Program-made: the position numbers and the translations under genes | Notes under the pieces: generated by a model | Databases searched by the model: none | What the model was told of the DNA's origin: nothing | Seen by the model: the letters and a program-made list of their open reading frames with translations, nothing else | In this document: positions 1 to 64,000 of the stretch, piece by piece | Layout of the letters: each line of letters starts with the position of its first letter | Position numbering within the stretch: position 1 is the first letter of the stretch | Assembly (NCBI RefSeq): GCF_014197105.1 | Contig: NZ_JACIEV010000009.1 | Span: forward strand, 62,001 to 126,000 | Length of the DNA stretch: 64,000 nucleotides | DNA from: Sphingomonas jinjuensis | GTDB taxonomy: Bacteria; Pseudomonadota; Alphaproteobacteria; Sphingomonadales; Sphingomonadaceae | Direction: 5' to 3'

Positions 1-1638
1 ATGATCTTCGACCTGAAGAAGGGCCAGACCGTCGACCAGCGCGAGATCGTCCGCAAGCTCGTCGCGCTTCAGTACAAGCGCAACGACGCCGCGTTCCAGC
101 GCGGCAATTTCCGCGTCCGCGGCGACACGCTGGAAATCTTTCCCTCACACTATGAGGACAGCGCCTGGCGCGTGTCGTTCTTCGGCGACGATATCGAGGA
201 GATCGTCGAGTTCGATCCGCTGACCGGCCAGAAGGTCGCAAGCCTCAACAGCGTGCGCATCTACGCCAATTCGCACTATGTCACGCCCGGTCCGACGATG
301 AAGCAGGCGACCGAGGCGATCAAGCACGAGCTCAGCGAGCGGCTGAAGGAGCTGGAGATCGAGGGCAAGCTGCTCGAACGCCAGCGGCTGGAGCAGCGCA
401 CCAACTTCGACCTGGAGATGATCGCGGCGACCGGCAGCTGCAACGGCATCGAGAATTACAGCCGCTTCCTGACCGGCCGCCTGCCGGGCGAGCCGCCGCC
501 CACGCTGTTCGAGTATCTGCCGGAAAACGCGCTGCTGTTCGTCGACGAGAGCCACCAGACGGTGCCGCAGATCGGCGCGATGGCGAAGGGCGATCACCGC
601 CGCAAGATCACGCTGGCGGAATACGGTTTCCGCCTGCCGTCGTGCATCGACAATCGCCCGCTCCGCTTCAACGAATGGGACGCGATGCGCCCGCAGACCG
701 TCAGCGTGTCGGCGACCCCCGGATCTTGGGAGATGGAGCAGAGCGGCGGCGTCTTCGCCGAGCAGGTCATCCGCCCCACCGGCCTGATCGATCCGCCGGT
801 CGAGATCAAGCCGGTCGAGGAGCAGGTGCAGGACTGCATCGTCGAATGCCGCAAGACCGCGGAGGCGGGCTATCGCACGCTCGTCACCACGCTGACCAAG
901 CGGATGGCGGAGGACTTGACCGAATATATGCACGAGGCGGGGATCAAGGTCCGCTACATGCACTCCGACGTCGAGACGCTGGAACGCATCGAACTGATCC
1001 GCGATCTTCGCCTGGGGGTCTATGACGTGCTGGTCGGGATCAACCTGCTGCGCGAAGGCCTGGACATTCCCGAATGCGGGCTGGTGTGCATCATGGACGC
1101 TGACAAGGAAGGCTTCCTGCGCTCTGAAACGTCGCTGATCCAGACGATCGGCCGCGCCGCGCGCAACGTCGACGGCCGCGTCATCCTCTATGCCGACCGC
1201 ATCACCGGCTCGATGGAGCGGGCGATGAACGAGACCGCGCGTCGTCGCGAAAAGCAGATGGCGTATAATGCCGAACACGGCATCACGCCGACGACGATCC
1301 GCCGTCAGATCGGCGACATCATCGCCCATGTCGCATCGAAGGATCAGGTCACCGTCGAGATCGACGACGAGCGGCCGCACATGGTCGGCCACAACCTGCG
1401 CGCGTACATCGAGGAGCTGGAGAAGAAGATGCGCAAGGCCGCATCGGACCTGGAGTTCGAGGAAGCCGGCCGCCTGCGCGACGAGATCCGCAGCCTCGAG
1501 CAGGAAGAGCTCGGCCTCCCCGTCGAGCAGCACAAGGCGCCGCTCATGGGCCGCAGCAACGAGGGCAAGCCGGGGACGCGCAAGACGCGCTACGGCAAGC
1601 AGCAGAAGATGCGGATGGGGGGGAAGCGGAGCCGGTAG
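1..1638 (+). CDS. uvrB: Excinuclease ABC subunit B, 5'-truncated by window edge
   Basis: UvrB is the DNA-damage recognition helicase of nucleotide excision repair, working with UvrA and UvrC in the cytoplasm. The visible 545 residues correspond to roughly the last four fifths of the protein. Family signatures are plain: SGIENYSRF-type segment (here NGIENYSRFLTGR), GEPPPTLFEYLP, VDESHQTVPQIG, the helicase motif VSATPGSWE, LVTTLTKRMAEDLTEY, VGINLLREGLDIPE and motif VI QTIGRAARN. A C-terminal UVR domain (about residues 465-500) should contact UvrC. After it comes a basic tail rich in K, R and G, longer than in E. coli UvrB and of a kind I associate with sphingomonads. The true start lies outside the window, so the first ATG is not the real initiation codon. 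It converges with the TonB receptor gene downstream. Confidence 0.97.
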   Translation: MIFDLKKGQTVDQREIVRKLVALQYKRNDAAFQRGNFRVRGDTLEIFPSHYEDSAWRVSFFGDDIEEIVEFDPLTGQKVASLNSVRIYANSHYVTPGPTMKQATEAIKHELSERLKELEIEGKLLERQRLEQRTNFDLEMIAATGSCNGIENYSRFLTGRLPGEPPPTLFEYLPENALLFVDESHQTVPQIGAMAKGDHRRKITLAEYGFRLPSCIDNRPLRFNEWDAMRPQTVSVSATPGSWEMEQSGGVFAEQVIRPTGLIDPPVEIKPVEEQVQDCIVECRKTAEAGYRTLVTTLTKRMAEDLTEYMHEAGIKVRYMHSDVETLERIELIRDLRLGVYDVLVGINLLREGLDIPECGLVCIMDADKEGFLRSETSLIQTIGRAARNVDGRVILYADRITGSMERAMNETARRREKQMAYNAEHGITPTTIRRQIGDIIAHVASKDQVTVEIDDERPHMVGHNLRAYIEELEKKMRKAASDLEFEEAGRLRDEIRSLEQEELGLPVEQHKAPLMGRSNEGKPGTRKTRYGKQQKMRMGGKRSR

Positions 1639-1663
1639 CAGCTCCGGGCCTTTCGCCCTGCTT

Positions 1664-1772
1664 CGTCATCCCGTCCTCGAGCCGGGATCCAGCTTGCCAC
1701 GGGCGGCTGACCTCAACCACCAGATCAGGCGCTTTCGGCACCCATGGATCCCGGCTCAAGGCCGGGATGACG
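1664..1772. repeat. 28-bp imperfect inverted repeat pair between convergent genes
   Basis: Two 28-base arms, 1664-1691 and 1745-1772, are reverse complements with two mismatches; both contain the core CGTCATCCCG...GAGCCGGGATCCA. They are separated by 53 bases in the gap between the convergent uvrB and TonB receptor genes. The position suggests a bidirectional terminator, and the sequence resembles short palindromic repeats scattered in sphingomonad genomes. Copy number elsewhere in the genome cannot be seen here. Confidence 0.7.
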
Positions 1773-1777
1773 GAGTA

Positions 1778-4699
1778 TCACCGCTTACCGAACCGCACCC
1801 GGACGCCGGTGTAGTAGTACCGCCCGACCGGCGAGATCGGCACGTTGGTGGAAAAGCCGATGTCCGGCTTCTGATCGCCGATATTGTTGACGCCGAGATA
1901 GAAATCGAACCGCTCGCCGGCGGCGATCTGCGCCTGGACGTCGTGCTGCCACAGCTCCTTGTAGCGGAAATACTGTGGGTCGACGTAGCTCGCGTTGCCG
2001 TCGGTCTGGATCCGGCCGAACCGCCGCACCCCGTCCTGCCAGCGCAGGTTGTAGTTCAGCGTCAACGCGCCGATCGTCCAGGTCGGCGATACGTTGAAGT
2101 TCCACTGCGGGCGGAACACCTGGTCGACGTTGTTCTCGATCGCCGCGCCCGGCGTCGCGATCTGCTCCAGCTTGTCGAGATAGCCGCCGACGAAGCGCAG
2201 GTCGACGTCGCCGGCCGCGCCGATCGAGAAGCGATAGTTGGCGTTGACCTCGAGGCCCGCGGTGCGGAATGCCGCGACGTTCTGAGGCTGGACGGTGAAG
2301 CCGTTGATGAAGCCCGTGCCCCGCTGCCGCGTGATCGACTGGCAGAACGCATTGTCGAGGCTGGGCTGGTCGACGCATAGCGTCGCGACGGTGTTGGCGT
2401 CGGGGGTGTTGATCGCGTCGGTCAGGCGGATGTCGTACCAATCGGCGCTGATCGACAGGCCGGGGATGAACGCCGGGCGCAGCACCACGCCCGCGGTCCA
2501 CGTCCGCGCCACCTCTGGCCGCAAGCCGGCATTGCCGCTTTGCGTGCCGGGGATGAAGATCGTCGCATTGGGATTGTTCACGGCGGTAAAGGTCGCCTGG
2601 TTGCCACCCGACGCGGCGATCAGCGCGCGGCAGTTGGCGTCGCGGAACGACGTGCCCTGCGACCGGTTGGCGACATAGCAGGGGTCGTTGAAGAAGTTGC
2701 TCGTCCCCGTCACCGGCTGGAACAGTTCGCCGATATTGGGCGCGCGGACCGAGCGGCCGTACGATCCACGGAAGCTGATCGACGCGATCGGCGCCCAGAT
2801 CGCATTGAACGAATAGGCGCGCGTGCTGCCGATCGTCGAATAATCGGAGAACCGGCCCGCCGCGCCGAACGACAGGATGTTGGCGAAGGGCACGTCCTTC
2901 AGCAGGGGTGCGTTGAGCTCGCCAAACGCTTCCTTGACGTCGAACTTCCCCGACGAGGGCGTCGGAATGATATACTCATCATATTGGTAGAACAGGTTGT
3001 CGACCAGCGACTGCGCGGGCGTGAAGCGGCTCGATTCACGCCGATACTCGCCGCCGACCGCAAACTCGATCGCGCCGCCGGGCAGCGTGAAGAACTGGCC
3101 GAAGTCGCCGGTCAGCGAGGCGTTGACGACATGCTGGTCGACCGTCGCGTTGCTGACCGGATTGCTGAGATAATAGCCGAACGACGCCGGGTTGACGGTA
3201 TTGCCGCCGAAGGTGTTGACCGGGATACACCCCGCCGCGCGCGCCGTCGCCGAGCGGCAGACGATCTGTCCGTTCAGGCTGACCGCATCGAGTGCGTTGG
3301 TGAAGCGATCCGCCAGTCGGTCGTTGAGCTTGGTCGCGCGCACCTCTGTGCGGCCATAGGTATAGTAGACGTCGTAGCTCGCGTGCTCGGTCAGCCGCCC
3401 GCTGATATCGACCACCCCGCGCCACGTCCGCCGCCGATCCTCCTCGCCGCGCCGCGGCAGGTCGAAGTTGTTGCGGCTGACGTCGATCGAGGTCAGCCCT
3501 GCCGCCCGCGCCGCATTCAGGATGGTCGCGGGGATGAACGGATTGTCGAGCGCGATCGTCGCGGGATAATTGCCACTGAAGCCGCCGAAGGTGCGCACCG
3601 TCGTTTCGACGAACTTGCCCTCCAGGCTGACCTTGAACGCATCCGACGCGTCGAACTTGGCGAGCGCGTTCACCGCGTGGCGGCGCGTCGCGGGCAGGAT
3701 GTCGCCGATATATCCGGCGACCGGCGTGTCGTCGCCGCCAATCGAATAGCCGTCGTTCTGCAGGAAACGGCCCGGCGTGTAGATCGCGCCGTCGCCGCGG
3801 AACGTCTGGTCGCCGATCGTGATATAGCCCTGGTTCGAGCCATAGGGATAGCGCAGGTTGCCGACCGGCCCGACCTGATAGCTGCCGGCGCGCGTAGGAT
3901 CGTAATTGTCGAGGTTGACGAAATACTGCCGCTGGTCGAGCCGCAGGTAATCGCGGTCGTCGTTGGCGAGCGGCTGGTCCTCGTTATACTCGTAGGCCAG
4001 CGTCAGGTTGGCGCGGCCGCCCGCGAAATTATGCCCGGCGATGATCGAGGCGAAGCGGTTGGCGGCGTCGCCACGCTCCGACACGCCCATCTGCGCACGC
4101 GCCGCGACGCCTTCGAAATCGCGGCGCATCACGAAGTTGACGACGCCTGAGACGCCATCGGCGCCATAGACCGCGCTCGCCGCGCCGGTCAGCACGTCGA
4201 CGCGCTGGACGAGGTCGGTCGGGATCGAGTTGATGTCGACCGCGGCGGTATTGGGCTGCCCCGCGACGTGGCGGCGGCCGTCGACCAGCACGAGCGTGCG
4301 GTTCGGCCCCAGCCCGCGCAGGTCGAGCAGGTTGAGCCCGACCTGGCCAAAGGCGCCATCCGCTTGCGCATTGCCCGCCGCCCGCGTGTTGTCGACCGAA
4401 TTGGTCAGCGCCGGCACGCGTTGCAGGAAGGTGGTGATGTTGGTGTTGCCCGACCGGCGCAGATCCGCCTCGTTCAGCGACACGATCGGATTGGGTGCCT
4501 GGTAATCGGGACGGGCGATGCGCGATCCGGTGACGACGATGTCCTCGCCCGGCGCGGGCGTGCTGTCGGCGGTCGCCGCGGCCTGGTCGGTGCCGACAGG
4601 CGGTGACGGCGGCGCCGTCTGCGCCTGCGCGACCGAAGACAGCGCGATTATTGCCGCGCCGGCCATCCAGCCCCGCGGCGTGCGTCGTGTGAACCCCAT
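1778..4699 (-). CDS. TonB-dependent outer-membrane receptor
   Basis: An outer-membrane beta-barrel for active uptake of a ligand, energised by TonB-ExbBD. The 973-residue protein starts at ATG 4699 (GGGGG about 8 bases upstream) with a signal peptide ending near VAQAQ. A TonB-box-like DIVVTGSRI follows, then a plug domain (LRRSGNTNITTFLQRVP, DLRGLGPNRTLVLVDGRR, GAASAVYGADGVSGVVNF). The long barrel ends in an aromatic-rich last strand (YYYTGVRVRFGKR). The plug belongs to the large sphingomonad/xanthomonad subgroup often linked to carbohydrate or peptide uptake, but there is no SusD, transporter or hydrolase beside it to name the substrate. The nearest gene on the same strand lies beyond a 210-base gap, so it is probably transcribed alone. 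Confidence 0.93.
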   Translation of the reverse strand: MGFTRRTPRGWMAGAAIIALSSVAQAQTAPPSPPVGTDQAAATADSTPAPGEDIVVTGSRIARPDYQAPNPIVSLNEADLRRSGNTNITTFLQRVPALTNSVDNTRAAGNAQADGAFGQVGLNLLDLRGLGPNRTLVLVDGRRHVAGQPNTAAVDINSIPTDLVQRVDVLTGAASAVYGADGVSGVVNFVMRRDFEGVAARAQMGVSERGDAANRFASIIAGHNFAGGRANLTLAYEYNEDQPLANDDRDYLRLDQRQYFVNLDNYDPTRAGSYQVGPVGNLRYPYGSNQGYITIGDQTFRGDGAIYTPGRFLQNDGYSIGGDDTPVAGYIGDILPATRRHAVNALAKFDASDAFKVSLEGKFVETTVRTFGGFSGNYPATIALDNPFIPATILNAARAAGLTSIDVSRNNFDLPRRGEEDRRRTWRGVVDISGRLTEHASYDVYYTYGRTEVRATKLNDRLADRFTNALDAVSLNGQIVCRSATARAAGCIPVNTFGGNTVNPASFGYYLSNPVSNATVDQHVVNASLTGDFGQFFTLPGGAIEFAVGGEYRRESSRFTPAQSLVDNLFYQYDEYIIPTPSSGKFDVKEAFGELNAPLLKDVPFANILSFGAAGRFSDYSTIGSTRAYSFNAIWAPIASISFRGSYGRSVRAPNIGELFQPVTGTSNFFNDPCYVANRSQGTSFRDANCRALIAASGGNQATFTAVNNPNATIFIPGTQSGNAGLRPEVARTWTAGVVLRPAFIPGLSISADWYDIRLTDAINTPDANTVATLCVDQPSLDNAFCQSITRQRGTGFINGFTVQPQNVAAFRTAGLEVNANYRFSIGAAGDVDLRFVGGYLDKLEQIATPGAAIENNVDQVFRPQWNFNVSPTWTIGALTLNYNLRWQDGVRRFGRIQTDGNASYVDPQYFRYKELWQHDVQAQIAAGERFDFYLGVNNIGDQKPDIGFSTNVPISPVGRYYYTGVRVRFGKR

Positions 4700-4910
4700 C
4701 GATGAAACCCCCTGCTCGCCCGCGCCGATCGATATCGGTCGCGATTCCCTGTGGCGTGCCGTGCGGCCGGCACCTGTCGTTGTCCGCAATGCGAAGCGGC
4801 CCGGACCGCTGACGATCCGAGCCAAGAAAAGAACGCGCACCAAATGGTTTAGGTTGCGCGCCGATACCGTACCGATGGTCGCGCCTCGCCGCCGGACGAC
4901 GGCGCGCCGT

Positions 4911-5390
4911 TCACATCGCCTGCAACATCTCGATATGATGCTGAACCACCGGCGCGATGTTGGCGGCGACGGTCTTCAGTGCCGGCGCGGTGCCGCTGGT
5001 CGCATAGCCCTGGTGGAGCGCCAGCGCCTGCTCGTGCGCCATCTTCTGCTGCGTCAGGTACGTGCTATCGCGCGCGTCGCCCTTCGCTGCCTTCAGCTGG
5101 GCGATCATGCTTGCCTGATCGGCATTGAGCCGGGGCGACGCCGGGCGCACGCCCGACTTGGCGGCGGCAACCTTAACGTCGGCGGTCGACTTGTCGTGGT
5201 CGCGAATCATCATCTGCGCGAACTGACGCACCTTGGCGTCCTTGGTGGTGCCAAGCACGAGCTGGCTCGACTGCTTCTCGTACATGTCGCCGGCGCCAGC
5301 CGCGGCGACATAGCCGGTTGGGGTCATCGTCTGCGCCATCGCGGCCGACGCAAGGGTCGCGGTCGCCATCATGGCAAGTATCGTCTTCAT
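4911..5390 (-). CDS. DUF4142 exported protein
   Basis: A small exported protein (159 residues) of the DUF4142 family, a ferritin-like helical bundle usually found in the periplasm; its biochemical role is not established. The N-terminus is a clear signal peptide (MKTILAMMATATLASAAMAQ). The mature part has the family pattern: YVAAAGAGDMYEKQSSQL, KVRQFAQMMIRDHDKS and, near the end, AHEQALALHQGY and VQHHIEML, with His residues spaced as in the family. GAGGAG precedes the ATG by about 10 bases. It stands alone between the receptor gene and a tRNA; regulation cannot be inferred from the 270-base upstream region. Confidence 0.88.
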   Translation of the reverse strand: MKTILAMMATATLASAAMAQTMTPTGYVAAAGAGDMYEKQSSQLVLGTTKDAKVRQFAQMMIRDHDKSTADVKVAAAKSGVRPASPRLNADQASMIAQLKAAKGDARDSTYLTQQKMAHEQALALHQGYATSGTAPALKTVAANIAPVVQHHIEMLQAM

Positions 5391-5664
5391 CGATCCTACT
5401 CCTCACGGCAATGTTCTGACTATTGCCAATGAAGCGCGTCGCCACCGCCCTTGGTTCCTGTCGGGCCAGTCGCGACTGATCGATATCTAACAGAAAGATT
5501 TCACGTTCTGACCGATGGGCCAATCCACGCCCTTCGTCTACTGACGAGATCGAATAATCTGAGCGTAGCGACCGAAATATTTGAACAACCCGTTCGTCAT
5601 CGGGTTTGATAGGGCATGACGATGACAGCGATCGGGAACGCGCCAATAGCGGCGGAGCAGACGG

Positions 5665-5748
5665 TGGTGCGGGCGGTCGGACTCGAACCGACATGGATTG
5701 CTCCGGCGGATTTTGAGTCCGCTGCGTCTACCATTTCGCCACGCCCGC
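5665..5748 (-). tRNA. tRNA-Leu (anticodon CAA)
   Basis: On the minus strand the sequence folds as a class II tRNA. The acceptor arm is GCGGGCG paired with CGCCCGC, followed by ACCA encoded in the DNA. The anticodon stem GCGGA/TCCGC holds the loop CTCAAAA, giving anticodon CAA. A long variable arm and a T arm with GGTTCGAGTCC are present. It is not used as the integration site of the island further right. Confidence 0.96.
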
Positions 5749-5848
5749 ACGGCCAGCGACGGGCACGCGCCTATCGCATCGTTGCGCCGAATGCCAGCGG
5801 GTCAATTTGTCTCATTGCCAGCAACGCGCAGGTCGTTACGGCAATGGC

Positions 5849-6328
5849 ATGACCATGCCAGAAACCAACCCAGGTGAAGGCTCGCTGCTGCCGCCGGGCC
5901 GCACCAAGTTCCAATGGATCATGGAGTCCGGCTGGAAGGGTCTGTGCCCGCGCTGCGGCAAGGGGCATATGTTCAAGAGCTGGCTGAAGATCGTCGACCG
6001 CTGCGACGTTTGCGGCCTCGACTATCGTTTCGCGGCGCCGGATGACGGACCCGCCTTCTTCGTCCTGTGCATCGTCCTGCTGCCGCTGGTCTTCGTCGTG
6101 GTCTATATTCAGGTTCACTTCGAGCCGCCGTGGTGGATCCACCTGTTCACGTCGATCCCCGTCATCATCGCCGGCAGCCTCTATCCCCTGCGACCGATCA
6201 AGGGCTGGCTGGTCGCGAGCCAGTATCTCAACAAGGCGCAAGAGGCGGGGACGGAAGGACTGTGGAGCCAACTGCATGAGCGGGGCAATCCTCCCCCGCC
6301 CGGGGGAGGTGGCACGCCGCAGGGGTGA
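5849..6328 (+). CDS. DUF983 zinc-ribbon membrane protein
   Basis: An inner-membrane protein of the DUF983 family. An N-terminal zinc ribbon (CPRCGKGHMF and CDVCGLDY, four Cys) is followed by two hydrophobic helices (FFVLCIVLLPLVFVVVYI and the IHLFTSIPVIIAGSLYPL region). In alphaproteobacteria the family is often near cytochrome oxidase assembly genes, but not here. The start is one of two ATGs (5849 or 5855). Its last residues (about NPPPPGGGGTPQG) are encoded by the first copy of a GC-rich repeat at 6290-6340. The original stop was therefore probably displaced by insertion of that repeat. Confidence 0.87.
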   Translation: MTMPETNPGEGSLLPPGRTKFQWIMESGWKGLCPRCGKGHMFKSWLKIVDRCDVCGLDYRFAAPDDGPAFFVLCIVLLPLVFVVVYIQVHFEPPWWIHLFTSIPVIIAGSLYPLRPIKGWLVASQYLNKAQEAGTEGLWSQLHERGNPPPPGGGGTPQG

Positions 6329-6340
6329 CGGAGGGGAGGG
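6290..6340 (+). repeat. GC-rich REP-like element, copy 1
   Basis: A 51-base element beginning CCTCCCCCGCC and running through GGGGGAGGTGGCA to a TGACGGAGGGG end. It contains an internal hairpin (CCTCCCCC/GGGGGAGG). Near-identical copies lie at 6705-6760 (opposite orientation) and 6778-6827 (same orientation). This copy supplies the 3' end of the DUF983 gene. Confidence 0.8.
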
Positions 6341-6346
6341 CATCAT

Positions 6347-6703
6347 CTACCTTTCGATGACGATAGCCATGATCTGGGCAATCACGCCGTCAAGGTTGTT
6401 CAACACGTCGACGGCAGGATAGCGAAGGACGAGGATGCCTCGGTCACGAAGCCAGGTGTCGCGGATCGCGTCTTGCGTTGGGCGATCCCCTCGTGAATGG
6501 GCTTCCCCATCGACCTCGATGGCTAGACGCGTAGGCGCACAGTAGAAGTCTAGGATATAGTCGCCAGCGGCGTACTGCCTGCGAAATCGCAAACCTCCTC
6601 CATGACGCCGCAATGCCAGCCACAGGGCGACTTCTGGCGGCGTCATCTCTCGCCGGAGCCGCTTCGCGTTGCGCTTGCCGAACGCTGTACCCTCGAGCCG
6701 CAT
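6347..6703 (-). CDS. DUF559 domain protein (Vsr-like endonuclease fold)
   Basis: A 118-residue protein of the DUF559 family, which shares the fold of very-short-patch-repair endonucleases. Visible signatures are AKRLRREMTPPEVALWLALR, LRFRRQYAAGDYILDFYC, the catalytic-type LAIEVDGEAH and a final RYPAVDVLNNLDGVI. The D and E residues expected for a PD-(D/E)XK site are present in DFYC and EVDGEAH. The cellular role of the family is unclear. The gene is flanked on both sides by copies of the GC-rich repeat, as is common for this family in alphaproteobacteria. Confidence 0.88.
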   Translation of the reverse strand: MRLEGTAFGKRNAKRLRREMTPPEVALWLALRRHGGGLRFRRQYAAGDYILDFYCAPTRLAIEVDGEAHSRGDRPTQDAIRDTWLRDRGILVLRYPAVDVLNNLDGVIAQIMAIVIER

Positions 6704-6704
6704 C

Positions 6705-6827
6705 GCCCCCCTCCCCCTCCGTCACGGCTTCGCCGCGCCACCTCCCCCTGGCGGGGGAGGATCAATTCCTCTCTAATCCTCCCCCGCCAGGGGGAGGTGG
6801 CAGGCGTAGCCTGACGGAGGGGGAGGT
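6705..6827. repeat. Inverted pair of GC-rich REP-like elements, copies 2 and 3
   Basis: Copy 2 (6705-6760, minus) and copy 3 (6778-6827, plus) face each other across a short AT-richer spacer, between the DUF559 gene and the comM stop. Each carries the CCTCCCCC/GGGGGAGG hairpin and the GTGACGGAGG-type end seen in copy 1. Together they could fold into a long stem. A REP-like or miniature mobile origin is likely; no transposase is attached. Confidence 0.8.
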
Positions 6828-6841
6828 AAGCGACGCACTCC

Positions 6842-7720
6842 TCAATTCACCGCCGCCCGCCGCCGATAGCTCAGCGCCTCGGCGACATGGACACGGCCGA
6901 CCTGCTCCACCCCCGCCAGGTCCGCGATCGTCCGCGCCGTCCGCAGCACCCGGGTGTATCCCCGCGCCGTCAGCCGCATCTGAGCCGCCGCCTGTGCCAG
7001 CAGCGTCCGGCCCGCCTCGTCGGGGGTCGCCACCGCTTCCAGCAGCGGCCCGTCGGCCTCGGCGTTGGTGCGTACGCCCTGCCCCGCATAGCGCGCCGAC
7101 TGGATCGCTCGCGCTGCCGCCACGCGGCCTGCGACCTCGGCCGAGCCTTCCGCCGGTGGCGGCAATACCAGGTCGGCCGCGCTGACCGCCGCGACGTCGA
7201 CATGGAGGTCGATCCTATCGAGCAGCGGCCCCGACACCTTCGCCTGGTAATCGGCGGCACAGCGCGGCGCCCGCGCGCAGGCGAGGCTGGCGTCGCCCAG
7301 ATGCCCGCAGCGACACGGGTTCATCGCCGCGATCAGCTGCACCCGCGCCGGAAAGGTCACATGGGCATTGGCGCGCGCGACGCTGACCGTCCCCGTCTCG
7401 AGCGGCTGGCGCAGCGAATCGAGCACCGCACGGCCGAATTCGGGCAGCTCGTCGAGGAACAGCACGCCGAGATGCGCCAGGCTCACCTCACCCGGCTTCA
7501 CCTTCAGCCCGCCGCCGGTCAGCGCCGCCATGCTCGCCGAATGGTGCGGCGCGCGGAACGGCCGCGTCCGCGTCAGCCGGCCGCCGGTCAGCGTCCCCGC
7601 CACCGACTGCACCATCGACACCTCCAGCGCCTCGGCCGCATCGAGCGGCGGCAGGATGCCTGGCAGGCACGACGCCATTAGCGACTTGCCGGCCCCTGGA
7701 GGGCCGCACATCAACAGGTT
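6842..7720 (-). pseudogene. comM: comM/yifB AAA+ ATPase, C-terminal part only (interrupted at 7720)
   Basis: ComM (YifB, Mg-chelatase-like) is an AAA+ helicase that helps branch migration during natural transformation; full-length proteins are about 500 residues. Here only about the last 290 residues remain. They begin at NLLMCGPPGAGKSLMAS (Walker A) and run through RPFRAPHHSASMAAL, GEVSLAHLGVLFLDELPEF (Walker B), MNPCRCGHLGD and RGYTRVLRTARTIADL to the final AEALSYRR. Upstream of NLLM the conserved N-terminal Lon-like domain and the usual AAGGH lead-in are missing. The reading frame continues only into unrelated bases, giving the artificial leader MRSPGVALS. The break falls exactly between codons at 7720/7721, as expected of site-specific insertion. 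The 5' part was not found to the right within the window. Confidence 0.9.
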
Positions 7721-7845
7721 GGATAACGCTACACCTGGCGATCGCATCGCGCTCGTCCGGGACCGTCGGCGTCGTCCATGCCGAGTTCTCGCACCGTACC
7801 GGACGCGGGCCGATCAACCATGCTCAAGCATCCGGGTCAGCGTGG

Positions 7846-8736
7846 ATGACCCCACCTGCCACGACACCCCATCGGACTGAAGGCCACCGGTTCGCGTCAT
7901 CGCAGGCCGCCAGTCAGAAGACCGCCGGTCGCCTAAGCCAATACTACACGCGACGTTCAGTTGCGAGACGCCTCCATGCCGTCTTCTGTTCATTCGTCGA
8001 CCCAACACGCTTTCTGATGGTGGAGCCGAGCGCGGGAAGCGGATCCTTCTCGTCGCTGCTGCCACCCGGCAGTCGCGCCCTCGACATCGACCCGAAGGCC
8101 GACGGGATCGAGTCGAGGGATTTCCTGAAAACGTCGATCTCGACGACCAGACCCCTCGCCTTCATCGGCAACCCGCCATTCTCCAACGGGATGGCGATCA
8201 GATTCTTCAACCACGCTGCGGCGCAGGCCGAGGTGATCGCGTTCATCCTCCCCCGGTCGTTTCGAAAGGCGTCCATCCAGAACAGGCTGAACCGGCGTTT
8301 CCACCTGCTCCACGAGGAGACGGTGGAGAACGATGCCTTCACGTTCTGCTCGAGGCCAACCCATGTGCCTTCCATCTTCCAGATCTGGGTCCGTCGTCCC
8401 ATCGAGCGCGAGCTTCGCTTATCGCCCCTGAAGCACGAGCACTTCGACTTCGTCAGAGATCCGCACCAGGCGGATTTCGCGGTTCAGCGGGTCGGCGCGA
8501 GGGCCGGGCGGGTGCATGACGACCTATGGCTGAGTAGCCAAGCCCACTACCTGATCCGCGCCAAGATCCCAGGCGTCAGGACCGTCATAGAGGCGCTCGA
8601 CTTCGACGAAATCATCTGCGACGTCGCCGCGAAGCCAAGCCTCGCTAAGACGGAACTGGTTTCGCTTTACTCAAGTGCGATCGGCAGCCCGAGTCGGCTG
8701 GGGACAGATTCAGGCGGGCGGGCCATCGGCCACTAG
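7846..8736 (+). CDS. N6-adenine-type DNA methyltransferase, small
   Basis: A 296-residue SAM-dependent methyltransferase. Motif I is MVEPSAGSGSFSS, an acidic segment GSRALDIDPKADG follows as motif II, and motif IV is IGNPPFSNG. NPPF is the signature of amino-group (N6-adenine/N4-cytosine) methylation. An N-terminal segment QYYTRRSVARRL is typical of the FxGxG-preceding region of such enzymes. No target-recognition domain or partner endonuclease is evident, so it could be a solitary epigenetic or anti-restriction methylase. It is the first gene inside the island, 125 bases from the comM junction. The ribosome site before the ATG is weak, so the start is uncertain. Confidence 0.8.
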   Translation: MTPPATTPHRTEGHRFASSQAASQKTAGRLSQYYTRRSVARRLHAVFCSFVDPTRFLMVEPSAGSGSFSSLLPPGSRALDIDPKADGIESRDFLKTSISTTRPLAFIGNPPFSNGMAIRFFNHAAAQAEVIAFILPRSFRKASIQNRLNRRFHLLHEETVENDAFTFCSRPTHVPSIFQIWVRRPIERELRLSPLKHEHFDFVRDPHQADFAVQRVGARAGRVHDDLWLSSQAHYLIRAKIPGVRTVIEALDFDEIICDVAAKPSLAKTELVSLYSSAIGSPSRLGTDSGGRAIGH

Positions 8737-8767
8737 CGGATTGGCGCTCCGCAACGTCGGCGTCGTC

Positions 8768-10405
8768 CTACCAAGTCTCCCCCTGAAGCGCCTTGTGCAT
8801 CGGCACCGGACCCTTGACAGGCCAGGAGGCGACCTGGAACGCGCTAGGTCGGCCCGGTGCGACCACGCCCAGCAGCGAAGGGAGCCGAAACATCCTTATG
8901 GCTCCAACACCGTTGTCCCTTACGGAGGCCCGCGCGTCGATCAGGACCTCCCCGAGCCTCGCTCGGTTGGCGAGGAAAAGGTTCGGCACGGAGAGTTCGC
9001 ACATCCACATTAGTTCGGGCAGCTCGTCCTCCAGCCTCCGCACCATGGCGCTCTGATCCCGGTCGAGGCGCCCTACCCGCAGCGTGTCGGTGTAGTCCTG
9101 ACGCCTGATCAACGTCGTGCGGAACAGTCTGCGCTCGAGCGACTTGCAAAGGTATTCCCACCAGTCGCCATCGCCCATCTTGCGGTTCCTGAGCTGCGTT
9201 ATCAGTCCGCTGATCGCCTGCCGGCCTACGCCGTCCGCCTGCGTCGGCGAAAGCTCCACCGCATCGTCCAGTACGGTGACAACCAGGCGGACTTCGATAG
9301 GCTCGTCCTCTTCCGCCGGCAACAGGGCGGCACGGGACAGGCAGTAGTAGGGACCAAGCATGTCGTCGTGGACGACGAGGTGGTCGATCCACAGGCTGTT
9401 GGACGATACGTGCTCCTTTCCATTCACATGGAGGGTGGCGCCGATGGGATGCCATTCGTCCGTGTTCACAGTGTGACCGACGACCGGTACGACGTGGTCG
9501 ACCGTCGTGCCGGCGGAGAAGATCAGTAGACTGCTCGTCCCGGAATCCGCCAGCAGCGCGAGCTGCCGCCAAACCCTTTCCGGGCGATGTTCGTCCCGAC
9601 CAGTCGGCATCTTCTCGTCCATCGCGTGCGCGACGACGTTCATGCTGTAGTGCCTCAGCGCCGCGAGTAGCTTCGTGACGGTGACCCGTCCGCCCGGCTG
9701 ATAGTCCCAGAAAGTGTTCAGGTCGCGCACGCTCACCGGAACGTCGGTCTTCGTACGGACGATCATCCGTGTCGCACTGTGCGCGCAGATGCTCGTCACA
9801 CCGTTCTGCTGGCAGAAATAGGCGGCCGGCAAGCGGTGCTCCTTACCACCAACCGTAACGGCAAGGCGTCCCCACATCGATATGTGGTTGTTGAGCAGCG
9901 GCTTCTTGTCCCTGGCGGGGATTCGGTGATAGGCCTCGTATATGTAGCTACGCGTCTCGCCTTCGGCGACCGGAAAGCTGATGATGCAGAATTGCCCGAT
10001 GATCGACGCCGGCTTGATCTTGAGCCTGTCTTGATCGCGCCGCGGGCCAACGTCGAGGAACGTCACCACGCTCGCCCGGACCGAACCGGCGACGCGAGGG
10101 CCCAGGGCCTCAAGGTGCTCGATCTCGTCCTCGATGTCGGGCCGCCCAAGTCCCTCCTCCACCACGAATGAGGCGACACCCATCTTTCGACCGAGCGTAC
10201 ACAGGCGGTGAAGGCACGCGCCCAGTCCCTCGCTCGGGCCACCCTCCCAGTACTCCTCCATGAATTCGTGGTAGAACGAGTAAGGCGCCTTGCACGCCCG
10301 CCACTCGCCCTGTGACAACCTACGCTTCCACAAACCGTATTCCCCCCGACGAACCGTCCCGTCTCCGCGGCGACTAGGCCGTTTCCCCTCTAGTATCAGC
10401 TTCAA
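8768..10405 (-). CDS. Putative papain-like (C39-like) cysteine peptidase, 545 aa
   Basis: A 545-residue soluble protein without a signal peptide. No named family was recognised, but a cysteine-protease-like site can be read: AYFCQQNGVTSICAHSA gives a Gln (199 or 200) and Cys207 in a papain/C39 arrangement. SAGTTVDHVVPVVGHTVNTDEW supplies a His (304) in the HxVxVxG context of C39-like peptidases, with a following Asn or Asp (about 314-316). The regions before 190 and after 340 have no clear domain. It converges with the methyltransferase gene and is divergent from a small ribbon-helix-helix-like gene. It may be a defence effector; function is inferred only from the motif pattern. Confidence 0.6.
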   Translation of the reverse strand: MKLILEGKRPSRRGDGTVRRGEYGLWKRRLSQGEWRACKAPYSFYHEFMEEYWEGGPSEGLGACLHRLCTLGRKMGVASFVVEEGLGRPDIEDEIEHLEALGPRVAGSVRASVVTFLDVGPRRDQDRLKIKPASIIGQFCIISFPVAEGETRSYIYEAYHRIPARDKKPLLNNHISMWGRLAVTVGGKEHRLPAAYFCQQNGVTSICAHSATRMIVRTKTDVPVSVRDLNTFWDYQPGGRVTVTKLLAALRHYSMNVVAHAMDEKMPTGRDEHRPERVWRQLALLADSGTSSLLIFSAGTTVDHVVPVVGHTVNTDEWHPIGATLHVNGKEHVSSNSLWIDHLVVHDDMLGPYYCLSRAALLPAEEDEPIEVRLVVTVLDDAVELSPTQADGVGRQAISGLITQLRNRKMGDGDWWEYLCKSLERRLFRTTLIRRQDYTDTLRVGRLDRDQSAMVRRLEDELPELMWMCELSVPNLFLANRARLGEVLIDARASVRDNGVGAIRMFRLPSLLGVVAPGRPSAFQVASWPVKGPVPMHKALQGETW

Positions 10406-10473
10406 GGTACGCTAAACTATTTCTCGTACCGTCGAACCGCAAAGCGGTCTTGACCGTTCAGGGGGACGAAGAC

Positions 10474-10683
10474 ATGGGGGCGAGCGACAGCAAGGAGGCC
10501 GGTTTGGCCGTTGAAGAGATGATCGCAGCCGCCCCCGACCGCAACAAGACACGCAGGAACGACGCCGGGCACCAGCTCGTGCATTTCACGTTCGACAAAG
10601 AAGCCAAGCGCCAGATCAAGGAGCTCAAGCTGTGGGAGCAGCGCTCGGAGACGGTCGAGCTCGAGATAGTCGGACGGAGGTGA
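10474..10683 (+). CDS. Small ribbon-helix-helix-like protein
   Basis: A 69-residue protein starting at ATG 10474, preceded by GGGGGACG at proper spacing. The C-terminal half (HQLVHFTFDKEAKRQIKELKLW) reads like a ribbon-helix-helix strand plus first helix, as in ParG- or antitoxin-type regulators; the second helix is short or cut off. It is divergent from the cysteine-peptidase gene and converges with the STAND gene. It could repress the peptidase gene, but this is inference from position. Confidence 0.5.
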   Translation: MGASDSKEAGLAVEEMIAAAPDRNKTRRNDAGHQLVHFTFDKEAKRQIKELKLWEQRSETVELEIVGRR

Positions 10684-10708
10684 CCTTCAGGCGCGCGCCT
10701 ACCGCGGC

Positions 10709-13700
10709 CTAGTCGCGCTCCGCTCCGAAGGCCGACCGGAATCTCAGCGCGAAATCGGCCACCCGAAGCGCATCCGAGTCGGCGATCCGCGCCGCGCCAA
10801 GGTGGCGGAGGAAGCCGTCCAGCTTTGCAGAGCGGTCGAGAAACGCTACCAGCGTCCGCATCCGTTCACGCCGCTGGCGAGGATCCGCACAATCCTCCAC
10901 GAAACGCGACGGTCGAAGATCGGACGGTCGAACTTCCAGTGAGTTCCAAGCGAACTCGGCGAGCCTGAAGAGCTCGTCACCCCCCGTCACACCGGCCGCA
11001 AGGGACTCGCCAAGCGGAGCGTGGAGATCGTCGAAGACCGACACGAACTGGGCATGGAGAGGCACGTCGCCCTTGTCGATCTTGGCTTCCAGCGAGCGGC
11101 ACGACGCCACGAGCTGGGCGCTCGACCTCCCTGACGAACGTCTATTCAGATCATGCATCGTCGCGATGCCAACCGCGTGCGCTCCTCGCTTGGCGGCCGC
11201 CACGAAGCTCGAAACGTCGTGCCTTGCCGGATCGCTGAGACGCTGAAGGGCACCAAACATCTGCGCGAAGGTCAGGCCGTCGCCCTTCCTCCGTTTCGGC
11301 GGCTGCGACATCACGAGCCGCTCCAGCAGCCCTCGCAGCTCCTCTCGCCGCTTCGCTCCCGGGCGTTCGACCAAAACAAGCACGAGATCTATCGCCTGAT
11401 AGAGGTCGGCGATCGCCTGCGTTCCGCCGCGCCGCTGCGACATACGGAGCGCCTCCCGTATCGCGTGTGGACCAGCCACCTGCGACGCCGCCAGGAACGT
11501 CAAAAGCGAGGGTCGCCCCCTGCCGAAGTCATAGGCGACTGCATCCGGTCGGTCGACCAGGTCGTTCACCACGGGCGCCCCCGTCAACCATCGGCCGGAA
11601 GAGAAGTAGGAGCGAAGTATCCAGCGCGCGACGGAGGGCGACGCCGAACGGTCTGTCACGTCGAGCGATGCAGCGTAGCGCAGGCCCGCCACCGGATCGC
11701 CGCCCGTGGCGTATGCACGGACCCGCTCGGTCAAGACCGAAGCCCGCAGCCGCCTGTCCAGAGGCGCCAGCAACCCTGGATCGACATCTTCGCCGATAAG
11801 AGCCCTCACCGCGGGCTGGTAGTCGTCGTCGAAGTCCTCGACGAGGAACACGAGCTGGTCGCGGACGCTCCGTATGGCCGTCATGCCGACGCCCGGCGAT
11901 CGACCGCTCAACGCCGCTACCTGCAGGCCGTGGTAGACCTGTCCAAGACGATGGTAGTTGGACTGCCGGTCGGGCGTCGAACGCAGCTCATCCCGGTGCC
12001 ACGAGAACGCCCGCTGGTGCAGACTCAACATCGTTCCGCAAGCCTTGGCATCCTTCCTCATCGCCTGCAGCATCGCTCGACGCAGATCCGGCCGATGACG
12101 CACGCGCGGCGGCATGCTGCCGGGTACCGGATCCACGAGCCACGTCTCGTGGCTCAGCTGCCGGTACAGGTCCTGGGCGCGCTCCGAGCCCGGCGGGAAG
12201 CGATCCGGATGGACGGCAGGCCAAACGACGTGTTCGATGACGTCCGCCGAGACCTCCGGCACCGCCAGACCGGGGTGCGCCAACGCCCGGAGTTCGGTCG
12301 GCAGACGCTCCAGGATCCTACCGTAGATGTAAGCCGTCGCAGCTGCGGCGTCGGTCGCCTCCCGAATCTGCTCGACATCGTTTCCATCCAGCAGGAAATG
12401 CCCATCGCGGGCGAGCCTCGCGACGAGCATGAGGAGCATCGGTATGCCCACCCTCGTGCGGAACCTGTCGCCCAGGTCCGCGAACGCCGCGACGAACCTG
12501 AGGGCCGCGGCGTTTCTCAGGCCACCCCTTCCCGTCAGAAGCGCCACACTGGCCTCGCGACCCAGGCCTTCTAAGTCCTCCGTCTGGTCGTTCACCGCCA
12601 CTTCGCCGAAGCCGGCGGTGAAGAGCGAACGGCCGCAGGCCAGTACCGCGAAGCTGTCGAACATGCGGGACCGGAGGCTGTCGAGCGCGCCGAGGATGTG
12701 CACGGTCTGGCCCGGCACCCGGTCGACCTGCTCGAAGGTGTCGAGGACCAGCAGCACCGGCCGGGCGAGCCGCTCGCGACCAGATCCGACGACGGCATGG
12801 GCGATCGAGTCGATAGCGGCACGGTAGTCGGTGCGGCCATCCCGCCCGGACTGCTCGGAACGCAGGGCCGCCCTAGCCTGCCTAAGCGCGTCCGCAGCCC
12901 AAGGCATGGCCCATCCCAGCTGCCGCGAGACTTCCATCAGCACGGTTCCGACGTCCTCGGGACGCACGCGCAGCCGGTCGTAGTCGATCCACAGCAGGAC
13001 GGGGTCCGCATACTCGCGGGGAAGGTGATTGCGCGCGAAGTCCGCCGCCAGGGTCGACTTCCCGATCCCGCCGATGCCGGCCAGCATGAACAGCGAGAGC
13101 CTGGGTTCCGATGGACCGGCGCGCCAGACCCGGCGGACGAACGAGGTCAGCTTGCGAAGCTCGGCCTCCCGGCCAACCGTCCCATGAGCGAGGAAATCCA
13201 GCTCGGCATCGCGGGACCGTAGTTCCAGCATCCCCGTCAGATCGTGGGCGCTCGGCGCAGCCACGTCGGCGTGGATCGCGTTCAACCAGCGTATCACTTC
13301 GGTCGCGGTGGCGAGCGATTCGGAGCGCGCGGCGGCCGGCTGGAACTCCCCCTGAAGTATGTCCAGGAGCATCCGCGGCACGTCCGCGTCCCCGGTATAG
13401 GCTGCCCTCTCGCACGTTTCGACCAGCTGTCCCTCGGATTTCAACATGTGGAGGAGCGGCAGTCGCTCCCGGTCGAGCAGCAGCCACCTGCCCGCGTCCC
13501 GAGCGTCGACAGCACATCGGGTCCGCAGTTGCTCAAGCCACCGGATGTCCGGCCCGGAACCGATCTGCTCGGAACTGGCCCGCCAGAGCTCGCCGGGATT
13601 GAACCACATGGTGACGGCAGCCAGCCGCTCGGCGATGCTGAGCGCGCCCTGCAGCGTATCGCCAAGCGCCCCGGTAACCGGACGAATGCCCTTCGCGATC

Positions 13701-13741
13701 CTCGCCCACCGCGCCTCGGCCGTCATGCCGCCAGTGGTCAC
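10709..13741 (-). CDS. STAND-family NTPase (signal sensor/switch)
   Basis: A cytoplasmic multidomain NTPase of 1010 residues from GTG 13741, which overlaps the stop of the upstream protease gene by four bases (GTGA). The ATG at 13726 is an alternative giving 1005 residues. An N-terminal helical region is followed by a GREAEL entry motif near 190, Walker A GIGGIGKST near 222-230 and Walker B PVLLVLDTFEQ near 328-337. The remaining 600 residues are helical and repeat-like but carry no TPR or WD pattern I can name; in this class they usually sense the trigger. STAND proteins act as oligomerising switches in apoptosis-like and antiphage systems. The coupling with two trypsin-like proteases indicates a shared pathway. 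Confidence 0.8.
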   Translation of the reverse strand: MTTGGMTAEARWARIAKGIRPVTGALGDTLQGALSIAERLAAVTMWFNPGELWRASSEQIGSGPDIRWLEQLRTRCAVDARDAGRWLLLDRERLPLLHMLKSEGQLVETCERAAYTGDADVPRMLLDILQGEFQPAAARSESLATATEVIRWLNAIHADVAAPSAHDLTGMLELRSRDAELDFLAHGTVGREAELRKLTSFVRRVWRAGPSEPRLSLFMLAGIGGIGKSTLAADFARNHLPREYADPVLLWIDYDRLRVRPEDVGTVLMEVSRQLGWAMPWAADALRQARAALRSEQSGRDGRTDYRAAIDSIAHAVVGSGRERLARPVLLVLDTFEQVDRVPGQTVHILGALDSLRSRMFDSFAVLACGRSLFTAGFGEVAVNDQTEDLEGLGREASVALLTGRGGLRNAAALRFVAAFADLGDRFRTRVGIPMLLMLVARLARDGHFLLDGNDVEQIREATDAAAATAYIYGRILERLPTELRALAHPGLAVPEVSADVIEHVVWPAVHPDRFPPGSERAQDLYRQLSHETWLVDPVPGSMPPRVRHRPDLRRAMLQAMRKDAKACGTMLSLHQRAFSWHRDELRSTPDRQSNYHRLGQVYHGLQVAALSGRSPGVGMTAIRSVRDQLVFLVEDFDDDYQPAVRALIGEDVDPGLLAPLDRRLRASVLTERVRAYATGGDPVAGLRYAASLDVTDRSASPSVARWILRSYFSSGRWLTGAPVVNDLVDRPDAVAYDFGRGRPSLLTFLAASQVAGPHAIREALRMSQRRGGTQAIADLYQAIDLVLVLVERPGAKRREELRGLLERLVMSQPPKRRKGDGLTFAQMFGALQRLSDPARHDVSSFVAAAKRGAHAVGIATMHDLNRRSSGRSSAQLVASCRSLEAKIDKGDVPLHAQFVSVFDDLHAPLGESLAAGVTGGDELFRLAEFAWNSLEVRPSDLRPSRFVEDCADPRQRRERMRTLVAFLDRSAKLDGFLRHLGAARIADSDALRVADFALRFRSAFGAERD

Positions 13742-15717
13742 CGCGCGTTCCTTTCGATGAGGTTCCTGCGAAGCGAGGCGCAGAGCGCCGCATACCAATC
13801 GCCGCCGAACTCCGTTTCGACCGCCGCGTCCGCCATGCTCCTGAACATGTCCATGAACTCGATTGCTCCGGCCTGAACCCTCTGCGTCTGTCTGGTCTCC
13901 CGGCACCAACGCAGGATGAACCGTTCGAGCGCCGCGTCGTCCGGTCTATGAAACGGCCATTCGACGACCTGCACGACGTCCTCCATCAGCCCAGCGACCG
14001 CGGCGCGGATCAAAGGGTCGCTGCCGACGATGACCAACTTCCCGCGTCCCCGCGGAAGGCTGACTACCGTTCGATACAGGTATCCCAACGCCTCGGACAT
14101 CGCCGATGGCAGGTTGCCATCGCCAACGTTCACGACGAGCCACAGCGTCCTGAAAGTCTGCATGCGGAGAAGGCGGTCCGCAAGCTCGTTGGCGTATTGT
14201 GCGGCATTGACCGGATCGGTCGCCACCTTTTCAGACGAACGGGCTGGATCGGTCACGATCGCTGGCGCGCCAAGGCGGCCGGCCATCGCAGCGAGCATCG
14301 CCGTAACCGGATTGGCCTCGTTCACCGCCGCCGTCACGTATCCGTTGAGGTCTGCCCGAGAGAGCGTCACCACCTGCGCCCGGTCCGAAGGCAGCATCTT
14401 GCTGATCAGCGAGCCAAGGATCCGTCCGGCGTACGCCGGTATCGTAGTTACGGCGCACACCGGATCTTCATGCCGCTGAGCGTCCCACACCCGCTGCTGC
14501 ATCGCGTCGAAGCCGATAACCGGCTCGCCTGACCCGACCGGCCCGCTCGAACGTATCTCCCAGAACGGGCTGACCTCGGGTGGCGCCACGCGCAGGTCGG
14601 GATGTGCGGCCCACCAGTCGGCGAGCCAACCACCCCCGCCACCGAGGTTCGGCGTGTCCGGTTCATCCTCCAGACACCCATGATGCAACCCGACCAACCT
14701 CGCGTCGTGATCGAGCAGAGGTCCGCCGGAACTGCCCGGGATGCTGGAGCAGGAATGCAGGAACCGGCAACCATGCCCACCGAGATGGCTGCCAATGCTG
14801 ATCGACTGGGCGGCTCCGCCGGGATGGTGATGGAAGCACAGGCCGGTCCGGGCAGGATCGACTTCGGCGCGCGCTCCTTCGACGTCGATCCAGCCGCGAA
14901 GCCAACCAGGTGCACCTTTCAAGCGCAGGATCGCTACATCATGACTGTCGATGAGATCATGGGCCGGCGGAAGGCTCATCCTGCCGTCGTCTCCCGGCCG
15001 GTGATCGCTCGGAGCGAAGCCAGCGAGCCAATCGGCGTCGAGATCCACCGGCGCCTCCCCGTTCGCCGCCATCGACAGGGCGTTCAGCTTCACCTTGATC
15101 CGCTTGGCGCCCTCGGGCTTTGCAATTCCGGAGGCATCGACGTGCCTCTCGACCACATGTGCGGCCGTGGCCACGAGATGAGGCGCGATCAGAATGCCCG
15201 AGCCGAGGACGTTCCCGCGCGAGTCGTCGATGCGGCAGACCATCGCCATCGTGCTCTGCACCTGTTCGCCGTGCTGCTTGGCATTGCAGTCGAAACCGGT
15301 CTCGTTGATTGCCTCCGGGCGGTAGCCCTGATCCAGCGCGCGACGACGTTCACGGGCGGCGGTGTCGTGTTCGAGAGCGGCCACCGCCTGGGCCATCGAG
15401 CCAGGGTCGACGGGCGTCTCGATGCCGGCGTGCAGGCGGCACAGATCCGCGAAGGTCCGACCTTCCGCCAAGGTCAAGGGACCGGCCACCTGATCGTCGA
15501 TGCAACAGCGCAGTAGATGCTTCGCGAAGCCGTTGACCCTCGCGAAACGGAGGCAGGCGACAACCGGTTCCACCGAGGGATCGGCATTCGCGACGACGGC
15601 GAGATCCACGCGATCGTCCCGTCCGGCCTGCGCATGGTTGAACGTCCGGCCAAACTGCTCGGACGTCGTCGCGACCAATTGCGCGAGCTGATCAATGACG
15701 TCATCCGTCAACGGCAT
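13738..15717 (-). CDS. Trypsin-like serine peptidase with C-terminal STAND-like domain
   Basis: A 659-residue protein starting at ATG 15717, inside the last codons of the preceding protease gene (10-base overlap). Residues 1-135 form a helical N-terminal domain, possibly an effector-associated adaptor. Residues 150-350 are a chymotrypsin-fold peptidase with a complete triad: His187 in ATAAHVVE, Asp260 in SHDVAILRL and Ser330 in SIPGSSGGPL. No signal peptide is present, so it should act in the cytoplasm. Residues 390-659 resemble the core of a STAND ATPase (strand pattern TLWLVVNVGDG, KLVIVGSD) but lack a recognisable P-loop, as in so-called inactive STAND modules. It probably associates with the NTPase encoded next. 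Confidence 0.82.
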   Translation of the reverse strand: MPLTDDVIDQLAQLVATTSEQFGRTFNHAQAGRDDRVDLAVVANADPSVEPVVACLRFARVNGFAKHLLRCCIDDQVAGPLTLAEGRTFADLCRLHAGIETPVDPGSMAQAVAALEHDTAARERRRALDQGYRPEAINETGFDCNAKQHGEQVQSTMAMVCRIDDSRGNVLGSGILIAPHLVATAAHVVERHVDASGIAKPEGAKRIKVKLNALSMAANGEAPVDLDADWLAGFAPSDHRPGDDGRMSLPPAHDLIDSHDVAILRLKGAPGWLRGWIDVEGARAEVDPARTGLCFHHHPGGAAQSISIGSHLGGHGCRFLHSCSSIPGSSGGPLLDHDARLVGLHHGCLEDEPDTPNLGGGGGWLADWWAAHPDLRVAPPEVSPFWEIRSSGPVGSGEPVIGFDAMQQRVWDAQRHEDPVCAVTTIPAYAGRILGSLISKMLPSDRAQVVTLSRADLNGYVTAAVNEANPVTAMLAAMAGRLGAPAIVTDPARSSEKVATDPVNAAQYANELADRLLRMQTFRTLWLVVNVGDGNLPSAMSEALGYLYRTVVSLPRGRGKLVIVGSDPLIRAAVAGLMEDVVQVVEWPFHRPDDAALERFILRWCRETRQTQRVQAGAIEFMDMFRSMADAAVETEFGGDWYAALCASLRRNLIERNAR

Positions 15718-16793
15718 GCAAGGGCTACCCCCAGAGGTACACTGGCATGGAGCGCGACGTTGACTCCCGCCCCCCCGCCAAGATGCAGGCCGCCAAGCCG
15801 TCCCGAACCAATCGACAGCATGGCGCCGCCTGAGGAGCCTTCCGTGGTGGTCGCGTCGTGATGCACCAGCGGTCGCTCCGACCCGTCGACGGACCGCGCG
15901 GGCGACACGCGCTTGAGATGCCAGATCCCCTCGAAAATCTGACGCCAGGCCAGCTCGGGCCACAAGGCGAGGGCGCCGCCGCTCGGCCGCCCCGGGTAGC
16001 TCACTACTGCCAACTGAGCGGGCGGCTCGACGGCGTGTCGGTCGTAATCGACTTTCACGGGAGGCGGTGGTGACAAGCCATCGATCGAATCGCCAAGCTC
16101 CAGGATCGCGTAGTCGGTCGGCCAGGCGGCGCCGTCACCGATCGCGAGCAGTCGACCCAGGCGGTGCCGGTCGGCGCCCACGGATCCCACCTCGCCGAGG
16201 AAATCGATCTGCAGCGACAACTCGAGCCGGCGCCCAGCTTCACAGCCGAACCCCTCCACCACGTGCGCGGCGGTCAGGACAACAGGCTCGCCGCCATCCG
16301 GATGGGTCACGAGAACGCCGCTTCCCAGGTGGCGACCTTCGCGCTCGATCCGACCCGTGGCGCGAACCGAAGCGGCGGCGTCGGGGAGAAAGCGCTCGAA
16401 CATCTGTCCGAAGGGGCCGAGCTGACCGGGGGCCAGCAGCCGCCCGCCGCGAACCAGCGAGGCGGGCCGTGTGCCGTCGGCGCGAATCATGAGTTCAGCC
16501 GCGAAGTTCGTCCGCTCGGTGCGACGAACCCCGCGACCCGCGGCGATGGCCGCCCCCAGCTCGGCGGCAACCGCAAGGTCATCTTCCACGCGCGCGATCG
16601 TCCCCTCACCGGTGAGCCTGTGGCGCGTCTGGGCAACGAGAAGGCTGAGCTGGCCAACCGCGACCTCCAGGCGTGCGGGGTCGGGGGCGCCGCGCTCCAG
16701 CCGATCATCACCCGGCTCCCGGGACATGCCCACCGCCTCGGCGCTGTACCGGCCCTGGTCCGGCGCAGCGAAGACGCGCTCCAACCTTTCCAA
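15708..16793 (-). CDS. Trypsin-like serine peptidase, operon-leading
   Basis: A 361-residue cytoplasmic peptidase, first gene of the three-gene operon. Residues 1-140 are helical and unassigned; residues 145-361 hold the peptidase with His177 (VVLTAAHVVEG), Asp227 (WPTDYAILELG) and Ser321 (TTEGSSGGAML). The TTG at 16793 has only a distant GGAGG; the ATG encoding MSREPGDD (16727), with GAGG eight bases upstream, is a good alternative start. The gene is divergent from the protease-nuclease fusion with a 149-base shared upstream region, so the two units could be co-regulated. Confidence 0.82.
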   Translation of the reverse strand: MERLERVFAAPDQGRYSAEAVGMSREPGDDRLERGAPDPARLEVAVGQLSLLVAQTRHRLTGEGTIARVEDDLAVAAELGAAIAAGRGVRRTERTNFAAELMIRADGTRPASLVRGGRLLAPGQLGPFGQMFERFLPDAAASVRATGRIEREGRHLGSGVLVTHPDGGEPVVLTAAHVVEGFGCEAGRRLELSLQIDFLGEVGSVGADRHRLGRLLAIGDGAAWPTDYAILELGDSIDGLSPPPPVKVDYDRHAVEPPAQLAVVSYPGRPSGGALALWPELAWRQIFEGIWHLKRVSPARSVDGSERPLVHHDATTTEGSSGGAMLSIGSGRLGGLHLGGGAGVNVALHASVPLGVALACR

Positions 16794-16942
16794 AGCGTCT
16801 CGCAGAGAACCTCCAAGTCACAAAGCCTTCACACACACTATAACGGCAGTTGAGATAGGCGACGTCAATCGCAACCGATCAGGGTGTTTATTGCCGTGCA
16901 AGTTCCGGTGCGCGGGCGTAGCCTCCATTCCGGAGGTGACGC

Positions 16943-18895
16943 ATGGCGTATGAGGAAACTTTCAGGCGTGTCTCGCAAATCCTAAAGCCCGAATTGCGAA
17001 ACAGGCTGAAGGAGATGGCCCATGATCCCGCCAGTACGGTCGGGAAGGCGCTGGAAGCGAGGGGGGCGACGCCCGACGAGTTCCTGGCGGTCTTGGAGGG
17101 ACGCGAAACCCAGTCCTTCCAGGAGAGCGTGGCCGGCCGAAGCAAGTTCATCGAGGCGATCATCCTGAGAGTTGGCCGGCCGAGCTTCCTCATCGTCGGC
17201 GGCAAGGTCGACTGGTCGACTGGCGACGACTTCGAGGATGGCGTCAGGATCGAGACGCTCAGATCGCGGGCCGACGCGCTCAGCGGCTCCTTCCTCGCCG
17301 TAGGGCGTGTCGACACGGTGAACCATCCAAGCATGGACTGGCTCGGTACCTGCTGGCTCGTCAATCACGGCGATGGGACGATCGCCGTCACCAATCGCCA
17401 CGTCGCGGAAATCTTCGCACTGAACCGCCCCGGTGGCCGCGTAGCCTTCCGCACCGATCCCAACAGCCTGGTCCGCCTGGGTGCCAAGGTGGACTTCCGG
17501 CACGAACACATGACAGCAGCGGTGCAGACGGCGGAGGTGAAGGCGGTCCGATACCTCGCGCGTCCGAACGACCCCGACGTGGCCATCCTCGAACTGGACG
17601 GCGCGCATCTCGCACAAGCGCTGGAACTGGCCGCCGACGAGGCCTCGGTCGGCGACTTGATCTGCACGGTCGGTTATCCAGCCTACGACAGCCGCAATGC
17701 AGCGGACGCGCAGGCGGACATCTTCCGTGACACCTATGATTTGAAGAGGTTCGCGCCGGGGCGTGTCCGCCAGTCCACAGGTAAAGGGCTCCGCCTGCTA
17801 CACGACGCGTCGACGCTGGGCGGAGCGTCCGGCTCACCGCTCATGAACCTGGAGAGCGGCAAGGTCGTCGGCCTCCACTTCAGCGGCCGATATCTGACGG
17901 AGAACGTCGCGGTTTCGGTCGAATCCATCCGCGACGCCCTCGAAGGTCGGACAGCAGTGGCGGTGGCCTCTCCCGGTGAAAGTCCGGAGGGGCGTAAGGA
18001 CGGGGTTAGCCAATCGTCCCACTTCGACGGTCGCGAGGGCTATCGACCCGGCTTCCTCGCCGAGGGCCTATCGACCGACAGGCACGGCGACCCCAAGCTG
18101 CATGCACCAATGCCGCAGCCGCCAAAAGACACGCTTGCGCCGCTGCTGTCGGATCCCGACGACCACGAGCTGCGCTACACTCACTTCAGCGTGCTCTACG
18201 ACGCCGAGCGCCGATCGCCCAGACTCACGGCGGTCAACATCGACGGCGAATCTCCCGTCAAGATCAAGCGCGGCAACGACAAGTGGAACAAGGACCTGAG
18301 GATCGATCCCGAGCTGCAACTGGGGTCAAGCGACTTCCCCGGCGATTTCGACCGGGGACATCTCGTGCGCCGCGAGGATCCCAACTGGGGCACGCCTGAA
18401 GTAGCCGCGCAGGCGGACGCCGACACGTTCCACTACACGAACGCCTCGCTCCAGCACGCGCTGCTCAATCGTAGCCGCCAGCGCTGGCTGGGTCTCGAGA
18501 AGTACATCCTTCGATCCGCGCAGACGCACGGTCTCCGAGCTTCGGTGTTCACCGGCCCGATCCTCTCTGACGCGGACAGCGCGCTCGCGGACCGGCCAGA
18601 CCTTCTTGTGCCAAGGGCATTCTGGAAGGTTGTCGTAATGGTCGCCGCAGACGGAGAGCGGCTCCATGCGACCGGCTACGTTCTCGGACAGGCCGAATTC
18701 ATCCAGTCAACCACCGAGACGTTCCAGTACGGGGACTTCAACCTGTTCCAAGTGCCGATAGCCAGGATTGCAGCGGCGACCTCGACAGATTTCCACGGCC
18801 TGGAGGAATTCGATCCGATGGCAGCGCTCGCCGAAACCGAGGCACGACTGGGCGGCGCCACGCTGATCGACAGCCTGGACGACATCACGCTCTAG
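16943..18895 (+). CDS. Trypsin-like peptidase fused to DRGH-type (NUC1) nuclease
   Basis: A 650-residue two-enzyme fusion. Residues 1-110 form a helical N-terminal domain. Residues 115-340 are a trypsin-like peptidase with His153 (AVTNRHVAEIF), Asp212 (DPDVAILEL) and Ser296 (TLGGASGSPL). After a low-complexity linker (340-400), residues 405-640 are a non-specific DNA/RNA endonuclease of the His-Me finger class. It has DRGH at 470-473, the Asn pair in YTNASLQHALLN (500 and 509, the latter the probable metal ligand) and the downstream W and LE of the family. There is no signal peptide, unlike secreted nucleases of this family, so its target is intracellular. GGAGG lies seven bases before the ATG. 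Divergent from the protease-protease-STAND operon, it is the likely toxic effector. Confidence 0.88.
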   Translation: MAYEETFRRVSQILKPELRNRLKEMAHDPASTVGKALEARGATPDEFLAVLEGRETQSFQESVAGRSKFIEAIILRVGRPSFLIVGGKVDWSTGDDFEDGVRIETLRSRADALSGSFLAVGRVDTVNHPSMDWLGTCWLVNHGDGTIAVTNRHVAEIFALNRPGGRVAFRTDPNSLVRLGAKVDFRHEHMTAAVQTAEVKAVRYLARPNDPDVAILELDGAHLAQALELAADEASVGDLICTVGYPAYDSRNAADAQADIFRDTYDLKRFAPGRVRQSTGKGLRLLHDASTLGGASGSPLMNLESGKVVGLHFSGRYLTENVAVSVESIRDALEGRTAVAVASPGESPEGRKDGVSQSSHFDGREGYRPGFLAEGLSTDRHGDPKLHAPMPQPPKDTLAPLLSDPDDHELRYTHFSVLYDAERRSPRLTAVNIDGESPVKIKRGNDKWNKDLRIDPELQLGSSDFPGDFDRGHLVRREDPNWGTPEVAAQADADTFHYTNASLQHALLNRSRQRWLGLEKYILRSAQTHGLRASVFTGPILSDADSALADRPDLLVPRAFWKVVVMVAADGERLHATGYVLGQAEFIQSTTETFQYGDFNLFQVPIARIAAATSTDFHGLEEFDPMAALAETEARLGGATLIDSLDDITL

Positions 18896-19538
18896 GCCGC
18901 GAGGAAAAAGGGCCCAATCCGGTTCGTTCAAGCTGTTCGCGCTTGCCGTCCGTCGACGCCGACGTAGCATGTCGACAGTCGACTCGGGGGCCCATGCCGC
19001 AGTCGCGCACCTGGCACGACAGCTCGGAATGACTGACCCTGGGACTTCGCGCCCGGAGATCGCATTCGGTGCGCGGTGTCCAAGTGACCGGAGGACACGC
19101 GAGTAGCCTCGGAGGGTGGACCGGCGGGGCTAAGAGCCGCCAGGGTGATGACGCGAGCGGACGGAGCAGCCGGGAAGCTCCAGTCCAGTCTTTCACGAAA
19201 TTCCTCGGGTCGACGGCGCGCATCCGCGTTTAGCGAGACCAGGCCGTAGTGACGCGGTCGTCAGATCGACTTCACCATTTACCATCCTGGCGGCGATCAT
19301 CCGCTCGAGACGACGCGGGCCGATGGTCATCGGTTTTCGCGACGCGGTCGCGGCGCAGCCGGGCGAAACCTTGCGTCCATCGCGGTTCTCGAATTGGAGA
19401 TCGGGGACCATGCGCGCCGCCGCAAGGCGTTTCGCCACCAGCAGATCAATAGACGTGGACGATGATCTTAATCTTTGGGTGGGAGCACTGAGATTCGGGG
19501 GAAAATAGAACCCTCGCCTCCGCGCCGAGGGAGAAGAC
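18896..19538. other. 643-base gap without a supported gene
   Basis: Frames on both strands are open in part but lack ribosome sites and recognisable motifs. One minus frame (19193-19633) is open for 146 codons but overlaps the start of the next gene and looks like a decayed coding region. The last 20 bases carry the GGAG ribosome site of the gene at 19539. Confidence 0.5.
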
Positions 19539-20558
19539 ATGAGAGAAGATACCACACTCAGTTCCGCGCACGTCGCGCGCGTTTCCAAATTGGTCGCCGA
19601 CGCCATTGCGCGTATCGGAGACCCCGCCGTCACGCCCCCCGTCGGAGATGACTATAGGGTCGGCGTCCATTACTACGAGAACGAGTGGCAGACGCTCACG
19701 GTGGACGTGGACATGGGTGGCTTCGGCCTCCCGCTGTGCGCCTCCGCGTTCGAAACCCACACCGACGGCGAACCGGATCTGGCGCGACTGGCCGACGCAG
19801 TCGCTGCGCGCGTCGCGGACGCGTCGCGCGGGAGACCCGTCATCGCCCGGCGGCTCGCCGCCGCGCACCAGGCGGCGGAGGAGACCGCGACCCGCATCGG
19901 CGCCCGCGTCCTCGCCGTCCGGATCGCCCGCAACCAGACCGACGCCCGCATGTCCGCCCGCGATCATTGGCTAGAGGTCGAGCTGGAGGTGCTCGACGAC
20001 GCGCTGCGCCCATCGGTCGTGAAGCTGCTGGGCACGGGACCCCGGATGCTGCGGGGCGCAATCGCTCCATATGAGCGGAAGCAGCGGCTGAGATCGAGGC
20101 GGCTTGCGAGCCTCTCCACTGGCGAGGTCATCCACGTCGATGCGGTGGCGGAAGCCGCAATCGCGACCACAGGGCGGAGCGTCGGCTCGGTTGCCGCCGA
20201 CCTGCTCGACGCCGCGCGGTGCGGCCGCTGGACCCAGCTGTCGGGGATCCAATGGACCGATCACGTCAGCGTCCGGCTCCTCGATGGCGTCATCGTTTGC
20301 AGCGCGATGCTGCCCGGCGTCGGCTACATCGACATAGACGAACTGCGGCTCGATCAGGTCCTGCCGGAAACCTTGCAGACGTCGCTACGTAGCCGGCGAC
20401 TGGACGCGATCGCCGATCATCCGGTCCTGCGCTGCGACTCAAGATTGGTATCCTCGCAGGGCGAGGAAGGTGGGCCTACACGCTTGAAGTTCAGGTCCTC
20501 GTCTCGTCCCGTGACGGCGGGCGAGATCGAAGGACGGCAACTGCCGCTTGCCGCATAG
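19539..20558 (+). CDS. Unknown protein, paralogue of next gene
   Basis: A 339-residue protein of no family known to me, with a good ribosome site (GGAG, ATG). It is soluble, without signal or membrane segments. Several blocks match the next gene in order: ARVLAVRIA..LEVELEVLDDALRPS here against MRVVAIGA..MTVDVEMLGDDLMPG there, and LPETLQTSLRSRRLDAIAD against LPDTIKAGLLGRHLGEAID. The two are therefore diverged duplicates or two subunits of one complex. They lie in the same direction, 99 bases apart. Confidence 0.6.
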   Translation: MREDTTLSSAHVARVSKLVADAIARIGDPAVTPPVGDDYRVGVHYYENEWQTLTVDVDMGGFGLPLCASAFETHTDGEPDLARLADAVAARVADASRGRPVIARRLAAAHQAAEETATRIGARVLAVRIARNQTDARMSARDHWLEVELEVLDDALRPSVVKLLGTGPRMLRGAIAPYERKQRLRSRRLASLSTGEVIHVDAVAEAAIATTGRSVGSVAADLLDAARCGRWTQLSGIQWTDHVSVRLLDGVIVCSAMLPGVGYIDIDELRLDQVLPETLQTSLRSRRLDAIADHPVLRCDSRLVSSQGEEGGPTRLKFRSSSRPVTAGEIEGRQLPLAA

Positions 20559-20657
20559 CGGCAAGCCCGCACCAGTCCGGAAGATCGGATTGGCTGCCTC
20601 GCGGCATCACCGAGCATCGAGAGAGTGGCTGGCAACGCCAGTCGAAGGGAAAAAGAC

Positions 20658-21719
20658 ATGTACATGCAGAACGACATCGCCGCCGCCGCGGCCCCTCTGT
20701 TCCACATCGATCCGCCGCAAATCGATCCGGCGAAGCGCAAGGCCGAATTGGAGCGTATCATCGAGATCGCGACCGCGGCGCTGACCAAGACGCAGATTCG
20801 CAAGCTGGGTGGGCTGTCGTTCGCGGCAGCGCGAGACGATGACGACCACTCGTACTTCGGCCAGATCCGTTCCGAACCCATCGGCGCATCGGGCGTCGAG
20901 TACCGCTTCCCCGTCCCCGCGCGGAAGACCGGAGACCGCGACCTTGTCCTGGTGGCCGCTGCGCTCGTCGGAGGCGCCACCCACATGGCAAGGGCGGAGC
21001 GCGGGCTGAAGAAGATCGGTGCGGGATACCGCGACCTCGCGGAAGCGGCCATCGAGGCGGGCAGGGGCGGCATCGCCGAGATGCGCGTCGTCGCAATCGG
21101 CGCGACGCCCGGAAAGACCGCCGAGGAGCTCAAGATGACGGTCGACGTCGAGATGCTCGGCGACGACCTCATGCCGGGCATCGAGCGCGTCTCGGAATTC
21201 GCCGACGCCCACGGCCTCGACCGGATGGAGGAGCGGCTGAAGGGGCTTGCCGCCAAGCACGTCGAGCGCCGAAACGTACTGGCGCGCGCGAAGGTGTTGG
21301 GTTCGACCGGCTTCATCGACGACTCCGCGCTGCGCGTGCTGGACATCTCGGGCTTCGGCCGCGCGGCGGCGCTTGAGCTGCTGCGATCCGATCGCCAGGT
21401 CAACTTCTCGTTCGGCGGGGAGACCGGATACGATATGACTGCCGGCGTCTACTGGAACGACGGCGTCGTGCGGGGCTACGTCGAAAACCGCGAGCGTGGA
21501 AGCACCTTCCGGCTCGAGGCGATGGTGCTCCTCCTAGAGAGCAACGGTCTTCCGGATACGATCAAGGCGGGCCTGCTGGGCCGGCACCTCGGAGAGGCCA
21601 TCGACTTCCGCTTCATCCCCGGCAACGCCCTCATCACCGGCGTCGAGGAATCGGGCGACTGGCTCTACCTGACGCTGGAAATCGGCACGTCGCCGATCGA
21701 GACGGCGATCGGCGGCTGA
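20658..21719 (+). CDS. Unknown protein, paralogue of preceding gene
   Basis: A 353-residue soluble protein starting at ATG 20658 (GAAGGGA upstream). The N-terminal half is helical, with an acidic AARDDDDHSYFGQIRSEP segment; the C-terminal half has beta-rich blocks (NFSFGGETGYDMTAGVYWNDG) shared in order with the preceding gene. No enzyme motif could be identified. Downstream and convergent is an XRE-type regulator. The pair may form one functional unit in the island. Confidence 0.6.
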   Translation: MYMQNDIAAAAAPLFHIDPPQIDPAKRKAELERIIEIATAALTKTQIRKLGGLSFAAARDDDDHSYFGQIRSEPIGASGVEYRFPVPARKTGDRDLVLVAAALVGGATHMARAERGLKKIGAGYRDLAEAAIEAGRGGIAEMRVVAIGATPGKTAEELKMTVDVEMLGDDLMPGIERVSEFADAHGLDRMEERLKGLAAKHVERRNVLARAKVLGSTGFIDDSALRVLDISGFGRAAALELLRSDRQVNFSFGGETGYDMTAGVYWNDGVVRGYVENRERGSTFRLEAMVLLLESNGLPDTIKAGLLGRHLGEAIDFRFIPGNALITGVEESGDWLYLTLEIGTSPIETAIGG

Positions 21720-21740
21720 CGTACACCGGCGATGGTGGCG

Positions 21741-22046
21741 CTACTCTGCGTCGCCGCCATCGCCGACGTGCCCCGCCGGACGCGGACCGCGCGATAGCCG
21801 CTTGACCGCGCGAAGCTCGGCGGCGTCCAACCGCACGTCCCGCAGCAACTCAACGAGCGTCACGTCCAGCTCCAGCGCTATCCGCATGAGCAGCAGCAGC
21901 GACGGATTCTGCTGTCCGCGCTCGAGCCTCGACAGATACTGCCGGTCCACGTCCGCTCGCTCGGAGAACGCGACCTGGCTGTGCCCGGCCGCCAACCGCC
22001 TCGTGCGGATCGCCTCACCGACCTTCCGAATCGCCTCCACCTGCAT
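21741..22046 (-). CDS. XRE-family HTH regulator
   Basis: A 101-residue Cro/CI-type DNA-binding protein. The helix-turn-helix is standard: IRTRRLAAGHSQVAFSERAD, then VDRQYLSRLERGQQNPSLLLLMRIALELD. The tail beyond residue 70 is short and charged, without a peptidase or sensor domain. It converges with the paralogue pair and is divergent from the gene at 22154, which it may control. Confidence 0.87.
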   Translation of the reverse strand: MQVEAIRKVGEAIRTRRLAAGHSQVAFSERADVDRQYLSRLERGQQNPSLLLLMRIALELDVTLVELLRDVRLDAAELRAVKRLSRGPRPAGHVGDGGDAE

Positions 22047-22153
22047 GCGACGACCATGAACCGCGAGCGATTGGCGCGCCAGACGTCACCATCCTGAAAT
22101 GTTCGCCGATGCTTTACCGGTAGGAAAGCGGGGAGAGATAAGAGGTCGCCATC

Positions 22154-23020
22154 TTGCAAGCGGGAAGACACGTGCCAGCAGACCCTGAAACCTCCAAGCT
22201 GGACCCGTGGCGCATCTACGGCCTGCCCGGCCGCTGGCCGGAAGTCCCCGGGCTCGTTTTCCTGCCAGAGGCAGCCGTCACTGTGGCGCAAGCGCTGTTC
22301 TATCTAGAGGCCGTCGACTTCGCGACCGCCGGCGAGATCGACCTGGATTCGGTAGAATCCGGTGTGGCCGGAGAGGCCGCCTCGGCAGCACGGTTCGTCG
22401 CCGACCTCGTCGCTTCCGGGAGCCTCATCGCTCGCGCGCAACGCCTCGGTGGTGGCGACTGCGTCGAGATCGCACGCGACGAGTGGACGAAGGAGCGCGC
22501 GAGGGCGGCGGTCAGCACCGGCCTCATCGAGCGGCGCACCGCCGAGGGGCCCATTCTCCCGCAGTGGGTCCTGATCGGGGCGGCCGAGATGGACCTGGTG
22601 ATGCAATTCTACGGCCCATCTGCTTATTCCGTGGGGGTACACGAGTTGCAGGACCGGGCTACCGGAATCGTGCTCGCCAACCTGACCGCGATCGTGCGCA
22701 ACCAGATGCCGCCCGTTGGCGACGCGGCGGCCCGAAGGATCGTGTCGGTGCTGCTGCCCAGCACCCGCCCCGTCCTCGACGCAAAGGACCGCGACAGCCT
22801 AAAGGCCGCCATCGCGCTCTGGCTGCAGGAGCACTTCGGGAAAGATCCGAACCGCGCCATCGGCCGGGAGGACTACGAGCGGCTCATCCTCACCGAGTTC
22901 GGAGAATTCGTCACGCCGACGATGGCCGGGGAGATCTGGCGGTTGGCAACCGAGACGCCGCCACACTCGCGCCGGCGCGAGGCCGGACGACGCCGCAGCC
23001 GAGCCCGCGATGCTTCCTGA
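22154..23020 (+). CDS. Unknown 288-residue protein
   Basis: Not recognised. The start is either TTG 22154 or GTG 22172 (GGGAAG upstream). The N-terminus reads DPWRIYGLPGRWPEVPGLVFLPEAAVTVAQALFY in segments of mixed helix and strand, and the C-terminal 60 residues are helical with a basic tail (RRREAGRRRSRARDAS). No catalytic motif, signal peptide or membrane helix is seen. It is divergent from the XRE regulator gene, the usual arrangement for a regulated target. Confidence 0.5.
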   Translation: MQAGRHVPADPETSKLDPWRIYGLPGRWPEVPGLVFLPEAAVTVAQALFYLEAVDFATAGEIDLDSVESGVAGEAASAARFVADLVASGSLIARAQRLGGGDCVEIARDEWTKERARAAVSTGLIERRTAEGPILPQWVLIGAAEMDLVMQFYGPSAYSVGVHELQDRATGIVLANLTAIVRNQMPPVGDAAARRIVSVLLPSTRPVLDAKDRDSLKAAIALWLQEHFGKDPNRAIGREDYERLILTEFGEFVTPTMAGEIWRLATETPPHSRRREAGRRRSRARDAS

Positions 23021-23337
23021 ACCGTCGCTGGCGCAGCCAACTGCGGCGGAACGAGGCACGAGCGGCCTCTGCGTCCCAGTCGTCGGCCAGCTGTCGGTGT
23101 CCGACCTGACACGTTGACGCGCGGGTTTCACGCGCACAGCTCCACCTGGCTCAACGGCCTCTCTCCCCTCGGTCCGGCTTCGAGTTGGAGGGCGCCCCGC
23201 ACGGTCGGGCCGAGATCTCCCGAGCCTTCAGTCTGCACCAGGGTTCCGGCCTGAGCCTCGAGGCGGGGCTCCGCCTCCGGGCGGCCATGATCCGTCCGAA
23301 AGGAAATGGGCTCGTTCAAGGAACGAGGAGTGGAAAA

Positions 23338-23691
23338 GTGCCTGTTCATCTCAGCTTCGACGACATCGCCCGCATCCTGCCTTCCCAGACGCAGGATCGG
23401 GAGATGGCTGCAGCTGTGCTCGACGCATGGGTCGAGGAGCAGGCGGCCATCGTGAGGTCCATGGGCGATCCCGCGACGACCGCGTGCATCGTCGATGTCC
23501 AACCACCGGGCTGGTACGTCGCGTGCGAGTTCCGGTCGGCGAACGACCTGTCCTATCCGATCAACATCCGATGCGAGGGCCGCTACGACGTCCGCGGCAA
23601 CACCCCGCACCTGCTGGACACCGGAGCGGGCTTCAGGCTCGTCGCGCTCCTGCTGCGGGAACTGGGGATGAAGACGAGGCTGCTGACCTAG
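23338..23691 (+). CDS. Small unknown protein, single copy of an island repeat domain
   Basis: A 117-residue protein starting at GTG 23338 after GAGGAG. Its core is the helix AVLDAWVEEQAAIVRSMG, a strand region GWYVACEFRSANDLSYPI, and the helix GFRLVALLLRELGM. The same order occurs twice in the 238-residue protein encoded at 32950-33666 (EEVRAFLLEHGEAVRRLG / AFRLAGLLLTDLG and EMLAWVRAQAAGIRRFA / AFASAMASLLLKEI). The similarity suggests an island-specific domain family of unknown function. Confidence 0.55.
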   Translation: MPVHLSFDDIARILPSQTQDREMAAAVLDAWVEEQAAIVRSMGDPATTACIVDVQPPGWYVACEFRSANDLSYPINIRCEGRYDVRGNTPHLLDTGAGFRLVALLLRELGMKTRLLT

Positions 23692-23879
23692 CGGGTCTCC
23701 CAAACCTCCGAGTCGCACGCCGCCGCCGCGCCGAAATCCCGGGACCTCTTCGCGATTGCACTGCCGGAACGACGCTGCCGAACGCAAGCGCCTCCCCAGC
23801 GCCGCCGGGAAATCCTCTCCCCTACCGCCGATTGCGCATCGCCCCGACACGGCCAGCTCCCACTTCAGGAGCTTTCGCG

Positions 23880-24134
23880 ATGCCACGGAAGAGATGGCCG
23901 CCGTCCGCCGTTCTGACCACCGCACAGGCGTCCCACCACGTCGGGCTGGCGGTCAGCACTCTCGAGAAACTCAGGCACCCGGAAGCGGAGGGCGGCCCTC
24001 CTTGGGTAACCCTGCTCAGGGGGGCGATCCGCTACCGCGTGGCCGATCTGGACGAGTGGCTCGCCGCGCGCGTCACCGGCCGCACCCACCCGCGCTGCGC
24101 CGACTGCCCGCTCAACCGCAAGGACCGAGGCTGA
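23880..24134 (+). CDS. AlpA/MerR-like HTH protein
   Basis: An 84-residue DNA-binding protein starting at ATG 23880 (AGGAG ten bases upstream). It has the excisionase/AlpA layout: TTAQASHHVGLAVSTLEKLRHP as winged-helix HTH, then IRYRVADLDEWLAARV. A final CxxC segment (HPRCADCPLNRKDRG) is unusual. It lies 91 bases upstream of a large tyrosine-recombinase-like gene in the same direction, a typical pairing of excision factor with recombinase. Confidence 0.82.
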   Translation: MPRKRWPPSAVLTTAQASHHVGLAVSTLEKLRHPEAEGGPPWVTLLRGAIRYRVADLDEWLAARVTGRTHPRCADCPLNRKDRG

Positions 24135-24225
24135 CGACGCGCGGAGCGACGTCGTCAGCAGAGGATCCACAATCGTGGCGCCAGCCGGCCGCCGCGCTTC
24201 CCGACACCGCAGAAGGAGAAATGCG

Positions 24226-27192
24226 ATGAACAAGATCACGGCCATGAACGGAGCCCCGGCGTCAGGCGAGGCGCTCGACACGCCGCAGCGCGGCAAGCTC
24301 GGCTGGCTGATGCGTGCCGCCAAGCCCGCGCTGGAGGCGGCCTGCGCCGAGATCGACGCCGGCTTCATAGGTGGTGACGATACGAACCTCGAACCCCGCG
24401 TCCTTCGCAAGCTGGACGCCTATCGGGCCTGGATTCTCGAACACGGGCTTCGGCCGCCGGTCACCAACAACAGCGTCGCAGCGAACCACGTCCTCCGGTA
24501 CATCGGCCATCCCAAGGCGACGAGGACCGATGCGATCCGCACGGCCATCCGTGGCCTCGAGGATCTGCTACCCGACGCGGGCGAGGCCTTCCGGGGAAGC
24601 GACGCCGATCCGGTGGACCTCCTCATCGGCATCCACGTCGCCGAGATGAGGGAACGCGAGTACGGCCTTCCACGGAACGGCCCGAGCGGGCGCTACAGCT
24701 GGCGCAGCGCGGCAAAGGACATCGGTTGCAAACCAAAGGACCTGAACGAGAAGCGCAAGGCGTACCTCCGCGCGGTGGACAAGGAAATCGGCGTCCCCGG
24801 CATCTCGGTCGACCTCCCTAAATCGCACTGGGACAAGACCGCGCGGAACCCAGCGGTCCCCGCCCTTCTGGCCGCCGAGTTCAAGCGTCGGCGGGGGGAG
24901 ATGCCGGCCGATCCGCTCCACCCCACGATGCTCGACGCCGTCGAGATCGCGGAGGGTGCGGGTGTGACCGCCCGGGACATCACGGGAGGCCCGCTCGCGG
25001 CCCAGCACCGCGAGGCGATGGAGGAGGCCCGCGACGGGAAACCGCTCGTTCCCAACCCCTTTCTGGCGGCGCGGCGGTTCACCTACCGCGATATGAAGGA
25101 GTGGGGTCGCACGGCGCGGCAGGCAGAGGCCAAGGAGGCCGGCTACGCCGATCCACTGCAGGCGGGGAGCGCGACGGTCATGGCGCTCACGCGGTTCCTG
25201 ACGCTGGCGAGACTGGGCGGCAAGGTCGGCGACACGGTGCCCCTGGACTTTCCGGACCGCGTGCGCCGCGCCATCGCCTCGCGCCCCGACGGGTTCGGCT
25301 CGGGATGGGAAACGCAGATCAAGCGCTGGATTGGCTACTTCGACGCCATGCGCTCGGATCGTCCGCTGCCGACGACATTCGCGACCGCGATCAAGGTCCT
25401 GGCGGCAGAGGCGAACGTCAGCGCGTATCAGATCATCAAGGCCGCGGGTGCACGCGCCAACGCGTGGCTGCACGGCCTGTCGTATCCGACCGTCGAGTCG
25501 GACGTTCACGTCCGAGCGCTTGAGGCGTTGCTGCGCGTGAAGCCCGACACGCTGTCGCGTCTGCTGAAGAGCGAGTGGAGGTCGAGCCGCCTGGCAGTGA
25601 ACCTCGGCGAGCATGGTCTGTCCGGCGTGTCGCGCGCGCTGCCCGCCGACATCACGACCAAATCGCCCGAGGAGCAGCTCGCCATCGCCAAGGCGAAATG
25701 GGAGCGGCACGTCCGCCAGGAGACGGAATACGCAAAGCGGCTCTCGAGTCAGATCCGCGACCGCTACCGCCTTCCGTTCAACGAATGGCCCAAGGCGATG
25801 CAGGACGCCTGGAAGGATCAGACGCCCGAACTGAACGTGGTGCGGCCCTACCGCGAAGCGGACCTGCGGTTGCCCGGCGCCCGCCCCACCAAGGCGGAGC
25901 GCTCGAATGCATCGAAGGACGAGGATCGCTCCTGGCGGCCGCTCACCGAGAGGATGGGGGAACGCATGTGCGGCTACTTCTTCGGGTTCCTGGTCAGGCC
26001 GCGGGTGGAGGAAGCCGATTCCTCGAAAGGGTCTGCCGCCGATCCCAACGGGTTCAGCGTGGAGCTGGGACTCGACATGCCCCTCGACCTGATCCACCCC
26101 GTCATCTTCGTGGTCCTCGATCTCCTGACCGGCTTCGCGCATTGGAAGAAGCGGCGGTCGGGCGGAAGGTTCGCCCCGACCGTCGCGCAGACCCTGCAGC
26201 ACGCCGCCGATTTCCTGAAACCCGGGAGCGGCATCGTCTGGAAGAACGAGTACAAGAAGGAACTCAGGACGATCAAGGAGTGGCTGGACGCGGGCGGAGC
26301 CAAGCTCGACCAAGGCGAGGTCTTCCTGGACATCGACGCCTTCGAGGAGGACTGGCAGGCAGCCGTCACCGCCGCGCACGCCTATCTGCTCGAGGACATC
26401 GAGGAGATGAAGCCCGGCGATCCGAAGCGCAAGAAGCTGCGGCAACCGTTCGTTCCGATCAGGGGATACCTCGACGAGCACGATCCGATGGTCCCCTACA
26501 TGGCGGACGTGCGCCGCATGCTCGAGGCGAGGCCGCTCGGAATGGTCGACCGACACCTGCACGGCCGTAACGCCATACTGACGCTCATCGTCGTCCAGAC
26601 CGGCCTCAGGGCCGCCACGCTGCTCCTGACCGTCTCAGGTGAGGAGCCGACGCTCAGGCGCGAGAAGCTCAAGAACGGCACCGTGCGTTGGCGGATCCTC
26701 ATCCCGGCCAGCCGCTTCAAGAACTTCAGCAGCCCGTTCTTCGCAGATGATCAGCCCTACGACTTCGTCCTGGACGACGAGTGCGACCTCTACGGGCGGC
26801 TGGACGAATACATGGCGCGGGGGCGGCCGTATCTGCTCAAGGGCCGCGCGTCCGACGCGCTGTTCATCGGGGTCGGCGGAAAGGACCTGACCGCCGCCGG
26901 GCTCAGCAACGTCTATCGGACCCTGACCGGCATGCACTTCGTGCGCAATTCCGATGCGGACTCCGGCACGGAGAAGGTGTTGCCGCACGGGTTGCACGCG
27001 GTCAGGCACATCATCGCCACGTCGCTGTTGCGCACCACCGGCGACATCTACGTCGCGGCATGGGCGATCCAGGACACCGCCCGCACCGTGGAGCAGCATT
27101 ACGTCGACTTCCTGCCGAAGAACAAGGTGGCGCTCGCGATCGAGCACCTGCGCAGGTCTCGCGCGGCACCGGCGCTAGCGCACGCCGCGTGA
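24226..27192 (+). CDS. Very large tyrosine recombinase-like protein with internal HTH
   Basis: A 988-residue protein starting at ATG 24226 (AAGGAG upstream). The last 200 residues form a tyrosine-recombinase catalytic domain: Arg795 in VVQTGLRAATLLL, His924-x-x-Arg927 in HGLHAVRH, Trp946 in the His/Trp position and Tyr959 in EQHYVDF. A segment near 393-447 (ANVSAYQIIKAAGARANAWL) looks like an XRE-type helix-turn-helix, and the N-terminal 350 residues are unassigned. Ordinary integrases are 350-450 residues. With the AlpA-like gene upstream it may be an integration/excision unit independent of the serine recombinase at the island end, or a recombinase co-opted for another role. Confidence 0.75.
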   Translation: MNKITAMNGAPASGEALDTPQRGKLGWLMRAAKPALEAACAEIDAGFIGGDDTNLEPRVLRKLDAYRAWILEHGLRPPVTNNSVAANHVLRYIGHPKATRTDAIRTAIRGLEDLLPDAGEAFRGSDADPVDLLIGIHVAEMREREYGLPRNGPSGRYSWRSAAKDIGCKPKDLNEKRKAYLRAVDKEIGVPGISVDLPKSHWDKTARNPAVPALLAAEFKRRRGEMPADPLHPTMLDAVEIAEGAGVTARDITGGPLAAQHREAMEEARDGKPLVPNPFLAARRFTYRDMKEWGRTARQAEAKEAGYADPLQAGSATVMALTRFLTLARLGGKVGDTVPLDFPDRVRRAIASRPDGFGSGWETQIKRWIGYFDAMRSDRPLPTTFATAIKVLAAEANVSAYQIIKAAGARANAWLHGLSYPTVESDVHVRALEALLRVKPDTLSRLLKSEWRSSRLAVNLGEHGLSGVSRALPADITTKSPEEQLAIAKAKWERHVRQETEYAKRLSSQIRDRYRLPFNEWPKAMQDAWKDQTPELNVVRPYREADLRLPGARPTKAERSNASKDEDRSWRPLTERMGERMCGYFFGFLVRPRVEEADSSKGSAADPNGFSVELGLDMPLDLIHPVIFVVLDLLTGFAHWKKRRSGGRFAPTVAQTLQHAADFLKPGSGIVWKNEYKKELRTIKEWLDAGGAKLDQGEVFLDIDAFEEDWQAAVTAAHAYLLEDIEEMKPGDPKRKKLRQPFVPIRGYLDEHDPMVPYMADVRRMLEARPLGMVDRHLHGRNAILTLIVVQTGLRAATLLLTVSGEEPTLRREKLKNGTVRWRILIPASRFKNFSSPFFADDQPYDFVLDDECDLYGRLDEYMARGRPYLLKGRASDALFIGVGGKDLTAAGLSNVYRTLTGMHFVRNSDADSGTEKVLPHGLHAVRHIIATSLLRTTGDIYVAAWAIQDTARTVEQHYVDFLPKNKVALAIEHLRRSRAAPALAHAA

Positions 27193-27382
27193 GCCATGCG
27201 GTAGGTCCCGCGCGGAACGATGCTGAATGCCTGCCGCGGGCTGCCGCGCGGGGCAATCGCCGAGCAGGAACACCCGGTCGATCACGCACCGAACCTGTCC
27301 AGACCTTCGCATGAACGGAGATCACGTCGGCGGGATCCCGGATGCCTCCACATCGGCACGGTAGGCGGCCGATACAACGCGC

Positions 27383-29542
27383 TCAATCAGCCGACCCGCC
27401 TACACCGAGTTCCGCCAGAATGGCTTGATAGCCACCCGCCTCCTCGCGCGTGAGGTTGCCCCGCGCCGGGCTGCCGATCGTGAACCGACCGCCTGACGGC
27501 TTCGGGTATTGGGTCTCCTCCCATCCAAGCCGGTCGAGGAAGCGCCTCAACGGCCAGGGATCCGCCATGGCCGCATCGAAGCGGTCCGACGCTTCGCGCT
27601 CGTTCTCATAGAGCCGCTCAACGCGCGTCACGACCCGCTTGCCGGCTTTGACCGCAGCACCCGCCTCCATGACCGGTCCGCGAAGATAGGACAGGAGGAA
27701 ATCGGAATGCACGACGCGGCAACCGTCGACTCGGAGCGAGAAACCCGCCCCAATGTTGAGGACGACCAGCGGATGCACGCCCATCGACGCCGCCTCGGCC
27801 TCGTCGATGCCCAGGGCTTCCGCGACGACGTCCGGACGCCACCCGAGCTCTTCCGCCCGCATGCGGGCCTGCCTAGCCGCGTCGGGCAGCTTCTGCCGGT
27901 AGAAGCGGTCCCACTGATGCGGGTCGGCCGGTGTCAGAAAGCACTTCACCTCACCTACGAAGACGCGATCGCCGAGTCTGAACAGCAGATCAACCTGGTG
28001 CGGGAAGACCGTCGAGCGCTCTACCTCGCGCTCCGCCACCCGAGCCGTGCGAAAAGCCGGATTGCCCCGGACTACTTCGGCGCAGCGACGGCGCAGATCG
28101 GCCTCGAAGACATCCCCGCGGTGTTCGAGCGCGTCGTCGTCGATCCCGCCGCGCTCGAGCCAAGCCTCCACGCGATACAGCATCGCTCCGATTTCGAAGA
28201 CCGTGATGGGAATGAACAGCACCTCCTCCTGCGGCACCGCCACCAGAGGGAAGGCCCAGAGCCCACGGTCCCCTTTGCGGGGCGACCGCCCCGGACGCGC
28301 GCCCGGATCGACCGGGCCGAACGCGTCTCCGCTCGCGACATGGAACGTCAGGAAGGCGATGATCGCGTCCGCCGTCTCCTCCCGCACGCCCAACACCCTG
28401 GCCAACGTTCCGACCAGTTCGTGGCGGCGAACCGCGGCCGCCCAGCCGCTGGATGTACGGAAACCCGGCATCTTCTTCGGCAACTTCAAGAGCTGGCGTC
28501 CCGCATCGCCGATAACCCACCAGGCATCGGCTAGCAGCGAAGCCGTCAAGCCCGGTGCGAGCGGCATGTCCTGATCGAGAAAGCAGGCAAGATAGCTCCG
28601 CTCCAGCGTCCGACGCGCAATGGCCGCAAAGGGCGGTCTGTTGGACAGGCATTCCCGTCGACCGACTACCAGCCTGGAACCCCTCGGCGTCGCCCGCGCG
28701 GCGATCACCGAGCGTCGTGGCAGACGAGCGCGCCGCTCCATGGGCGTAAGCCTGGGCCATTCATCGCGGACTTCGAGCGCGGCCGTGATGACGTCGGTCT
28801 CCGCACGTGCCTGCCATGCATGCTGAAGCCGGGCGAGAGCAGGATCGCGCGGCTGCCAGGCGTCGACCTCCCCGGTTTCAAGGCGAGCGCCTAGATGAAG
28901 CGCCTTGTCGAACTGGTTCTTGAGGACTGCCCTCAGGGAGTAGTAGCGGAGCGCCGATCCGACGACGCCGATGACCTGGTCGCCGGGAACGTCGCGCGCG
29001 TCGGGCGCTTCGAGGGAGCGGGCGTCGAAGAGCCACGACACGAGCGCCTCGATCCCGGCCTCGCCGAAGTCGCTCTGGCTCAGCTCCTGTCCATCCACGT
29101 TGGCGTACGGGAGATGCGAGAAGTAGTCGAAGCTGACCATATCGTCGGTTTCAAGCGAGCGCTGGCGGTCCCGTACCGCTTGCTGCGCCTTCAGCTGCTC
29201 CAAGTTGGACGCGGCCACGCCCAGCATGACCGCCTGAGTGGACGACATTCCCGGGAATGGTTCGGGGAGCGACGCCTCCAGCGCGCGCATCTCCCGCGCA
29301 GTCCAGAGTGCCGCGGCGAGAAGCGCGTGATCATCGTCGCCTGCGTCTGCGCAGGAGGCGAGCGCATCGGACCAGGAATCCGGCTCGAACCGCCGCGCGG
29401 CGGGCGTGACCAGTCGGCGCGCTGCGCGCCGGAACGGGGTCTCGATTTTGGGATAATCAACCATCACGTGCAGATAGTGCGGCGGTGCCGGAAGGGCATC
29501 CGGCCGACACGCCACCCCGACGGAAATTCCGATCGTGGGCAT
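27383..29542 (-). CDS. PD-(D/E)XK-type nuclease-like protein, 719 aa
   Basis: A 719-residue soluble protein with a helical N-terminal 450 residues. The C-terminal domain contains a candidate restriction-like site: FEADLRRRCAEVV upstream, then HQVDLLFRLGDRVFVGEVKC, giving Asp518 and Glu531-x-Lys533. This spacing fits nuclease-related or Mrr-like folds. The family itself was not recognised. The start is ATG 29542 or the later ATG 29464 (MVDYPKIETP). It is divergent from the small gene at 29666. A role in cutting foreign DNA is possible but inferred from the motif alone. Confidence 0.6.
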   Translation of the reverse strand: MPTIGISVGVACRPDALPAPPHYLHVMVDYPKIETPFRRAARRLVTPAARRFEPDSWSDALASCADAGDDDHALLAAALWTAREMRALEASLPEPFPGMSSTQAVMLGVAASNLEQLKAQQAVRDRQRSLETDDMVSFDYFSHLPYANVDGQELSQSDFGEAGIEALVSWLFDARSLEAPDARDVPGDQVIGVVGSALRYYSLRAVLKNQFDKALHLGARLETGEVDAWQPRDPALARLQHAWQARAETDVITAALEVRDEWPRLTPMERRARLPRRSVIAARATPRGSRLVVGRRECLSNRPPFAAIARRTLERSYLACFLDQDMPLAPGLTASLLADAWWVIGDAGRQLLKLPKKMPGFRTSSGWAAAVRRHELVGTLARVLGVREETADAIIAFLTFHVASGDAFGPVDPGARPGRSPRKGDRGLWAFPLVAVPQEEVLFIPITVFEIGAMLYRVEAWLERGGIDDDALEHRGDVFEADLRRRCAEVVRGNPAFRTARVAEREVERSTVFPHQVDLLFRLGDRVFVGEVKCFLTPADPHQWDRFYRQKLPDAARQARMRAEELGWRPDVVAEALGIDEAEAASMGVHPLVVLNIGAGFSLRVDGCRVVHSDFLLSYLRGPVMEAGAAVKAGKRVVTRVERLYENEREASDRFDAAMADPWPLRRFLDRLGWEETQYPKPSGGRFTIGSPARGNLTREEAGGYQAILAELGVGGSAD

Positions 29543-29665
29543 TTGGAACCCGCCTGCAAAGCACCCATATTCTGAATGCGACCCACCGGTGGACGGTTAG
29601 GCCGCCAAGGATGGGACGACCGCGACCCGCCAAAGCCCCTTCAGTCGCGGCCACTAGGAGTTTGC

Positions 29666-29965
29666 ATGCCAGTCGACCCCGTATCATTCGAGGGACTCTT
29701 CAATATGGTCCACGCCCACATCGGTCAGGCAAGCTACGCAGCCGGACGGACCGCAATGAAGGACAACAACTTCGACGCTCCAGGTGAGCTCGCCCGCGGC
29801 CCGCTTCGGGCGCTCCAGTTCGCCGTCGCCTACCTGGTGAACGAGGGCGAACTCGATCATTCGTTCAACGAGAGGGCGGACGCGGTGACCTCGACGCAGG
29901 ACGCCCACGCGCTGCTCTCCGAGATCAACCGCGAAGCACGAGGTCATGTTCTCGGGACACGCTGA
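29666..29965 (+). CDS. Small unknown protein
   Basis: A 99-residue protein starting at ATG 29666 with AGGAG eight bases upstream. It is acidic and mostly helical (MVHAHIGQASYAAGRTAMKD, LRALQFAVAYLVNEGELD) and I cannot place it in a family. It precedes the SIR2-domain gene by 122 bases in the same direction and could be its partner. Confidence 0.5.
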   Translation: MPVDPVSFEGLFNMVHAHIGQASYAAGRTAMKDNNFDAPGELARGPLRALQFAVAYLVNEGELDHSFNERADAVTSTQDAHALLSEINREARGHVLGTR

Positions 29966-30087
29966 TCCCGCTGATCACCGATTTCGCACCATCGGCGGAC
30001 TGCATCATCCGCTCCAAATCGCGCGACGCCGCGCGGCGCAAGCCAGATCGAAGAGGCGAAGACAGGCCATAAACACGGAGCTTTCTT

Positions 30088-31833
30088 TTGCTTGAGCCCG
30101 AAACCCGCCTAGCGTTCTCCATGGTCGAGAACCCGGGCGTCTACGCCCTGCTGCTCGGGTCCGGCATCTCGCGTGCAGCGGAGATCCCGACAGGGTGGGA
30201 CATCACGGTCGATCTCGTCCGGCGCATAGCGGCGGCCGAAGGTGTCACGGAAGAGCAGGATTGGGCGGCGTGGCATAAGGTACGCTTCGGCAACTCCCCC
30301 GGCTATTCCTCCCTGCTCGACGCGCTGTCGGTGACGCCTGCGGAACGCCGGGCCGTGTTGCACCAGTACATCGAGCCGACCGCCGATGACCTGGAGGCCG
30401 GTCGCCGCGTCCCGACCAAGGCTCACCACGCGATCGCGCGGCTGGTGCGCGACGGCTTCGTCCGGGTGATCGTGACCACCAACTTCGACCGACTGCTCGA
30501 GACGGCTCTGAAGTCGGTCGGCGTGGAGCCGGTGGTGATCAAGTCCACCGACGATCTGGCCGGCGCGAGCCCGCTTCCGCACTGCCGCTGCTTCATCCTG
30601 AAGCTGCACGGTGACTACCTGGATAATCGCATCCTCAACACGGATCAGGAGCTCGCCTCCTATCCGCCGGAATACGATGACCTGCTCGACCGCATCCTCG
30701 ATGAGTACGGCCTGCTTGTCGCGGGTTGGTCCGGCGATTGGGATCCCGCACTCCGAGCCGCGATCTCGCGCGCTCCGAACAGGCGGTATCCAACCTGGTG
30801 GGCTGCGCGTGGCGAACCGAGCGTCGCCGCCGGTGAACTGCTGACCGCCCGCGCCGCGACGCTCGTGACCGTGGCGGACGCCGACTCCTTCTTCGACAAG
30901 TTGGCTGACTCGGTCGACGTCCTTGCCAAGTCCCTTAGACCGGCACCCGACACGATCGAGCTGCTGCTCACCTCCACGAAGCGGAATCTCGCCTCTGCCG
31001 AACGCCGCATCGACCTGGCGGACGCCATAGCAGGGCAGAGCGAGAAGATCGTCCGACGCCTCCGCAGCGACGAGTTCCCCGTCGCCGTGCAAGTCACAAA
31101 GGACGTTCTCGTCGAGCGCTGGCGAGCGATCGAGGGCATGTCGGAGCCCCTCGCACGCATGGCCGGACTGGCGGGCCGCTGGGGCGACGGATCTGAGTTC
31201 GCCCATTTGGAGCACGTGGTGCGGGCATTGACCGACAACCGGCCGGGCAACGGAAACACCGCACTGATCGGGCTCGTGTCCTACCCCGCTTACCTCACCT
31301 TCCTCACCTACGCGCTCGGACTGACAAAGGCGGAGCGCTTCGAAGAACTCTTTCGCTGGCTCACCATGCCGATCCCTTGGTCGCAGCGACAGCCGACCGT
31401 TGCCGCGAACTCGCTCTTCATGTCCTTCTGGCACGACACCGAGCCGGACTGGTGGAAGTATTGGCCAGGCCTGGAGAATCGTCGGACGCCCTGGGCCGAC
31501 CATCTGGTCGACGTCGCAGTGCCCTGGTCGCGCGATTACGCCCTCCTCGGCGACGCCGCGCTGGAGAACTACCACACGCTCGAGCTTCTCGGCGGGATCG
31601 CCGCTTTGACCGATCAGGACGAGGAACGCCTCGTCAACCTGCAGGACTTCACCTGGATGCCGTTCGGTCAGACCATGTGGAAATCCGATACGCGCGTCCG
31701 CATCCTCGAACGCCCGGCGCGGCCGGAAGTCCAGAACCAACTCCTCGGCGCCGGCTTCTCCCGGGGGTCCGCCGGGCATTGGGCGGGCGTGGTCCGCAAC
31801 ATGGACTTCCTCTCATGGAAGGTCGGCTGGTGA
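30088..31833 (+). CDS. SIR2-domain protein (probable NADase/defence effector)
   Basis: A 581-residue protein whose first 290 residues are a SIR2-like Rossmann domain: YALLLGSGISRAAEIPTG for NAD binding, VTTNFDRLLE (Asn132, Asp134) and LKLHGDYLD (His174). Lacking the Cys4 zinc finger of deacetylase sirtuins, it belongs with the SIR2 domains that destroy NAD+ during abortive infection (for example in Thoeris, DSR and Argonaute-linked systems). Residues 290-581 are helical and unassigned and probably sense or regulate. The start TTG 30088 has GGAG eight bases upstream; ATG 30121 is the alternative. A small winged-helix-like gene follows after 44 bases. Function is inferred from the domain. Confidence 0.85.
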   Translation: MLEPETRLAFSMVENPGVYALLLGSGISRAAEIPTGWDITVDLVRRIAAAEGVTEEQDWAAWHKVRFGNSPGYSSLLDALSVTPAERRAVLHQYIEPTADDLEAGRRVPTKAHHAIARLVRDGFVRVIVTTNFDRLLETALKSVGVEPVVIKSTDDLAGASPLPHCRCFILKLHGDYLDNRILNTDQELASYPPEYDDLLDRILDEYGLLVAGWSGDWDPALRAAISRAPNRRYPTWWAARGEPSVAAGELLTARAATLVTVADADSFFDKLADSVDVLAKSLRPAPDTIELLLTSTKRNLASAERRIDLADAIAGQSEKIVRRLRSDEFPVAVQVTKDVLVERWRAIEGMSEPLARMAGLAGRWGDGSEFAHLEHVVRALTDNRPGNGNTALIGLVSYPAYLTFLTYALGLTKAERFEELFRWLTMPIPWSQRQPTVAANSLFMSFWHDTEPDWWKYWPGLENRRTPWADHLVDVAVPWSRDYALLGDAALENYHTLELLGGIAALTDQDEERLVNLQDFTWMPFGQTMWKSDTRVRILERPARPEVQNQLLGAGFSRGSAGHWAGVVRNMDFLSWKVGW

Positions 31834-31877
31834 ACAACGTTCCGCACCCGATGGCGATCATCCGCAAGGAGCATTAG

Positions 31878-32150
31878 ATGCTGGCGCTCCTGTCGGTGCT
31901 GGACGGCGGCTTCGGGCCATCCTCGAACGACGAGGTCCTCGCAGTATATCTGAGCGCGGTCGGGCTCGCATGTTCCCGTCGCGATCTGCAGGAGCGGCTC
32001 GAGGAACTCGCGAGAGCCGGCCTTGTCAGTCTGAGCCGGCGGGAGGCGCTCTGCGTCGTCGAGCTATCGCGAGACGGTAGCGACGTCGCCCAAGGGCTGG
32101 TCGAGCACGAAGGCGTCGCTCGCGGCTCAACAGACTGCCCGTATCGCTGA
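31878..32150 (+). CDS. Small winged-helix-like protein
   Basis: A 90-residue protein close behind the SIR2 gene. The order DEVLAVYLSAVGLACSRRDLQERLEELARAGLV then LCVVELSRDGSDVAQG reads as a winged helix, similar to small phage-encoded DNA-binding proteins that switch genes by operator binding. It may be the SIR2 unit's regulator. The ribosome site is weak and coupling to the upstream gene is possible. Confidence 0.6.
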   Translation: MLALLSVLDGGFGPSSNDEVLAVYLSAVGLACSRRDLQERLEELARAGLVSLSRREALCVVELSRDGSDVAQGLVEHEGVARGSTDCPYR

Positions 32151-32280
32151 ACAGAGGGTAGAAGACACCCGCCGCTGCATTAGGCGCACTCGAACCGAAT
32201 TCATAAACTCTTATGGTTCAGAGATTTGATGAGGGGGTGGTGACATCTTAGTCGATGCTCGTAGCCGGCAGGGAGGACTC

Positions 32281-32469
32281 ATGATGGATATCGTTCGACC
32301 AAGCGACGTCGACGTGATCAACCTAGCTACGCTGAACATCTCGAAGCCGCAGCCGGGAATGCGGGCCGCAAGTCACGGAGGTGGTTCCTCTACTTCGGCA
32401 CGATTCCCCCGGCTGTTCGAGGAGGTGAATTTCCTCGACCTTGACGGCCGGGTGACTGGCTCGATGTAG
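32281..32469 (+). CDS. Short ORF with strong ribosome site
   Basis: A 62-codon frame with GGAGG seven bases before ATG 32281 (a second ATG follows immediately). The product has no recognised motif; the middle is glycine- and serine-rich. It could be a small peptide gene or a leader upstream of the AT-rich segment. The support is the ribosome site only. Confidence 0.35.
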   Translation: MMDIVRPSDVDVINLATLNISKPQPGMRAASHGGGSSTSARFPRLFEEVNFLDLDGRVTGSM

Positions 32470-32949
32470 GGGTGCAAACGATTTGCATCTCGGCAACCCA
32501 AGGCAACTCTTCGCAACTTTATCGCACAGATCCCTGACCGCGTATCAATTTTTCGCCTAACGTATTGATTTTACACGAATCTCTTTTCCTTCAAACCTGT
32601 GATTGAAGGTCGACAACCATCGGTCGGGAAAAAGCACTCTAATGACAAATACCATTGTTTTAGAGTGGGTTGTTAAGAACCGCCAAAATGTCTTAGGTGG
32701 AAATCCGTCCCCGAGGCATTTCACACCGACGAAAACCACGTTTTCAGGATGGTGGAAGTCTGATCGAGCCGACGTCGCGCGGCGCGATGCCAAGATAATT
32801 CGTCCGGCACTTCAGCCGGAGCTGCACGTCAGGTTCTGCCCGCGCCGCAGAGAGCGCCGCAAACGGTCGGCGACAATTCGCTGCGCCCAGACGACCCGAT
32901 CGAGCCGGCTCCGAGCATATTCGCCTTGCGGTCCGGAGCTCAGACCATC
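32470..32949. other. AT-rich gene-free segment with a strong dyad
   Basis: This is the least GC-rich stretch of the island. It contains no frame with a ribosome site. An exact 8-base inverted repeat (CACTCTAA at 32635-32642, TTAGAGTG at 32660-32667) encloses a weaker inner pairing (ACAA/TTGT), so the region can fold into a hairpin. A second, smaller dyad lies near 32200 (CATAA/TTATG). A promoter, small RNA or origin-type element is possible, but the sequence does not distinguish these. Confidence 0.45.
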
Positions 32950-33666
32950 ATGAGCAATGACGAACTCGAAATGTGCCTAAGCGCCTTCTGCAGCGCGACC
33001 AGGATCGGGATCGAAGAAGTGCGCGCGTTCTTACTCGAACACGGCGAAGCCGTCAGGCGACTTGGAAGACCAGACACCATCCGATGCGAGCTAGCAACGT
33101 CGCACGAGGATGGCGTCGTATCGGTCGGCTGCGCCTTTCAGAATTGCAGCGCGGACCGGTACAGTGTCGAGATAGCCGCGACCGGCTGCTCGGGCTTAGG
33201 GTCCGTGCAGCCGGAAGTTCGAACTGTCGTCCATGCTTTCAGGCTAGCCGGACTGCTTCTCACCGATCTCGGCACGCCGACCTGGCTGGACTGCGCCCGG
33301 CAAGTAATCATTTCCGTGAGCAACCTGGAAGCCAAGCGCAGGATCCCACTGGCGGCAGATGCCCCTGACCATGTGACGAAGAAGGAGATGCTCGCTTGGG
33401 TGAGGGCGCAGGCGGCCGGCATCAGACGCTTTGCGGATGGGAGCGACATCATATGCCGGCTGGTCGTCGAGGAAGGGTCGAGTGCACCGGTGATCATGCT
33501 TTGGTGCGAGCGCGACGACGGCGACGTTCGCGAGGTGCAGTTCTTCTCCTCGGGTGTCGCCTATCTGGGCAACACAACGTGCGATCTACCAGACCTCGCG
33601 TTCGCAAGCGCGATGGCCTCCTTGCTGCTCAAGGAGATCTATATGCCAGTCCGCCTTACCCCGTGA
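32950..33666 (+). CDS. Two-copy version of an island repeat domain
   Basis: A 238-residue protein starting at ATG 32950 (GGAG eleven bases upstream). It consists of two tandem copies, about residues 10-110 and 130-236, of the domain found singly in the protein encoded at 23338. Each copy has a helix, an R/C-E-L strand pair with Cys, and a closing helix (FRLAGLLLTDLG; FASAMASLLLKEI). No catalytic residue pattern is conserved between the copies. The last codons overlap by 11 bases with the convergent gene at 33656. Confidence 0.55.
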   Translation: MSNDELEMCLSAFCSATRIGIEEVRAFLLEHGEAVRRLGRPDTIRCELATSHEDGVVSVGCAFQNCSADRYSVEIAATGCSGLGSVQPEVRTVVHAFRLAGLLLTDLGTPTWLDCARQVIISVSNLEAKRRIPLAADAPDHVTKKEMLAWVRAQAAGIRRFADGSDIICRLVVEEGSSAPVIMLWCERDDGDVREVQFFSSGVAYLGNTTCDLPDLAFASAMASLLLKEIYMPVRLTP

Positions 33667-34699
33667 GCTTGCGCTGGACCAGGACGCACAACTTGCGGGG
33701 GTCCGACACCCTTAGTGGGCCGCCAGGGGAATCGCAGGTGCAAAGAACGTAGATCCGGGGACTCACTCCGTCGCCTGGGCGCCAGTTGTCGCGCACCCAG
33801 TCTAAGCAGATCGATATCTCCGCGTCGAACGCCCTCACCGCAGCGGGCCTCCAGTTCCTCCGATCGACTATCACCTCTCGACCGAACGCCTGCAAACGCA
33901 GCAGGTCACCATCCACGATCGGCTCGGATGTGAATTGAAGGTTCGCGAACCATATCCTGGTTTCGCCCCGCGCCGTGTCTTCAGCGCGCTGAAAGACGGA
34001 TCCGTATGTGCGCACGTCGCTGGGCAAACCCTGAACACTCAGAGGCAACCAGGGTCGCACGTCCAGGGCAGCGTGGGCCTGGCAGGCACGCTCGATCGTC
34101 GAGGTGACGGTCGCGCGGTCGCCTCGCTGAGGCACCTCATCTTCCCCAGCCACATACCGCCCGCGCACCGGCAACGGACCACATCCATCCCCCTCTCCGA
34201 CCACATGGCCGACCGCTTGTCTGACCAGCTCACGGTCGAAGGATATGGTGGCGGGGAGCGCGCCGGGGCGACCAGCTCTGGTCTCAATCACGCGCCTCTC
34301 GATGACGGCCTTCACAAAGCGCTGTTCGAACGGACAGCCCGGATTGTGCTCGTGACGCCGACGCGTCCGATAATAGAACTCCGATCTGCCGGGCCGTGCA
34401 CGCCATTCCAGGCTGGTGAGCTGTAGTCCTGGCATCTGTACAACATCGAGCGGCACGCCGCATTCGAAGCACTTCCACGGCTGCCTCTTCGCCGCATCGA
34501 GGCGTAGCTGCCACGTCCACCGCTTCCCGCCCCAGCGATTCCTTCCGTATTCCATGCCGAACCTCCGGCGGAATTGTACCATCTCGGCGATGGCGCTCGC
34601 GAGTCCCCTGTGGAAATAGTTGTGCCGACTGACCGAGCCCGCGGTCGAACAGGCAGAAGGGATGGGCGCGTTCCTTCCGCCTAGCTTCGGGACGCCCAT
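33656..34699 (-). CDS. CoiA-like zinc-binding protein
   Basis: A 347-residue protein whose N-terminal half carries CFECGVPLDVVQ, then RRRHEHNPGCPFE. This Cys-Cys...His-His-Cys layout resembles the zinc-binding head of CoiA-like competence proteins, which are linked to nuclease domains. The C-terminal half (from about 200) has no motif I can name. It follows the primase-like gene by 30 bases on the same strand and is probably the last gene of that operon. The exact start is uncertain because no clear ribosome site precedes ATG 34699. Confidence 0.5.
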   Translation of the reverse strand: MGVPKLGGRNAPIPSACSTAGSVSRHNYFHRGLASAIAEMVQFRRRFGMEYGRNRWGGKRWTWQLRLDAAKRQPWKCFECGVPLDVVQMPGLQLTSLEWRARPGRSEFYYRTRRRHEHNPGCPFEQRFVKAVIERRVIETRAGRPGALPATISFDRELVRQAVGHVVGEGDGCGPLPVRGRYVAGEDEVPQRGDRATVTSTIERACQAHAALDVRPWLPLSVQGLPSDVRTYGSVFQRAEDTARGETRIWFANLQFTSEPIVDGDLLRLQAFGREVIVDRRNWRPAAVRAFDAEISICLDWVRDNWRPGDGVSPRIYVLCTCDSPGGPLRVSDPRKLCVLVQRKLTG

Positions 34700-34729
34700 T
34701 GATCGTTCGTAGGCAAGTCCTGCGCGCCT

Positions 34730-36520
34730 TCAAGCCGCGACCGTAACCGCCACGTTGGCCGCCGCATCGAAACGCCGCTCGACCGCGGACATCATTTCCT
34801 GTCCGCCCAAGCTACGGGCGACCGCGCGAAGAGGCGCCCAGATCTCAGCATCGCGACCACCTGGCTCCGAGCACAGCGCCGCGTAGACATCTGCGACCTT
34901 GGCTGCTCGCGACATCGCCAAGGCATGGAGCTCGTCGCGCAGCGTGACCGGGTCAGGCGCTGCGGAGGACAGGTCAGCATGAGCCGCGGGCGCCGTGGGG
35001 ACCGCGATACAGCGCGAGCCGAGTACGGAATCAACCCCGCGGGTCGTCGTGATGAGGCGGGGACCGAAGAAATCAATGTTCTCCACTCTCCCGTTCCCCA
35101 ACGTCACGGGCTTGCGCGCCGTCGAAGCCTTGTAACTCAACTTCAGGCACTGGCCGAGATCGCCGAAGCCGGAAGCCTGGGTCGACAGGCCCTCGGCGTC
35201 ATCGAGCGCGACGAGACCGCCGCACTCACGCGTGAGCCGCACGAGCGCGGCCGCCGAACCCTGTCCCATCAGCACGGCGTTGAAGCCGAGCGCCACGACG
35301 GCCGCTGCGAGCTCGGACTTGCCAGAACCACGCGGCCCGACTGCCAACAAAAGCGGTAGCGCGTCGAATACACGAAAGAGGTGGGTGACGAGGACAAACG
35401 CCGAGACCACCGACAGGTCGTCCGCAACGGGCAGCACGACGCGCGAGGCGACGAAGGCGCGAACGTCGGCTGCGACATCCTCGACCGGACGGTCGCAGGG
35501 ATCCACGCCTGCTGCGCGAGCCGCCGCGTAGCGCTGGATCGCATCCAGCGACCAAGATGCCTGCCGGCTCGCCTGAGGCGGCGCGGCGATGCGCGTGCCG
35601 TCGCTCAGCGCGTGGACGCGTCGCCAAGCCGGCGTACCCGGCGGCGCGCGCAGCACCTGGGGCTCCAGCACCGCACCATCGCTGCGAAGAACCAAGACCT
35701 GGTAGCTGTGAAGCAGCCCGCCATCGCCGGAGGCGGCGCGGCGGCGTTCGACGAGGTAGGGGTAAAAGGAGTAGCCGCGCGCGAACCCGCCGTGGACCGG
35801 AATGGGTGCCGCCGCGAAATCGCCCGCTCCTCCGAGGCCTTCCTCCGCTGCTACGATCCTCGCGCCGGCCGGGATCGCGGAGGCGAGAATTTCCTCAAGC
35901 CAACAGTCGTGGCGACGCGAGACCGTCAGATCGCCGTCCGCCGCCAACACTTCGACGCCGGGCGCCGCCTCCACCGGACGCCGGGCTGCGCAAAGAATGC
36001 GCGACGCGACCGCGTCGGCCAGTCCCTCGGCCAGGACGACCCGGTCCCAAGGCGCCCAGAACGACGACACGTCCCATTCATCAGGAGCCTTGTGAGGCTG
36101 CGAAGATGCCAGAACGACCACCGGGAGGCCGAGCCGAACGGCCGCCGCGCCCAGTTGCCACGCAGCGACCGGCGATCCCACGACCACGGCCGTACCGCCC
36201 GTTCCCGAGCGAACCGTGGCGGGCGCACCCGGCCCCCAAGCTACAGGATGCTCGGCACCGACCGTCACGCCCTCCAAATTGACGTAGCCGTAGCGCCGTC
36301 GACCGCCCGGGACGTCCAGCGGATAAGCGAGCACCCGCTCGACCGAAGTCCCGTCGGCGCGCAGGTATGGTTCCTTGAGCCCCAGCCCGAGCACCTCCAC
36401 CTGGTCAGGCCCCAATCCCATGTCGAAAAGCCGCCCCATCGCCACGGTGTTGCGGGTCAAGTTCGAGCGCAACCGCCGGTAATTGAAGTCCGTCGACCGC
36501 CGGACAGCTGAAGTCGCCAT
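34730..36520 (-). CDS. TOPRIM/P-loop primase-helicase-like protein
   Basis: A 596-residue protein. The middle segment RVVLAEGLADAVASRIL resembles the EGxxDA glutamate motif of TOPRIM domains. The C-terminal half is a P-loop NTPase with Walker A AVGPRGSGKSELAAA and Walker B GGLVALDDAEGL, followed by a sensor-like ENIDFFGPRLITTTRG. Such TOPRIM plus ATPase proteins serve replication of plasmids, phages and integrative elements. The gene has its own upstream palindrome (36536-36551), so it probably starts a transcription unit inside the larger minus-strand run. No origin could be identified. Confidence 0.65.
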   Translation of the reverse strand: MATSAVRRSTDFNYRRLRSNLTRNTVAMGRLFDMGLGPDQVEVLGLGLKEPYLRADGTSVERVLAYPLDVPGGRRRYGYVNLEGVTVGAEHPVAWGPGAPATVRSGTGGTAVVVGSPVAAWQLGAAAVRLGLPVVVLASSQPHKAPDEWDVSSFWAPWDRVVLAEGLADAVASRILCAARRPVEAAPGVEVLAADGDLTVSRRHDCWLEEILASAIPAGARIVAAEEGLGGAGDFAAAPIPVHGGFARGYSFYPYLVERRRAASGDGGLLHSYQVLVLRSDGAVLEPQVLRAPPGTPAWRRVHALSDGTRIAAPPQASRQASWSLDAIQRYAAARAAGVDPCDRPVEDVAADVRAFVASRVVLPVADDLSVVSAFVLVTHLFRVFDALPLLLAVGPRGSGKSELAAAVVALGFNAVLMGQGSAAALVRLTRECGGLVALDDAEGLSTQASGFGDLGQCLKLSYKASTARKPVTLGNGRVENIDFFGPRLITTTRGVDSVLGSRCIAVPTAPAAHADLSSAAPDPVTLRDELHALAMSRAAKVADVYAALCSEPGGRDAEIWAPLRAVARSLGGQEMMSAVERRFDAAANVAVTVAA

Positions 36521-36535
36521 AACTCAGTCCTTTTA

Positions 36536-36551
36536 GGTGTATATATACATC
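36536..36551. promoter_or_regulatory. Palindromic operator-like site, copy A
   Basis: GGTGTATATATACATC, a 16-base near-perfect palindrome 15 bases upstream of the primase-like start. It differs by one base from the perfect palindrome at 39689-39704. It probably binds a dimeric repressor of the island; the regulator is unknown. Confidence 0.65.
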
Positions 36552-36634
36552 ATAATGAGAGTTTTCACAAGCCGTTTCACAACTAGCGGAGGACCCGAAG
36601 TCATCGTCACGCCGGACAGCCTGGACGGCCAGCG

Positions 36635-36991
36635 TCACCCGGCCAGGCTGCGCCAATCGTGCGGGCCACACAGCCACCAGCTGCCACCACTTTCGGGCAC
36701 ACAGCGGCGTGGCGTCCGCGGGATCCAAGCGAGAGTGACGCCCTCCTCCCCGGACAGGAATACGATCCAATTCGCCGTCCACGCGTAGATCGGATGCACC
36801 CCGCCCCTCGCGCCCGGGCCGCCGTCGAACGCGTAGTCGAGGATCGCGAGCGCCTCGTCCCGAGCGATCGGCGACACGGCCGGGTCGTGATCGAAGTCGT
36901 CCGGCGCGCGCCGCCTGCCGATAGCGAGCGCCTCGATGCGCTCGCCGACCACCTTCTCGAACTCCTCGAGGTCCTCACGCAGGTTGCCCAC
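36635..36991 (-). CDS. Unknown 118-residue protein
   Basis: Not recognised. It starts at ATG 36991, six bases after the stop of the upstream gene, so it is co-transcribed. It has an acidic N-terminal helix (LREDLEEFEKVVGERIEAL) and a Trp-rich C-terminal half (YAWTANWIVFLSGEEGVTLAW, WWLCGPHDW) that suggests a compact beta domain. It is part of the kinase-exonuclease operon. Confidence 0.55.
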   Translation of the reverse strand: MGNLREDLEEFEKVVGERIEALAIGRRRAPDDFDHDPAVSPIARDEALAILDYAFDGGPGARGGVHPIYAWTANWIVFLSGEEGVTLAWIPRTPRRCVPESGGSWWLCGPHDWRSLAG

Positions 36992-36997
36992 GGTCGG

Positions 36998-37810
36998 TCA
37001 GCCCCCACGCCGGGCGGGGCTGGTGCCCGGCTCCGGGCTGATCGGCGCGTGGTCCCGCACCCACGGCATCAGCCAGGCGACGGGCTCCGCCCGGAAGGCG
37101 AGGTGCGTCCTTCCCCAGTGGGTCGCCTTCGCCCGCGTCACGCGATAGCCGCTTCCACGCAGGACGGGGTGGTCAACGATTTCATCCAGCGGACGGTCGT
37201 AAGCCGCGCTGATCACCGTGTCGGGCAGCCGGCAGCGCAGGCACAGGAAGGCCTCGCCGTTACGCGTCCTGAGCGCCGCAGCAGGCATCGTCATCCCGAG
37301 TTCCAGACAGTGCGCCCCGGCACGGACTCCCAAAGCACCGCGCGGGTCGTCATGCTCCCGTACGACGACGCCGCAGCGCAGCAGGCGCGGAAGTGTACCG
37401 GCCTCGTAGCGCCTGGCCTCACGCCCAAGACGATCTATGCTGGGAGACGTCAGCGGTGGCGGCGGTCCGCCGAGCCAGCGCCGCCACACATCGTCGGGCC
37501 GCATCGTATCGGCGAGCGCGTCGAGATCGACGCCCTCGGCGGCGCAGGCGTCGACGACCAGCAGTGAGACGAGGCGGATCATCTCGCCCGAGCATTCGCG
37601 GAACATCGCGGCGAGGCGCTCGGAGACCTCCCGCTTAAGATCGTCGAACATCTGCAGCAACCTTGCTTCGTCACACACCCGCGTGGCCACCGGGTCGTGC
37701 CAGGCGCGGACGCCATGGCGCGAGGCGACCGAGGCCTCGTCGTGTGACAGGAGGGCGGCCCGATCCGACCAAGCACTTCCTCCGTCGGGGCATTCGCCGG
37801 GGGTCCCCAT
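36998..37810 (-). CDS. Unknown 270-residue protein of the kinase-exonuclease operon
   Basis: Starts at ATG 37810, one base after the preceding stop. A helical N-terminal half (LLQMFDDLKREVSERLAAMF, MIRLVSLLVVDACAAEG) is followed by a more strand-rich part with CLRCRLPD and two Cys. No domain was recognised. Its tight spacing with both neighbours argues for obligate co-expression. Confidence 0.55.
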   Translation of the reverse strand: MGTPGECPDGGSAWSDRAALLSHDEASVASRHGVRAWHDPVATRVCDEARLLQMFDDLKREVSERLAAMFRECSGEMIRLVSLLVVDACAAEGVDLDALADTMRPDDVWRRWLGGPPPPLTSPSIDRLGREARRYEAGTLPRLLRCGVVVREHDDPRGALGVRAGAHCLELGMTMPAAALRTRNGEAFLCLRCRLPDTVISAAYDRPLDEIVDHPVLRGSGYRVTRAKATHWGRTHLAFRAEPVAWLMPWVRDHAPISPEPGTSPARRGG

Positions 37811-37811
37811 C

Positions 37812-38150
37812 TCAGCCCCTCCGCTGCACGACGTGGAGGTCGCCATCGCTGCGGAGCGCGCCACCGGGCAGGTCTCCCTCGGCCGCGAGCGCACGCGCGG
37901 TGCCGGCACCCACTAGCGCGACGACGACGGGGTTGAGAGGGTCCAGACCTTCGCGGACGGTCGCCGCCGAGGCGAGGGCCGGTCCAAGGCGCGACGCCAG
38001 CCGCTCCACCACCTCGCCGGACGTCCGCACGCGGCACGCATGAAAGACCTCCACGACGCCCTCGGCATCGCGGATGGCGAGGGTCGCCGTGAAGAGCCGA
38101 CAGGCGTCGCGGCTGCTTCCGACAGCGGGAGCTGTCGCGTCTTCACGCAT
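37812..38150 (-). CDS. Unknown 112-residue protein
   Basis: Starts at ATG 38150, overlapping the exonuclease stop by eight bases, so it is translationally coupled. A compact alpha/beta protein (CRLFTATLAIRDAEGVVEVFHA, VVALVGAGTARALAAEGDL) without recognised motif. Confidence 0.55.
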   Translation of the reverse strand: MREDATAPAVGSSRDACRLFTATLAIRDAEGVVEVFHACRVRTSGEVVERLASRLGPALASAATVREGLDPLNPVVVALVGAGTARALAAEGDLPGGALRSDGDLHVVQRRG

Positions 38151-39036
38151 GGCGCCTACCCCAGGCCATCCGATCCCACTCGGGCTCGGCGGCGAACGGA
38201 TTCACGCCTGGATGGTAGATGCGCTCGGCGAGCCACTCCCGCTCGCGTTCGCGATCACGTTCGGCGATGGTACGGTGCCACACACGCCCGTCCGGATCCC
38301 AGCGGTAGCCACGGCGCTTCAGCAACCCCTTGAGCGAAATGCGGGCGCCCACCGCGCGGACGCGCCATACGTCGTCGTTCGCGTTCTCGAGGAGGTGCGC
38401 CAGCGCCGGGCGGCCGTCCGGCATGCCGTGACGCATCAGGGCGATGACAGCGTCGACGTCGGACCCTGCCGAATGCGCGTCGTGGAACCAGCCGCACTGC
38501 GACAGCAAGTGGCCGAGCTTGCGACCGTCGAAGCCGTGGGCCGGCCAGTCCACCTCCGACATGGAGCAGGCCCAGCCGGGCGCTCCGAGCTCCGGCAGCC
38601 TGCGCTCGACGAAGCGCAAGTCGAAGTTGGCGTTGTGGGCCAGGATCCACCGCGCGTCGGCGAGCAGGCTGGTCGCCAGGACGGTGTCGATCGACCTGCC
38701 CCGGACATCGTCGTCCGACAGGCTGGTGAGCCTACTGACCTCCTGAGGAATCGGCCGGCCCGGGTCCTCGCGCCACGACCAAAGGCGGCCGATCCGCGTA
38801 ACCACGCCATCGGCATCGTGCCTGATCCGGCGCACCGCCAACTCGATGACCGCGTCCTCGTCCGGGTCGAAACCGGTCGTCTCGACGTCCACTACCGCGA
38901 TCACTTCTCCCGCATCCGGATCGCCCAGACCGGTCGGCCCCTCGACAACCCTGAGGCGCCGCAGAACCCGCTCCTCTTCCAAGAGCGGAAGCACCTGCAC
39001 GCGGCCCGCATCCCGCTCGACGACGCCCGCGTGCAT
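38143..39036 (-). CDS. DnaQ-like DEDDh 3'-5' exonuclease
   Basis: A 297-residue exonuclease with the DEDDh set: VVDVETTGFDP (Asp50, Glu52), ILAHNANFDLRFVERR and HSAGSDVDAV. ATG 39036 overlaps the kinase stop (TGATG), so the shorter start is chosen over upstream ones that would run inside the kinase gene. The C-terminal 100 residues (from KGLLKRRGYRWDPDGRVWH) are similar to tails fused to DnaQ-like enzymes in accessory elements. It may proofread or trim DNA for the element's replication. Confidence 0.85.
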   Translation of the reverse strand: MHAGVVERDAGRVQVLPLLEEERVLRRLRVVEGPTGLGDPDAGEVIAVVDVETTGFDPDEDAVIELAVRRIRHDADGVVTRIGRLWSWREDPGRPIPQEVSRLTSLSDDDVRGRSIDTVLATSLLADARWILAHNANFDLRFVERRLPELGAPGWACSMSEVDWPAHGFDGRKLGHLLSQCGWFHDAHSAGSDVDAVIALMRHGMPDGRPALAHLLENANDDVWRVRAVGARISLKGLLKRRGYRWDPDGRVWHRTIAERDREREREWLAERIYHPGVNPFAAEPEWDRMAWGRRHA

Positions 39037-39656
39037 CACGCGATCTCGGGCAGCGGCCGTGCGTCCGCCGCGACACGCTGGAGGACGACCTGCACGCAAC
39101 CGCCGGAGGACGACCACGAGCGCGACACGGCGCCGCTCAGCCGGGCAGCGAGCCCGTCGACGATCCCCGCGCCCTGCCCCCCCGAGCGCGACCACTCGCG
39201 CGCGCCCCCGCTGTCGCTCACGGCGAGGACGGCCGCCCCTTCGTCATAGCCGTCCATCTCGACACGGATCCGACCTCCTCCCCGAGCACCGTGGCGCAGC
39301 GCGTTCCCAACGAGCTCGTGCACGATGAGCGCGACGGTCCACGCGAACTCGCCGTCCACCAGCAGCGGCGCCACCGAAACCTCGATGGCGGACGGTCCCG
39401 CCTGCGCGGCGCGCATCGCCTGGCAGAGCTGGCCGAGTACGGCGCCGAGATCGACGACCGCACCCGAGGGCCGCTCGCAAAGCAGCCGCTGGACCCGCGC
39501 GGTGGCCTCGAGCCGCCCGATGGCCATGGAGATCAGCACGTCGCCACCCGCCCGCCGCTCCGCGTGGCGCAGCGCCGCGACGGCGACCATCATGTCGTTC
39601 GCCACGCGGTGCGAATGCTCCCGCAGCAACAGACCGTGATCCACGAAGCCAGTCAT
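39036..39656 (-). CDS. HWE/HisKA_2-like histidine kinase core
   Basis: A 206-residue protein consisting of a kinase core alone, starting at ATG 39656 with GGGAGG ten bases before. The H-box region is LLLREHSHRVANDMMVAVAALR (His in EHSHRV), the N-box is VHELVGNALRHG and the G-box GGQGAGIVDGL. There is no sensor, membrane segment or receiver domain, and no response regulator nearby. It leads the operon containing the exonuclease. It may act as a phospho-switch or an anti-sigma-like ATPase. Confidence 0.78.
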   Translation of the reverse strand: MTGFVDHGLLLREHSHRVANDMMVAVAALRHAERRAGGDVLISMAIGRLEATARVQRLLCERPSGAVVDLGAVLGQLCQAMRAAQAGPSAIEVSVAPLLVDGEFAWTVALIVHELVGNALRHGARGGGRIRVEMDGYDEGAAVLAVSDSGGAREWSRSGGQGAGIVDGLAARLSGAVSRSWSSSGGCVQVVLQRVAADARPLPEIA

Positions 39657-39688
39657 GTTTCCTCCCATCCCGTTGCATGGTGCTTGTT

Positions 39689-39704
39689 GGTGTATATATA
39701 CACC
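39689..39704. promoter_or_regulatory. Palindromic operator-like site, copy B
   Basis: GGTGTATATATACACC, a perfect 16-base palindrome in the 74-base region between the divergent kinase and phosphoesterase genes. It matches the site at 36536-36551 in 15 of 16 bases. One dimeric regulator could control both directions here and the primase unit. Confidence 0.75.
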
Positions 39705-39730
39705 TGTGGCTATGCGTCAAGGGGCTTGGA

Positions 39731-41473
39731 ATGCGAGGACCGAGGAACACGAAGACCGTGGCGAACAACCCGACAGTGGCGCGGTGGACGGCGGTCGCGC
39801 CGCCGAAGCCGCGCCCGGCCAGCGGCACCTACGTCACGGCGATGCAGGCGGCGGCGTTCCGATCGTACATGCAGACGCACTCGGAATCCGAGACGGCGCG
39901 GCAGCTTGGCCTGTCGCAAATCCGGACGCGGGAGTTGCTTGTCCAGTACGAGCGCAACCTCCTGCGCGACGCCGGGTTATCCCCGCCGTCGCTAAAGGAG
40001 ATGCTCAAGGGGGACATCTCGACGCGCTTCCAGATCTCGCGAGACCTGCGCAATGGTCGCCCCGCCTCGCACGCCCGGGCCGTGGCGATGCCGGTGCCGG
40101 CGGTCCCCGCGACCGGCGAGGCGGCCGACGGCTGGCGTCACGTCGAGCCGCCCAGCAGCGGAGTGCGCCGCTTCGTCGTCACCTCCGCTCGCGCGGACGC
40201 CACGGTGCACGGCGGCTTCATGCGTAACCTCGAGGCTTATGCAGGCCACCACGGCGCTGAGCTCGTCGTGGCGGCGCTGGGGCCGAGATCAGGCGCCGAG
40301 CGCGGACTCGTCCGAGAGCCGATCGACTTCGCCGGCCGCCTCGACCTGCGCGCCGACATCATGCCGCCGATGGTGTCGCGCATGCCGCTGGAGGGGTTGC
40401 AGCACCTCTCGCCTGGGCGCTGGGCCGCCTTCCCCCACGCCTCGCAACAGCTCGAGAGCCTGCCCAGGATCGGCCGGCTGCCGCCACGGGTCCATCTGAC
40501 CACCGGTGCGGCGACTGCCCATGGCGACCCAGCCCGAAGAACGCCAGCCCGTCTCGGCGCGCTAGTCGTCGAGATGCTGCCCGACGGGCGTGTCCTGGCG
40601 CGCACGATCTCGACCTCGGCTTCCGGCGACGGATCGTTCCACGATCTCGACGAACGCGTGTCGAAGGGCCGCGTCGCGACCGGCCTGAGGGTCGCCGGGC
40701 TAGTCGCCGGCGACCTGCACCATCCTCGCTGCGACCCGACCGTGGTGACGGCGACCTGGGGATCGAACGACGGCGACGATGGCCTCGTCGCACGGCTGCG
40801 CCCGCACGCCCAGGTGCTCCACGACGTCTGCGACATGCGCGCGCGCAGCCATCACGAGCGCCGCGACGCGCACGCGCGTTTCGCACACCACGTGCGTGGC
40901 ACCGGCGACGTCAGGGCGGAGCTCGCCTCGACCGCCGCATTCCTCGAGCGCATCAGGTTGGCGGACGGGGTGACGGCCGTCGTCCATTCCAACCACGACG
41001 AGCACCTTCTGCGCTGGTTGCGCGAAGCGGATCATCGGTCCGACCTTCTCAATGCCGAGTTCCAACTCGACCGCGAACGCGCACTGCTGGCGCGGATCCG
41101 CAGCGGCGCCGACACCGACACCTTCTTCGCGGAGACGCTCAGGTCATTGTCCAAGGACGGGCTCGACGGAGTGCGGTTCCTTTCGGACGGCGACACGTTT
41201 CCGATCGGGGGTGTCGAGTGCGGAGTGCACGGTCACGCCGGTCCGGACGGCACGCGTGGTTCGGTCGGCGCGTTCGAGCGCCTCGGCATCGACATGGTGC
41301 TCGGCCATTTCCACCGCCCGCTAGCGCGCGGCGGTCTCCACGTCTCGGGCGTCTGCCAGCTCGATCTCGGCTACGCCCGCGGACCTAGCAGCTGGGCGAT
41401 CGCGCACGTCGTGGTGCATCACGACGGTAGCCGGCAGCACGTCTTCCTGGACGGGGACCGTTTCGCCGCCTGA
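39731..41473 (+). CDS. HTH-containing calcineurin-like metallophosphoesterase
   Basis: A 580-residue protein from ATG 39731. An N-terminal segment (SESETARQLGLSQIRTRELL) is a helix-turn-helix. The phosphoesterase metal motifs follow in order: AGDLHHPRCD, VVHSNHDEHLL (GNHD-like), VHGHAGPDG and MVLGHFHRP (GHxH). The length and HTH-plus-phosphoesterase plan resemble phage-encoded proteins, possibly those like T5 A1, but this was not checked. It probably acts on DNA or a nucleotide. It is divergent from the kinase-exonuclease operon and shares its palindromic control site. Confidence 0.72.
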   Translation: MRGPRNTKTVANNPTVARWTAVAPPKPRPASGTYVTAMQAAAFRSYMQTHSESETARQLGLSQIRTRELLVQYERNLLRDAGLSPPSLKEMLKGDISTRFQISRDLRNGRPASHARAVAMPVPAVPATGEAADGWRHVEPPSSGVRRFVVTSARADATVHGGFMRNLEAYAGHHGAELVVAALGPRSGAERGLVREPIDFAGRLDLRADIMPPMVSRMPLEGLQHLSPGRWAAFPHASQQLESLPRIGRLPPRVHLTTGAATAHGDPARRTPARLGALVVEMLPDGRVLARTISTSASGDGSFHDLDERVSKGRVATGLRVAGLVAGDLHHPRCDPTVVTATWGSNDGDDGLVARLRPHAQVLHDVCDMRARSHHERRDAHARFAHHVRGTGDVRAELASTAAFLERIRLADGVTAVVHSNHDEHLLRWLREADHRSDLLNAEFQLDRERALLARIRSGADTDTFFAETLRSLSKDGLDGVRFLSDGDTFPIGGVECGVHGHAGPDGTRGSVGAFERLGIDMVLGHFHRPLARGGLHVSGVCQLDLGYARGPSSWAIAHVVVHHDGSRQHVFLDGDRFAA

Positions 41474-41546
41474 GCGCGGCGCGGGTGACGAGAAGACGGC
41501 CTCGCGCAGTCGTCGGCGATGAACGTCCTAGGCAATGCCGCCTTCG

Positions 41547-43244
41547 CTAGTCCGGCTGCACGTAGTCCGGCGGATCGTATCGGTCCGGCCATCTTCCGGA
41601 CGGGTTGGTCGTGGTGGCCGTGGAAACCAAGAGCGGCCCCTCGCCCCAGTCCTCCCAACCGACATGCACGCACACACCGTCCTTGGTACCGAGAGTGACC
41701 CGCGGCGGGTCGGTCTGGAAGATCATCGTCGCGACGAGCTCGTGGACGGCCTCCATCACGCGGGAGCGGGCGACGAACCGGACCTCCTCATCCTTGTCGT
41801 CTAGCTTGTCCTGAAGCGCCTGGATGCGCTGGAGGTGCTCCTCTGGCGAGACGGCGCCACGTGCCTCGACCAGCCTGACCTGCAGGTTCCGGATGACCTC
41901 GTCGAGCTCGTCCATCTCGCGCGTGGCGTCCAGCCACCTCTCCTTCGGCTCCGACCGGCCGGTCTCGACGTGCAGAGTGAGGGCGATCTCGGCACGCGCC
42001 GCGGCAGCGGCCCGCGCGCGCGTCCGCTCGGCGATGTCGATCTCGATCGGACGAACGGCGTCCGGCGAGGAGAAGTGACGATCGTTCATGGCGGCGTGCA
42101 GAATGGCAGTGAGCACGCCGCCGCTCCATTGCGCGTAGTTGAAGTGGTGCCCGCTCCGGCAGCCACGTCCGCGCTGGTAGCTGTCGCAGACAAGGTAGTC
42201 CTCGTGCACCTCCGTCCCGTCGGCTCGCCGCGCGCGCCCCTTGGCGCGCAGCGTCATCCGCGACCCGCACGATCCGCAGGTCGTCAGCCCGGCGAAGAGG
42301 TTGGTGAGGCGCCTGCCCTTCCCGGCGACGCGGCGCTGCCGTCCGCCCATGGCGCGCGCGGCCGCGGCGTACAGGTCGGGATCGACGATCCTCGGATAGT
42401 AGTTGCCGACCGCGTCGCCGGCAGTCCTCCGTCGTTCGCCGCGAGGCTTTCGACCGGGCTGAAATTCGCCGAGCACGGCTGAGCCGGTGAGAATCTTCTG
42501 AATGTAGGACCCGTGCCATCCCTGCGCGCGGCCGAAGGGCTGGACGCCCTCAAGGTTGAGGTTGCGGGCGATGTGATGCTTGCCGAGACCCGCGACCGTA
42601 TCTCGGAAGATGCGGCGTACGACCTCGGCCCGCTCCTCGATGACAACGAAGCGTGCCGGATTGCGCTCCACCGCCAGCCAGCCAGGCGCGCGGCTGGTGA
42701 GCACGACATGCTCGCCCCGCGCGAGACGCCCGCGCTTGGCGGCCCAGGCGGCGCTCAGCCGCGAGGCCTTCTTTTCCGACTCCTCGTTCGCGAGCTGAGC
42801 CTTCACGACGACCTCGATGATCGCCGCCATGTCGAGATTGTCGCGATGGTATCGGCGATCGCCCTCTACCGTCGCGACCGTCACGCCGAGCTCCGTCAGG
42901 CCATGCATCCATACGAACATGGTTTTGGCGTGCTCACGCGACAGGCGGTCCAGCTTCTCGGTAAGCAGGATAACGCCGTTGATATATGCGCCGGCTTCAA
43001 CGTCCGCGACGAACCTGCCGAGCTGGCCGACGGCGGCATGCCTCCCCTTGAACGCCGATACGCCCTCGTCGACGAGTTCCGCGACAACGTTCCAGCCCTT
43101 CGCTGCCGCATGCGTCCGGCAGTCCTCGCGCTGGCGCTCGAGGCTGCTCCCCTTCCCCTGCTCCGCGCTTGACCAGCGAATGTAGATGACCGTGTCCAAG
43201 GCGTCGCTCGTTTCAGGTTTCACCCCTTGGGATAGCAGCCGCAA
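41547..43244 (-). CDS. Large serine recombinase (integrase of the island)
   Basis: A 565-residue site-specific recombinase. The N-terminal resolvase domain has the active serine in IYIRWSSAEQ (Ser25), then LERQREDCR, GVSAFKGRH and EKLDRLSREHAK. A recombinase domain follows (YAASSEIRS-equivalent VRRIFRDTVAG, GWHGSYIQKIL). A zinc ribbon comes next (TTCGSCGSRM, CDSYQRGRGCRSG) and a coiled coil near 430-490. Such enzymes integrate by recombining short att sites without long repeats, matching the clean break in comM. The first codon is uncertain: TTG 43244 has no ribosome site, and GTG or TTG starts further in are possible. It sits at the island end as integrases usually do. Confidence 0.92.
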   Translation of the reverse strand: MRLLSQGVKPETSDALDTVIYIRWSSAEQGKGSSLERQREDCRTHAAAKGWNVVAELVDEGVSAFKGRHAAVGQLGRFVADVEAGAYINGVILLTEKLDRLSREHAKTMFVWMHGLTELGVTVATVEGDRRYHRDNLDMAAIIEVVVKAQLANEESEKKASRLSAAWAAKRGRLARGEHVVLTSRAPGWLAVERNPARFVVIEERAEVVRRIFRDTVAGLGKHHIARNLNLEGVQPFGRAQGWHGSYIQKILTGSAVLGEFQPGRKPRGERRRTAGDAVGNYYPRIVDPDLYAAAARAMGGRQRRVAGKGRRLTNLFAGLTTCGSCGSRMTLRAKGRARRADGTEVHEDYLVCDSYQRGRGCRSGHHFNYAQWSGGVLTAILHAAMNDRHFSSPDAVRPIEIDIAERTRARAAAAARAEIALTLHVETGRSEPKERWLDATREMDELDEVIRNLQVRLVEARGAVSPEEHLQRIQALQDKLDDKDEEVRFVARSRVMEAVHELVATMIFQTDPPRVTLGTKDGVCVHVGWEDWGEGPLLVSTATTTNPSGRWPDRYDPPDYVQPD

Positions 43245-43930
43245 CGCGGATCACGTACCCAAATCATTCGGTGGATAGAACGATCGCTGCTTGTCGCCTT
43301 CGGTATCGACAGACCGTCGATTGGTTACGAGGCGACCGGGGAAAAGCGGTTGAATCGCTGAACGGCGGACTGGGTCCGCAAGCGCAGGTTTCGTCAATGC
43401 AAGACGAGCGCGCAGCGCGATGTTCCCGACCTCGACATCTAATAAGCGAACCCCCGCTCGCGTCGACGCCGATCGGCTCCAGCCGGCGGCACTGCCTCAT
43501 GTAGATGAACGAAGCGGTGCCGTCCCGAGGGCCGGGAGGTGACAACCTGTGGTAAGACAGGCGCAAGCGTTTCTAGGCTCGGGCCCTAGACATGCCCGCC
43601 CATTTCCGGGCCGAACAAATTTGGGCCGGCCTTACGATTACTTACCGATGAGGTTGTCACGCCCTCAGTACAATCGCTGGCGAACGCGGCAGACTCACGC
43701 GCGAGCGATTAATTTAACCAATCTGACAATTGGCCGAGGCGATCTTTTACCTTCGTTGCCGCGGTCATGCCCCTCTCGGCCGCCGGAGACCCAATGCCGG
43801 ACGTAAAAATGGCTGATCGACGAACACATCGCTTTTGCCGTGTAGAAAGGACACATGACACCTGACGCCGACAGGAATATCCTGACGAGCGATCCTCTCG
43901 TATCGACCCGTCGGTGAGCCAAGCAAGCCC
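43245..43930. other. Gap between recombinase and IS, probable att region, no supported gene
   Basis: 686 bases with no frame that has both a ribosome site and a recognisable product. GTGACAACCT (in 43541-43552) and its inverse AGGTTGTCAC (about 43631-43640) form an inverted pair. The first, read backwards, gives ACAGGTTG, the same eight bases that lie at the comM junction (7714-7721). That may mark att DNA, but the orientation is opposite to what simple integration predicts. Confidence 0.4.
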
Positions 43931-43948
43931 TGACGTGACCCCGGTCTT

Positions 43949-44854
43949 TCATCCAGCGGCGACCAGAGACCGACGGGTGTTGTCGCGCATGAGCGCAGGT
44001 GAAGCAACGGGCGGGGTTAACCCCGCCCGTTGCTGTTCGAGCCCGGCAGCGAACGCAGCCGGGGTAGCGTAGCCGAGCGAGGAGTGCGGCCGCTCGGTGT
44101 TGTAGTCGTCGACCCAGCGCGCCAGGATCGAGCGGGCCTGCCCGATGGTGAAGAACAGCGTCTCGTTGAGCAGCTCGTCGCGCATGCGACCGTTGAAGCT
44201 CTCGACGAACCCGTTCTGCATGGGCTTGCCGGGCGCGATGTAATGCCATTCGACGCCCACGTCGCCGGACCAAGCGAGCACCGCGTTCGAGGTGAGTTCG
44301 GTCCCGTTGTCGCTGACGATCATCTTCGGCCTGCCACGCTCGGCGATCAGATCGGCCAGTTCGCGCACGACCCGCCGGCCCGAGATCGACGTGTCTACCA
44401 CCGCCCGCAGGCACTCGCGCGTTACGTCATCGACGATGTTGAGCACGCGGAACCGTCGGCCGGTGACGAGTTGGTCGTGTACGAAGTCCAGGCTCCAGCG
44501 CTGGTTGGGGAGCGCCAGCACCGGCGCGGGCGCCCGCGCCCCAACCGCGCGCCTTCGTCCCTTCCGGCGCCTGACCGTCAGCCCTTCCTCACGGTAGAGC
44601 CGCTGGGTCTTCTTGCGGTTGATCGTGATGCCGTCCCGGCGCAGCAGGATGTGCAGACGCCGATAGCCGAACCGCCGGCGCTGCTGCGCCAACTCGCACA
44701 GCCGCGACCGCAGGTCGCCATCATCTCCCCGACACGAGCGATACCGCATGCTCGTGCGGTTCGCCCCGACGACCATGCACGCCCGCCGCTCGCTCATCCC
44801 CAACGTCGCCTGGAGATGCGCGACCGCTTGCCGCTTCGCGGCGGGCGTCACCAT
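43949..44854 (-). CDS. IS3-family transposase OrfB (DDE integrase domain)
   Basis: The catalytic part of the transposase. It has an HTH_21-like lead ([18 protein letters not shown]) and then the DDE residues: [18 protein letters not shown] and [15 protein letters not shown], with [11 protein letters not shown] at the end. It is read mostly as an OrfAB fusion by -1 frameshifting at the seven-A run on the minus strand (44854-44860); ATG 44854 is a possible independent start. The 3' coding end contains a 32-base perfect palindrome. Confidence 0.93.
44003..44034. repeat. 32-base perfect palindrome inside the transposase 3' end
   Basis: A perfect palindrome centred on GTTAAC (AGCAACGGGCGGGG then its complement). 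It encodes residues [11 protein letters not shown] of OrfB. It may be a bidirectional transcription barrier for the IS. Confidence 0.8.
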
Positions 44855-45114
44855 TTTTTTGACAGCAGATCCTTCAGACCTGCGTTGTCGAGCATCTTGT
44901 CCGCGAGCAGCCGCTTGAGCCGTGCGTTCTCCTCCTCGAGTGACCGCAGGCGCTTTGCATCGGACACCTCCAGGCCGCCGAACTTCGCCTTCCATGCGTA
45001 GTAGGTCGCGCTCGACATACCGTGCTTGCGGCACAACTCCGTCACCACCGACCCCGCCTCGGCCTCCTTCAGGATGCCGATGATCTGTTCTTCCGAAAAC
45101 TGCTTCCGCTTCAT
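44848..45114 (-). CDS. IS3-family transposase OrfA
   Basis: An 88-residue HTH protein that binds the IS ends: [43 protein letters not shown], then a leucine-zipper part ([20 protein letters not shown]). It ends at a seven-A run where ribosomes slip -1 into OrfB. The sequence is typical of the IS407 group. Confidence 0.94.
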
Positions 45115-45178
45115 TCCGTCCGTCCCTTCCAGGGCCGGTCTCTAGTTCCAGGTGGATGAAGAAACGGGGGTCACGTCA

Positions 45179-45558
45179 AACCGGGCAAGCGATAGACTAT
45201 GTAGCGATCGGTATCACGCGGGTCGCTGACACGCTGATTATGGAAAATTGGCACATCAATGGTTATAAGACCCTGCATCAGCCGCCCGCCCTTCCGGCGT
45301 AGTCTCCCAGAAATCGACTCCGGTCGGGACGACGGCCAGCCCATGTTCACCGTTCGTGGGCGGACGGATCAGCATTGTGCGTCCGTTGCATCGATTGTAG
45401 TTTGCGTCTCAACGATCGTGCGCTTGTCGCCCGATCCGTACCACGCAACATGAGCCGCAAACTGCCCCTTATTGGAGTTCCGGACGATCATCATTGCGAA
45501 CTGCTACACCTACCCTGCCCCTCGGACCAGCCGGCGCATTTGGTCTGACAGAACCCAT
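45179..45558. other. Gap between IS and catabolic cluster, possible gene remnant
   Basis: 380 bases without a convincing gene. A 41-codon minus frame (45369-45494), QFAAHVAWYGSGDKRTIVE in its middle, reads like the tail of a real protein, but nothing continues upstream of it. An overlapping 39-codon frame follows. These may be remnants of a catabolic gene cut by IS-related deletion. Confidence 0.35.
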
Positions 45559-46287
45559 TCAGGAAAGTATCAATCCTCCGTCCACGTTTACTGTCTGCCC
45601 GGTCACGTAGCTGCTCTCGTTAGCGAGGAAGATAACCGTCGCGGTGATGTCAGTGGTAGTCGCAATACGTTTCATCGGCACCGCTTCGATCAATTGTTTG
45701 TGGACCTCGCTCTCTGAGCCACGTCCGCTTGCTGACGTTTCACGCAGGACCTGGCTCCACATTGCCGTGTCGACCGGGCCTGGCGCGATGGCATTGACCC
45801 TCGTCCGCGGAGCCAGGGCCAGCGCCGCTGACTGCGTCGCACTGATCAGCGCTGCCTTGCTGGCGGAATACAGGATTGCGGTCGGGCCGCCGCGCCGCCC
45901 GGACACCGAGGCGATGTTGATGATGCTCGATCCATCGCCCATGTGCGGCGCAGCGGCCTTCATCATGAGCAATGGGCCAAGCACATTCACGTCGAACACG
46001 CGCCGGAACTCGTCCTTGTCGATGGCCGCAAGGCCATCGCGGACGAACACGCCGACCGCGTTGACCAGCAGGTCGATCCGACCGGCATCGGCGACGATCC
46101 GCGCCACGGCGGCGTCGACCGCTTCGGGACTGGTCACATCGAGCGCGATGGCACGTTCGCCCTCCACTTCGCGAAAATCAAGCCGCCAGACCCGGTCTCC
46201 CCGGCGCGAGAGCGTATCGCAGATCTCTCGCCCGATACCGCCCGCCGCGCCCGTTACGACAACGATGCGCGACACTTCATAGCTCAT
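45559..46287 (-). CDS. Short-chain dehydrogenase/reductase
   Basis: A 242-residue NAD(P)-dependent SDR that interconverts alcohols and ketones. It has the cofactor motif VVTGAAGGIG, NAVG, the catalytic Ser in INIASVSG, YSASK, and APGPVDTAMW. An acidic Asp after the second strand (RLDFREV) favours NAD+. It lies 33 bases behind the Baeyer-Villiger monooxygenase gene on the same strand and probably makes the ketone that enzyme oxidises. Confidence 0.93.
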   Translation of the reverse strand: MSYEVSRIVVVTGAAGGIGREICDTLSRRGDRVWRLDFREVEGERAIALDVTSPEAVDAAVARIVADAGRIDLLVNAVGVFVRDGLAAIDKDEFRRVFDVNVLGPLLMMKAAAPHMGDGSSIINIASVSGRRGGPTAILYSASKAALISATQSAALALAPRTRVNAIAPGPVDTAMWSQVLRETSASGRGSESEVHKQLIEAVPMKRIATTTDITATVIFLANESSYVTGQTVNVDGGLILS

Positions 46288-46320
46288 GAGAGACTACCTT
46301 CATCGCGTTCGGCCGGTCCA

Positions 46321-47946
46321 TCACGAAGCGACGGCGCCGTCGGCTACGGCGAGGAGGGTCATCGCCAACCCGCGATACCCGTCGTGCGCGACATCCTGGA
46401 GAATTGCGTCGAATCCGTCCAGGCCGCCGACATAGGGCATGAAGACGCGGGGTTTGCCCGGGATGTTAGCACCGAGATACCAGGACGAGGCACGCATCAT
46501 CAGCGTCTTTTCGGCAGCCGCGAACACGTGTTCCACCCAGGCGTCCTGAGCCGCTCCGTCCGCCTCCACTCTGGCGATGCCGTGCTCCTTCATCCAGGCG
46601 AGGCAATCGGACACCCAGTCGACCTGCTGCTCGATCGAGGCAACGACATTGGTCAGAGGCGCCGGGGTACCGGCCCCTGCCAGGGTGAACATGTTGGGGA
46701 ACCCCGCCACCGTCAGGCCAAGATAGGTGCGCGGGCCGCTCGACCACGCTTCGGCCAGCGGCGTCCCACGCGAGCCGCGGATGTCCATGGCAAGGAGCGC
46801 ACCCGTCAACGCATCGAACCCGGTCGCGAAAACGATGACGTCCAGATCCACCCTACCCTCGGAAAGGACGATGCCGTTCTCGTCGATCGAGGCGATCGGC
46901 CTCGCCCGAAGGTTCACCAACTCGACGTTGTCGCGGTTGTAGGTATCGTAATAGCCGGTATCGAGACAGATGCGCTTCGCCCCGAGCGGATGGTCGGTCG
47001 GCGATAGCAAGGCGGCGACATCCGGATCCTTGACGATCGACTTGATCTGGTCGCGGACATAGTCGGCTACCAGTTGATTGGCACCTTCGTCGACCATCAG
47101 GTCGTCGAACAATGAGGTGATGCCGTTCCCGCCGCGCGCCCAATGCTCGTCAAACGCCGCCTTTCGCTGTTCCGCGCTCACTGCGAGGGCCGAACCGCCG
47201 GCTGAACGGGTCTTGATCCCGCCCTTCGTCTTGCGGGCCGCCGCGCGATGCTCCGCATAGCCGCGCTTGAATTCCGCCAAGGCATCCGGCTCGAGCGGAG
47301 CGTTGCGCGCTGGGAGGGTGAAATTGGGCGTCCTCTGGAAGACGGTGAGGTGCGCTGCCTGCTTGGCAATTTCGGGGATGCACTGGATGCCGGAGGATCC
47401 AGTGCCGATCACTCCGACACGCTTTCCCGAGAAATCCACGCCTTCATGCGGCCACAGCGACGTTTGGTACCAGTCGCCGCCGAACGTATCGAGCCCCGCG
47501 AAATCAGGACGCGCCGGCGTCGACAAGCCTCCCGTCGCCATCACACAATAGCGTCCGATTAACGTTCGCGAGTCTTCGGTTGTCAGTACCCACCGACTGC
47601 GCGAGTCATCGAAGTGCGCACTTCGGACTTCGGTGTTGAACGAGATGTCCCGCCGCAGATCAAACCGATCCGCCACATGCTGGATGTAGCGAAGGATCTC
47701 CGGTTGCGCGGGAAAGCGTTCGGTCCATTGCCACTCCTGCTGCAATTCGTCGGAGAAGGAGTACGAGTAATCCACGCTTTCAACATCGCAGCGCGCGCCG
47801 ACATAGCGATTCCAATACCAAGTGCCGCCGACATCCCCGGCCCGCTCCACCACGTGCGCCTTCAGACCGAGCTGTCGTACCCGGTAGAGCATGTACAGCC
47901 CCGCGAAGCCCGCGCCGACAATCACAACGTCGTATTCGTCCGCCAT
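46321..47946 (-). CDS. Flavin-containing Baeyer-Villiger monooxygenase
   Basis: A 541-residue cytoplasmic enzyme inserting oxygen next to a carbonyl, using FAD and NADPH, so a cyclic ketone becomes a lactone. Rossmann motifs are VGAGFAG (residues 11-16) and GTGSSG (181-186); GGTWYWNRYVGARCDVES is typical of cyclohexanone-type enzymes. The fingerprint FxGxxxHxxxWP is present as FGGDWYQTSLWP (155-166) with Gln161 instead of His. A GAGGTGGAG ribosome site precedes ATG 47946. It forms an operon with the SDR gene downstream and faces a second SDR gene across 168 bases. Confidence 0.93.
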   Translation of the reverse strand: MADEYDVVIVGAGFAGLYMLYRVRQLGLKAHVVERAGDVGGTWYWNRYVGARCDVESVDYSYSFSDELQQEWQWTERFPAQPEILRYIQHVADRFDLRRDISFNTEVRSAHFDDSRSRWVLTTEDSRTLIGRYCVMATGGLSTPARPDFAGLDTFGGDWYQTSLWPHEGVDFSGKRVGVIGTGSSGIQCIPEIAKQAAHLTVFQRTPNFTLPARNAPLEPDALAEFKRGYAEHRAAARKTKGGIKTRSAGGSALAVSAEQRKAAFDEHWARGGNGITSLFDDLMVDEGANQLVADYVRDQIKSIVKDPDVAALLSPTDHPLGAKRICLDTGYYDTYNRDNVELVNLRARPIASIDENGIVLSEGRVDLDVIVFATGFDALTGALLAMDIRGSRGTPLAEAWSSGPRTYLGLTVAGFPNMFTLAGAGTPAPLTNVVASIEQQVDWVSDCLAWMKEHGIARVEADGAAQDAWVEHVFAAAEKTLMMRASSWYLGANIPGKPRVFMPYVGGLDGFDAILQDVAHDGYRGLAMTLLAVADGAVAS

Positions 47947-48114
47947 CGATCTCCACCTCGCATCAACTCTGTTCCATTATACGATTGACGTTCGGCATTA
48001 CACCAGCAAATATCGCGGGAGGAGCGCTTGTCCTTGCTGATGAGAGGATGCCAAGCGGGCTCCACGAGCGCCAAGCCAGTGGCGAACCGCCAACCCCCAG
48101 TCAGTGAGACCCAG

Positions 48115-48912
48115 ATGCAGACTCAGCGCACGATCGTGGTGACGGGGGCCGGCTCCGGCATCGGTGCGGCAGCGATGCAGGTCGCCGCCGCGCGGGGCTG
48201 GCGCGCCATCGGTGTCGACATCGCAAACGCCGAGATCGCTGTCGACCTGAGCGATCCGCATGATCGCAAAACCCTGAAGGATCGCATTGCAGCGGTAGCG
48301 GGTGAGAGCATCGACGCCGTTGCCGCCTCCGCGGGCGTCTCCGGTGGCAATTCGGTCGGATCGGTGGCCGTCAACTTTTTCGGCGCACGAGACACACTGC
48401 TCCAGCTGCAGCCCTTACTGGCCAAGGGACGCGATCCGCGAGCGGTGCTCGTCGGATCCATTGCTGCCTTGTCGCCAGTTCACGACGAACTGATGGACGC
48501 GTGTCTGGAGGGGAACGAGCCTGTCGCATTGCGACTTGCGGAGGTGCATGCCGGCTATGCCACATCGAAGGCGGCGCTGCGCGACTGGCTGCGGGCGAAC
48601 GCGTCGACGGCCGCCTGGGCCGGTGCGGGCATTCTCCTCAATGCCGTCGCGCCCGGCACAATCGAGACGCCGATGCTCGCTCCGTTCATCAAGACCGACG
48701 AGCAGCGCCAAGACATTTTCGCGCGCTACCCAAACCCGTTGCGGCGGAACGGCGAAGCGACCGAGGTGGCCCGGGCACTGATCTGGCTCGCCTCACCCGA
48801 AAACAGTTTCATGGTCGGGCAGCACATCTACATCGACGGCGGCTACGACGCCGCGCGCGCGGCGGAAGAGGCGCGCTCGTGGGCTGACCTGCCCCACGAG
48901 ACGGCGGGATAG
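48115..48912 (+). CDS. Short-chain dehydrogenase/reductase
   Basis: A 265-residue SDR from ATG 48115: IVVTGAGSGIG, a short Asp-rich second strand (GVDIANAE), YATSK, NAVAPGTIETPML, and IYIDGGYDA at the end. The central part is shorter than usual and resembles 3-alpha-hydroxysteroid dehydrogenase/carbonyl reductases (SDR with LVGSIAAL rather than INISS). It probably oxidises an alcohol of the alicyclic substrate. The ribosome site is weak. It is divergent from the monooxygenase gene. Confidence 0.87.
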   Translation: MQTQRTIVVTGAGSGIGAAAMQVAAARGWRAIGVDIANAEIAVDLSDPHDRKTLKDRIAAVAGESIDAVAASAGVSGGNSVGSVAVNFFGARDTLLQLQPLLAKGRDPRAVLVGSIAALSPVHDELMDACLEGNEPVALRLAEVHAGYATSKAALRDWLRANASTAAWAGAGILLNAVAPGTIETPMLAPFIKTDEQRQDIFARYPNPLRRNGEATEVARALIWLASPENSFMVGQHIYIDGGYDAARAAEEARSWADLPHETAG

Positions 48913-49029
48913 CCTCAGGTCGCCGGTGTCGGTCGCCTGCTTGACGGTCTCAGGCGCATGACGGACTGACCTCGAGGTCCCGACCGGTCCCGCGATTACC
49001 GGTCAGGGCCATCGCAGGACCGGGCACCA

Positions 49030-51219
49030 TCAGAAATGCACGCCGAGCGAAACGCCTGCGCTGCGCGGCGGCTGAAACACCGTCGTGTCGCCGTTGGTCG
49101 AAGGCACCACGCTGGCCGTGTAGAGCTGGTTGGTCAGGTTCTTGACGAACACGCCGACGGTGTAGCGGTCGCTCGGATCGGTCCAAGCAAGACGTCCGTT
49201 CACGATCTCATATGCGGGCTGTCGCACCCGGTTAAGTGGATCCCAGAAGTACTTCCCGCTGAAGAACATCGTCAGGTTCGCCGCCAGTGTTCCGCCGGCG
49301 AGCGGCGTCGTATAGTCTGCCGCTAGGTTGAAGGTATATCGCGGGGTCCGGATCATCCAGTTGCCCGACACGTCGGCAGCAGATTGCGTGTTACCTCCGG
49401 TTGGACGCGGAATGAACACGGTTGCGTTCGGAAACTCGACGTAATTCGCGTGGTTGTAGTTTAGCCCGCCGCGCAGCGTTAGGCCGTCAATCGGAGCCCA
49501 CGTGGTCGACGCCTCGAAACCATAGATACGCGCGCGTGCCGCATTCGCGAGCACCTGGCCAAGGCCGATGAACGCCGCAAACTGGATGTCCTTGTAATCA
49601 TAGTAGAAGGCCGCCGCCTCCATGCGAAGGTTCCGCGAGATCGACGTCTTGACCCCGGTTTCGTAGGCGTCGACCTTCTCGGGATCCACCGCCACGTTTG
49701 AGAAGCTGGCAACGTTGAACTGGCCGCTCTTAAAGCCCTGGCTGAACGAGGCATACAGCGACACGTCGCTGTTGGGCGCATATCGAAGCGAGACCCGCGG
49801 CGTTACATCCTTGAAGGTCTTCCGTCCGCTAACGTTGAAAGGCGGAACAACGACACCGGCCGCGGTCGTCGTCAGGCGGGTTCCATTGTAGATTTTGCGC
49901 TCGTTGCTGTAGCGGGCGCCGCCGGTCAGCTCGAACCCTGATCCCAGATTTGCGGTCACTTCGCCGAACAGGGCGAACGCATCTGACTGCAGGCGCTGAA
50001 ATTGATCGATCAACGTAAAGCTGGTGGCGGTCGCGGTTCCGGATACTACGTGTAGCGGATCATCCTTGGTCAGATTGTGGAAATAGTATCCGCCAACGAC
50101 ATAGTTCAGGCGTCGTGACCCGGTTGAGGCCAGCTGCACTTCCTGACTGAATGTCCGGGAAGGTCGGATCCAGGGGCCGATGTGCAAGATTGTCAAGGTC
50201 GAGACATCTGAGTCGGCCAATGCACTGAAGTCTGCTGCTTGATACGCAGAAATTGATTTGACCTGGGCGGCACCCAAGTCGAGTGTTGCGGTCAGATCTC
50301 CGCCATAGATGGTATTGAGGTTTTTTGGAATGAAGCTCAAGGCCGACTGACGCGGGCGGTTCGCGACCACGATCGGAACGCCGAGCCCTTTTGCGGCAAC
50401 GTTGCCGTTCAGACCCTGGGTTGAAAGCGCGGTGTTGTCGTCGAGGCGAGCATAGTTTCCGCCGACCACTACCGTCAGCTTGTCACTCGCATTGAGGAGG
50501 AGCTTGGAGCGGACACTGATATTGTCCTGTTTGGCAAGGTGCCCGCCACGGATGAGGTCGTCGACATAGCCGTCGCTTCTGGAATAGACCGCCGCGATGT
50601 TTACCGCCGCCTTGTCGCTGAGCGGTCCCGAACCATAGCCTTTCACAAGCACATTGTTGAACCGACTGTAGCTGATTTCCCCATCGAATGTGGGGGTGAA
50701 GCTTGGACTGCGCGTGATCACGCTGACCGCGCCGCCCGTTGCATTGCGGCCAAACAGGGTTCCTTGCGGGCCTTTCAGCACCTCGATACGCTCGATGCTG
50801 TTCAGATCGAATGCATTGCCGACCAGCGAGGGCTGATACACCCCATCGACGTAGATCGCGACGTTTGCCTCGTCGCCGACGCCTGAATTCACGGTTCCAA
50901 TACCGCGAATGGTCGGCTGGATAGCAACGCCGTTCTGGGTGAAGTTCAGGCCGGGGACGGTCAGGGTCAACTCCCGCGCGGAGACGATCCCGGACCGAGC
51001 CAAGTCATCGCCTGAGATGACCGACACGGATATGGGGACATCCTGCAAGGACTGCTCCCGACGCTGGGCCGTTACCACGATGTCGGCCAGGCCTTCGGTC
51101 TGCTGCTTGGCGGCCGCCGCTGAGGGTTCGGCGGCGGGGGCTACTTGCTGTGCCGCGGCGACACCGGTCACCGGCCACAACATTGCCGCTCCCACGCTCA
51201 GCATCCTGATCGTGTCCAT
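49030..51219 (-). CDS. TonB-dependent receptor of the catabolic cluster
   Basis: A 729-residue outer-membrane receptor starting at ATG 51219 (GGAGGGG upstream). A signal peptide ends near VAAAQQ. The TonB box region is LADIVVTAQRREQSLQDVP; the plug shows TVPGLNFTQNG, IRGIGTVNSG, IYVDGVYQPS and IEVLKGPQGTLFGRNATGGAVSV. The barrel ends PPRSAGVSLGVHF. This subfamily is common beside sphingomonad aromatic and terpenoid catabolic genes, and it probably imports the poorly soluble substrate. It is divergent from the MFS gene. Confidence 0.94.
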   Translation of the reverse strand: MDTIRMLSVGAAMLWPVTGVAAAQQVAPAAEPSAAAAKQQTEGLADIVVTAQRREQSLQDVPISVSVISGDDLARSGIVSARELTLTVPGLNFTQNGVAIQPTIRGIGTVNSGVGDEANVAIYVDGVYQPSLVGNAFDLNSIERIEVLKGPQGTLFGRNATGGAVSVITRSPSFTPTFDGEISYSRFNNVLVKGYGSGPLSDKAAVNIAAVYSRSDGYVDDLIRGGHLAKQDNISVRSKLLLNASDKLTVVVGGNYARLDDNTALSTQGLNGNVAAKGLGVPIVVANRPRQSALSFIPKNLNTIYGGDLTATLDLGAAQVKSISAYQAADFSALADSDVSTLTILHIGPWIRPSRTFSQEVQLASTGSRRLNYVVGGYYFHNLTKDDPLHVVSGTATATSFTLIDQFQRLQSDAFALFGEVTANLGSGFELTGGARYSNERKIYNGTRLTTTAAGVVVPPFNVSGRKTFKDVTPRVSLRYAPNSDVSLYASFSQGFKSGQFNVASFSNVAVDPEKVDAYETGVKTSISRNLRMEAAAFYYDYKDIQFAAFIGLGQVLANAARARIYGFEASTTWAPIDGLTLRGGLNYNHANYVEFPNATVFIPRPTGGNTQSAADVSGNWMIRTPRYTFNLAADYTTPLAGGTLAANLTMFFSGKYFWDPLNRVRQPAYEIVNGRLAWTDPSDRYTVGVFVKNLTNQLYTASVVPSTNGDTTVFQPPRSAGVSLGVHF

Positions 51220-51307
51220 TATTCCCCTCCATCGTTTCGTTATCTGAACTCCGTTTATAACTCCGCGAGGGCGCCGACAAGAATTTTCGTGGCGCAGGGG
51301 TCCGGAT

Positions 51308-51325
51308 CGTGCATAGCTATTCACG
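51308..51325. promoter_or_regulatory. Dyad in the TonB receptor/MFS divergent promoter region
   Basis: CGTGCATAGCTATTCACG, an 18-base palindrome with one mismatched pair around ATAGCTAT, in the 267-base gap between the divergent receptor and permease genes. It may be a regulator binding site for substrate uptake. It does not match the IclR-linked palindrome at 57708. Confidence 0.45.
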
Positions 51326-51486
51326 AATGGGAGTGGCGTTCGCTTTTTTGGACACGAGCAATAGTAGCTCACCGGCGGTGTTGGGCAGAATGCCAGGCGG
51401 TATGGTGCCCTGCCAACAGCCAGGACCGTTCCATGTGCCCCGGTCGAACTCCTGCAAAAGACATGATGTGCTAGAGGATTTTTAAG

Positions 51487-52764
51487 ATGGACGTAGAAGG
51501 GGGCTTGCTTGGAGGCCGACGCCTGTATGTCGTCGGTGTCCTGACGCTGGTGTATGCGGTCAGCATCATCGATCGCCAGATCGTGATCATCCTGCAAGAT
51601 CAGTTGAAGCTCGAGTTTTCCCTCAACGACAAGCAGCTCGGGCTGATGACAGGGCCGGCCTTCGTCGTTCTCTACCTTGCTGCCGGCCTCTTGATCGCGC
51701 CACTGGCGGATCGACATAATCGCAGAACACTGGTTGCAGCATCGGTCATCGTCTGGAGCGCGGCGACGGCTGCCGCCGGACTTGCCCAGAGTTACATCCA
51801 GTTGGTCCTGGCGCGGGCCGGCGTGGGTGTCGGCGAGGCCGGGTCGGGGCCAGCGGCCTATTCGATGATCGCGGATATGTACCCCGACGGCAAGCGCGGC
51901 CTGCCGACCTCGATTTTTTCGTCGGGCGTCTATCTCGGGATCCTGACTGGGTTGGCTGGAGGCGGATGGTTGGGTGCCATCTTGGGCTGGCGGCGAACGC
52001 TCGTGGTACTCGGCGTGTTTGGCTTGGCGGTCGGCGTTCTGGTCCGGCTGAGCGTCGCGGAACCAACGCGGCGCAGCACCGACCAGTCAGGCGCTGCGGA
52101 GCTTCCGTTCAGGGAGGTGGTCCGAACTTTGGGCGCTGCGCCCGGGATCATTCACCTGCTGATCGGCAGCTCGCTCTTCTCAATGGCCGGCAACGGCGCG
52201 GTCAGCTTCATGCCCCCATTCCTCCTCCGTCTCCACGCGATGGACGTGGCGCATGTTGGCCTTTGGCTCGGTATCATCATCGGCTGCGGCGGTGCGATCG
52301 GGTCGGCGGTCAGTGGAGTGGTCGCCGATCGGCTGTGCGGCAACGTGCTGGCGCGCTACCCGTTGCTCATCGGGTTCGCACTGCTCCTGGCCGTACCATT
52401 CTATGTCGCGGCGTTCCTCGCGCCGACCGGGGCTTGGGCGCTCGGACTGTTCGTCGTCCCCGCGCTGCTCTACCCTGTTTATCTGACTCCCTCGTTGATG
52501 GTGTTGTACCGCGTCGTTCCTCCCCGCGCTCGGGCGCGGGCAGTGGCGGTCCTTCTTTCGACCTTCACCGGCGTGGCGCTGGGCTTCGGCCCCATGGTCG
52601 TCGGCGCGCTCAGCGACTATTTCGGCGCCCGCATGGGGCCGGAAGGTCTGCGCATTGCACTGATCGTCAGCGTCTCGATCAGCAGCGCTTGGGCCTTGAT
52701 CCACTTCTGGCTCGCGCACGTGGCGATGCGGCGGTGTGCCGACTCGAACAGCGCGATAGCTTAA
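51487..52764 (+). CDS. MFS transporter
   Basis: A 425-residue inner-membrane permease with about 12 hydrophobic helices. It carries MFS loop motifs: DRQIVIILQDQLKLEF in helix 1 and APLADRHNRRTL between helices 2 and 3. ARAGVGVGEAGSGPAAYSMI is the motif-C-like helix typical of the spinster/AlgT-type subfamily frequent near sphingomonad catabolic genes. It likely moves the substrate or an acid intermediate across the inner membrane. The next gene follows after 48 bases. Confidence 0.9.
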   Translation: MDVEGGLLGGRRLYVVGVLTLVYAVSIIDRQIVIILQDQLKLEFSLNDKQLGLMTGPAFVVLYLAAGLLIAPLADRHNRRTLVAASVIVWSAATAAAGLAQSYIQLVLARAGVGVGEAGSGPAAYSMIADMYPDGKRGLPTSIFSSGVYLGILTGLAGGGWLGAILGWRRTLVVLGVFGLAVGVLVRLSVAEPTRRSTDQSGAAELPFREVVRTLGAAPGIIHLLIGSSLFSMAGNGAVSFMPPFLLRLHAMDVAHVGLWLGIIIGCGGAIGSAVSGVVADRLCGNVLARYPLLIGFALLLAVPFYVAAFLAPTGAWALGLFVVPALLYPVYLTPSLMVLYRVVPPRARARAVAVLLSTFTGVALGFGPMVVGALSDYFGARMGPEGLRIALIVSVSISSAWALIHFWLAHVAMRRCADSNSAIA

Positions 52765-52812
52765 GATCAGCACGCTCGCGTCGGTACGAACCCGCCGCAC
52801 CGATCGTTAAAA

Positions 52813-53775
52813 ATGGAAGGCGAAGACAGGATGGAACTCGAGCCCGAGACGAAAGAGCTGGTGGATCTCATCACCGCTCAAGGGCGGCCACCGTTCGCTG
52901 ACATGACACCGGCGGAGTTTCGATCGCTGCTGGTGGCGCCGCCATCCGCCCCAGCCGATGATGAGGCCATCGCCGACGTAAGCGACACGGTGGCGGCCGA
53001 GGTGCCCATCCGCATCTATCGCCCCCATCGGCCGGCCCGGGGCATCATGATGTATCTGCACGGCGGCGGGTTCGTCGTTGGTTCGATCGATGCCAGCGAC
53101 GCTGCCGCCCGCGCCATCGTTGCCCGCACCGACCTCGTACTGGTATCGGTCGGTTATCGCTTGGCGCCGGAAAATCCTTTTCCTGCGGCCGTCGATGATG
53201 CCTGGGCCGTGCTGGATTGGATACATCAGCACCGCGCGGGACTGGCGTTCGACGGCGCACCGCTGATGGTGGGGGGCGATAGCGCAGGCGCCAATCTGGC
53301 AACCGGGGCGGCGATCCACGCGCGCGACACTGGGATCAACCTATGCTTTCAGCTGCTCTTCTATCCCACCACCGATTGCGACTTCGACCGCCCGTCCTAC
53401 CACGATCATGCGGAGCAATGGCCGCTGCCGCGAGAGGCCATGCAATGGTTCTGGGGGCACTACGGAGCCGACGAAGCGGACTGGCGCGCCTGCCCTCTGA
53501 AGGCGGAAACGCTGCGCGGCGTCGCACCGGCCTATATCGCGGTTGCGAGCCACGATCCCTTGCGGGATGAGGGCCTCGCTTATGCCAAGCGGCTGGAGAG
53601 CGATGACGTCGCAGTGATCGTCGACGATGCTGCGGGCCTGCTGCACGGCTATGCATCGATGCTGCGGGTGTCGCCAGGTGCGCGTGCTGCGCTCGATCGT
53701 GGATGCGCCGCCCTGCGAGCCCGGCTCGATATCGTCGAGGCTCTTACCGAGCGATTGCCTTCGACCCAGAACTGA
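52813..53775 (+). CDS. Alpha/beta-hydrolase, HSL-type esterase
   Basis: A 320-residue esterase of the hormone-sensitive-lipase group (type IV). It has the oxyanion motif MYLHGGGFVVGS, the nucleophile in VGGDSAGANLA, the acidic residue in ASHDPLRDEG and the His in GLLHGYAS. There is no signal peptide. It probably opens the lactone or ester made by the Baeyer-Villiger enzyme. It follows the MFS gene and converges with the crotonase gene at 53812. ATG 52813 or 52831 may be used. Confidence 0.9.
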   Translation: MEGEDRMELEPETKELVDLITAQGRPPFADMTPAEFRSLLVAPPSAPADDEAIADVSDTVAAEVPIRIYRPHRPARGIMMYLHGGGFVVGSIDASDAAARAIVARTDLVLVSVGYRLAPENPFPAAVDDAWAVLDWIHQHRAGLAFDGAPLMVGGDSAGANLATGAAIHARDTGINLCFQLLFYPTTDCDFDRPSYHDHAEQWPLPREAMQWFWGHYGADEADWRACPLKAETLRGVAPAYIAVASHDPLRDEGLAYAKRLESDDVAVIVDDAAGLLHGYASMLRVSPGARAALDRGCAALRARLDIVEALTERLPSTQN

Positions 53776-53811
53776 AGTTCCCCCTGCGACGACGCCGCGG
53801 CGAGCCCGCGA

Positions 53812-54618
53812 TCAGGTGAAGTCGAAGGTGGGGGGCCGCTTTTCCAGGAACGCCATGCGCTTCTCCACCTTGTCCTGGGTCGACTGCGCGATGTGGACCC
53901 CGCGGCTTTCGAACTCGATCGCCTGTTCGAGGCTGCCCGCGTTCTGATTGTGCCACAATGATTGCTTCGTGACCCAGATGCCCATGGGAACATTCACCAC
54001 AATCCGTTTCGCCAATTCGATGCAGGCATCCTGCAACTGGTCGTCGGGTACGGTCTTCAACACCAGGCCGATCCGTTCCGCCTCGTCGGCCGGCACCGGA
54101 CGCGCTGTCAGCAGTATCTCGGCGGCGTGCTGAACGCCCACGGCCCGCGGCAACATATAGCTGATGCCGAGTTCGGCCCCAGATCCGGCATTATGGATCG
54201 AGTTGACGAACTTGGCCGATTGCGCGGCGATGGTGAGATCGGCAGCGAGCGTGAAGGCGAGCGCCATGCCCGCAACAGTGCCGTTGATGCCGCATATCAC
54301 CGGCTGCGGCAGGTTGCGGATGGCAACGGGGATCGCAGAGATCACGTCGAGCGTGTAGCGCGCCTGATACGCCTTCCCGACATCGTCCGGAACCCAGTCC
54401 GCCGCACCGCCGGCCTTAATGTCGTGACCGGCACAGAAACCACGCCCCGTGGCTGTCAGGATCACCACCCGGACCCGCGGATCGTAGCGGATCTCGTGCA
54501 ACAGGCCGAGCAGTTCCTTGTACATGGGGAAGGTGAACGCATTCATCGCGTCTGGCCGGCTGATGGTGATCCGCCGCACCCCCTGTTCAGGTTCGTCGAT
54601 CTGGAAATTGTCGCTCAA
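53812..54618 (-). CDS. Crotonase-family protein (enoyl-CoA hydratase-like)
   Basis: A 268-residue crotonase starting probably at TTG 54618, with GAGGACAGG just upstream. CoA-site and oxyanion features are FCAGHDIKAGG and INGTVAGMALAFTLAADL, and the C-terminal helices are intact. Neither canonical hydratase Glu is in place: the GCELAM-type position reads MALAF, and the second reads KFVNSIHNAG; a Glu occurs instead in SGAELG. Isomerase, hydrolase or lyase chemistry is therefore as likely as hydration. It is the last gene of the minus operon headed by the oxocamphor-hydrolase-like gene. Confidence 0.85.
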   Translation of the reverse strand: MSDNFQIDEPEQGVRRITISRPDAMNAFTFPMYKELLGLLHEIRYDPRVRVVILTATGRGFCAGHDIKAGGAADWVPDDVGKAYQARYTLDVISAIPVAIRNLPQPVICGINGTVAGMALAFTLAADLTIAAQSAKFVNSIHNAGSGAELGISYMLPRAVGVQHAAEILLTARPVPADEAERIGLVLKTVPDDQLQDACIELAKRIVVNVPMGIWVTKQSLWHNQNAGSLEQAIEFESRGVHIAQSTQDKVEKRMAFLEKRPPTFDFT

Positions 54619-54673
54619 GACCCTGTCCTCATGTACCTGGAAACGGTTGCATCCGGTCGGATGGCGCCGGCGC

Positions 54674-55837
54674 TCAGCGCGGCAGCCCCATAAGATTGGC
54701 GATGTTGTTGAGCTGGATGTTGGTCGATCCGCCCCAGATCGGCGTGACGAGGATGTCGCGGACATGCCGCTCCATCTGGAACCCGCGGGCATAGCCATAG
54801 GCGCCGAGGATTTTCTGGCACGTCAGTGCGATCTCGACCGCCGTTTCGGTGATGAACAGCTTCGCCATCGACGTCTCGGCGGCTGACGGACGCTTCTCCT
54901 CTAGCAGCCGGACGGCGTTGTAGAGCATGAGCCGACATGCCTCCAATTTGGTCTGCGCGTCCGCGAGTTGGTGGCGGATCGCCTGGTAGCTGCAGATCGC
55001 CTTGCCGCCCTGCCTGCGCTCCTGCGAATATTGCCACGCTTCCTCGACAACGGCTTCCGCGACCCCCAGCGCCAGAGCGGGCACTTCGAGCTTCTCGGCC
55101 TCGAGCGCGGGGCCGACCAGCATGGACCAGCCATTATCCCAACCCGACTCTCCGCCGACGACGAGGTCGAAGGGGATTTCGACGTCGTCGAGCGCCACGT
55201 CGTTAGTCGGAACGCCTTTGGCGCCCATCGTCTCGATCGACGTGATCGTGATCCCCGGCGAGTTCACCGGCACGATCACGAACGACAGGTTTTTACGCTT
55301 CGCCTCCGCGGGTCCACTGCGGACCAGCATGTAGATGTAGTCGGCGGTACTGGCACCGGTGCACCAGCGCTTAAAGCCGTTGATCACCACCGTGTCGCCA
55401 CGACGCTCGGCGCGCGTCTTCACATCGGCCAGGCTGGCGCCGGTGTCGGGTTCGGACAGGCCGTAGGCAAACAACAGCTTGCCCTCCGCAAGGTCGGGCA
55501 GGAAGCGCTGCTTCTGCGCCTCCGTTCCGCACTCGGCGATGTTGAGCGCGCCGTAGAAGGTCGCCTCGATGTAATAGGCCGCCAGCTGCATGCTGCGACG
55601 GGACAGTTCCTCGATCGTGACGACCATTGCGGTCAGATCGACTCCCGCGCCGCCATATTCCTCGGCCACCGAGACGTGAAACACGCCCAATTCTGCGAGC
55701 TTCGCCATGAACGGTCGCGGTGGGATAAGGTCGTCGCGGTCCCACGCCTCGACCATTTCTCGCGTTGCTTCCTTTTCCAGGAACCGCCGTATGTTCTCGC
55801 GCAGGCTGGAGATATGATCGGGTTCGATGAGGCTCAT
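54674..55837 (-). CDS. Acyl-CoA dehydrogenase
   Basis: A 387-residue flavoenzyme that introduces an alpha,beta double bond into an acyl-CoA. Signatures are AEEYGGAGVDLTAM, GLSEPDTGASLADV (FAD/substrate loop), INGFKRWCTGASTADY, ILGAYGYARGFQMERHVRD and the final IWGGSTNIQLN. The common C-terminal catalytic Glu (YEGT) is Gly here, so the base must be at the alternative position as in isovaleryl-type enzymes. ATG 55837 lies 32 bases after the preceding crotonase stop. Confidence 0.93.
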   Translation of the reverse strand: MSLIEPDHISSLRENIRRFLEKEATREMVEAWDRDDLIPPRPFMAKLAELGVFHVSVAEEYGGAGVDLTAMVVTIEELSRRSMQLAAYYIEATFYGALNIAECGTEAQKQRFLPDLAEGKLLFAYGLSEPDTGASLADVKTRAERRGDTVVINGFKRWCTGASTADYIYMLVRSGPAEAKRKNLSFVIVPVNSPGITITSIETMGAKGVPTNDVALDDVEIPFDLVVGGESGWDNGWSMLVGPALEAEKLEVPALALGVAEAVVEEAWQYSQERRQGGKAICSYQAIRHQLADAQTKLEACRLMLYNAVRLLEEKRPSAAETSMAKLFITETAVEIALTCQKILGAYGYARGFQMERHVRDILVTPIWGGSTNIQLNNIANLMGLPR

Positions 55838-55869
55838 TATCTGACCTTGAAGATGGAAGCGGAGGCGGA

Positions 55870-56670
55870 TCAGTTTCCGCTGAACTTGGGCTTTCGCTTG
55901 TTCAGGAATGCGTCGACGGCTTCGCGGTGATCCTCGGTATGATTGGACATGCCTTCGTACGCGAAGCCGACATCCAGCATGCTCGCCGCGATCTGCTTCA
56001 ATCCGGTATTGATCGTCATCTTCGTCCACTGGATCGAACGCCGCGCACCGTTGGCGAAGCGATCCGCCCATTCGGCAACCTTGGCGTCAAGTTCGTCCGC
56101 GGGCACCGAGAAGGTGATGAGGCCGATCTGCGCCGCCTCCGGCGCCATGATGACGCCGCCGGCAAGAAGATATTGTTTCGCACGCATGTAGCCGATCAGT
56201 TGCGGCCAGATCGCCGCACCGCCATCGCCCGCCACATAGCCGACGCGCGTGTGCGGGTCCGCGATCTTCGCGGTGTCGACCGCCACCACTATATCGCAGA
56301 ACAGCGCCAGCGTCGCTCCAAGACCGATCGCATCTCCGTTCATCCGGCAAATGATCGGCTTGGGACAATCGAGCATGCTCATCAGCGTCCGCTTACCCTC
56401 AACCACCGACGTGTAATAATAGGACGGCTGCTCGGTCGATCGACGCATGTGCTCGATATCGCCGCCCGCGCTGAACGCCCTCCCCTCCCCGGTCAGAATT
56501 GCAACATCCACCTCGGGATCGTCCGCGACGTCGATAAAGATGCGGCTGAGTTCGTAATGCATCAGCTGACTGGCGGCGTTCAGCTGCTCCGGCTTGTTCA
56601 TCGAGATGGTGAGAATGCGCCCATTCTGGGTACAGAGCAGCGTCTCGTAGCGCGAATAATCAAACGTCAT
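55870..56670 (-). CDS. Crotonase-family protein (enoyl-CoA hydratase-like)
   Basis: A 266-residue crotonase from ATG 56670. It has FSAGGDIEHMRR, MNGDAIGLGATLALFCDIV and then DPHTRVGYVAGDGGAAIWP, in which a His and an Asp take the region usually holding the second Glu. This block is like the one in its upstream neighbour, although the His of the NGPALRH segment is absent. It is co-transcribed, with 19 bases between the genes, and may be a hydratase or a ring-opening hydrolase. Confidence 0.87.
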   Translation of the reverse strand: MTFDYSRYETLLCTQNGRILTISMNKPEQLNAASQLMHYELSRIFIDVADDPEVDVAILTGEGRAFSAGGDIEHMRRSTEQPSYYYTSVVEGKRTLMSMLDCPKPIICRMNGDAIGLGATLALFCDIVVAVDTAKIADPHTRVGYVAGDGGAAIWPQLIGYMRAKQYLLAGGVIMAPEAAQIGLITFSVPADELDAKVAEWADRFANGARRSIQWTKMTINTGLKQIAASMLDVGFAYEGMSNHTEDHREAVDAFLNKRKPKFSGN

Positions 56671-56689
56671 GGTAGTTCCTTTTCGCGGT

Positions 56690-57445
56690 TCAAGCGATCG
56701 CATGGCCTTCCATCGCGAAGCCGTAGCCAAGTGAATCGTGAAGTGCTGCGCGCAAACGCTGGGTCAGCAGCACGCGAGTGTATCGCCGGACCAAGGGAGG
56801 CGTTCGCAGCAGCTGATGCGCGAGCTCATACGCACGGGGCATGAGGCGATCACCCGCCAGGACCTCGTTCACCAGCCCCGCCTCCCTCGCTTCGGCAGCG
56901 GACAGGCGCTGTCCCGTCATTAGGAAGTACCGGCCGCGATTGGTGCCCATCAGGAACGGGAAGATCACGCCATGCCCGTCCCCGGGCACCAGGCCGCCGG
57001 CGAAATGCGCCGAGTCCTGGAAAGCGGCCGTATGGGCGGCAAGGACCAGATCGCACATCACCGGGATGATCGCGTGCCGCAAAGCCGGCCCGTTGACCGC
57101 ACTAATCATCGGCACCTCGATGTTCAGCATGTTCATGACGTAGCGCTTGCCCTCGACCCCCATCCAGTACCAGTCGTCGGCAGGGACCTGCATCGCGACG
57201 GAACGGTCGGCGGCGCCGTAGACGGCCGGCCCGGAGAACTCCTCTCCCGTGCCGGTGACGATCACCACCTGGTTCTCGCGGTCGCGCGAGATGTCGAGGA
57301 AAGCCTGCTCGAGCTCCTTGTGGGGCGCGAGGCTCCAGCGGAGCGGGCCACCGTCGGTGTGCAGCTGCATGAGGAGAATGCCATCCTCGTCCCGAGAAAG
57401 GCGGATCATCTCGAACTTGTTTCGGTAAGCGTCGAAGTCCGTCAT
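56690..57445 (-). CDS. 6-Oxocamphor hydrolase-like beta-diketone hydrolase
   Basis: A 251-residue crotonase-fold protein closely resembling 6-oxocamphor hydrolase (CamK) of Rhodococcus, which splits a cyclic beta-diketone by retro-Claisen hydrolysis without CoA. Blocks match from memory of that protein: DRENQVVIVTGTGEEF, IEVPMISAVNGPALRH, IPVMCDLVLAAHTAAFQD, HFAGGLVPGDG and GTNRGRYFLMTGQ. The catalytic set is kept with a constant offset of two: His124, His147, Asp156 and Glu246 here for His122, His145, Asp154 and Glu244 there. It leads a four-gene operon (this gene, crotonase, acyl-CoA dehydrogenase, crotonase). An operator-like palindrome lies in the upstream gap. Confidence 0.82.
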   Translation of the reverse strand: MTDFDAYRNKFEMIRLSRDEDGILLMQLHTDGGPLRWSLAPHKELEQAFLDISRDRENQVVIVTGTGEEFSGPAVYGAADRSVAMQVPADDWYWMGVEGKRYVMNMLNIEVPMISAVNGPALRHAIIPVMCDLVLAAHTAAFQDSAHFAGGLVPGDGHGVIFPFLMGTNRGRYFLMTGQRLSAAEAREAGLVNEVLAGDRLMPRAYELAHQLLRTPPLVRRYTRVLLTQRLRAALHDSLGYGFAMEGHAIA

Positions 57446-57753
57446 GCCGGCTCTCCACGAACGCGTACGGAATTGCGTCGACGAAGCAGCGGCACGCCCG
57501 ATGCGGCAAAGCCAGATCGCGCGCGCTTCCGAGCACCAGTAGAGCGAACCTTCATCCGGCCCATCACGTAGCGAGCCAAGTGCAGAAGGTCAGGCTGCCT
57601 GGCTGTTCGTGCGCACGCCGCCCTCATGATGCCGTAACGTTATCTGGAAGCTTGCAGTCTGTTGCGCGCATGACGACCGACACATCCCCGTAGCCGAGAA
57701 CGCGTATTACGAACGCCGTTCGTATTTAGCAATAGCTTACACTTGCGGTGGTC
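57446..57753. other. Upstream region of the hydrolase operon
   Basis: 308 bases between the oxocamphor-hydrolase-like start and the IclR gene's stop. No supported gene. It contains the palindrome at 57708-57724 and an AT-rich stretch (ATTTAGCAATAGCTTACA) beside it; the promoter is probably here. Confidence 0.5.
57708..57724. promoter_or_regulatory. Operator-like palindrome, probable IclR-type binding site
   Basis: TACGAACGCCGTTCGTA, a perfect 7-3-7 palindrome, followed by TTTAG. It lies about 260 bases upstream of the hydrolase operon. A related sequence, ACGACAGTCGTATTT, lies upstream of the divergent IclR and acyl-CoA synthetase genes (58715-58729). IclR proteins typically bind such palindromes. 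Confidence 0.6.
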
Positions 57754-58629
57754 TTAGGTTTGGTCGAGCCTCTGGGCATGTTCCGTGCTGATATAGCCGG
57801 ATGCTCGCCGCGCGACCTCGGTGACGAGATGCTGGAATACCGGCAGGTTCTGCTTCAATCGCTCGGTCGGTGCTGCGATCAGCAACGCGGCTTCGACGTT
57901 GCCCTGCGGATCGAAGATGGGCGCCGCGATTGCGCCGCCGCCCTCCACCGCCTCATCGAGCGAGATGGAAACCCCGATGCTCCGGATCGCAAGCAAACCC
58001 GTACGGATCGCAGCCGGGTCCGTGGTGGTGCGCGGCGTGATCGACGTTAATTGTGCCTCGCTGAAGTAGCTCTCCTGCCAGTCGCTGTCTTGGTAGGCTA
58101 ACAGCAAGCGCCCGGCCGCGGTTGCATGCAGCGGACGTACGAAGCCGATTGGCATTGCGAAACGCACGGCCTTCGCGCTGGCTACCGTGTCGATAAAGGT
58201 GGTGACCTTGGCCTCGCGGTCGAGAACCGCCAGGTAGACCGTCTCCTGAGAGCGTTCGGCAAGTTCCTTCAAGAAAGGTCGTAGCTGCCGCAGCAGCCCT
58301 CGGGTTGAGAGAATCTGCGCTGCCAGCCGGTACATCGGTGGCCCAAGTAGATAGTCGCCGCTCACGCGCATCAGGTAGCCTGCGGTGACAAAGGGGCGGA
58401 TCAGTCCGAGCAGGCTGCTTTTGGGAACCCCCAATTCGCCGCTGAGCTCGGCCAGTGACCGTCCGTCGCTGTTTCGGGCCAAGATCTCCAGCATCCCGAT
58501 GATGCGGGCGACCGATCGCGGCGGCGAAGACGCGCTGCCGCCGCCGGCACCTGCATCCTCCAATGAAGCACGCGAACCAGGCCGAAGCTCGGCCGACTTC
58601 CCAGTACGTTTCGATGATGCTTCTTTCAT
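57754..58629 (-). CDS. IclR-family transcriptional regulator
   Basis: A 291-residue regulator from ATG 58629. The winged HTH is SVARIIGMLEILARNSDGRSLAEL and LGVPKSSLLGLIRPFVTAGYL. The effector domain has QETVYLAVLDREAK, RPLHATAAGRLLLAY, GVSISLDEAVEGGGAIAAPIFD. The N-terminal 38 residues are a low-complexity extension. It is divergent from the acyl-CoA synthetase gene and most likely controls the catabolic cluster in response to a pathway intermediate. Confidence 0.93.
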   Translation of the reverse strand: MKEASSKRTGKSAELRPGSRASLEDAGAGGGSASSPPRSVARIIGMLEILARNSDGRSLAELSGELGVPKSSLLGLIRPFVTAGYLMRVSGDYLLGPPMYRLAAQILSTRGLLRQLRPFLKELAERSQETVYLAVLDREAKVTTFIDTVASAKAVRFAMPIGFVRPLHATAAGRLLLAYQDSDWQESYFSEAQLTSITPRTTTDPAAIRTGLLAIRSIGVSISLDEAVEGGGAIAAPIFDPQGNVEAALLIAAPTERLKQNLPVFQHLVTEVARRASGYISTEHAQRLDQT

Positions 58630-58714
58630 GGCGCAAGCATGGCCGCTTCTGCCTGCCGTGCCAACTATGTTCTCCAACCAACACAAAGCATTTCAACGTC
58701 TTTGCAATTTTCGC

Positions 58715-58725
58715 ACGACAGTCGT
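58715..58725. promoter_or_regulatory. Short palindrome in the IclR/acyl-CoA synthetase divergent region
   Basis: ACGACAGTCGT, followed by ATTT, in the 230-base gap between the divergent genes. It shares the ACGA-N-TCGTATTT pattern with the stronger palindrome at 57708-57724. It may be the autoregulatory site of the IclR protein. Confidence 0.4.
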
Positions 58726-58859
58726 ATTTCCGAATGCGCCGCGCTATCGGCGGCCTTCACTGTTCTCAATTCCAGCTTGGAGCGCCCTGACCGATGAACG
58801 GCTCACACCAGTCCGCCAGACCGCATCTCGCCGATCGAGTTGCGGCCGGGAGAGGTGCG

Positions 58860-60431
58860 ATGCCTGATTACGGGACTACGACGATAACAGCCGCGTTCGC
58901 CGCGTCAGCGGCGAGGAACGCGAGCCGGCCCGCCGTTCGGCAGGGGATGCGCGAGATCAGCTTCGCGGAAGTGGATCAGCTGCGCCGCGACGGCGCTCGC
59001 GGACTGATTGCTCTCGGCATCCGGCCTGGTGAGCGCGTGGCGATCTGGGGCGTGAACAGCTTGGATTGGATCGTTGCCGGGCTCGCCCTGCTAACGGTCG
59101 GCGCCGTGCTCGTTCCCGTCGGCACGCGCCTGCGTGGGCGCGAGGCCGGTGCGATCCTGCGCAGCGCTGACGTTCGACTGATCTTCACGGATCACGGATT
59201 CGGCGGCTACGACTTCGTCGACGCGATCCACAGCGAGAGCCTGCCCAAGCTCGAGCACATCGTGGTCCTTCGCAGCGACGCGGAAGCTGCCGGGCAAGTC
59301 CGGGGCTGGTCGTCGCTGGTGCGGGCGGGTGCCGGTGTTGCCGCGCAGGAGGTGGATCGACGCGCCGGGGCGATCCGCCCCGACGATCTGTCCGACGTGC
59401 TTTTCACGTCCGGCACGACCGGCCAGCCGAAAGGCGTCATGATGACGCATGCCCAAAGCATCGTTGCCTGCGACCACCAAGCGCGTGCGCTGGGAGCGCG
59501 GTCCGACGACGTGCTTGGCGCGCTGTTTCCGTTTGCGCACAACGCCGGATACCGGTCCGCCTGGCAGACTTCGCTGCTTCTCGGCATGCGGATCGACCCA
59601 ATCGACGTCGTCAACCCAGACGATCTGCTCCAGTTCGTTCAGGCCAATCGGACGACGTTGCTACCGGCGGTACCCACCGTTTACCAATCTCTGATCGAGC
59701 ATCCGGCACGTCGCGACATGGACCTGAGCAGCCTGCGGGTGGCGATGACCGGCGGAACCATGGTCCCGATGCAGCTGATCTTCCAGATTCGTGAGCAGTT
59801 GGGCATTCCACACATTGTGAATGCGTACGGAATGACCGAGACTGCGGGCAACATCTCCTACACCCGGGCCGGCGACAGCGACGAAGTGATTGCGCGCACC
59901 GTTGGCCGGCCGCTCGAAAACCTCGAAGTGCGGATCGTCGACGACAACATGCGTCCACTCGCGCGCGATATGGTAGGTCAGATCGCGGTGCGCGGCTTTC
60001 AGGTGACCCACGGCTACCTGAACGATGCCCCGGCGACCGCGCGGAGCATGACCCAGGACGGTTTCCTTCTGACCGGTGACATTGGCTTGCTAGGTGCGGA
60101 CGGCAATCTGAGAATAACCGATCGCCTGAAGGACATGTACATCTGCGGGGGTTTCAACTGCTATCCAGCGGAGGTTGAAGAGGTCTTTCGCAAGATGCCG
60201 GGTGTTTGGCAGGCGGCGGTGGTGGGCATGGACGACGCCCGGCTCGGCCAGGTCGGCCGGGCGTTCATCGTCGCTGAGCCAGGCCTTCGGCTGAACGAGC
60301 AGGAAGTGATCGCCTGGGCGCGGGAGAACATGGCGGGTTACAAGGTACCCCGCGTCATCCGCTTTCTCGACGCATTGCCGCTCAACGCTCTCGGCAAGGT
60401 GAGCAAGGACGAACTTCGCCAGCTAGACTGA
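58860..60431 (+). CDS. Acyl-CoA synthetase (AMP-forming)
   Basis: A 523-residue adenylate-forming ligase that activates a carboxylic acid with ATP and CoA. It has the P-loop FTSGTTGQPKGV, the A5 segment NAYGMTETAGNIS, the A7 hinge TGDIGLLGADGNLRITDRLK, the A8 part MYICGGFNCYPAEVEEVF and the A10 lysine in NALGKVSKDEL. ATG 58860 has GGGAGAGG upstream. The FadD3-like C-terminal wording suits a cyclic or branched acid. It is divergent from the IclR gene and converges with a crotonase gene. Confidence 0.92.
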   Translation: MPDYGTTTITAAFAASAARNASRPAVRQGMREISFAEVDQLRRDGARGLIALGIRPGERVAIWGVNSLDWIVAGLALLTVGAVLVPVGTRLRGREAGAILRSADVRLIFTDHGFGGYDFVDAIHSESLPKLEHIVVLRSDAEAAGQVRGWSSLVRAGAGVAAQEVDRRAGAIRPDDLSDVLFTSGTTGQPKGVMMTHAQSIVACDHQARALGARSDDVLGALFPFAHNAGYRSAWQTSLLLGMRIDPIDVVNPDDLLQFVQANRTTLLPAVPTVYQSLIEHPARRDMDLSSLRVAMTGGTMVPMQLIFQIREQLGIPHIVNAYGMTETAGNISYTRAGDSDEVIARTVGRPLENLEVRIVDDNMRPLARDMVGQIAVRGFQVTHGYLNDAPATARSMTQDGFLLTGDIGLLGADGNLRITDRLKDMYICGGFNCYPAEVEEVFRKMPGVWQAAVVGMDDARLGQVGRAFIVAEPGLRLNEQEVIAWARENMAGYKVPRVIRFLDALPLNALGKVSKDELRQLD

Positions 60432-60526
60432 TCACTAAGCGGGCGAGACACTCGGAGACGTGCTCGCCCGGCGAAAATACGATTTCCAACCTCTGCGGAG
60501 CCGCCTGGATCGGTCTGCCTCCGTCG

Positions 60527-61429
60527 TCAGCGATGACGGATCCGCACGAAGCCATCACCGAACGGCGCATCGCGGTTCTTCAGCGCCTCCTTCAGGCCGT
60601 GCTCGGCCATGTCCTGCTTGAAGCGGCTCCGCCTTGGCCCCTTCGACAGGTGGGAACGCGCATCATTTTCGGCAGCAAGTCGCTGGATCGTCAGCGCGCC
60701 CATCTGCTCGAGCGCGAGGTTGACGATCCGCTTGTGCGTCCAGAGCAGTTCGGGGTCGACCGCCGCCACCCGGCGTGCCAGATCCTGCACTTCGGCATCG
60801 AGTTCGTCGGCGGGAACCGCGTCGAGCACAAGACCCAATCGCGCCGCATCGATGCCGGACACCTTGTCGCCGGTCAGCAACAGCCGCTTCGCCCACTGCG
60901 GTCCGCAGTGATAGATCCACATGTGCGCCGGTGGAGAGCCGTTGGCACGCGTCGCCGGAAAGCCGATCTTGGCATCCTCCGCCGCGATTAGGAGATCACA
61001 CGCAAGGGCAAGATCGGTTCCGCCCGCAAGGCAGTTGCCATGGATCTTGGCGATTACCGGCTTATGTAGCTGCGACAGCGTCATCGTGGCATCGAGGCTG
61101 CGCTCGAGCCGCCAACTGTCGTCGTCCAGCGTCTGGTTGACCGTCCGATACTGGATCGCGCGGCCGGACTGATCCTCCGCCATGCCGTTGTAGACGCCGA
61201 CGAGATCATATCCCGCGCAAAAGTCCTTTCCGGCCCCCTGCAGCACGATGCAGTGAACGTCAGTGCGGTCGTCCGCCTCGAGCAACGCGCCCCGAAGCTC
61301 GGCCATCATCTCGTCGCCGAGCACGTTGCGCTTCTCGGGCTGGTTCAGCGTGATGGTCGCGATCTGGTCGGCGACCTCAAAGAGAATACGTTCCGGCTGC
61401 GACAGCCATTTTCCTCGGTATTGCGTCAT
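60527..61429 (-). CDS. Crotonase-family protein (enoyl-CoA hydratase-like)
   Basis: A 300-residue crotonase from ATG 61429. It has LNQPEKRNVLGDEM, KDFCAGYDLVGVYNG and HGNCLAGGTDLALACDLLIAAE. The second-Glu position reads GFPATRANGSPPAHMWIYH, as in crotonases of steroid-type pathways, so the standard hydratase pair is not complete. The C-terminal 45 residues are longer and charged (SHLSKGPRRSRFKQDM). It lies 113 bases behind the paired acyl-CoA dehydrogenase genes, same strand. Confidence 0.88.
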   Translation of the reverse strand: MTQYRGKWLSQPERILFEVADQIATITLNQPEKRNVLGDEMMAELRGALLEADDRTDVHCIVLQGAGKDFCAGYDLVGVYNGMAEDQSGRAIQYRTVNQTLDDDSWRLERSLDATMTLSQLHKPVIAKIHGNCLAGGTDLALACDLLIAAEDAKIGFPATRANGSPPAHMWIYHCGPQWAKRLLLTGDKVSGIDAARLGLVLDAVPADELDAEVQDLARRVAAVDPELLWTHKRIVNLALEQMGALTIQRLAAENDARSHLSKGPRRSRFKQDMAEHGLKEALKNRDAPFGDGFVRIRHR

Positions 61430-61542
61430 GTTCGCTCCTAGAATTGATATGGCGGCGAGCCGGAGGGCAGGTTGCAGTCGCACTGGGTTGGTCGGCAAAG
61501 CGGCCAGGGTCACGCTCCCGTGCGTCGCCTGCCGCTGGCCGC

Positions 61543-62748
61543 TCAGGCGCGGGGCAGGCCAAGGAAGCGCTCGGCCACGATGTTGCGCATGATCTCGTTG
61601 GATCCCCCGGAGATCGTCCAGGAAAAGCTCTTGAGGAAGTCCAGCGCGGGAACGCCGCTGCTGTGGCCTGTGCAGGCAACCGGCGGTTGCCACTCCTGAT
61701 CGACCAGACCGCCGGCGCGGACCAGAAACTCCGTATAACGCTGGAGCAAGGGGGCCCAGTAAAGCTTGATATAGACCGGCAACGTCGCCAGCCTGCCTTC
61801 CTCGCTCTCCTCCGTCATGCTCAGCAAACGACCGATCATCAGGCGCACGGTCAGCAGTTCCGCGTGGAACGAGGCGAATTCCCGACGCAAGCCGACGTCG
61901 CTGAGCCATGAAGGCCGCGTGACCTGGCTCAGCTTGCGGTACCCCTGCCACACCCGCTCCGCATAGCTGAGCAGCAGCAGGCCGCGTTCGGACGACAGCG
62001 TGGACTGGGCGATCGCCCAGCCGCGATTTTCGGCGCCTATACGGTTCGACGCCGGAATGATGACGTCGTCGAGGAAGATCTCTGCGAACTCGCCCTCTCC
62101 GGTGATCTGTCGGATCGGACGCACAGTGACGCCCGGTGATCGCATGTCGAGGATGAACAGTGACAGGCCGTCGTGTTTGCGTGCGGCGTGCGGGTCGGTC
62201 CGGACCAGCAGCAGGCAATAGTCGGCATACATCGCGTAGGACGACCAGGTCTTCTGCCCGTTGACCACATAATGGTCCGCGTCGCGCGCCGCCGTCGTCC
62301 TGATCGAAGCCAGATCCGATCCGGCGCCGGGCTCCGAAAAACCCTGACACCAGACGTCGTTTCCGTCGCGCACGCCGCTCAGGTACAGATCGCGCTGTTC
62401 CTGGGTGCCCGCGTCGAACAGCGTCGCGGGCAGATGGAACAGCGATATGAGCATCAACTCCAGCTCCGGCGCGTCCGCTCGTGCCATCTCCTCATAGGCG
62501 ATGATCTGCCGCGAGAACGGCAGGCCGGGGCCACCCCACTCACGTGGCCAGTGCGGCGTAGCGAGCCCGACCTTCCGACGCTCCTCAAGCCACCACAGCT
62601 GAAAGCGGTTCACGTCCTCTTCGGTGGCGCCTTGCAAGCGGGTCCGCCAGTCGGTCGGCAAGGCGTTGGCCAACCACGCCTGGACGCCACGCCGAAAGGC
62701 GTCGTCGTCGGTGAGCCCAGTGAGCAGCCTCGAACCAGGGTTAGCCAC
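61543..62748 (-). CDS. Acyl-CoA dehydrogenase, catalytic-type subunit
   Basis: A 401-residue enzyme starting at GTG 62748, which overlaps the upstream stop (TAGTG). It has PREWGGPGLPFSRQ, GFSEPGAGSDLAS, VNGQKTWSSYA, ITGEGEFAEIFLDDV and the closing SGGSNEIMRNIVAERFLGLPR. A Glu in TLSSERG sits where isovaleryl/steroid-type enzymes have their catalytic base. Its sequence style matches the steroid FadE-type subunits that form heterotetramers with an adjacent gene product. Confidence 0.92.
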   Translation of the reverse strand: MANPGSRLLTGLTDDDAFRRGVQAWLANALPTDWRTRLQGATEEDVNRFQLWWLEERRKVGLATPHWPREWGGPGLPFSRQIIAYEEMARADAPELELMLISLFHLPATLFDAGTQEQRDLYLSGVRDGNDVWCQGFSEPGAGSDLASIRTTAARDADHYVVNGQKTWSSYAMYADYCLLLVRTDPHAARKHDGLSLFILDMRSPGVTVRPIRQITGEGEFAEIFLDDVIIPASNRIGAENRGWAIAQSTLSSERGLLLLSYAERVWQGYRKLSQVTRPSWLSDVGLRREFASFHAELLTVRLMIGRLLSMTEESEEGRLATLPVYIKLYWAPLLQRYTEFLVRAGGLVDQEWQPPVACTGHSSGVPALDFLKSFSWTISGGSNEIMRNIVAERFLGLPRA

Positions 62749-63827
62749 TACGCGGCCTCAAGGAGGTCGGCAACGCGGTCAAGGAGGCCCGCCCCGGTCT
62801 CGAACAGCGCCTCATCGAGCTTTGCGCGTTTCAGGTACAGATGTGCCGGATGCTCAGCGGTGAAGCCGATCCCGCCGAACAACTGTATGCAATCGCGCGT
62901 GACATCAGCCGCGACCCTGGCGATCTGCGCCTTGGCGGAGATCGCATTCAGGAGACCGTGATGATCTTCATCATCCATCGCCGCGACGTAGGCCAGGAGT
63001 TCGCGCGCCCCGACCAGCGCGGTGCTGTGGTCGGCCAACCGATGCTTTAGCGCCTGGAACGACCCGATCACCTTGCCGAACTGCTGCCGGGTCTTGAGAT
63101 AGTCGATCACACTTGCCAACGCCGACTCCGCCGCGCCGAGGGCATCCGCCGCCAGCGCGATCGCCGCATGGCGAAGCAGGTGATCCGCCACCCTGCCGGG
63201 ATCGGGCGGCAGGATCCAGGCGTCATCCTCGACCGCGACCTCGTCCAGCACGACCTCGGCAGCAGATCGGCTGGGATCGACAAGGCGGCGCGGCACCACG
63301 AGCACGCCGGCAGCGCTTGCCTCGATCGCCACCCAGCCTCGTCGGCCGCGCCGCTCCGCCGCAAGCAGGAAAAGGTTCGCGGCGCCCCCGTCAAGAAGGC
63401 CTCGCGCATGGCCGCTCATCCTCGCTCCGTCACAACGCAGGGCCGGCATTGCAGGCTGGGAGATGGACGCACGAACCGAGCCGCTTGCGATCAGTGGCAG
63501 CCAGCGCTCGCGCTGCGCCGGCGTACCGGCATCTCCGATCAACGCTGCGGCCAGCGTGGTGTCAAGCATCGGCACAGGGGCAACCGCTGCACCGAGCGCC
63601 AGATAGAGCCGCGCCATGGCCGCCCGGCTAAGACCAAGGCCGCCATGCTCCTCCGCGATCGTCAAGGCAGGCCAGCCGAGCTCGATGACCGAGCGCTGCA
63701 ATCCCTCGTTCGTCGAAATGGCGGCAGGATCGCCGGAAGCGAACGCCACCGCCCGTTCGATCGGCCATTCCGCCCTTAGCAGATCGGCAAAGCTTTCGGA
63801 CAGAAGATCCAGATCTGCGTCGCTCAT
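62748..63827 (-). CDS. Acyl-CoA dehydrogenase, partner-type subunit
   Basis: A 359-residue protein from ATG 63827. It shows AEEHGGLGLSRAAM, a shortened middle domain without the SEPGAGSD loop, TRQQFGKVIGSFQALKHRLAD, and a final QLFGGIGFTAEHPAHLYLKRAK. The Glu of the SSERG position is not present (ALAADALGAAESAL). It is translationally coupled to the next gene, so the two are likely subunits of one alpha2beta2 enzyme in which only one partner is catalytic. Confidence 0.9.
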   Translation of the reverse strand: MSDADLDLLSESFADLLRAEWPIERAVAFASGDPAAISTNEGLQRSVIELGWPALTIAEEHGGLGLSRAAMARLYLALGAAVAPVPMLDTTLAAALIGDAGTPAQRERWLPLIASGSVRASISQPAMPALRCDGARMSGHARGLLDGGAANLFLLAAERRGRRGWVAIEASAAGVLVVPRRLVDPSRSAAEVVLDEVAVEDDAWILPPDPGRVADHLLRHAAIALAADALGAAESALASVIDYLKTRQQFGKVIGSFQALKHRLADHSTALVGARELLAYVAAMDDEDHHGLLNAISAKAQIARVAADVTRDCIQLFGGIGFTAEHPAHLYLKRAKLDEALFETGAGLLDRVADLLEAA

Positions 63828-64000
63828 GCGACCGTTTCCCCGCGCGCCAACGTGGAATCGCCGGACAGTTGATTGAAGCAACTACAGCTGGCGACATCGA
63901 CCGTCTGCACGACCGACAGTCGCCGCCATTTCGATGATCTGCAAGATCGATCCATTTAGCGGAACGCGCTCCAATAGCCTCTCACGGGCACTTTGCACCG
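63828..64000. other. Right window edge, upstream of the acyl-CoA dehydrogenase pair
   Basis: 173 bases without a supported gene; probably the promoter region of the three-gene minus operon (two dehydrogenases and crotonase). No palindrome matching the other sites was noticed. Confidence 0.35.

Follow-up and report, generated by a model that had tools for sequence, protein, structure and literature searches.

A predicted retro-Claisen β-diketone hydrolase in an island-borne catabolic cluster of Sphingomonas jinjuensis

We analysed a 64,000-nucleotide stretch of a Sphingomonas jinjuensis contig (hereafter, the window), in which the gene for a protein resembling 6-oxocamphor hydrolase (OCH) lies within a cluster of catabolic genes (Table 1). 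The original prediction had given this open reading frame the same coordinates that we find. The OCH-like gene is the first of a one-strand set that continues with the genes for two crotonases and an acyl-CoA dehydrogenase (ECH1, ACAD1 and ECH2); with the start codons that we selected, successive genes lie 19, 32 and 55 bases apart. The Baeyer–Villiger-type gene, the two SDR genes and the CoA-type β-oxidation genes that had been listed as its companions are all present in the cluster, with the Baeyer–Villiger-type gene approximately 8.7 kb from the OCH-like gene and opposite-strand genes in between. The cluster continues beyond the window end on the same contig, where we found a second CoA ligase, a glutaryl-CoA dehydrogenase paralogue, an SDR, a further crotonase (ECH4) and an NMO-family gene, as well as a phosphotransferase-family gene adjoining an acyl-CoA dehydrogenase gene. 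It spans 26.9 kb from the first SDR gene to the NMO-family gene. A further glutaryl-CoA dehydrogenase, 72% identical to the paralogue in the cluster, is encoded on contig C11. A promoter and terminator scan returned no signal above that of shuffled sequences.

Table 1 Features of the window and of the island that extends beyond it
Feature	Coordinates	Strand	Remarks
comM/yifB halves	window 6842–7747 and L010:18204–19055	− (both)	
Island part in window, inserted in comM/yifB	7721–64000		68,697 bp in all, to contig position 138417; ends AACCTGTT / AACCTGCT
Five long island ORFs, putative genes	8768–10405, 24175–27192, 27383–29542, 34730–36520, 39677–41473		No Pfam (0.001) or PADLOC match
Trypsin-like domain fused to DNA/RNA non-specific endonuclease	16943–18895	+	On island
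SIR2-domain protein	30088–31833	+	Matches candidate defence family PDC-S65 at 3.2e-235
SDR	45559–46287	−	
Type I Baeyer–Villiger-type monooxygenase	46321–47946	−	Nearest phenylacetone and steroid monooxygenases; Gln161 at signature His (FGGDWYQTSLWP)
SDR	48115–48912	+	Closest solved relative 3-alpha-hydroxysteroid dehydrogenase 2dkn, E 4.1e-41
TonB-dependent receptor	49030–51219	−	
MFS transporter	51487–52764	+	
Alpha/beta hydrolase, hormone-sensitive-lipase type (Abhydrolase_3)	52831–53775	+	Candidate esterase
ECH2, enoyl-CoA hydratase family	53812–54618	−	TTG start chosen; 68% identity to Azospirillum B510 gene
ACAD1, acyl-CoA dehydrogenase	54674–55837	−	ECH1–ACAD1 adjacency also on Neorhizobium and Rhodococcus plasmids
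ECH1, crotonase	55870–56670	−	H, G, H, D, E at OCH positions; 19 bases from OCH-like gene
OCH/ABDH-type β-diketone (retro-Claisen) hydrolase, predicted	56690–57445	−	251 aa, ATG start; H42, H124, H147, D156, E246
IclR-family regulator	57754–58629	−	Directly upstream of OCH-like gene
FadD3-like acyl-CoA ligase	58794–60431	+	563 bits, below curated cut-off of 657
ECH3, crotonase family PRK08272	60527–61429	−	Above cut-off
ACAD2, acyl-CoA dehydrogenase	61543–62748	−	Possible ACAD3 partner
ACAD3, acyl-CoA dehydrogenase	62748–63881	−	Weak PimD and IpdE2 matches, far under cut-offs

The entire catabolic cluster lies inside an island that splits comM/yifB, so that the C-terminal half of this gene starts at window position 7720 and the N-terminal half ends at contig position 138418. 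Compared with the intact comM of a relative (G418), the two halves overlap by eight bases, and the two copies of this overlap, one reading AACCTGCT and the other AACCTGTT, form an 8-bp near-repeat. The C-terminal half was matched in 59 of 61 same-genus genomes, and in ten of these, the genome of the window included, its open frame is at most 382 residues long. These short frames suggest that comM/yifB may be a recurrent insertion site, with contig ends as an alternative cause. The island also carries a serine recombinase and a transposase with rve and HTH_21 domains, which we call IS3-like. Elsewhere in the genome, contig C14 (L169, L170) holds a second catabolic-looking cluster, in which a P450, a crotonase and a transferase of the succinyl-CoA:3-ketoacid type are accompanied by homologues of a CoA ligase and of a TonB-dependent receptor.

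By sequence and by predicted fold, the OCH-like protein is a crotonase that is nearer to OCH and to the β-diketone hydrolase ABDH than to enoyl-CoA hydratases. In a phmmer search of all PDB sequences, it matched OCH (1o8u) with an E value of 6.6e-68 and ABDH with 2.2e-61, and a clear gap separates these from the next crotonase, at only 3.4e-26. Superposition of an AlphaFold2 model built from 47 sequences (mean pLDDT of 93.7) gives Z scores of 39.0 for the OCH structure 1szo (1.2 Å across 241 residues), 38.2 for the OCH structure 1o8u, and 35.7 and 35.5 for ABDH. Mycobacterial crotonases (3rrv, 3q1t and EchA15) come after these at Z scores of 29.7 or lower, with 3q1t and 3rrv the next by fold among the 50 entries listed. 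Family profiles are less specific: Pfam assigns the protein to the general crotonase family and nothing else, and it falls below the curated cut-off in every one of the 25 NCBIfam families listed among the 59 matched.

The original prediction rested on His124, His147, Asp156 and Glu246, which were said to match the active-site residues of OCH at a constant offset and to set the protein apart from ordinary enoyl-CoA hydratases. The phmmer alignment to 1o8u bears out the match: the four residues align with H122, H145, D154 and E244 of OCH, the offset being 2 throughout, and H42 is paired with H45 of OCH. We take H45, H145, D154 and E244 of OCH to be catalytic, and the PDB title of 1szo describes a His122Ala mutant of OCH. 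The known catalytic residues of ABDH, given as D153, H144, E243 and H43 (PMC3584854), map to D156, H147, E246 and H42 of the OCH-like protein in the phmmer alignment, in which the chain is numbered ten higher. We compared 106 family rows, comprising 104 gathered here together with OCH and ABDH (L062 was left out for stops). All five residues are retained in 101 of these rows, OCH and ABDH among them, whereas L022, L026, L027, L034 and L056 miss one or more. Because the five residues are kept so widely, the match is not a chance one.

The claim of separation from ordinary hydratases holds for one of the four residues. The neighbouring crotonase ECH1 has H, G, H, D and E at the five OCH positions; because it thus shares H147, D156 and E246, these three are not diagnostic, whereas H124, which is replaced by glycine in ECH1, is. 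A second difference lies in the [AG]G-x-D motif, which is located at the first oxyanion-hole loop of enoyl-CoA hydratases. The motif is found in all five crotonase paralogues that we compared, ECH1 among them, and is missing from 102 of the 106 family rows, including the OCH-like protein, OCH and ABDH. Where the compared crotonases have this motif, the OCH-like protein reads SGPAV. What sets the OCH-like protein apart from the five compared crotonases is H124 and the loss of AG-x-D alone, since the remaining four residues are present in ECH1 as well.

These two differences bear on the simplest alternative, in which the protein is an ordinary enoyl-CoA hydratase or isomerase, dependent on CoA, whose OCH-like residues were retained by descent. 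Such an enzyme would be expected to match Pfam as a general crotonase and to score below the NCBIfam cut-offs (in the 25 of 59 matches listed), as this one does, and in ECH1 four of the five residues are found in a protein from outside the OCH clade. Given that OCH and ABDH are nearest in both sequence and fold, with a clear gap, and that H124 is present and the [AG]G-x-D of the compared crotonases absent, we regard an ordinary hydratase as very unlikely. ECH1 itself has as its second-best PDB match 3q1t, a Mycobacterium avium protein annotated as an enoyl-CoA hydratase and predicted to be a β-diketone hydrolase, which shares the D, H, E and H of ABDH (PMC3584854). Because of this match, ECH1 may be a C–C hydrolase too, a prediction that builds upon another prediction.

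To place the protein among its relatives, we built a family tree of 102 rows and scanned gene contexts within 8 kb of the OCH-like gene at 96 loci. OCH and ABDH fall into one 20-row clade (support of 97/88), whereas the window protein belongs to a separate 48-row clade (98/97). Within the latter it is part of a six-row group (99/89) with L043, L044, L046, L049 and L050, on a long branch of its own (0.54). The family rows span many phyla. To our knowledge, OCH and ABDH are the only characterised proteins among them, and we know of no activity assigned in the clade of the window protein. The sister rows of OCH are L107, L012, L014 and L016. Three of the four come from other genomes of the window's family, and one of these three belongs to its own genus. 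Each of the four corresponding contexts (L107, L035, L037 and L040) has a P450 homologue within 8 kb.

These results weigh on the camphor lead that came with the original prediction. If the OCH-like protein were the orthologue of OCH, in a cluster degrading camphor or a close bicyclic monoterpenoid, its residues and fold would be the same as those of OCH, as is the case. However, 118 of 241 aligned residues are identical between the two proteins, and, unlike the contexts of OCH's sister rows, the island holds no P450 match; the four matches in the genome lie on contigs C3, C8 and C14. Because the clade of the protein is well supported and excludes OCH and ABDH, we do not consider it an OCH orthologue, a relationship that appears extremely unlikely, and camphor is not indicated. 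We therefore discarded a camphor pathway on the basis of the family tree and because no P450 match falls within the island.

Among the closest relatives, L043, L044, L046 and L050 have a thiamine-diphosphate (ThDP) enzyme and a 3-hydroxyisobutyrate-dehydrogenase-like gene within 8 kb of the OCH-like gene, whereas L049 has none of the panel genes within this distance. Because the neighbours of these four relatives differ from the window's gene set, a change of substrate or a recruitment of the gene may have taken place. The trio recurs across Acidobacteriota and Pseudomonadota. We rejected an equivalent ThDP partner for the window protein, as its genome encodes just three distant homologues (27–30%), and we also rejected cyclohexane-1,2-dione hydrolase as the identity of the relatives' ThDP enzyme, since acetolactate synthases rank first in the PDB for the enzyme of L044.

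More broadly, the oxidation genes beside family rows are very varied and include molybdenum hydroxylases, ThDP enzymes and P450s, the place being taken in the window by a Baeyer–Villiger-type enzyme. In a ten-row group beside that of the window protein, a molybdenum hydroxylase adjoins in eight rows (all except L031 and L055), and a Baeyer–Villiger monooxygenase homologue lies within 8 kb of the OCH-like gene at 2 of the 96 loci (L064 and L067). A cyclase-family gene directly adjoins the OCH-like gene at four of the 96 loci (L029, L031, L057 and L098), three of which also have a molybdenum hydroxylase. Dihydrophloroglucinol cyclohydrolase, a member of the cyclase family, is described as catalysing the retro-Claisen opening of a cyclic 1,3-diketone (PMC10470551), and these four loci may therefore encode two-step diketone cutters. 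The sole cyclase-family match in the window's genome is on contig C22, off the island.

The Baeyer–Villiger-type enzyme has full-length similarity to type I enzymes, with E values of 5.3e-194 to phenylacetone monooxygenase (residues 3–530) and 1.2e-185 to steroid monooxygenase. Type I enzymes carry the signature FxGxxxHxxxW(P/D), from which the window enzyme departs by a glutamine in place of the histidine. We compared 11 homologues encoded by other genomes of the order: the signature histidine is present in 3 and replaced in the remaining 8 (by L, M, M, F, R, R, R and K). The homologues at L064 and L067 carry the histidine. Because the missing histidine is common in this subgroup, Baeyer–Villiger activity of the window enzyme is not to be assumed. 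A precedent for a ketone-to-ester step is the type I enzyme of Caenibius tardaugens, described as converting progesterone to testosterone acetate (PMC12239570).

Together with the FadD3-like ligase and the SDR resembling 3-alpha-hydroxysteroid dehydrogenase, the likeness of this enzyme to steroid monooxygenase prompted a steroid lead. The match to FadD3 scores 563 bits against a cut-off of 657, and that to IpdE2 scores 98 bits against 450, both below the threshold. Four CoA_trans matches occur in the genome, on contigs C3 and C14, and none in the island; one subunit was tested per place, with no IpdAB positive control, and the best match was to succinyl-CoA:3-ketoacid transferase, with the IpdA structure 6co6 at 1.3e-6 (C14). 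The failure of this search to turn up an ipdAB-type transferase weakens a steroid-type reading, and steroid C/D-ring (HIP) degradation was set aside on this result and on the scores under the cut-offs.

The same search bears on a further alternative, in which the OCH-like protein cleaves a β-diketone carried as a CoA thioester, as EchA20/ScdY does at steroid ring D. The set that includes ACAD1, ECH1 and ECH2 is of CoA type, and the cluster also encodes several acyl-CoA dehydrogenases, the FadD3-like ligase and a protein of the NMO family. A crotonase that acts after IpdC and opens a ring of a CoA intermediate has been described, and orthologues of echA20, ipdA and ipdB are reported from steroid clusters of Sphingomonas KC8 (PMC6678751). 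However, OCH and ABDH are the nearest relatives by sequence and fold, a reference cited by PMC3584854 describes ABDH in its title as coenzyme A-independent, the [AG]G-x-D motif is absent, and no ipdAB-type transferase was found among the CoA_trans matches on C3 and C14, for which one subunit was tested per place. We consider a thioester-cleaving enzyme of this kind rather unlikely; nevertheless, given that the OCH-like protein is surrounded by enzymes of CoA thioesters and has four of its five residues in common with ECH1, its substrate could be CoA-linked.

The catabolic genes recur in part in other genomes. Homologues of ECH2, ECH3, ECH4 and the NMO-family protein are grouped in Azospirillum sp. 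B510 (L173; 68, 63, 70 and 62%, respectively) and also occur together in G333, a genome of the window's family (L181; ECH2 68%). This grouping is the strongest sign that both halves of the cluster belong to one pathway, and on this evidence the cluster as a whole looks like a single pathway. The OCH-like gene was not found in either of these ECH2–NMO stretches, and that of G333 sits on another contig. The plasmid pl1WSM5005 of Paraburkholderia sprentiae has homologues of the OCH-like protein (43%), ECH1 (57%), the IclR-family regulator (41%), an SDR (45%) and ECH3 (59%), scattered over about 35 kb beside P450 and GMC oxidoreductase genes.

Within the order, the full combination appears to be particular to this genome. 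Across 396 genomes of the window's order, its own counted, the OCH-like protein was matched in 15 (E ≤ 1e-40), ACAD1 in 22 (1e-100), the Baeyer–Villiger-type enzyme in 16 (1e-180) and ECH2 in 4 (1e-70); at these cut-offs, all four were found together in the window's genome only, and so were the OCH-like protein and ACAD1 as a pair. The whole gene set was present in no named relative covered by our panel scans, which took in plasmids of Paraburkholderia, Pseudonocardia, Caballeronia, Arthrobacter, Sphingobium TKS and Novosphingobium, and further Neorhizobium, Rhodococcus ZPP, Sphingobium cloacae, Sphingobium JS3065, P. sprentiae, Azospirillum B510, Cupriavidus, Variovorax and Sphingobium TomTYG65. 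At the DNA level, positions 45559–63881 matched one plasmid record, over 4% of the query at 72.9%. The TomTYG65 lead, which came from tomato saponin degraders (PMC10653915), showed no link to the window's pathway. Our searches of the open-licence literature likewise returned no description of such a cluster, in agreement with the original prediction.

Overall, sequence, predicted fold, catalytic residues, the lost motif and gene context support the proposal of a retro-Claisen β-diketone hydrolase in a CoA-type catabolic cluster. We favour as probable the reading that the OCH-like protein is an OCH/ABDH-type, CoA-independent hydrolase, whose opening of a cyclic 1,3-diketone would supply the substrate for CoA-dependent degradation. 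In OCH, a His/Asp pair activates water, with stabilisation by the equivalents of H124 and E246. By analogy, H147 and D156 of the window protein would activate a water molecule for attack on one carbonyl of the diketone, H124 and E246 would hold the tetrahedral intermediate or enolate, and the C–C bond between the carbonyls would break to give a keto acid without any cofactor.

In the pathway that we propose around this hydrolase, the SDRs would produce the ketone groups, and the OCH-like/ECH1/ACAD1/ECH2 unit, perhaps under control of the IclR-family regulator, would cut the ring and begin degradation. The resulting acid would be activated by the FadD3-like ligase or the second CoA ligase, and the acyl-CoA dehydrogenases, crotonases and second glutaryl-CoA dehydrogenase would complete its degradation. 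The Baeyer–Villiger-type enzyme and the esterase-like hydrolase may serve to remove a ketone side chain or to open another ring. The growth substrate, at a guess, is a polycyclic isoprenoid or another alicyclic compound. A more elaborate version, which we think unlikely, would have the OCH-like protein and ECH1 act as tandem retro-Claisen hydrolases, one on a free and the other on a CoA-bound diketone. They would open two rings successively, as steps of an undescribed pathway on the island that degrades a polycyclic isoprenoid and also employs a Baeyer–Villiger-type enzyme lacking the signature histidine.

The enzyme type is already known, the catabolic island looks conventional, and the find is not surprising in principle; the clade, however, has no characterised member known to us among the rows used. 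A characterised member would provide a C–C bond hydrolase for diketone ring opening. It would also give a name to the catabolic island, whose genes otherwise have matches to general enzyme families only.

Among known systems, OCH (1o8u/1szo) shares with the window protein its fold, all five residues and the absence of the [AG]G-x-D motif, and differs in sequence (118 of 241 aligned residues identical), in clade and in that the window's island has no P450 match. ABDH (alr4455 of Anabaena; 2j5g/2j5s) also shares the fold, and its catalytic residues D153, H144, E243 and H43 are matched, but 105 of 238 aligned residues are identical and ABDH sits in OCH's clade. Crotonases of the M. avium 3q1t/EchA15 type come next by fold after OCH and ABDH among the entries listed and are among the best PDB matches of ECH1; unlike the OCH-like protein, the 3q1t-like ECH1 has glycine in place of H124 and retains the AG-x-D motif. 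Dihydrophloroglucinol cyclohydrolase catalyses a reaction of the type proposed here, although it belongs to an unrelated family and is described as Mn-dependent (PMC10470551). Finally, the pdc progesterone monooxygenase of C. tardaugens is, like the window's Baeyer–Villiger-type enzyme in sequence, of type I; it is described as acting on a steroid methyl ketone and as part of a four-gene cluster (PMC12239570), whereas the window enzyme differs by its glutamine at the signature histidine.
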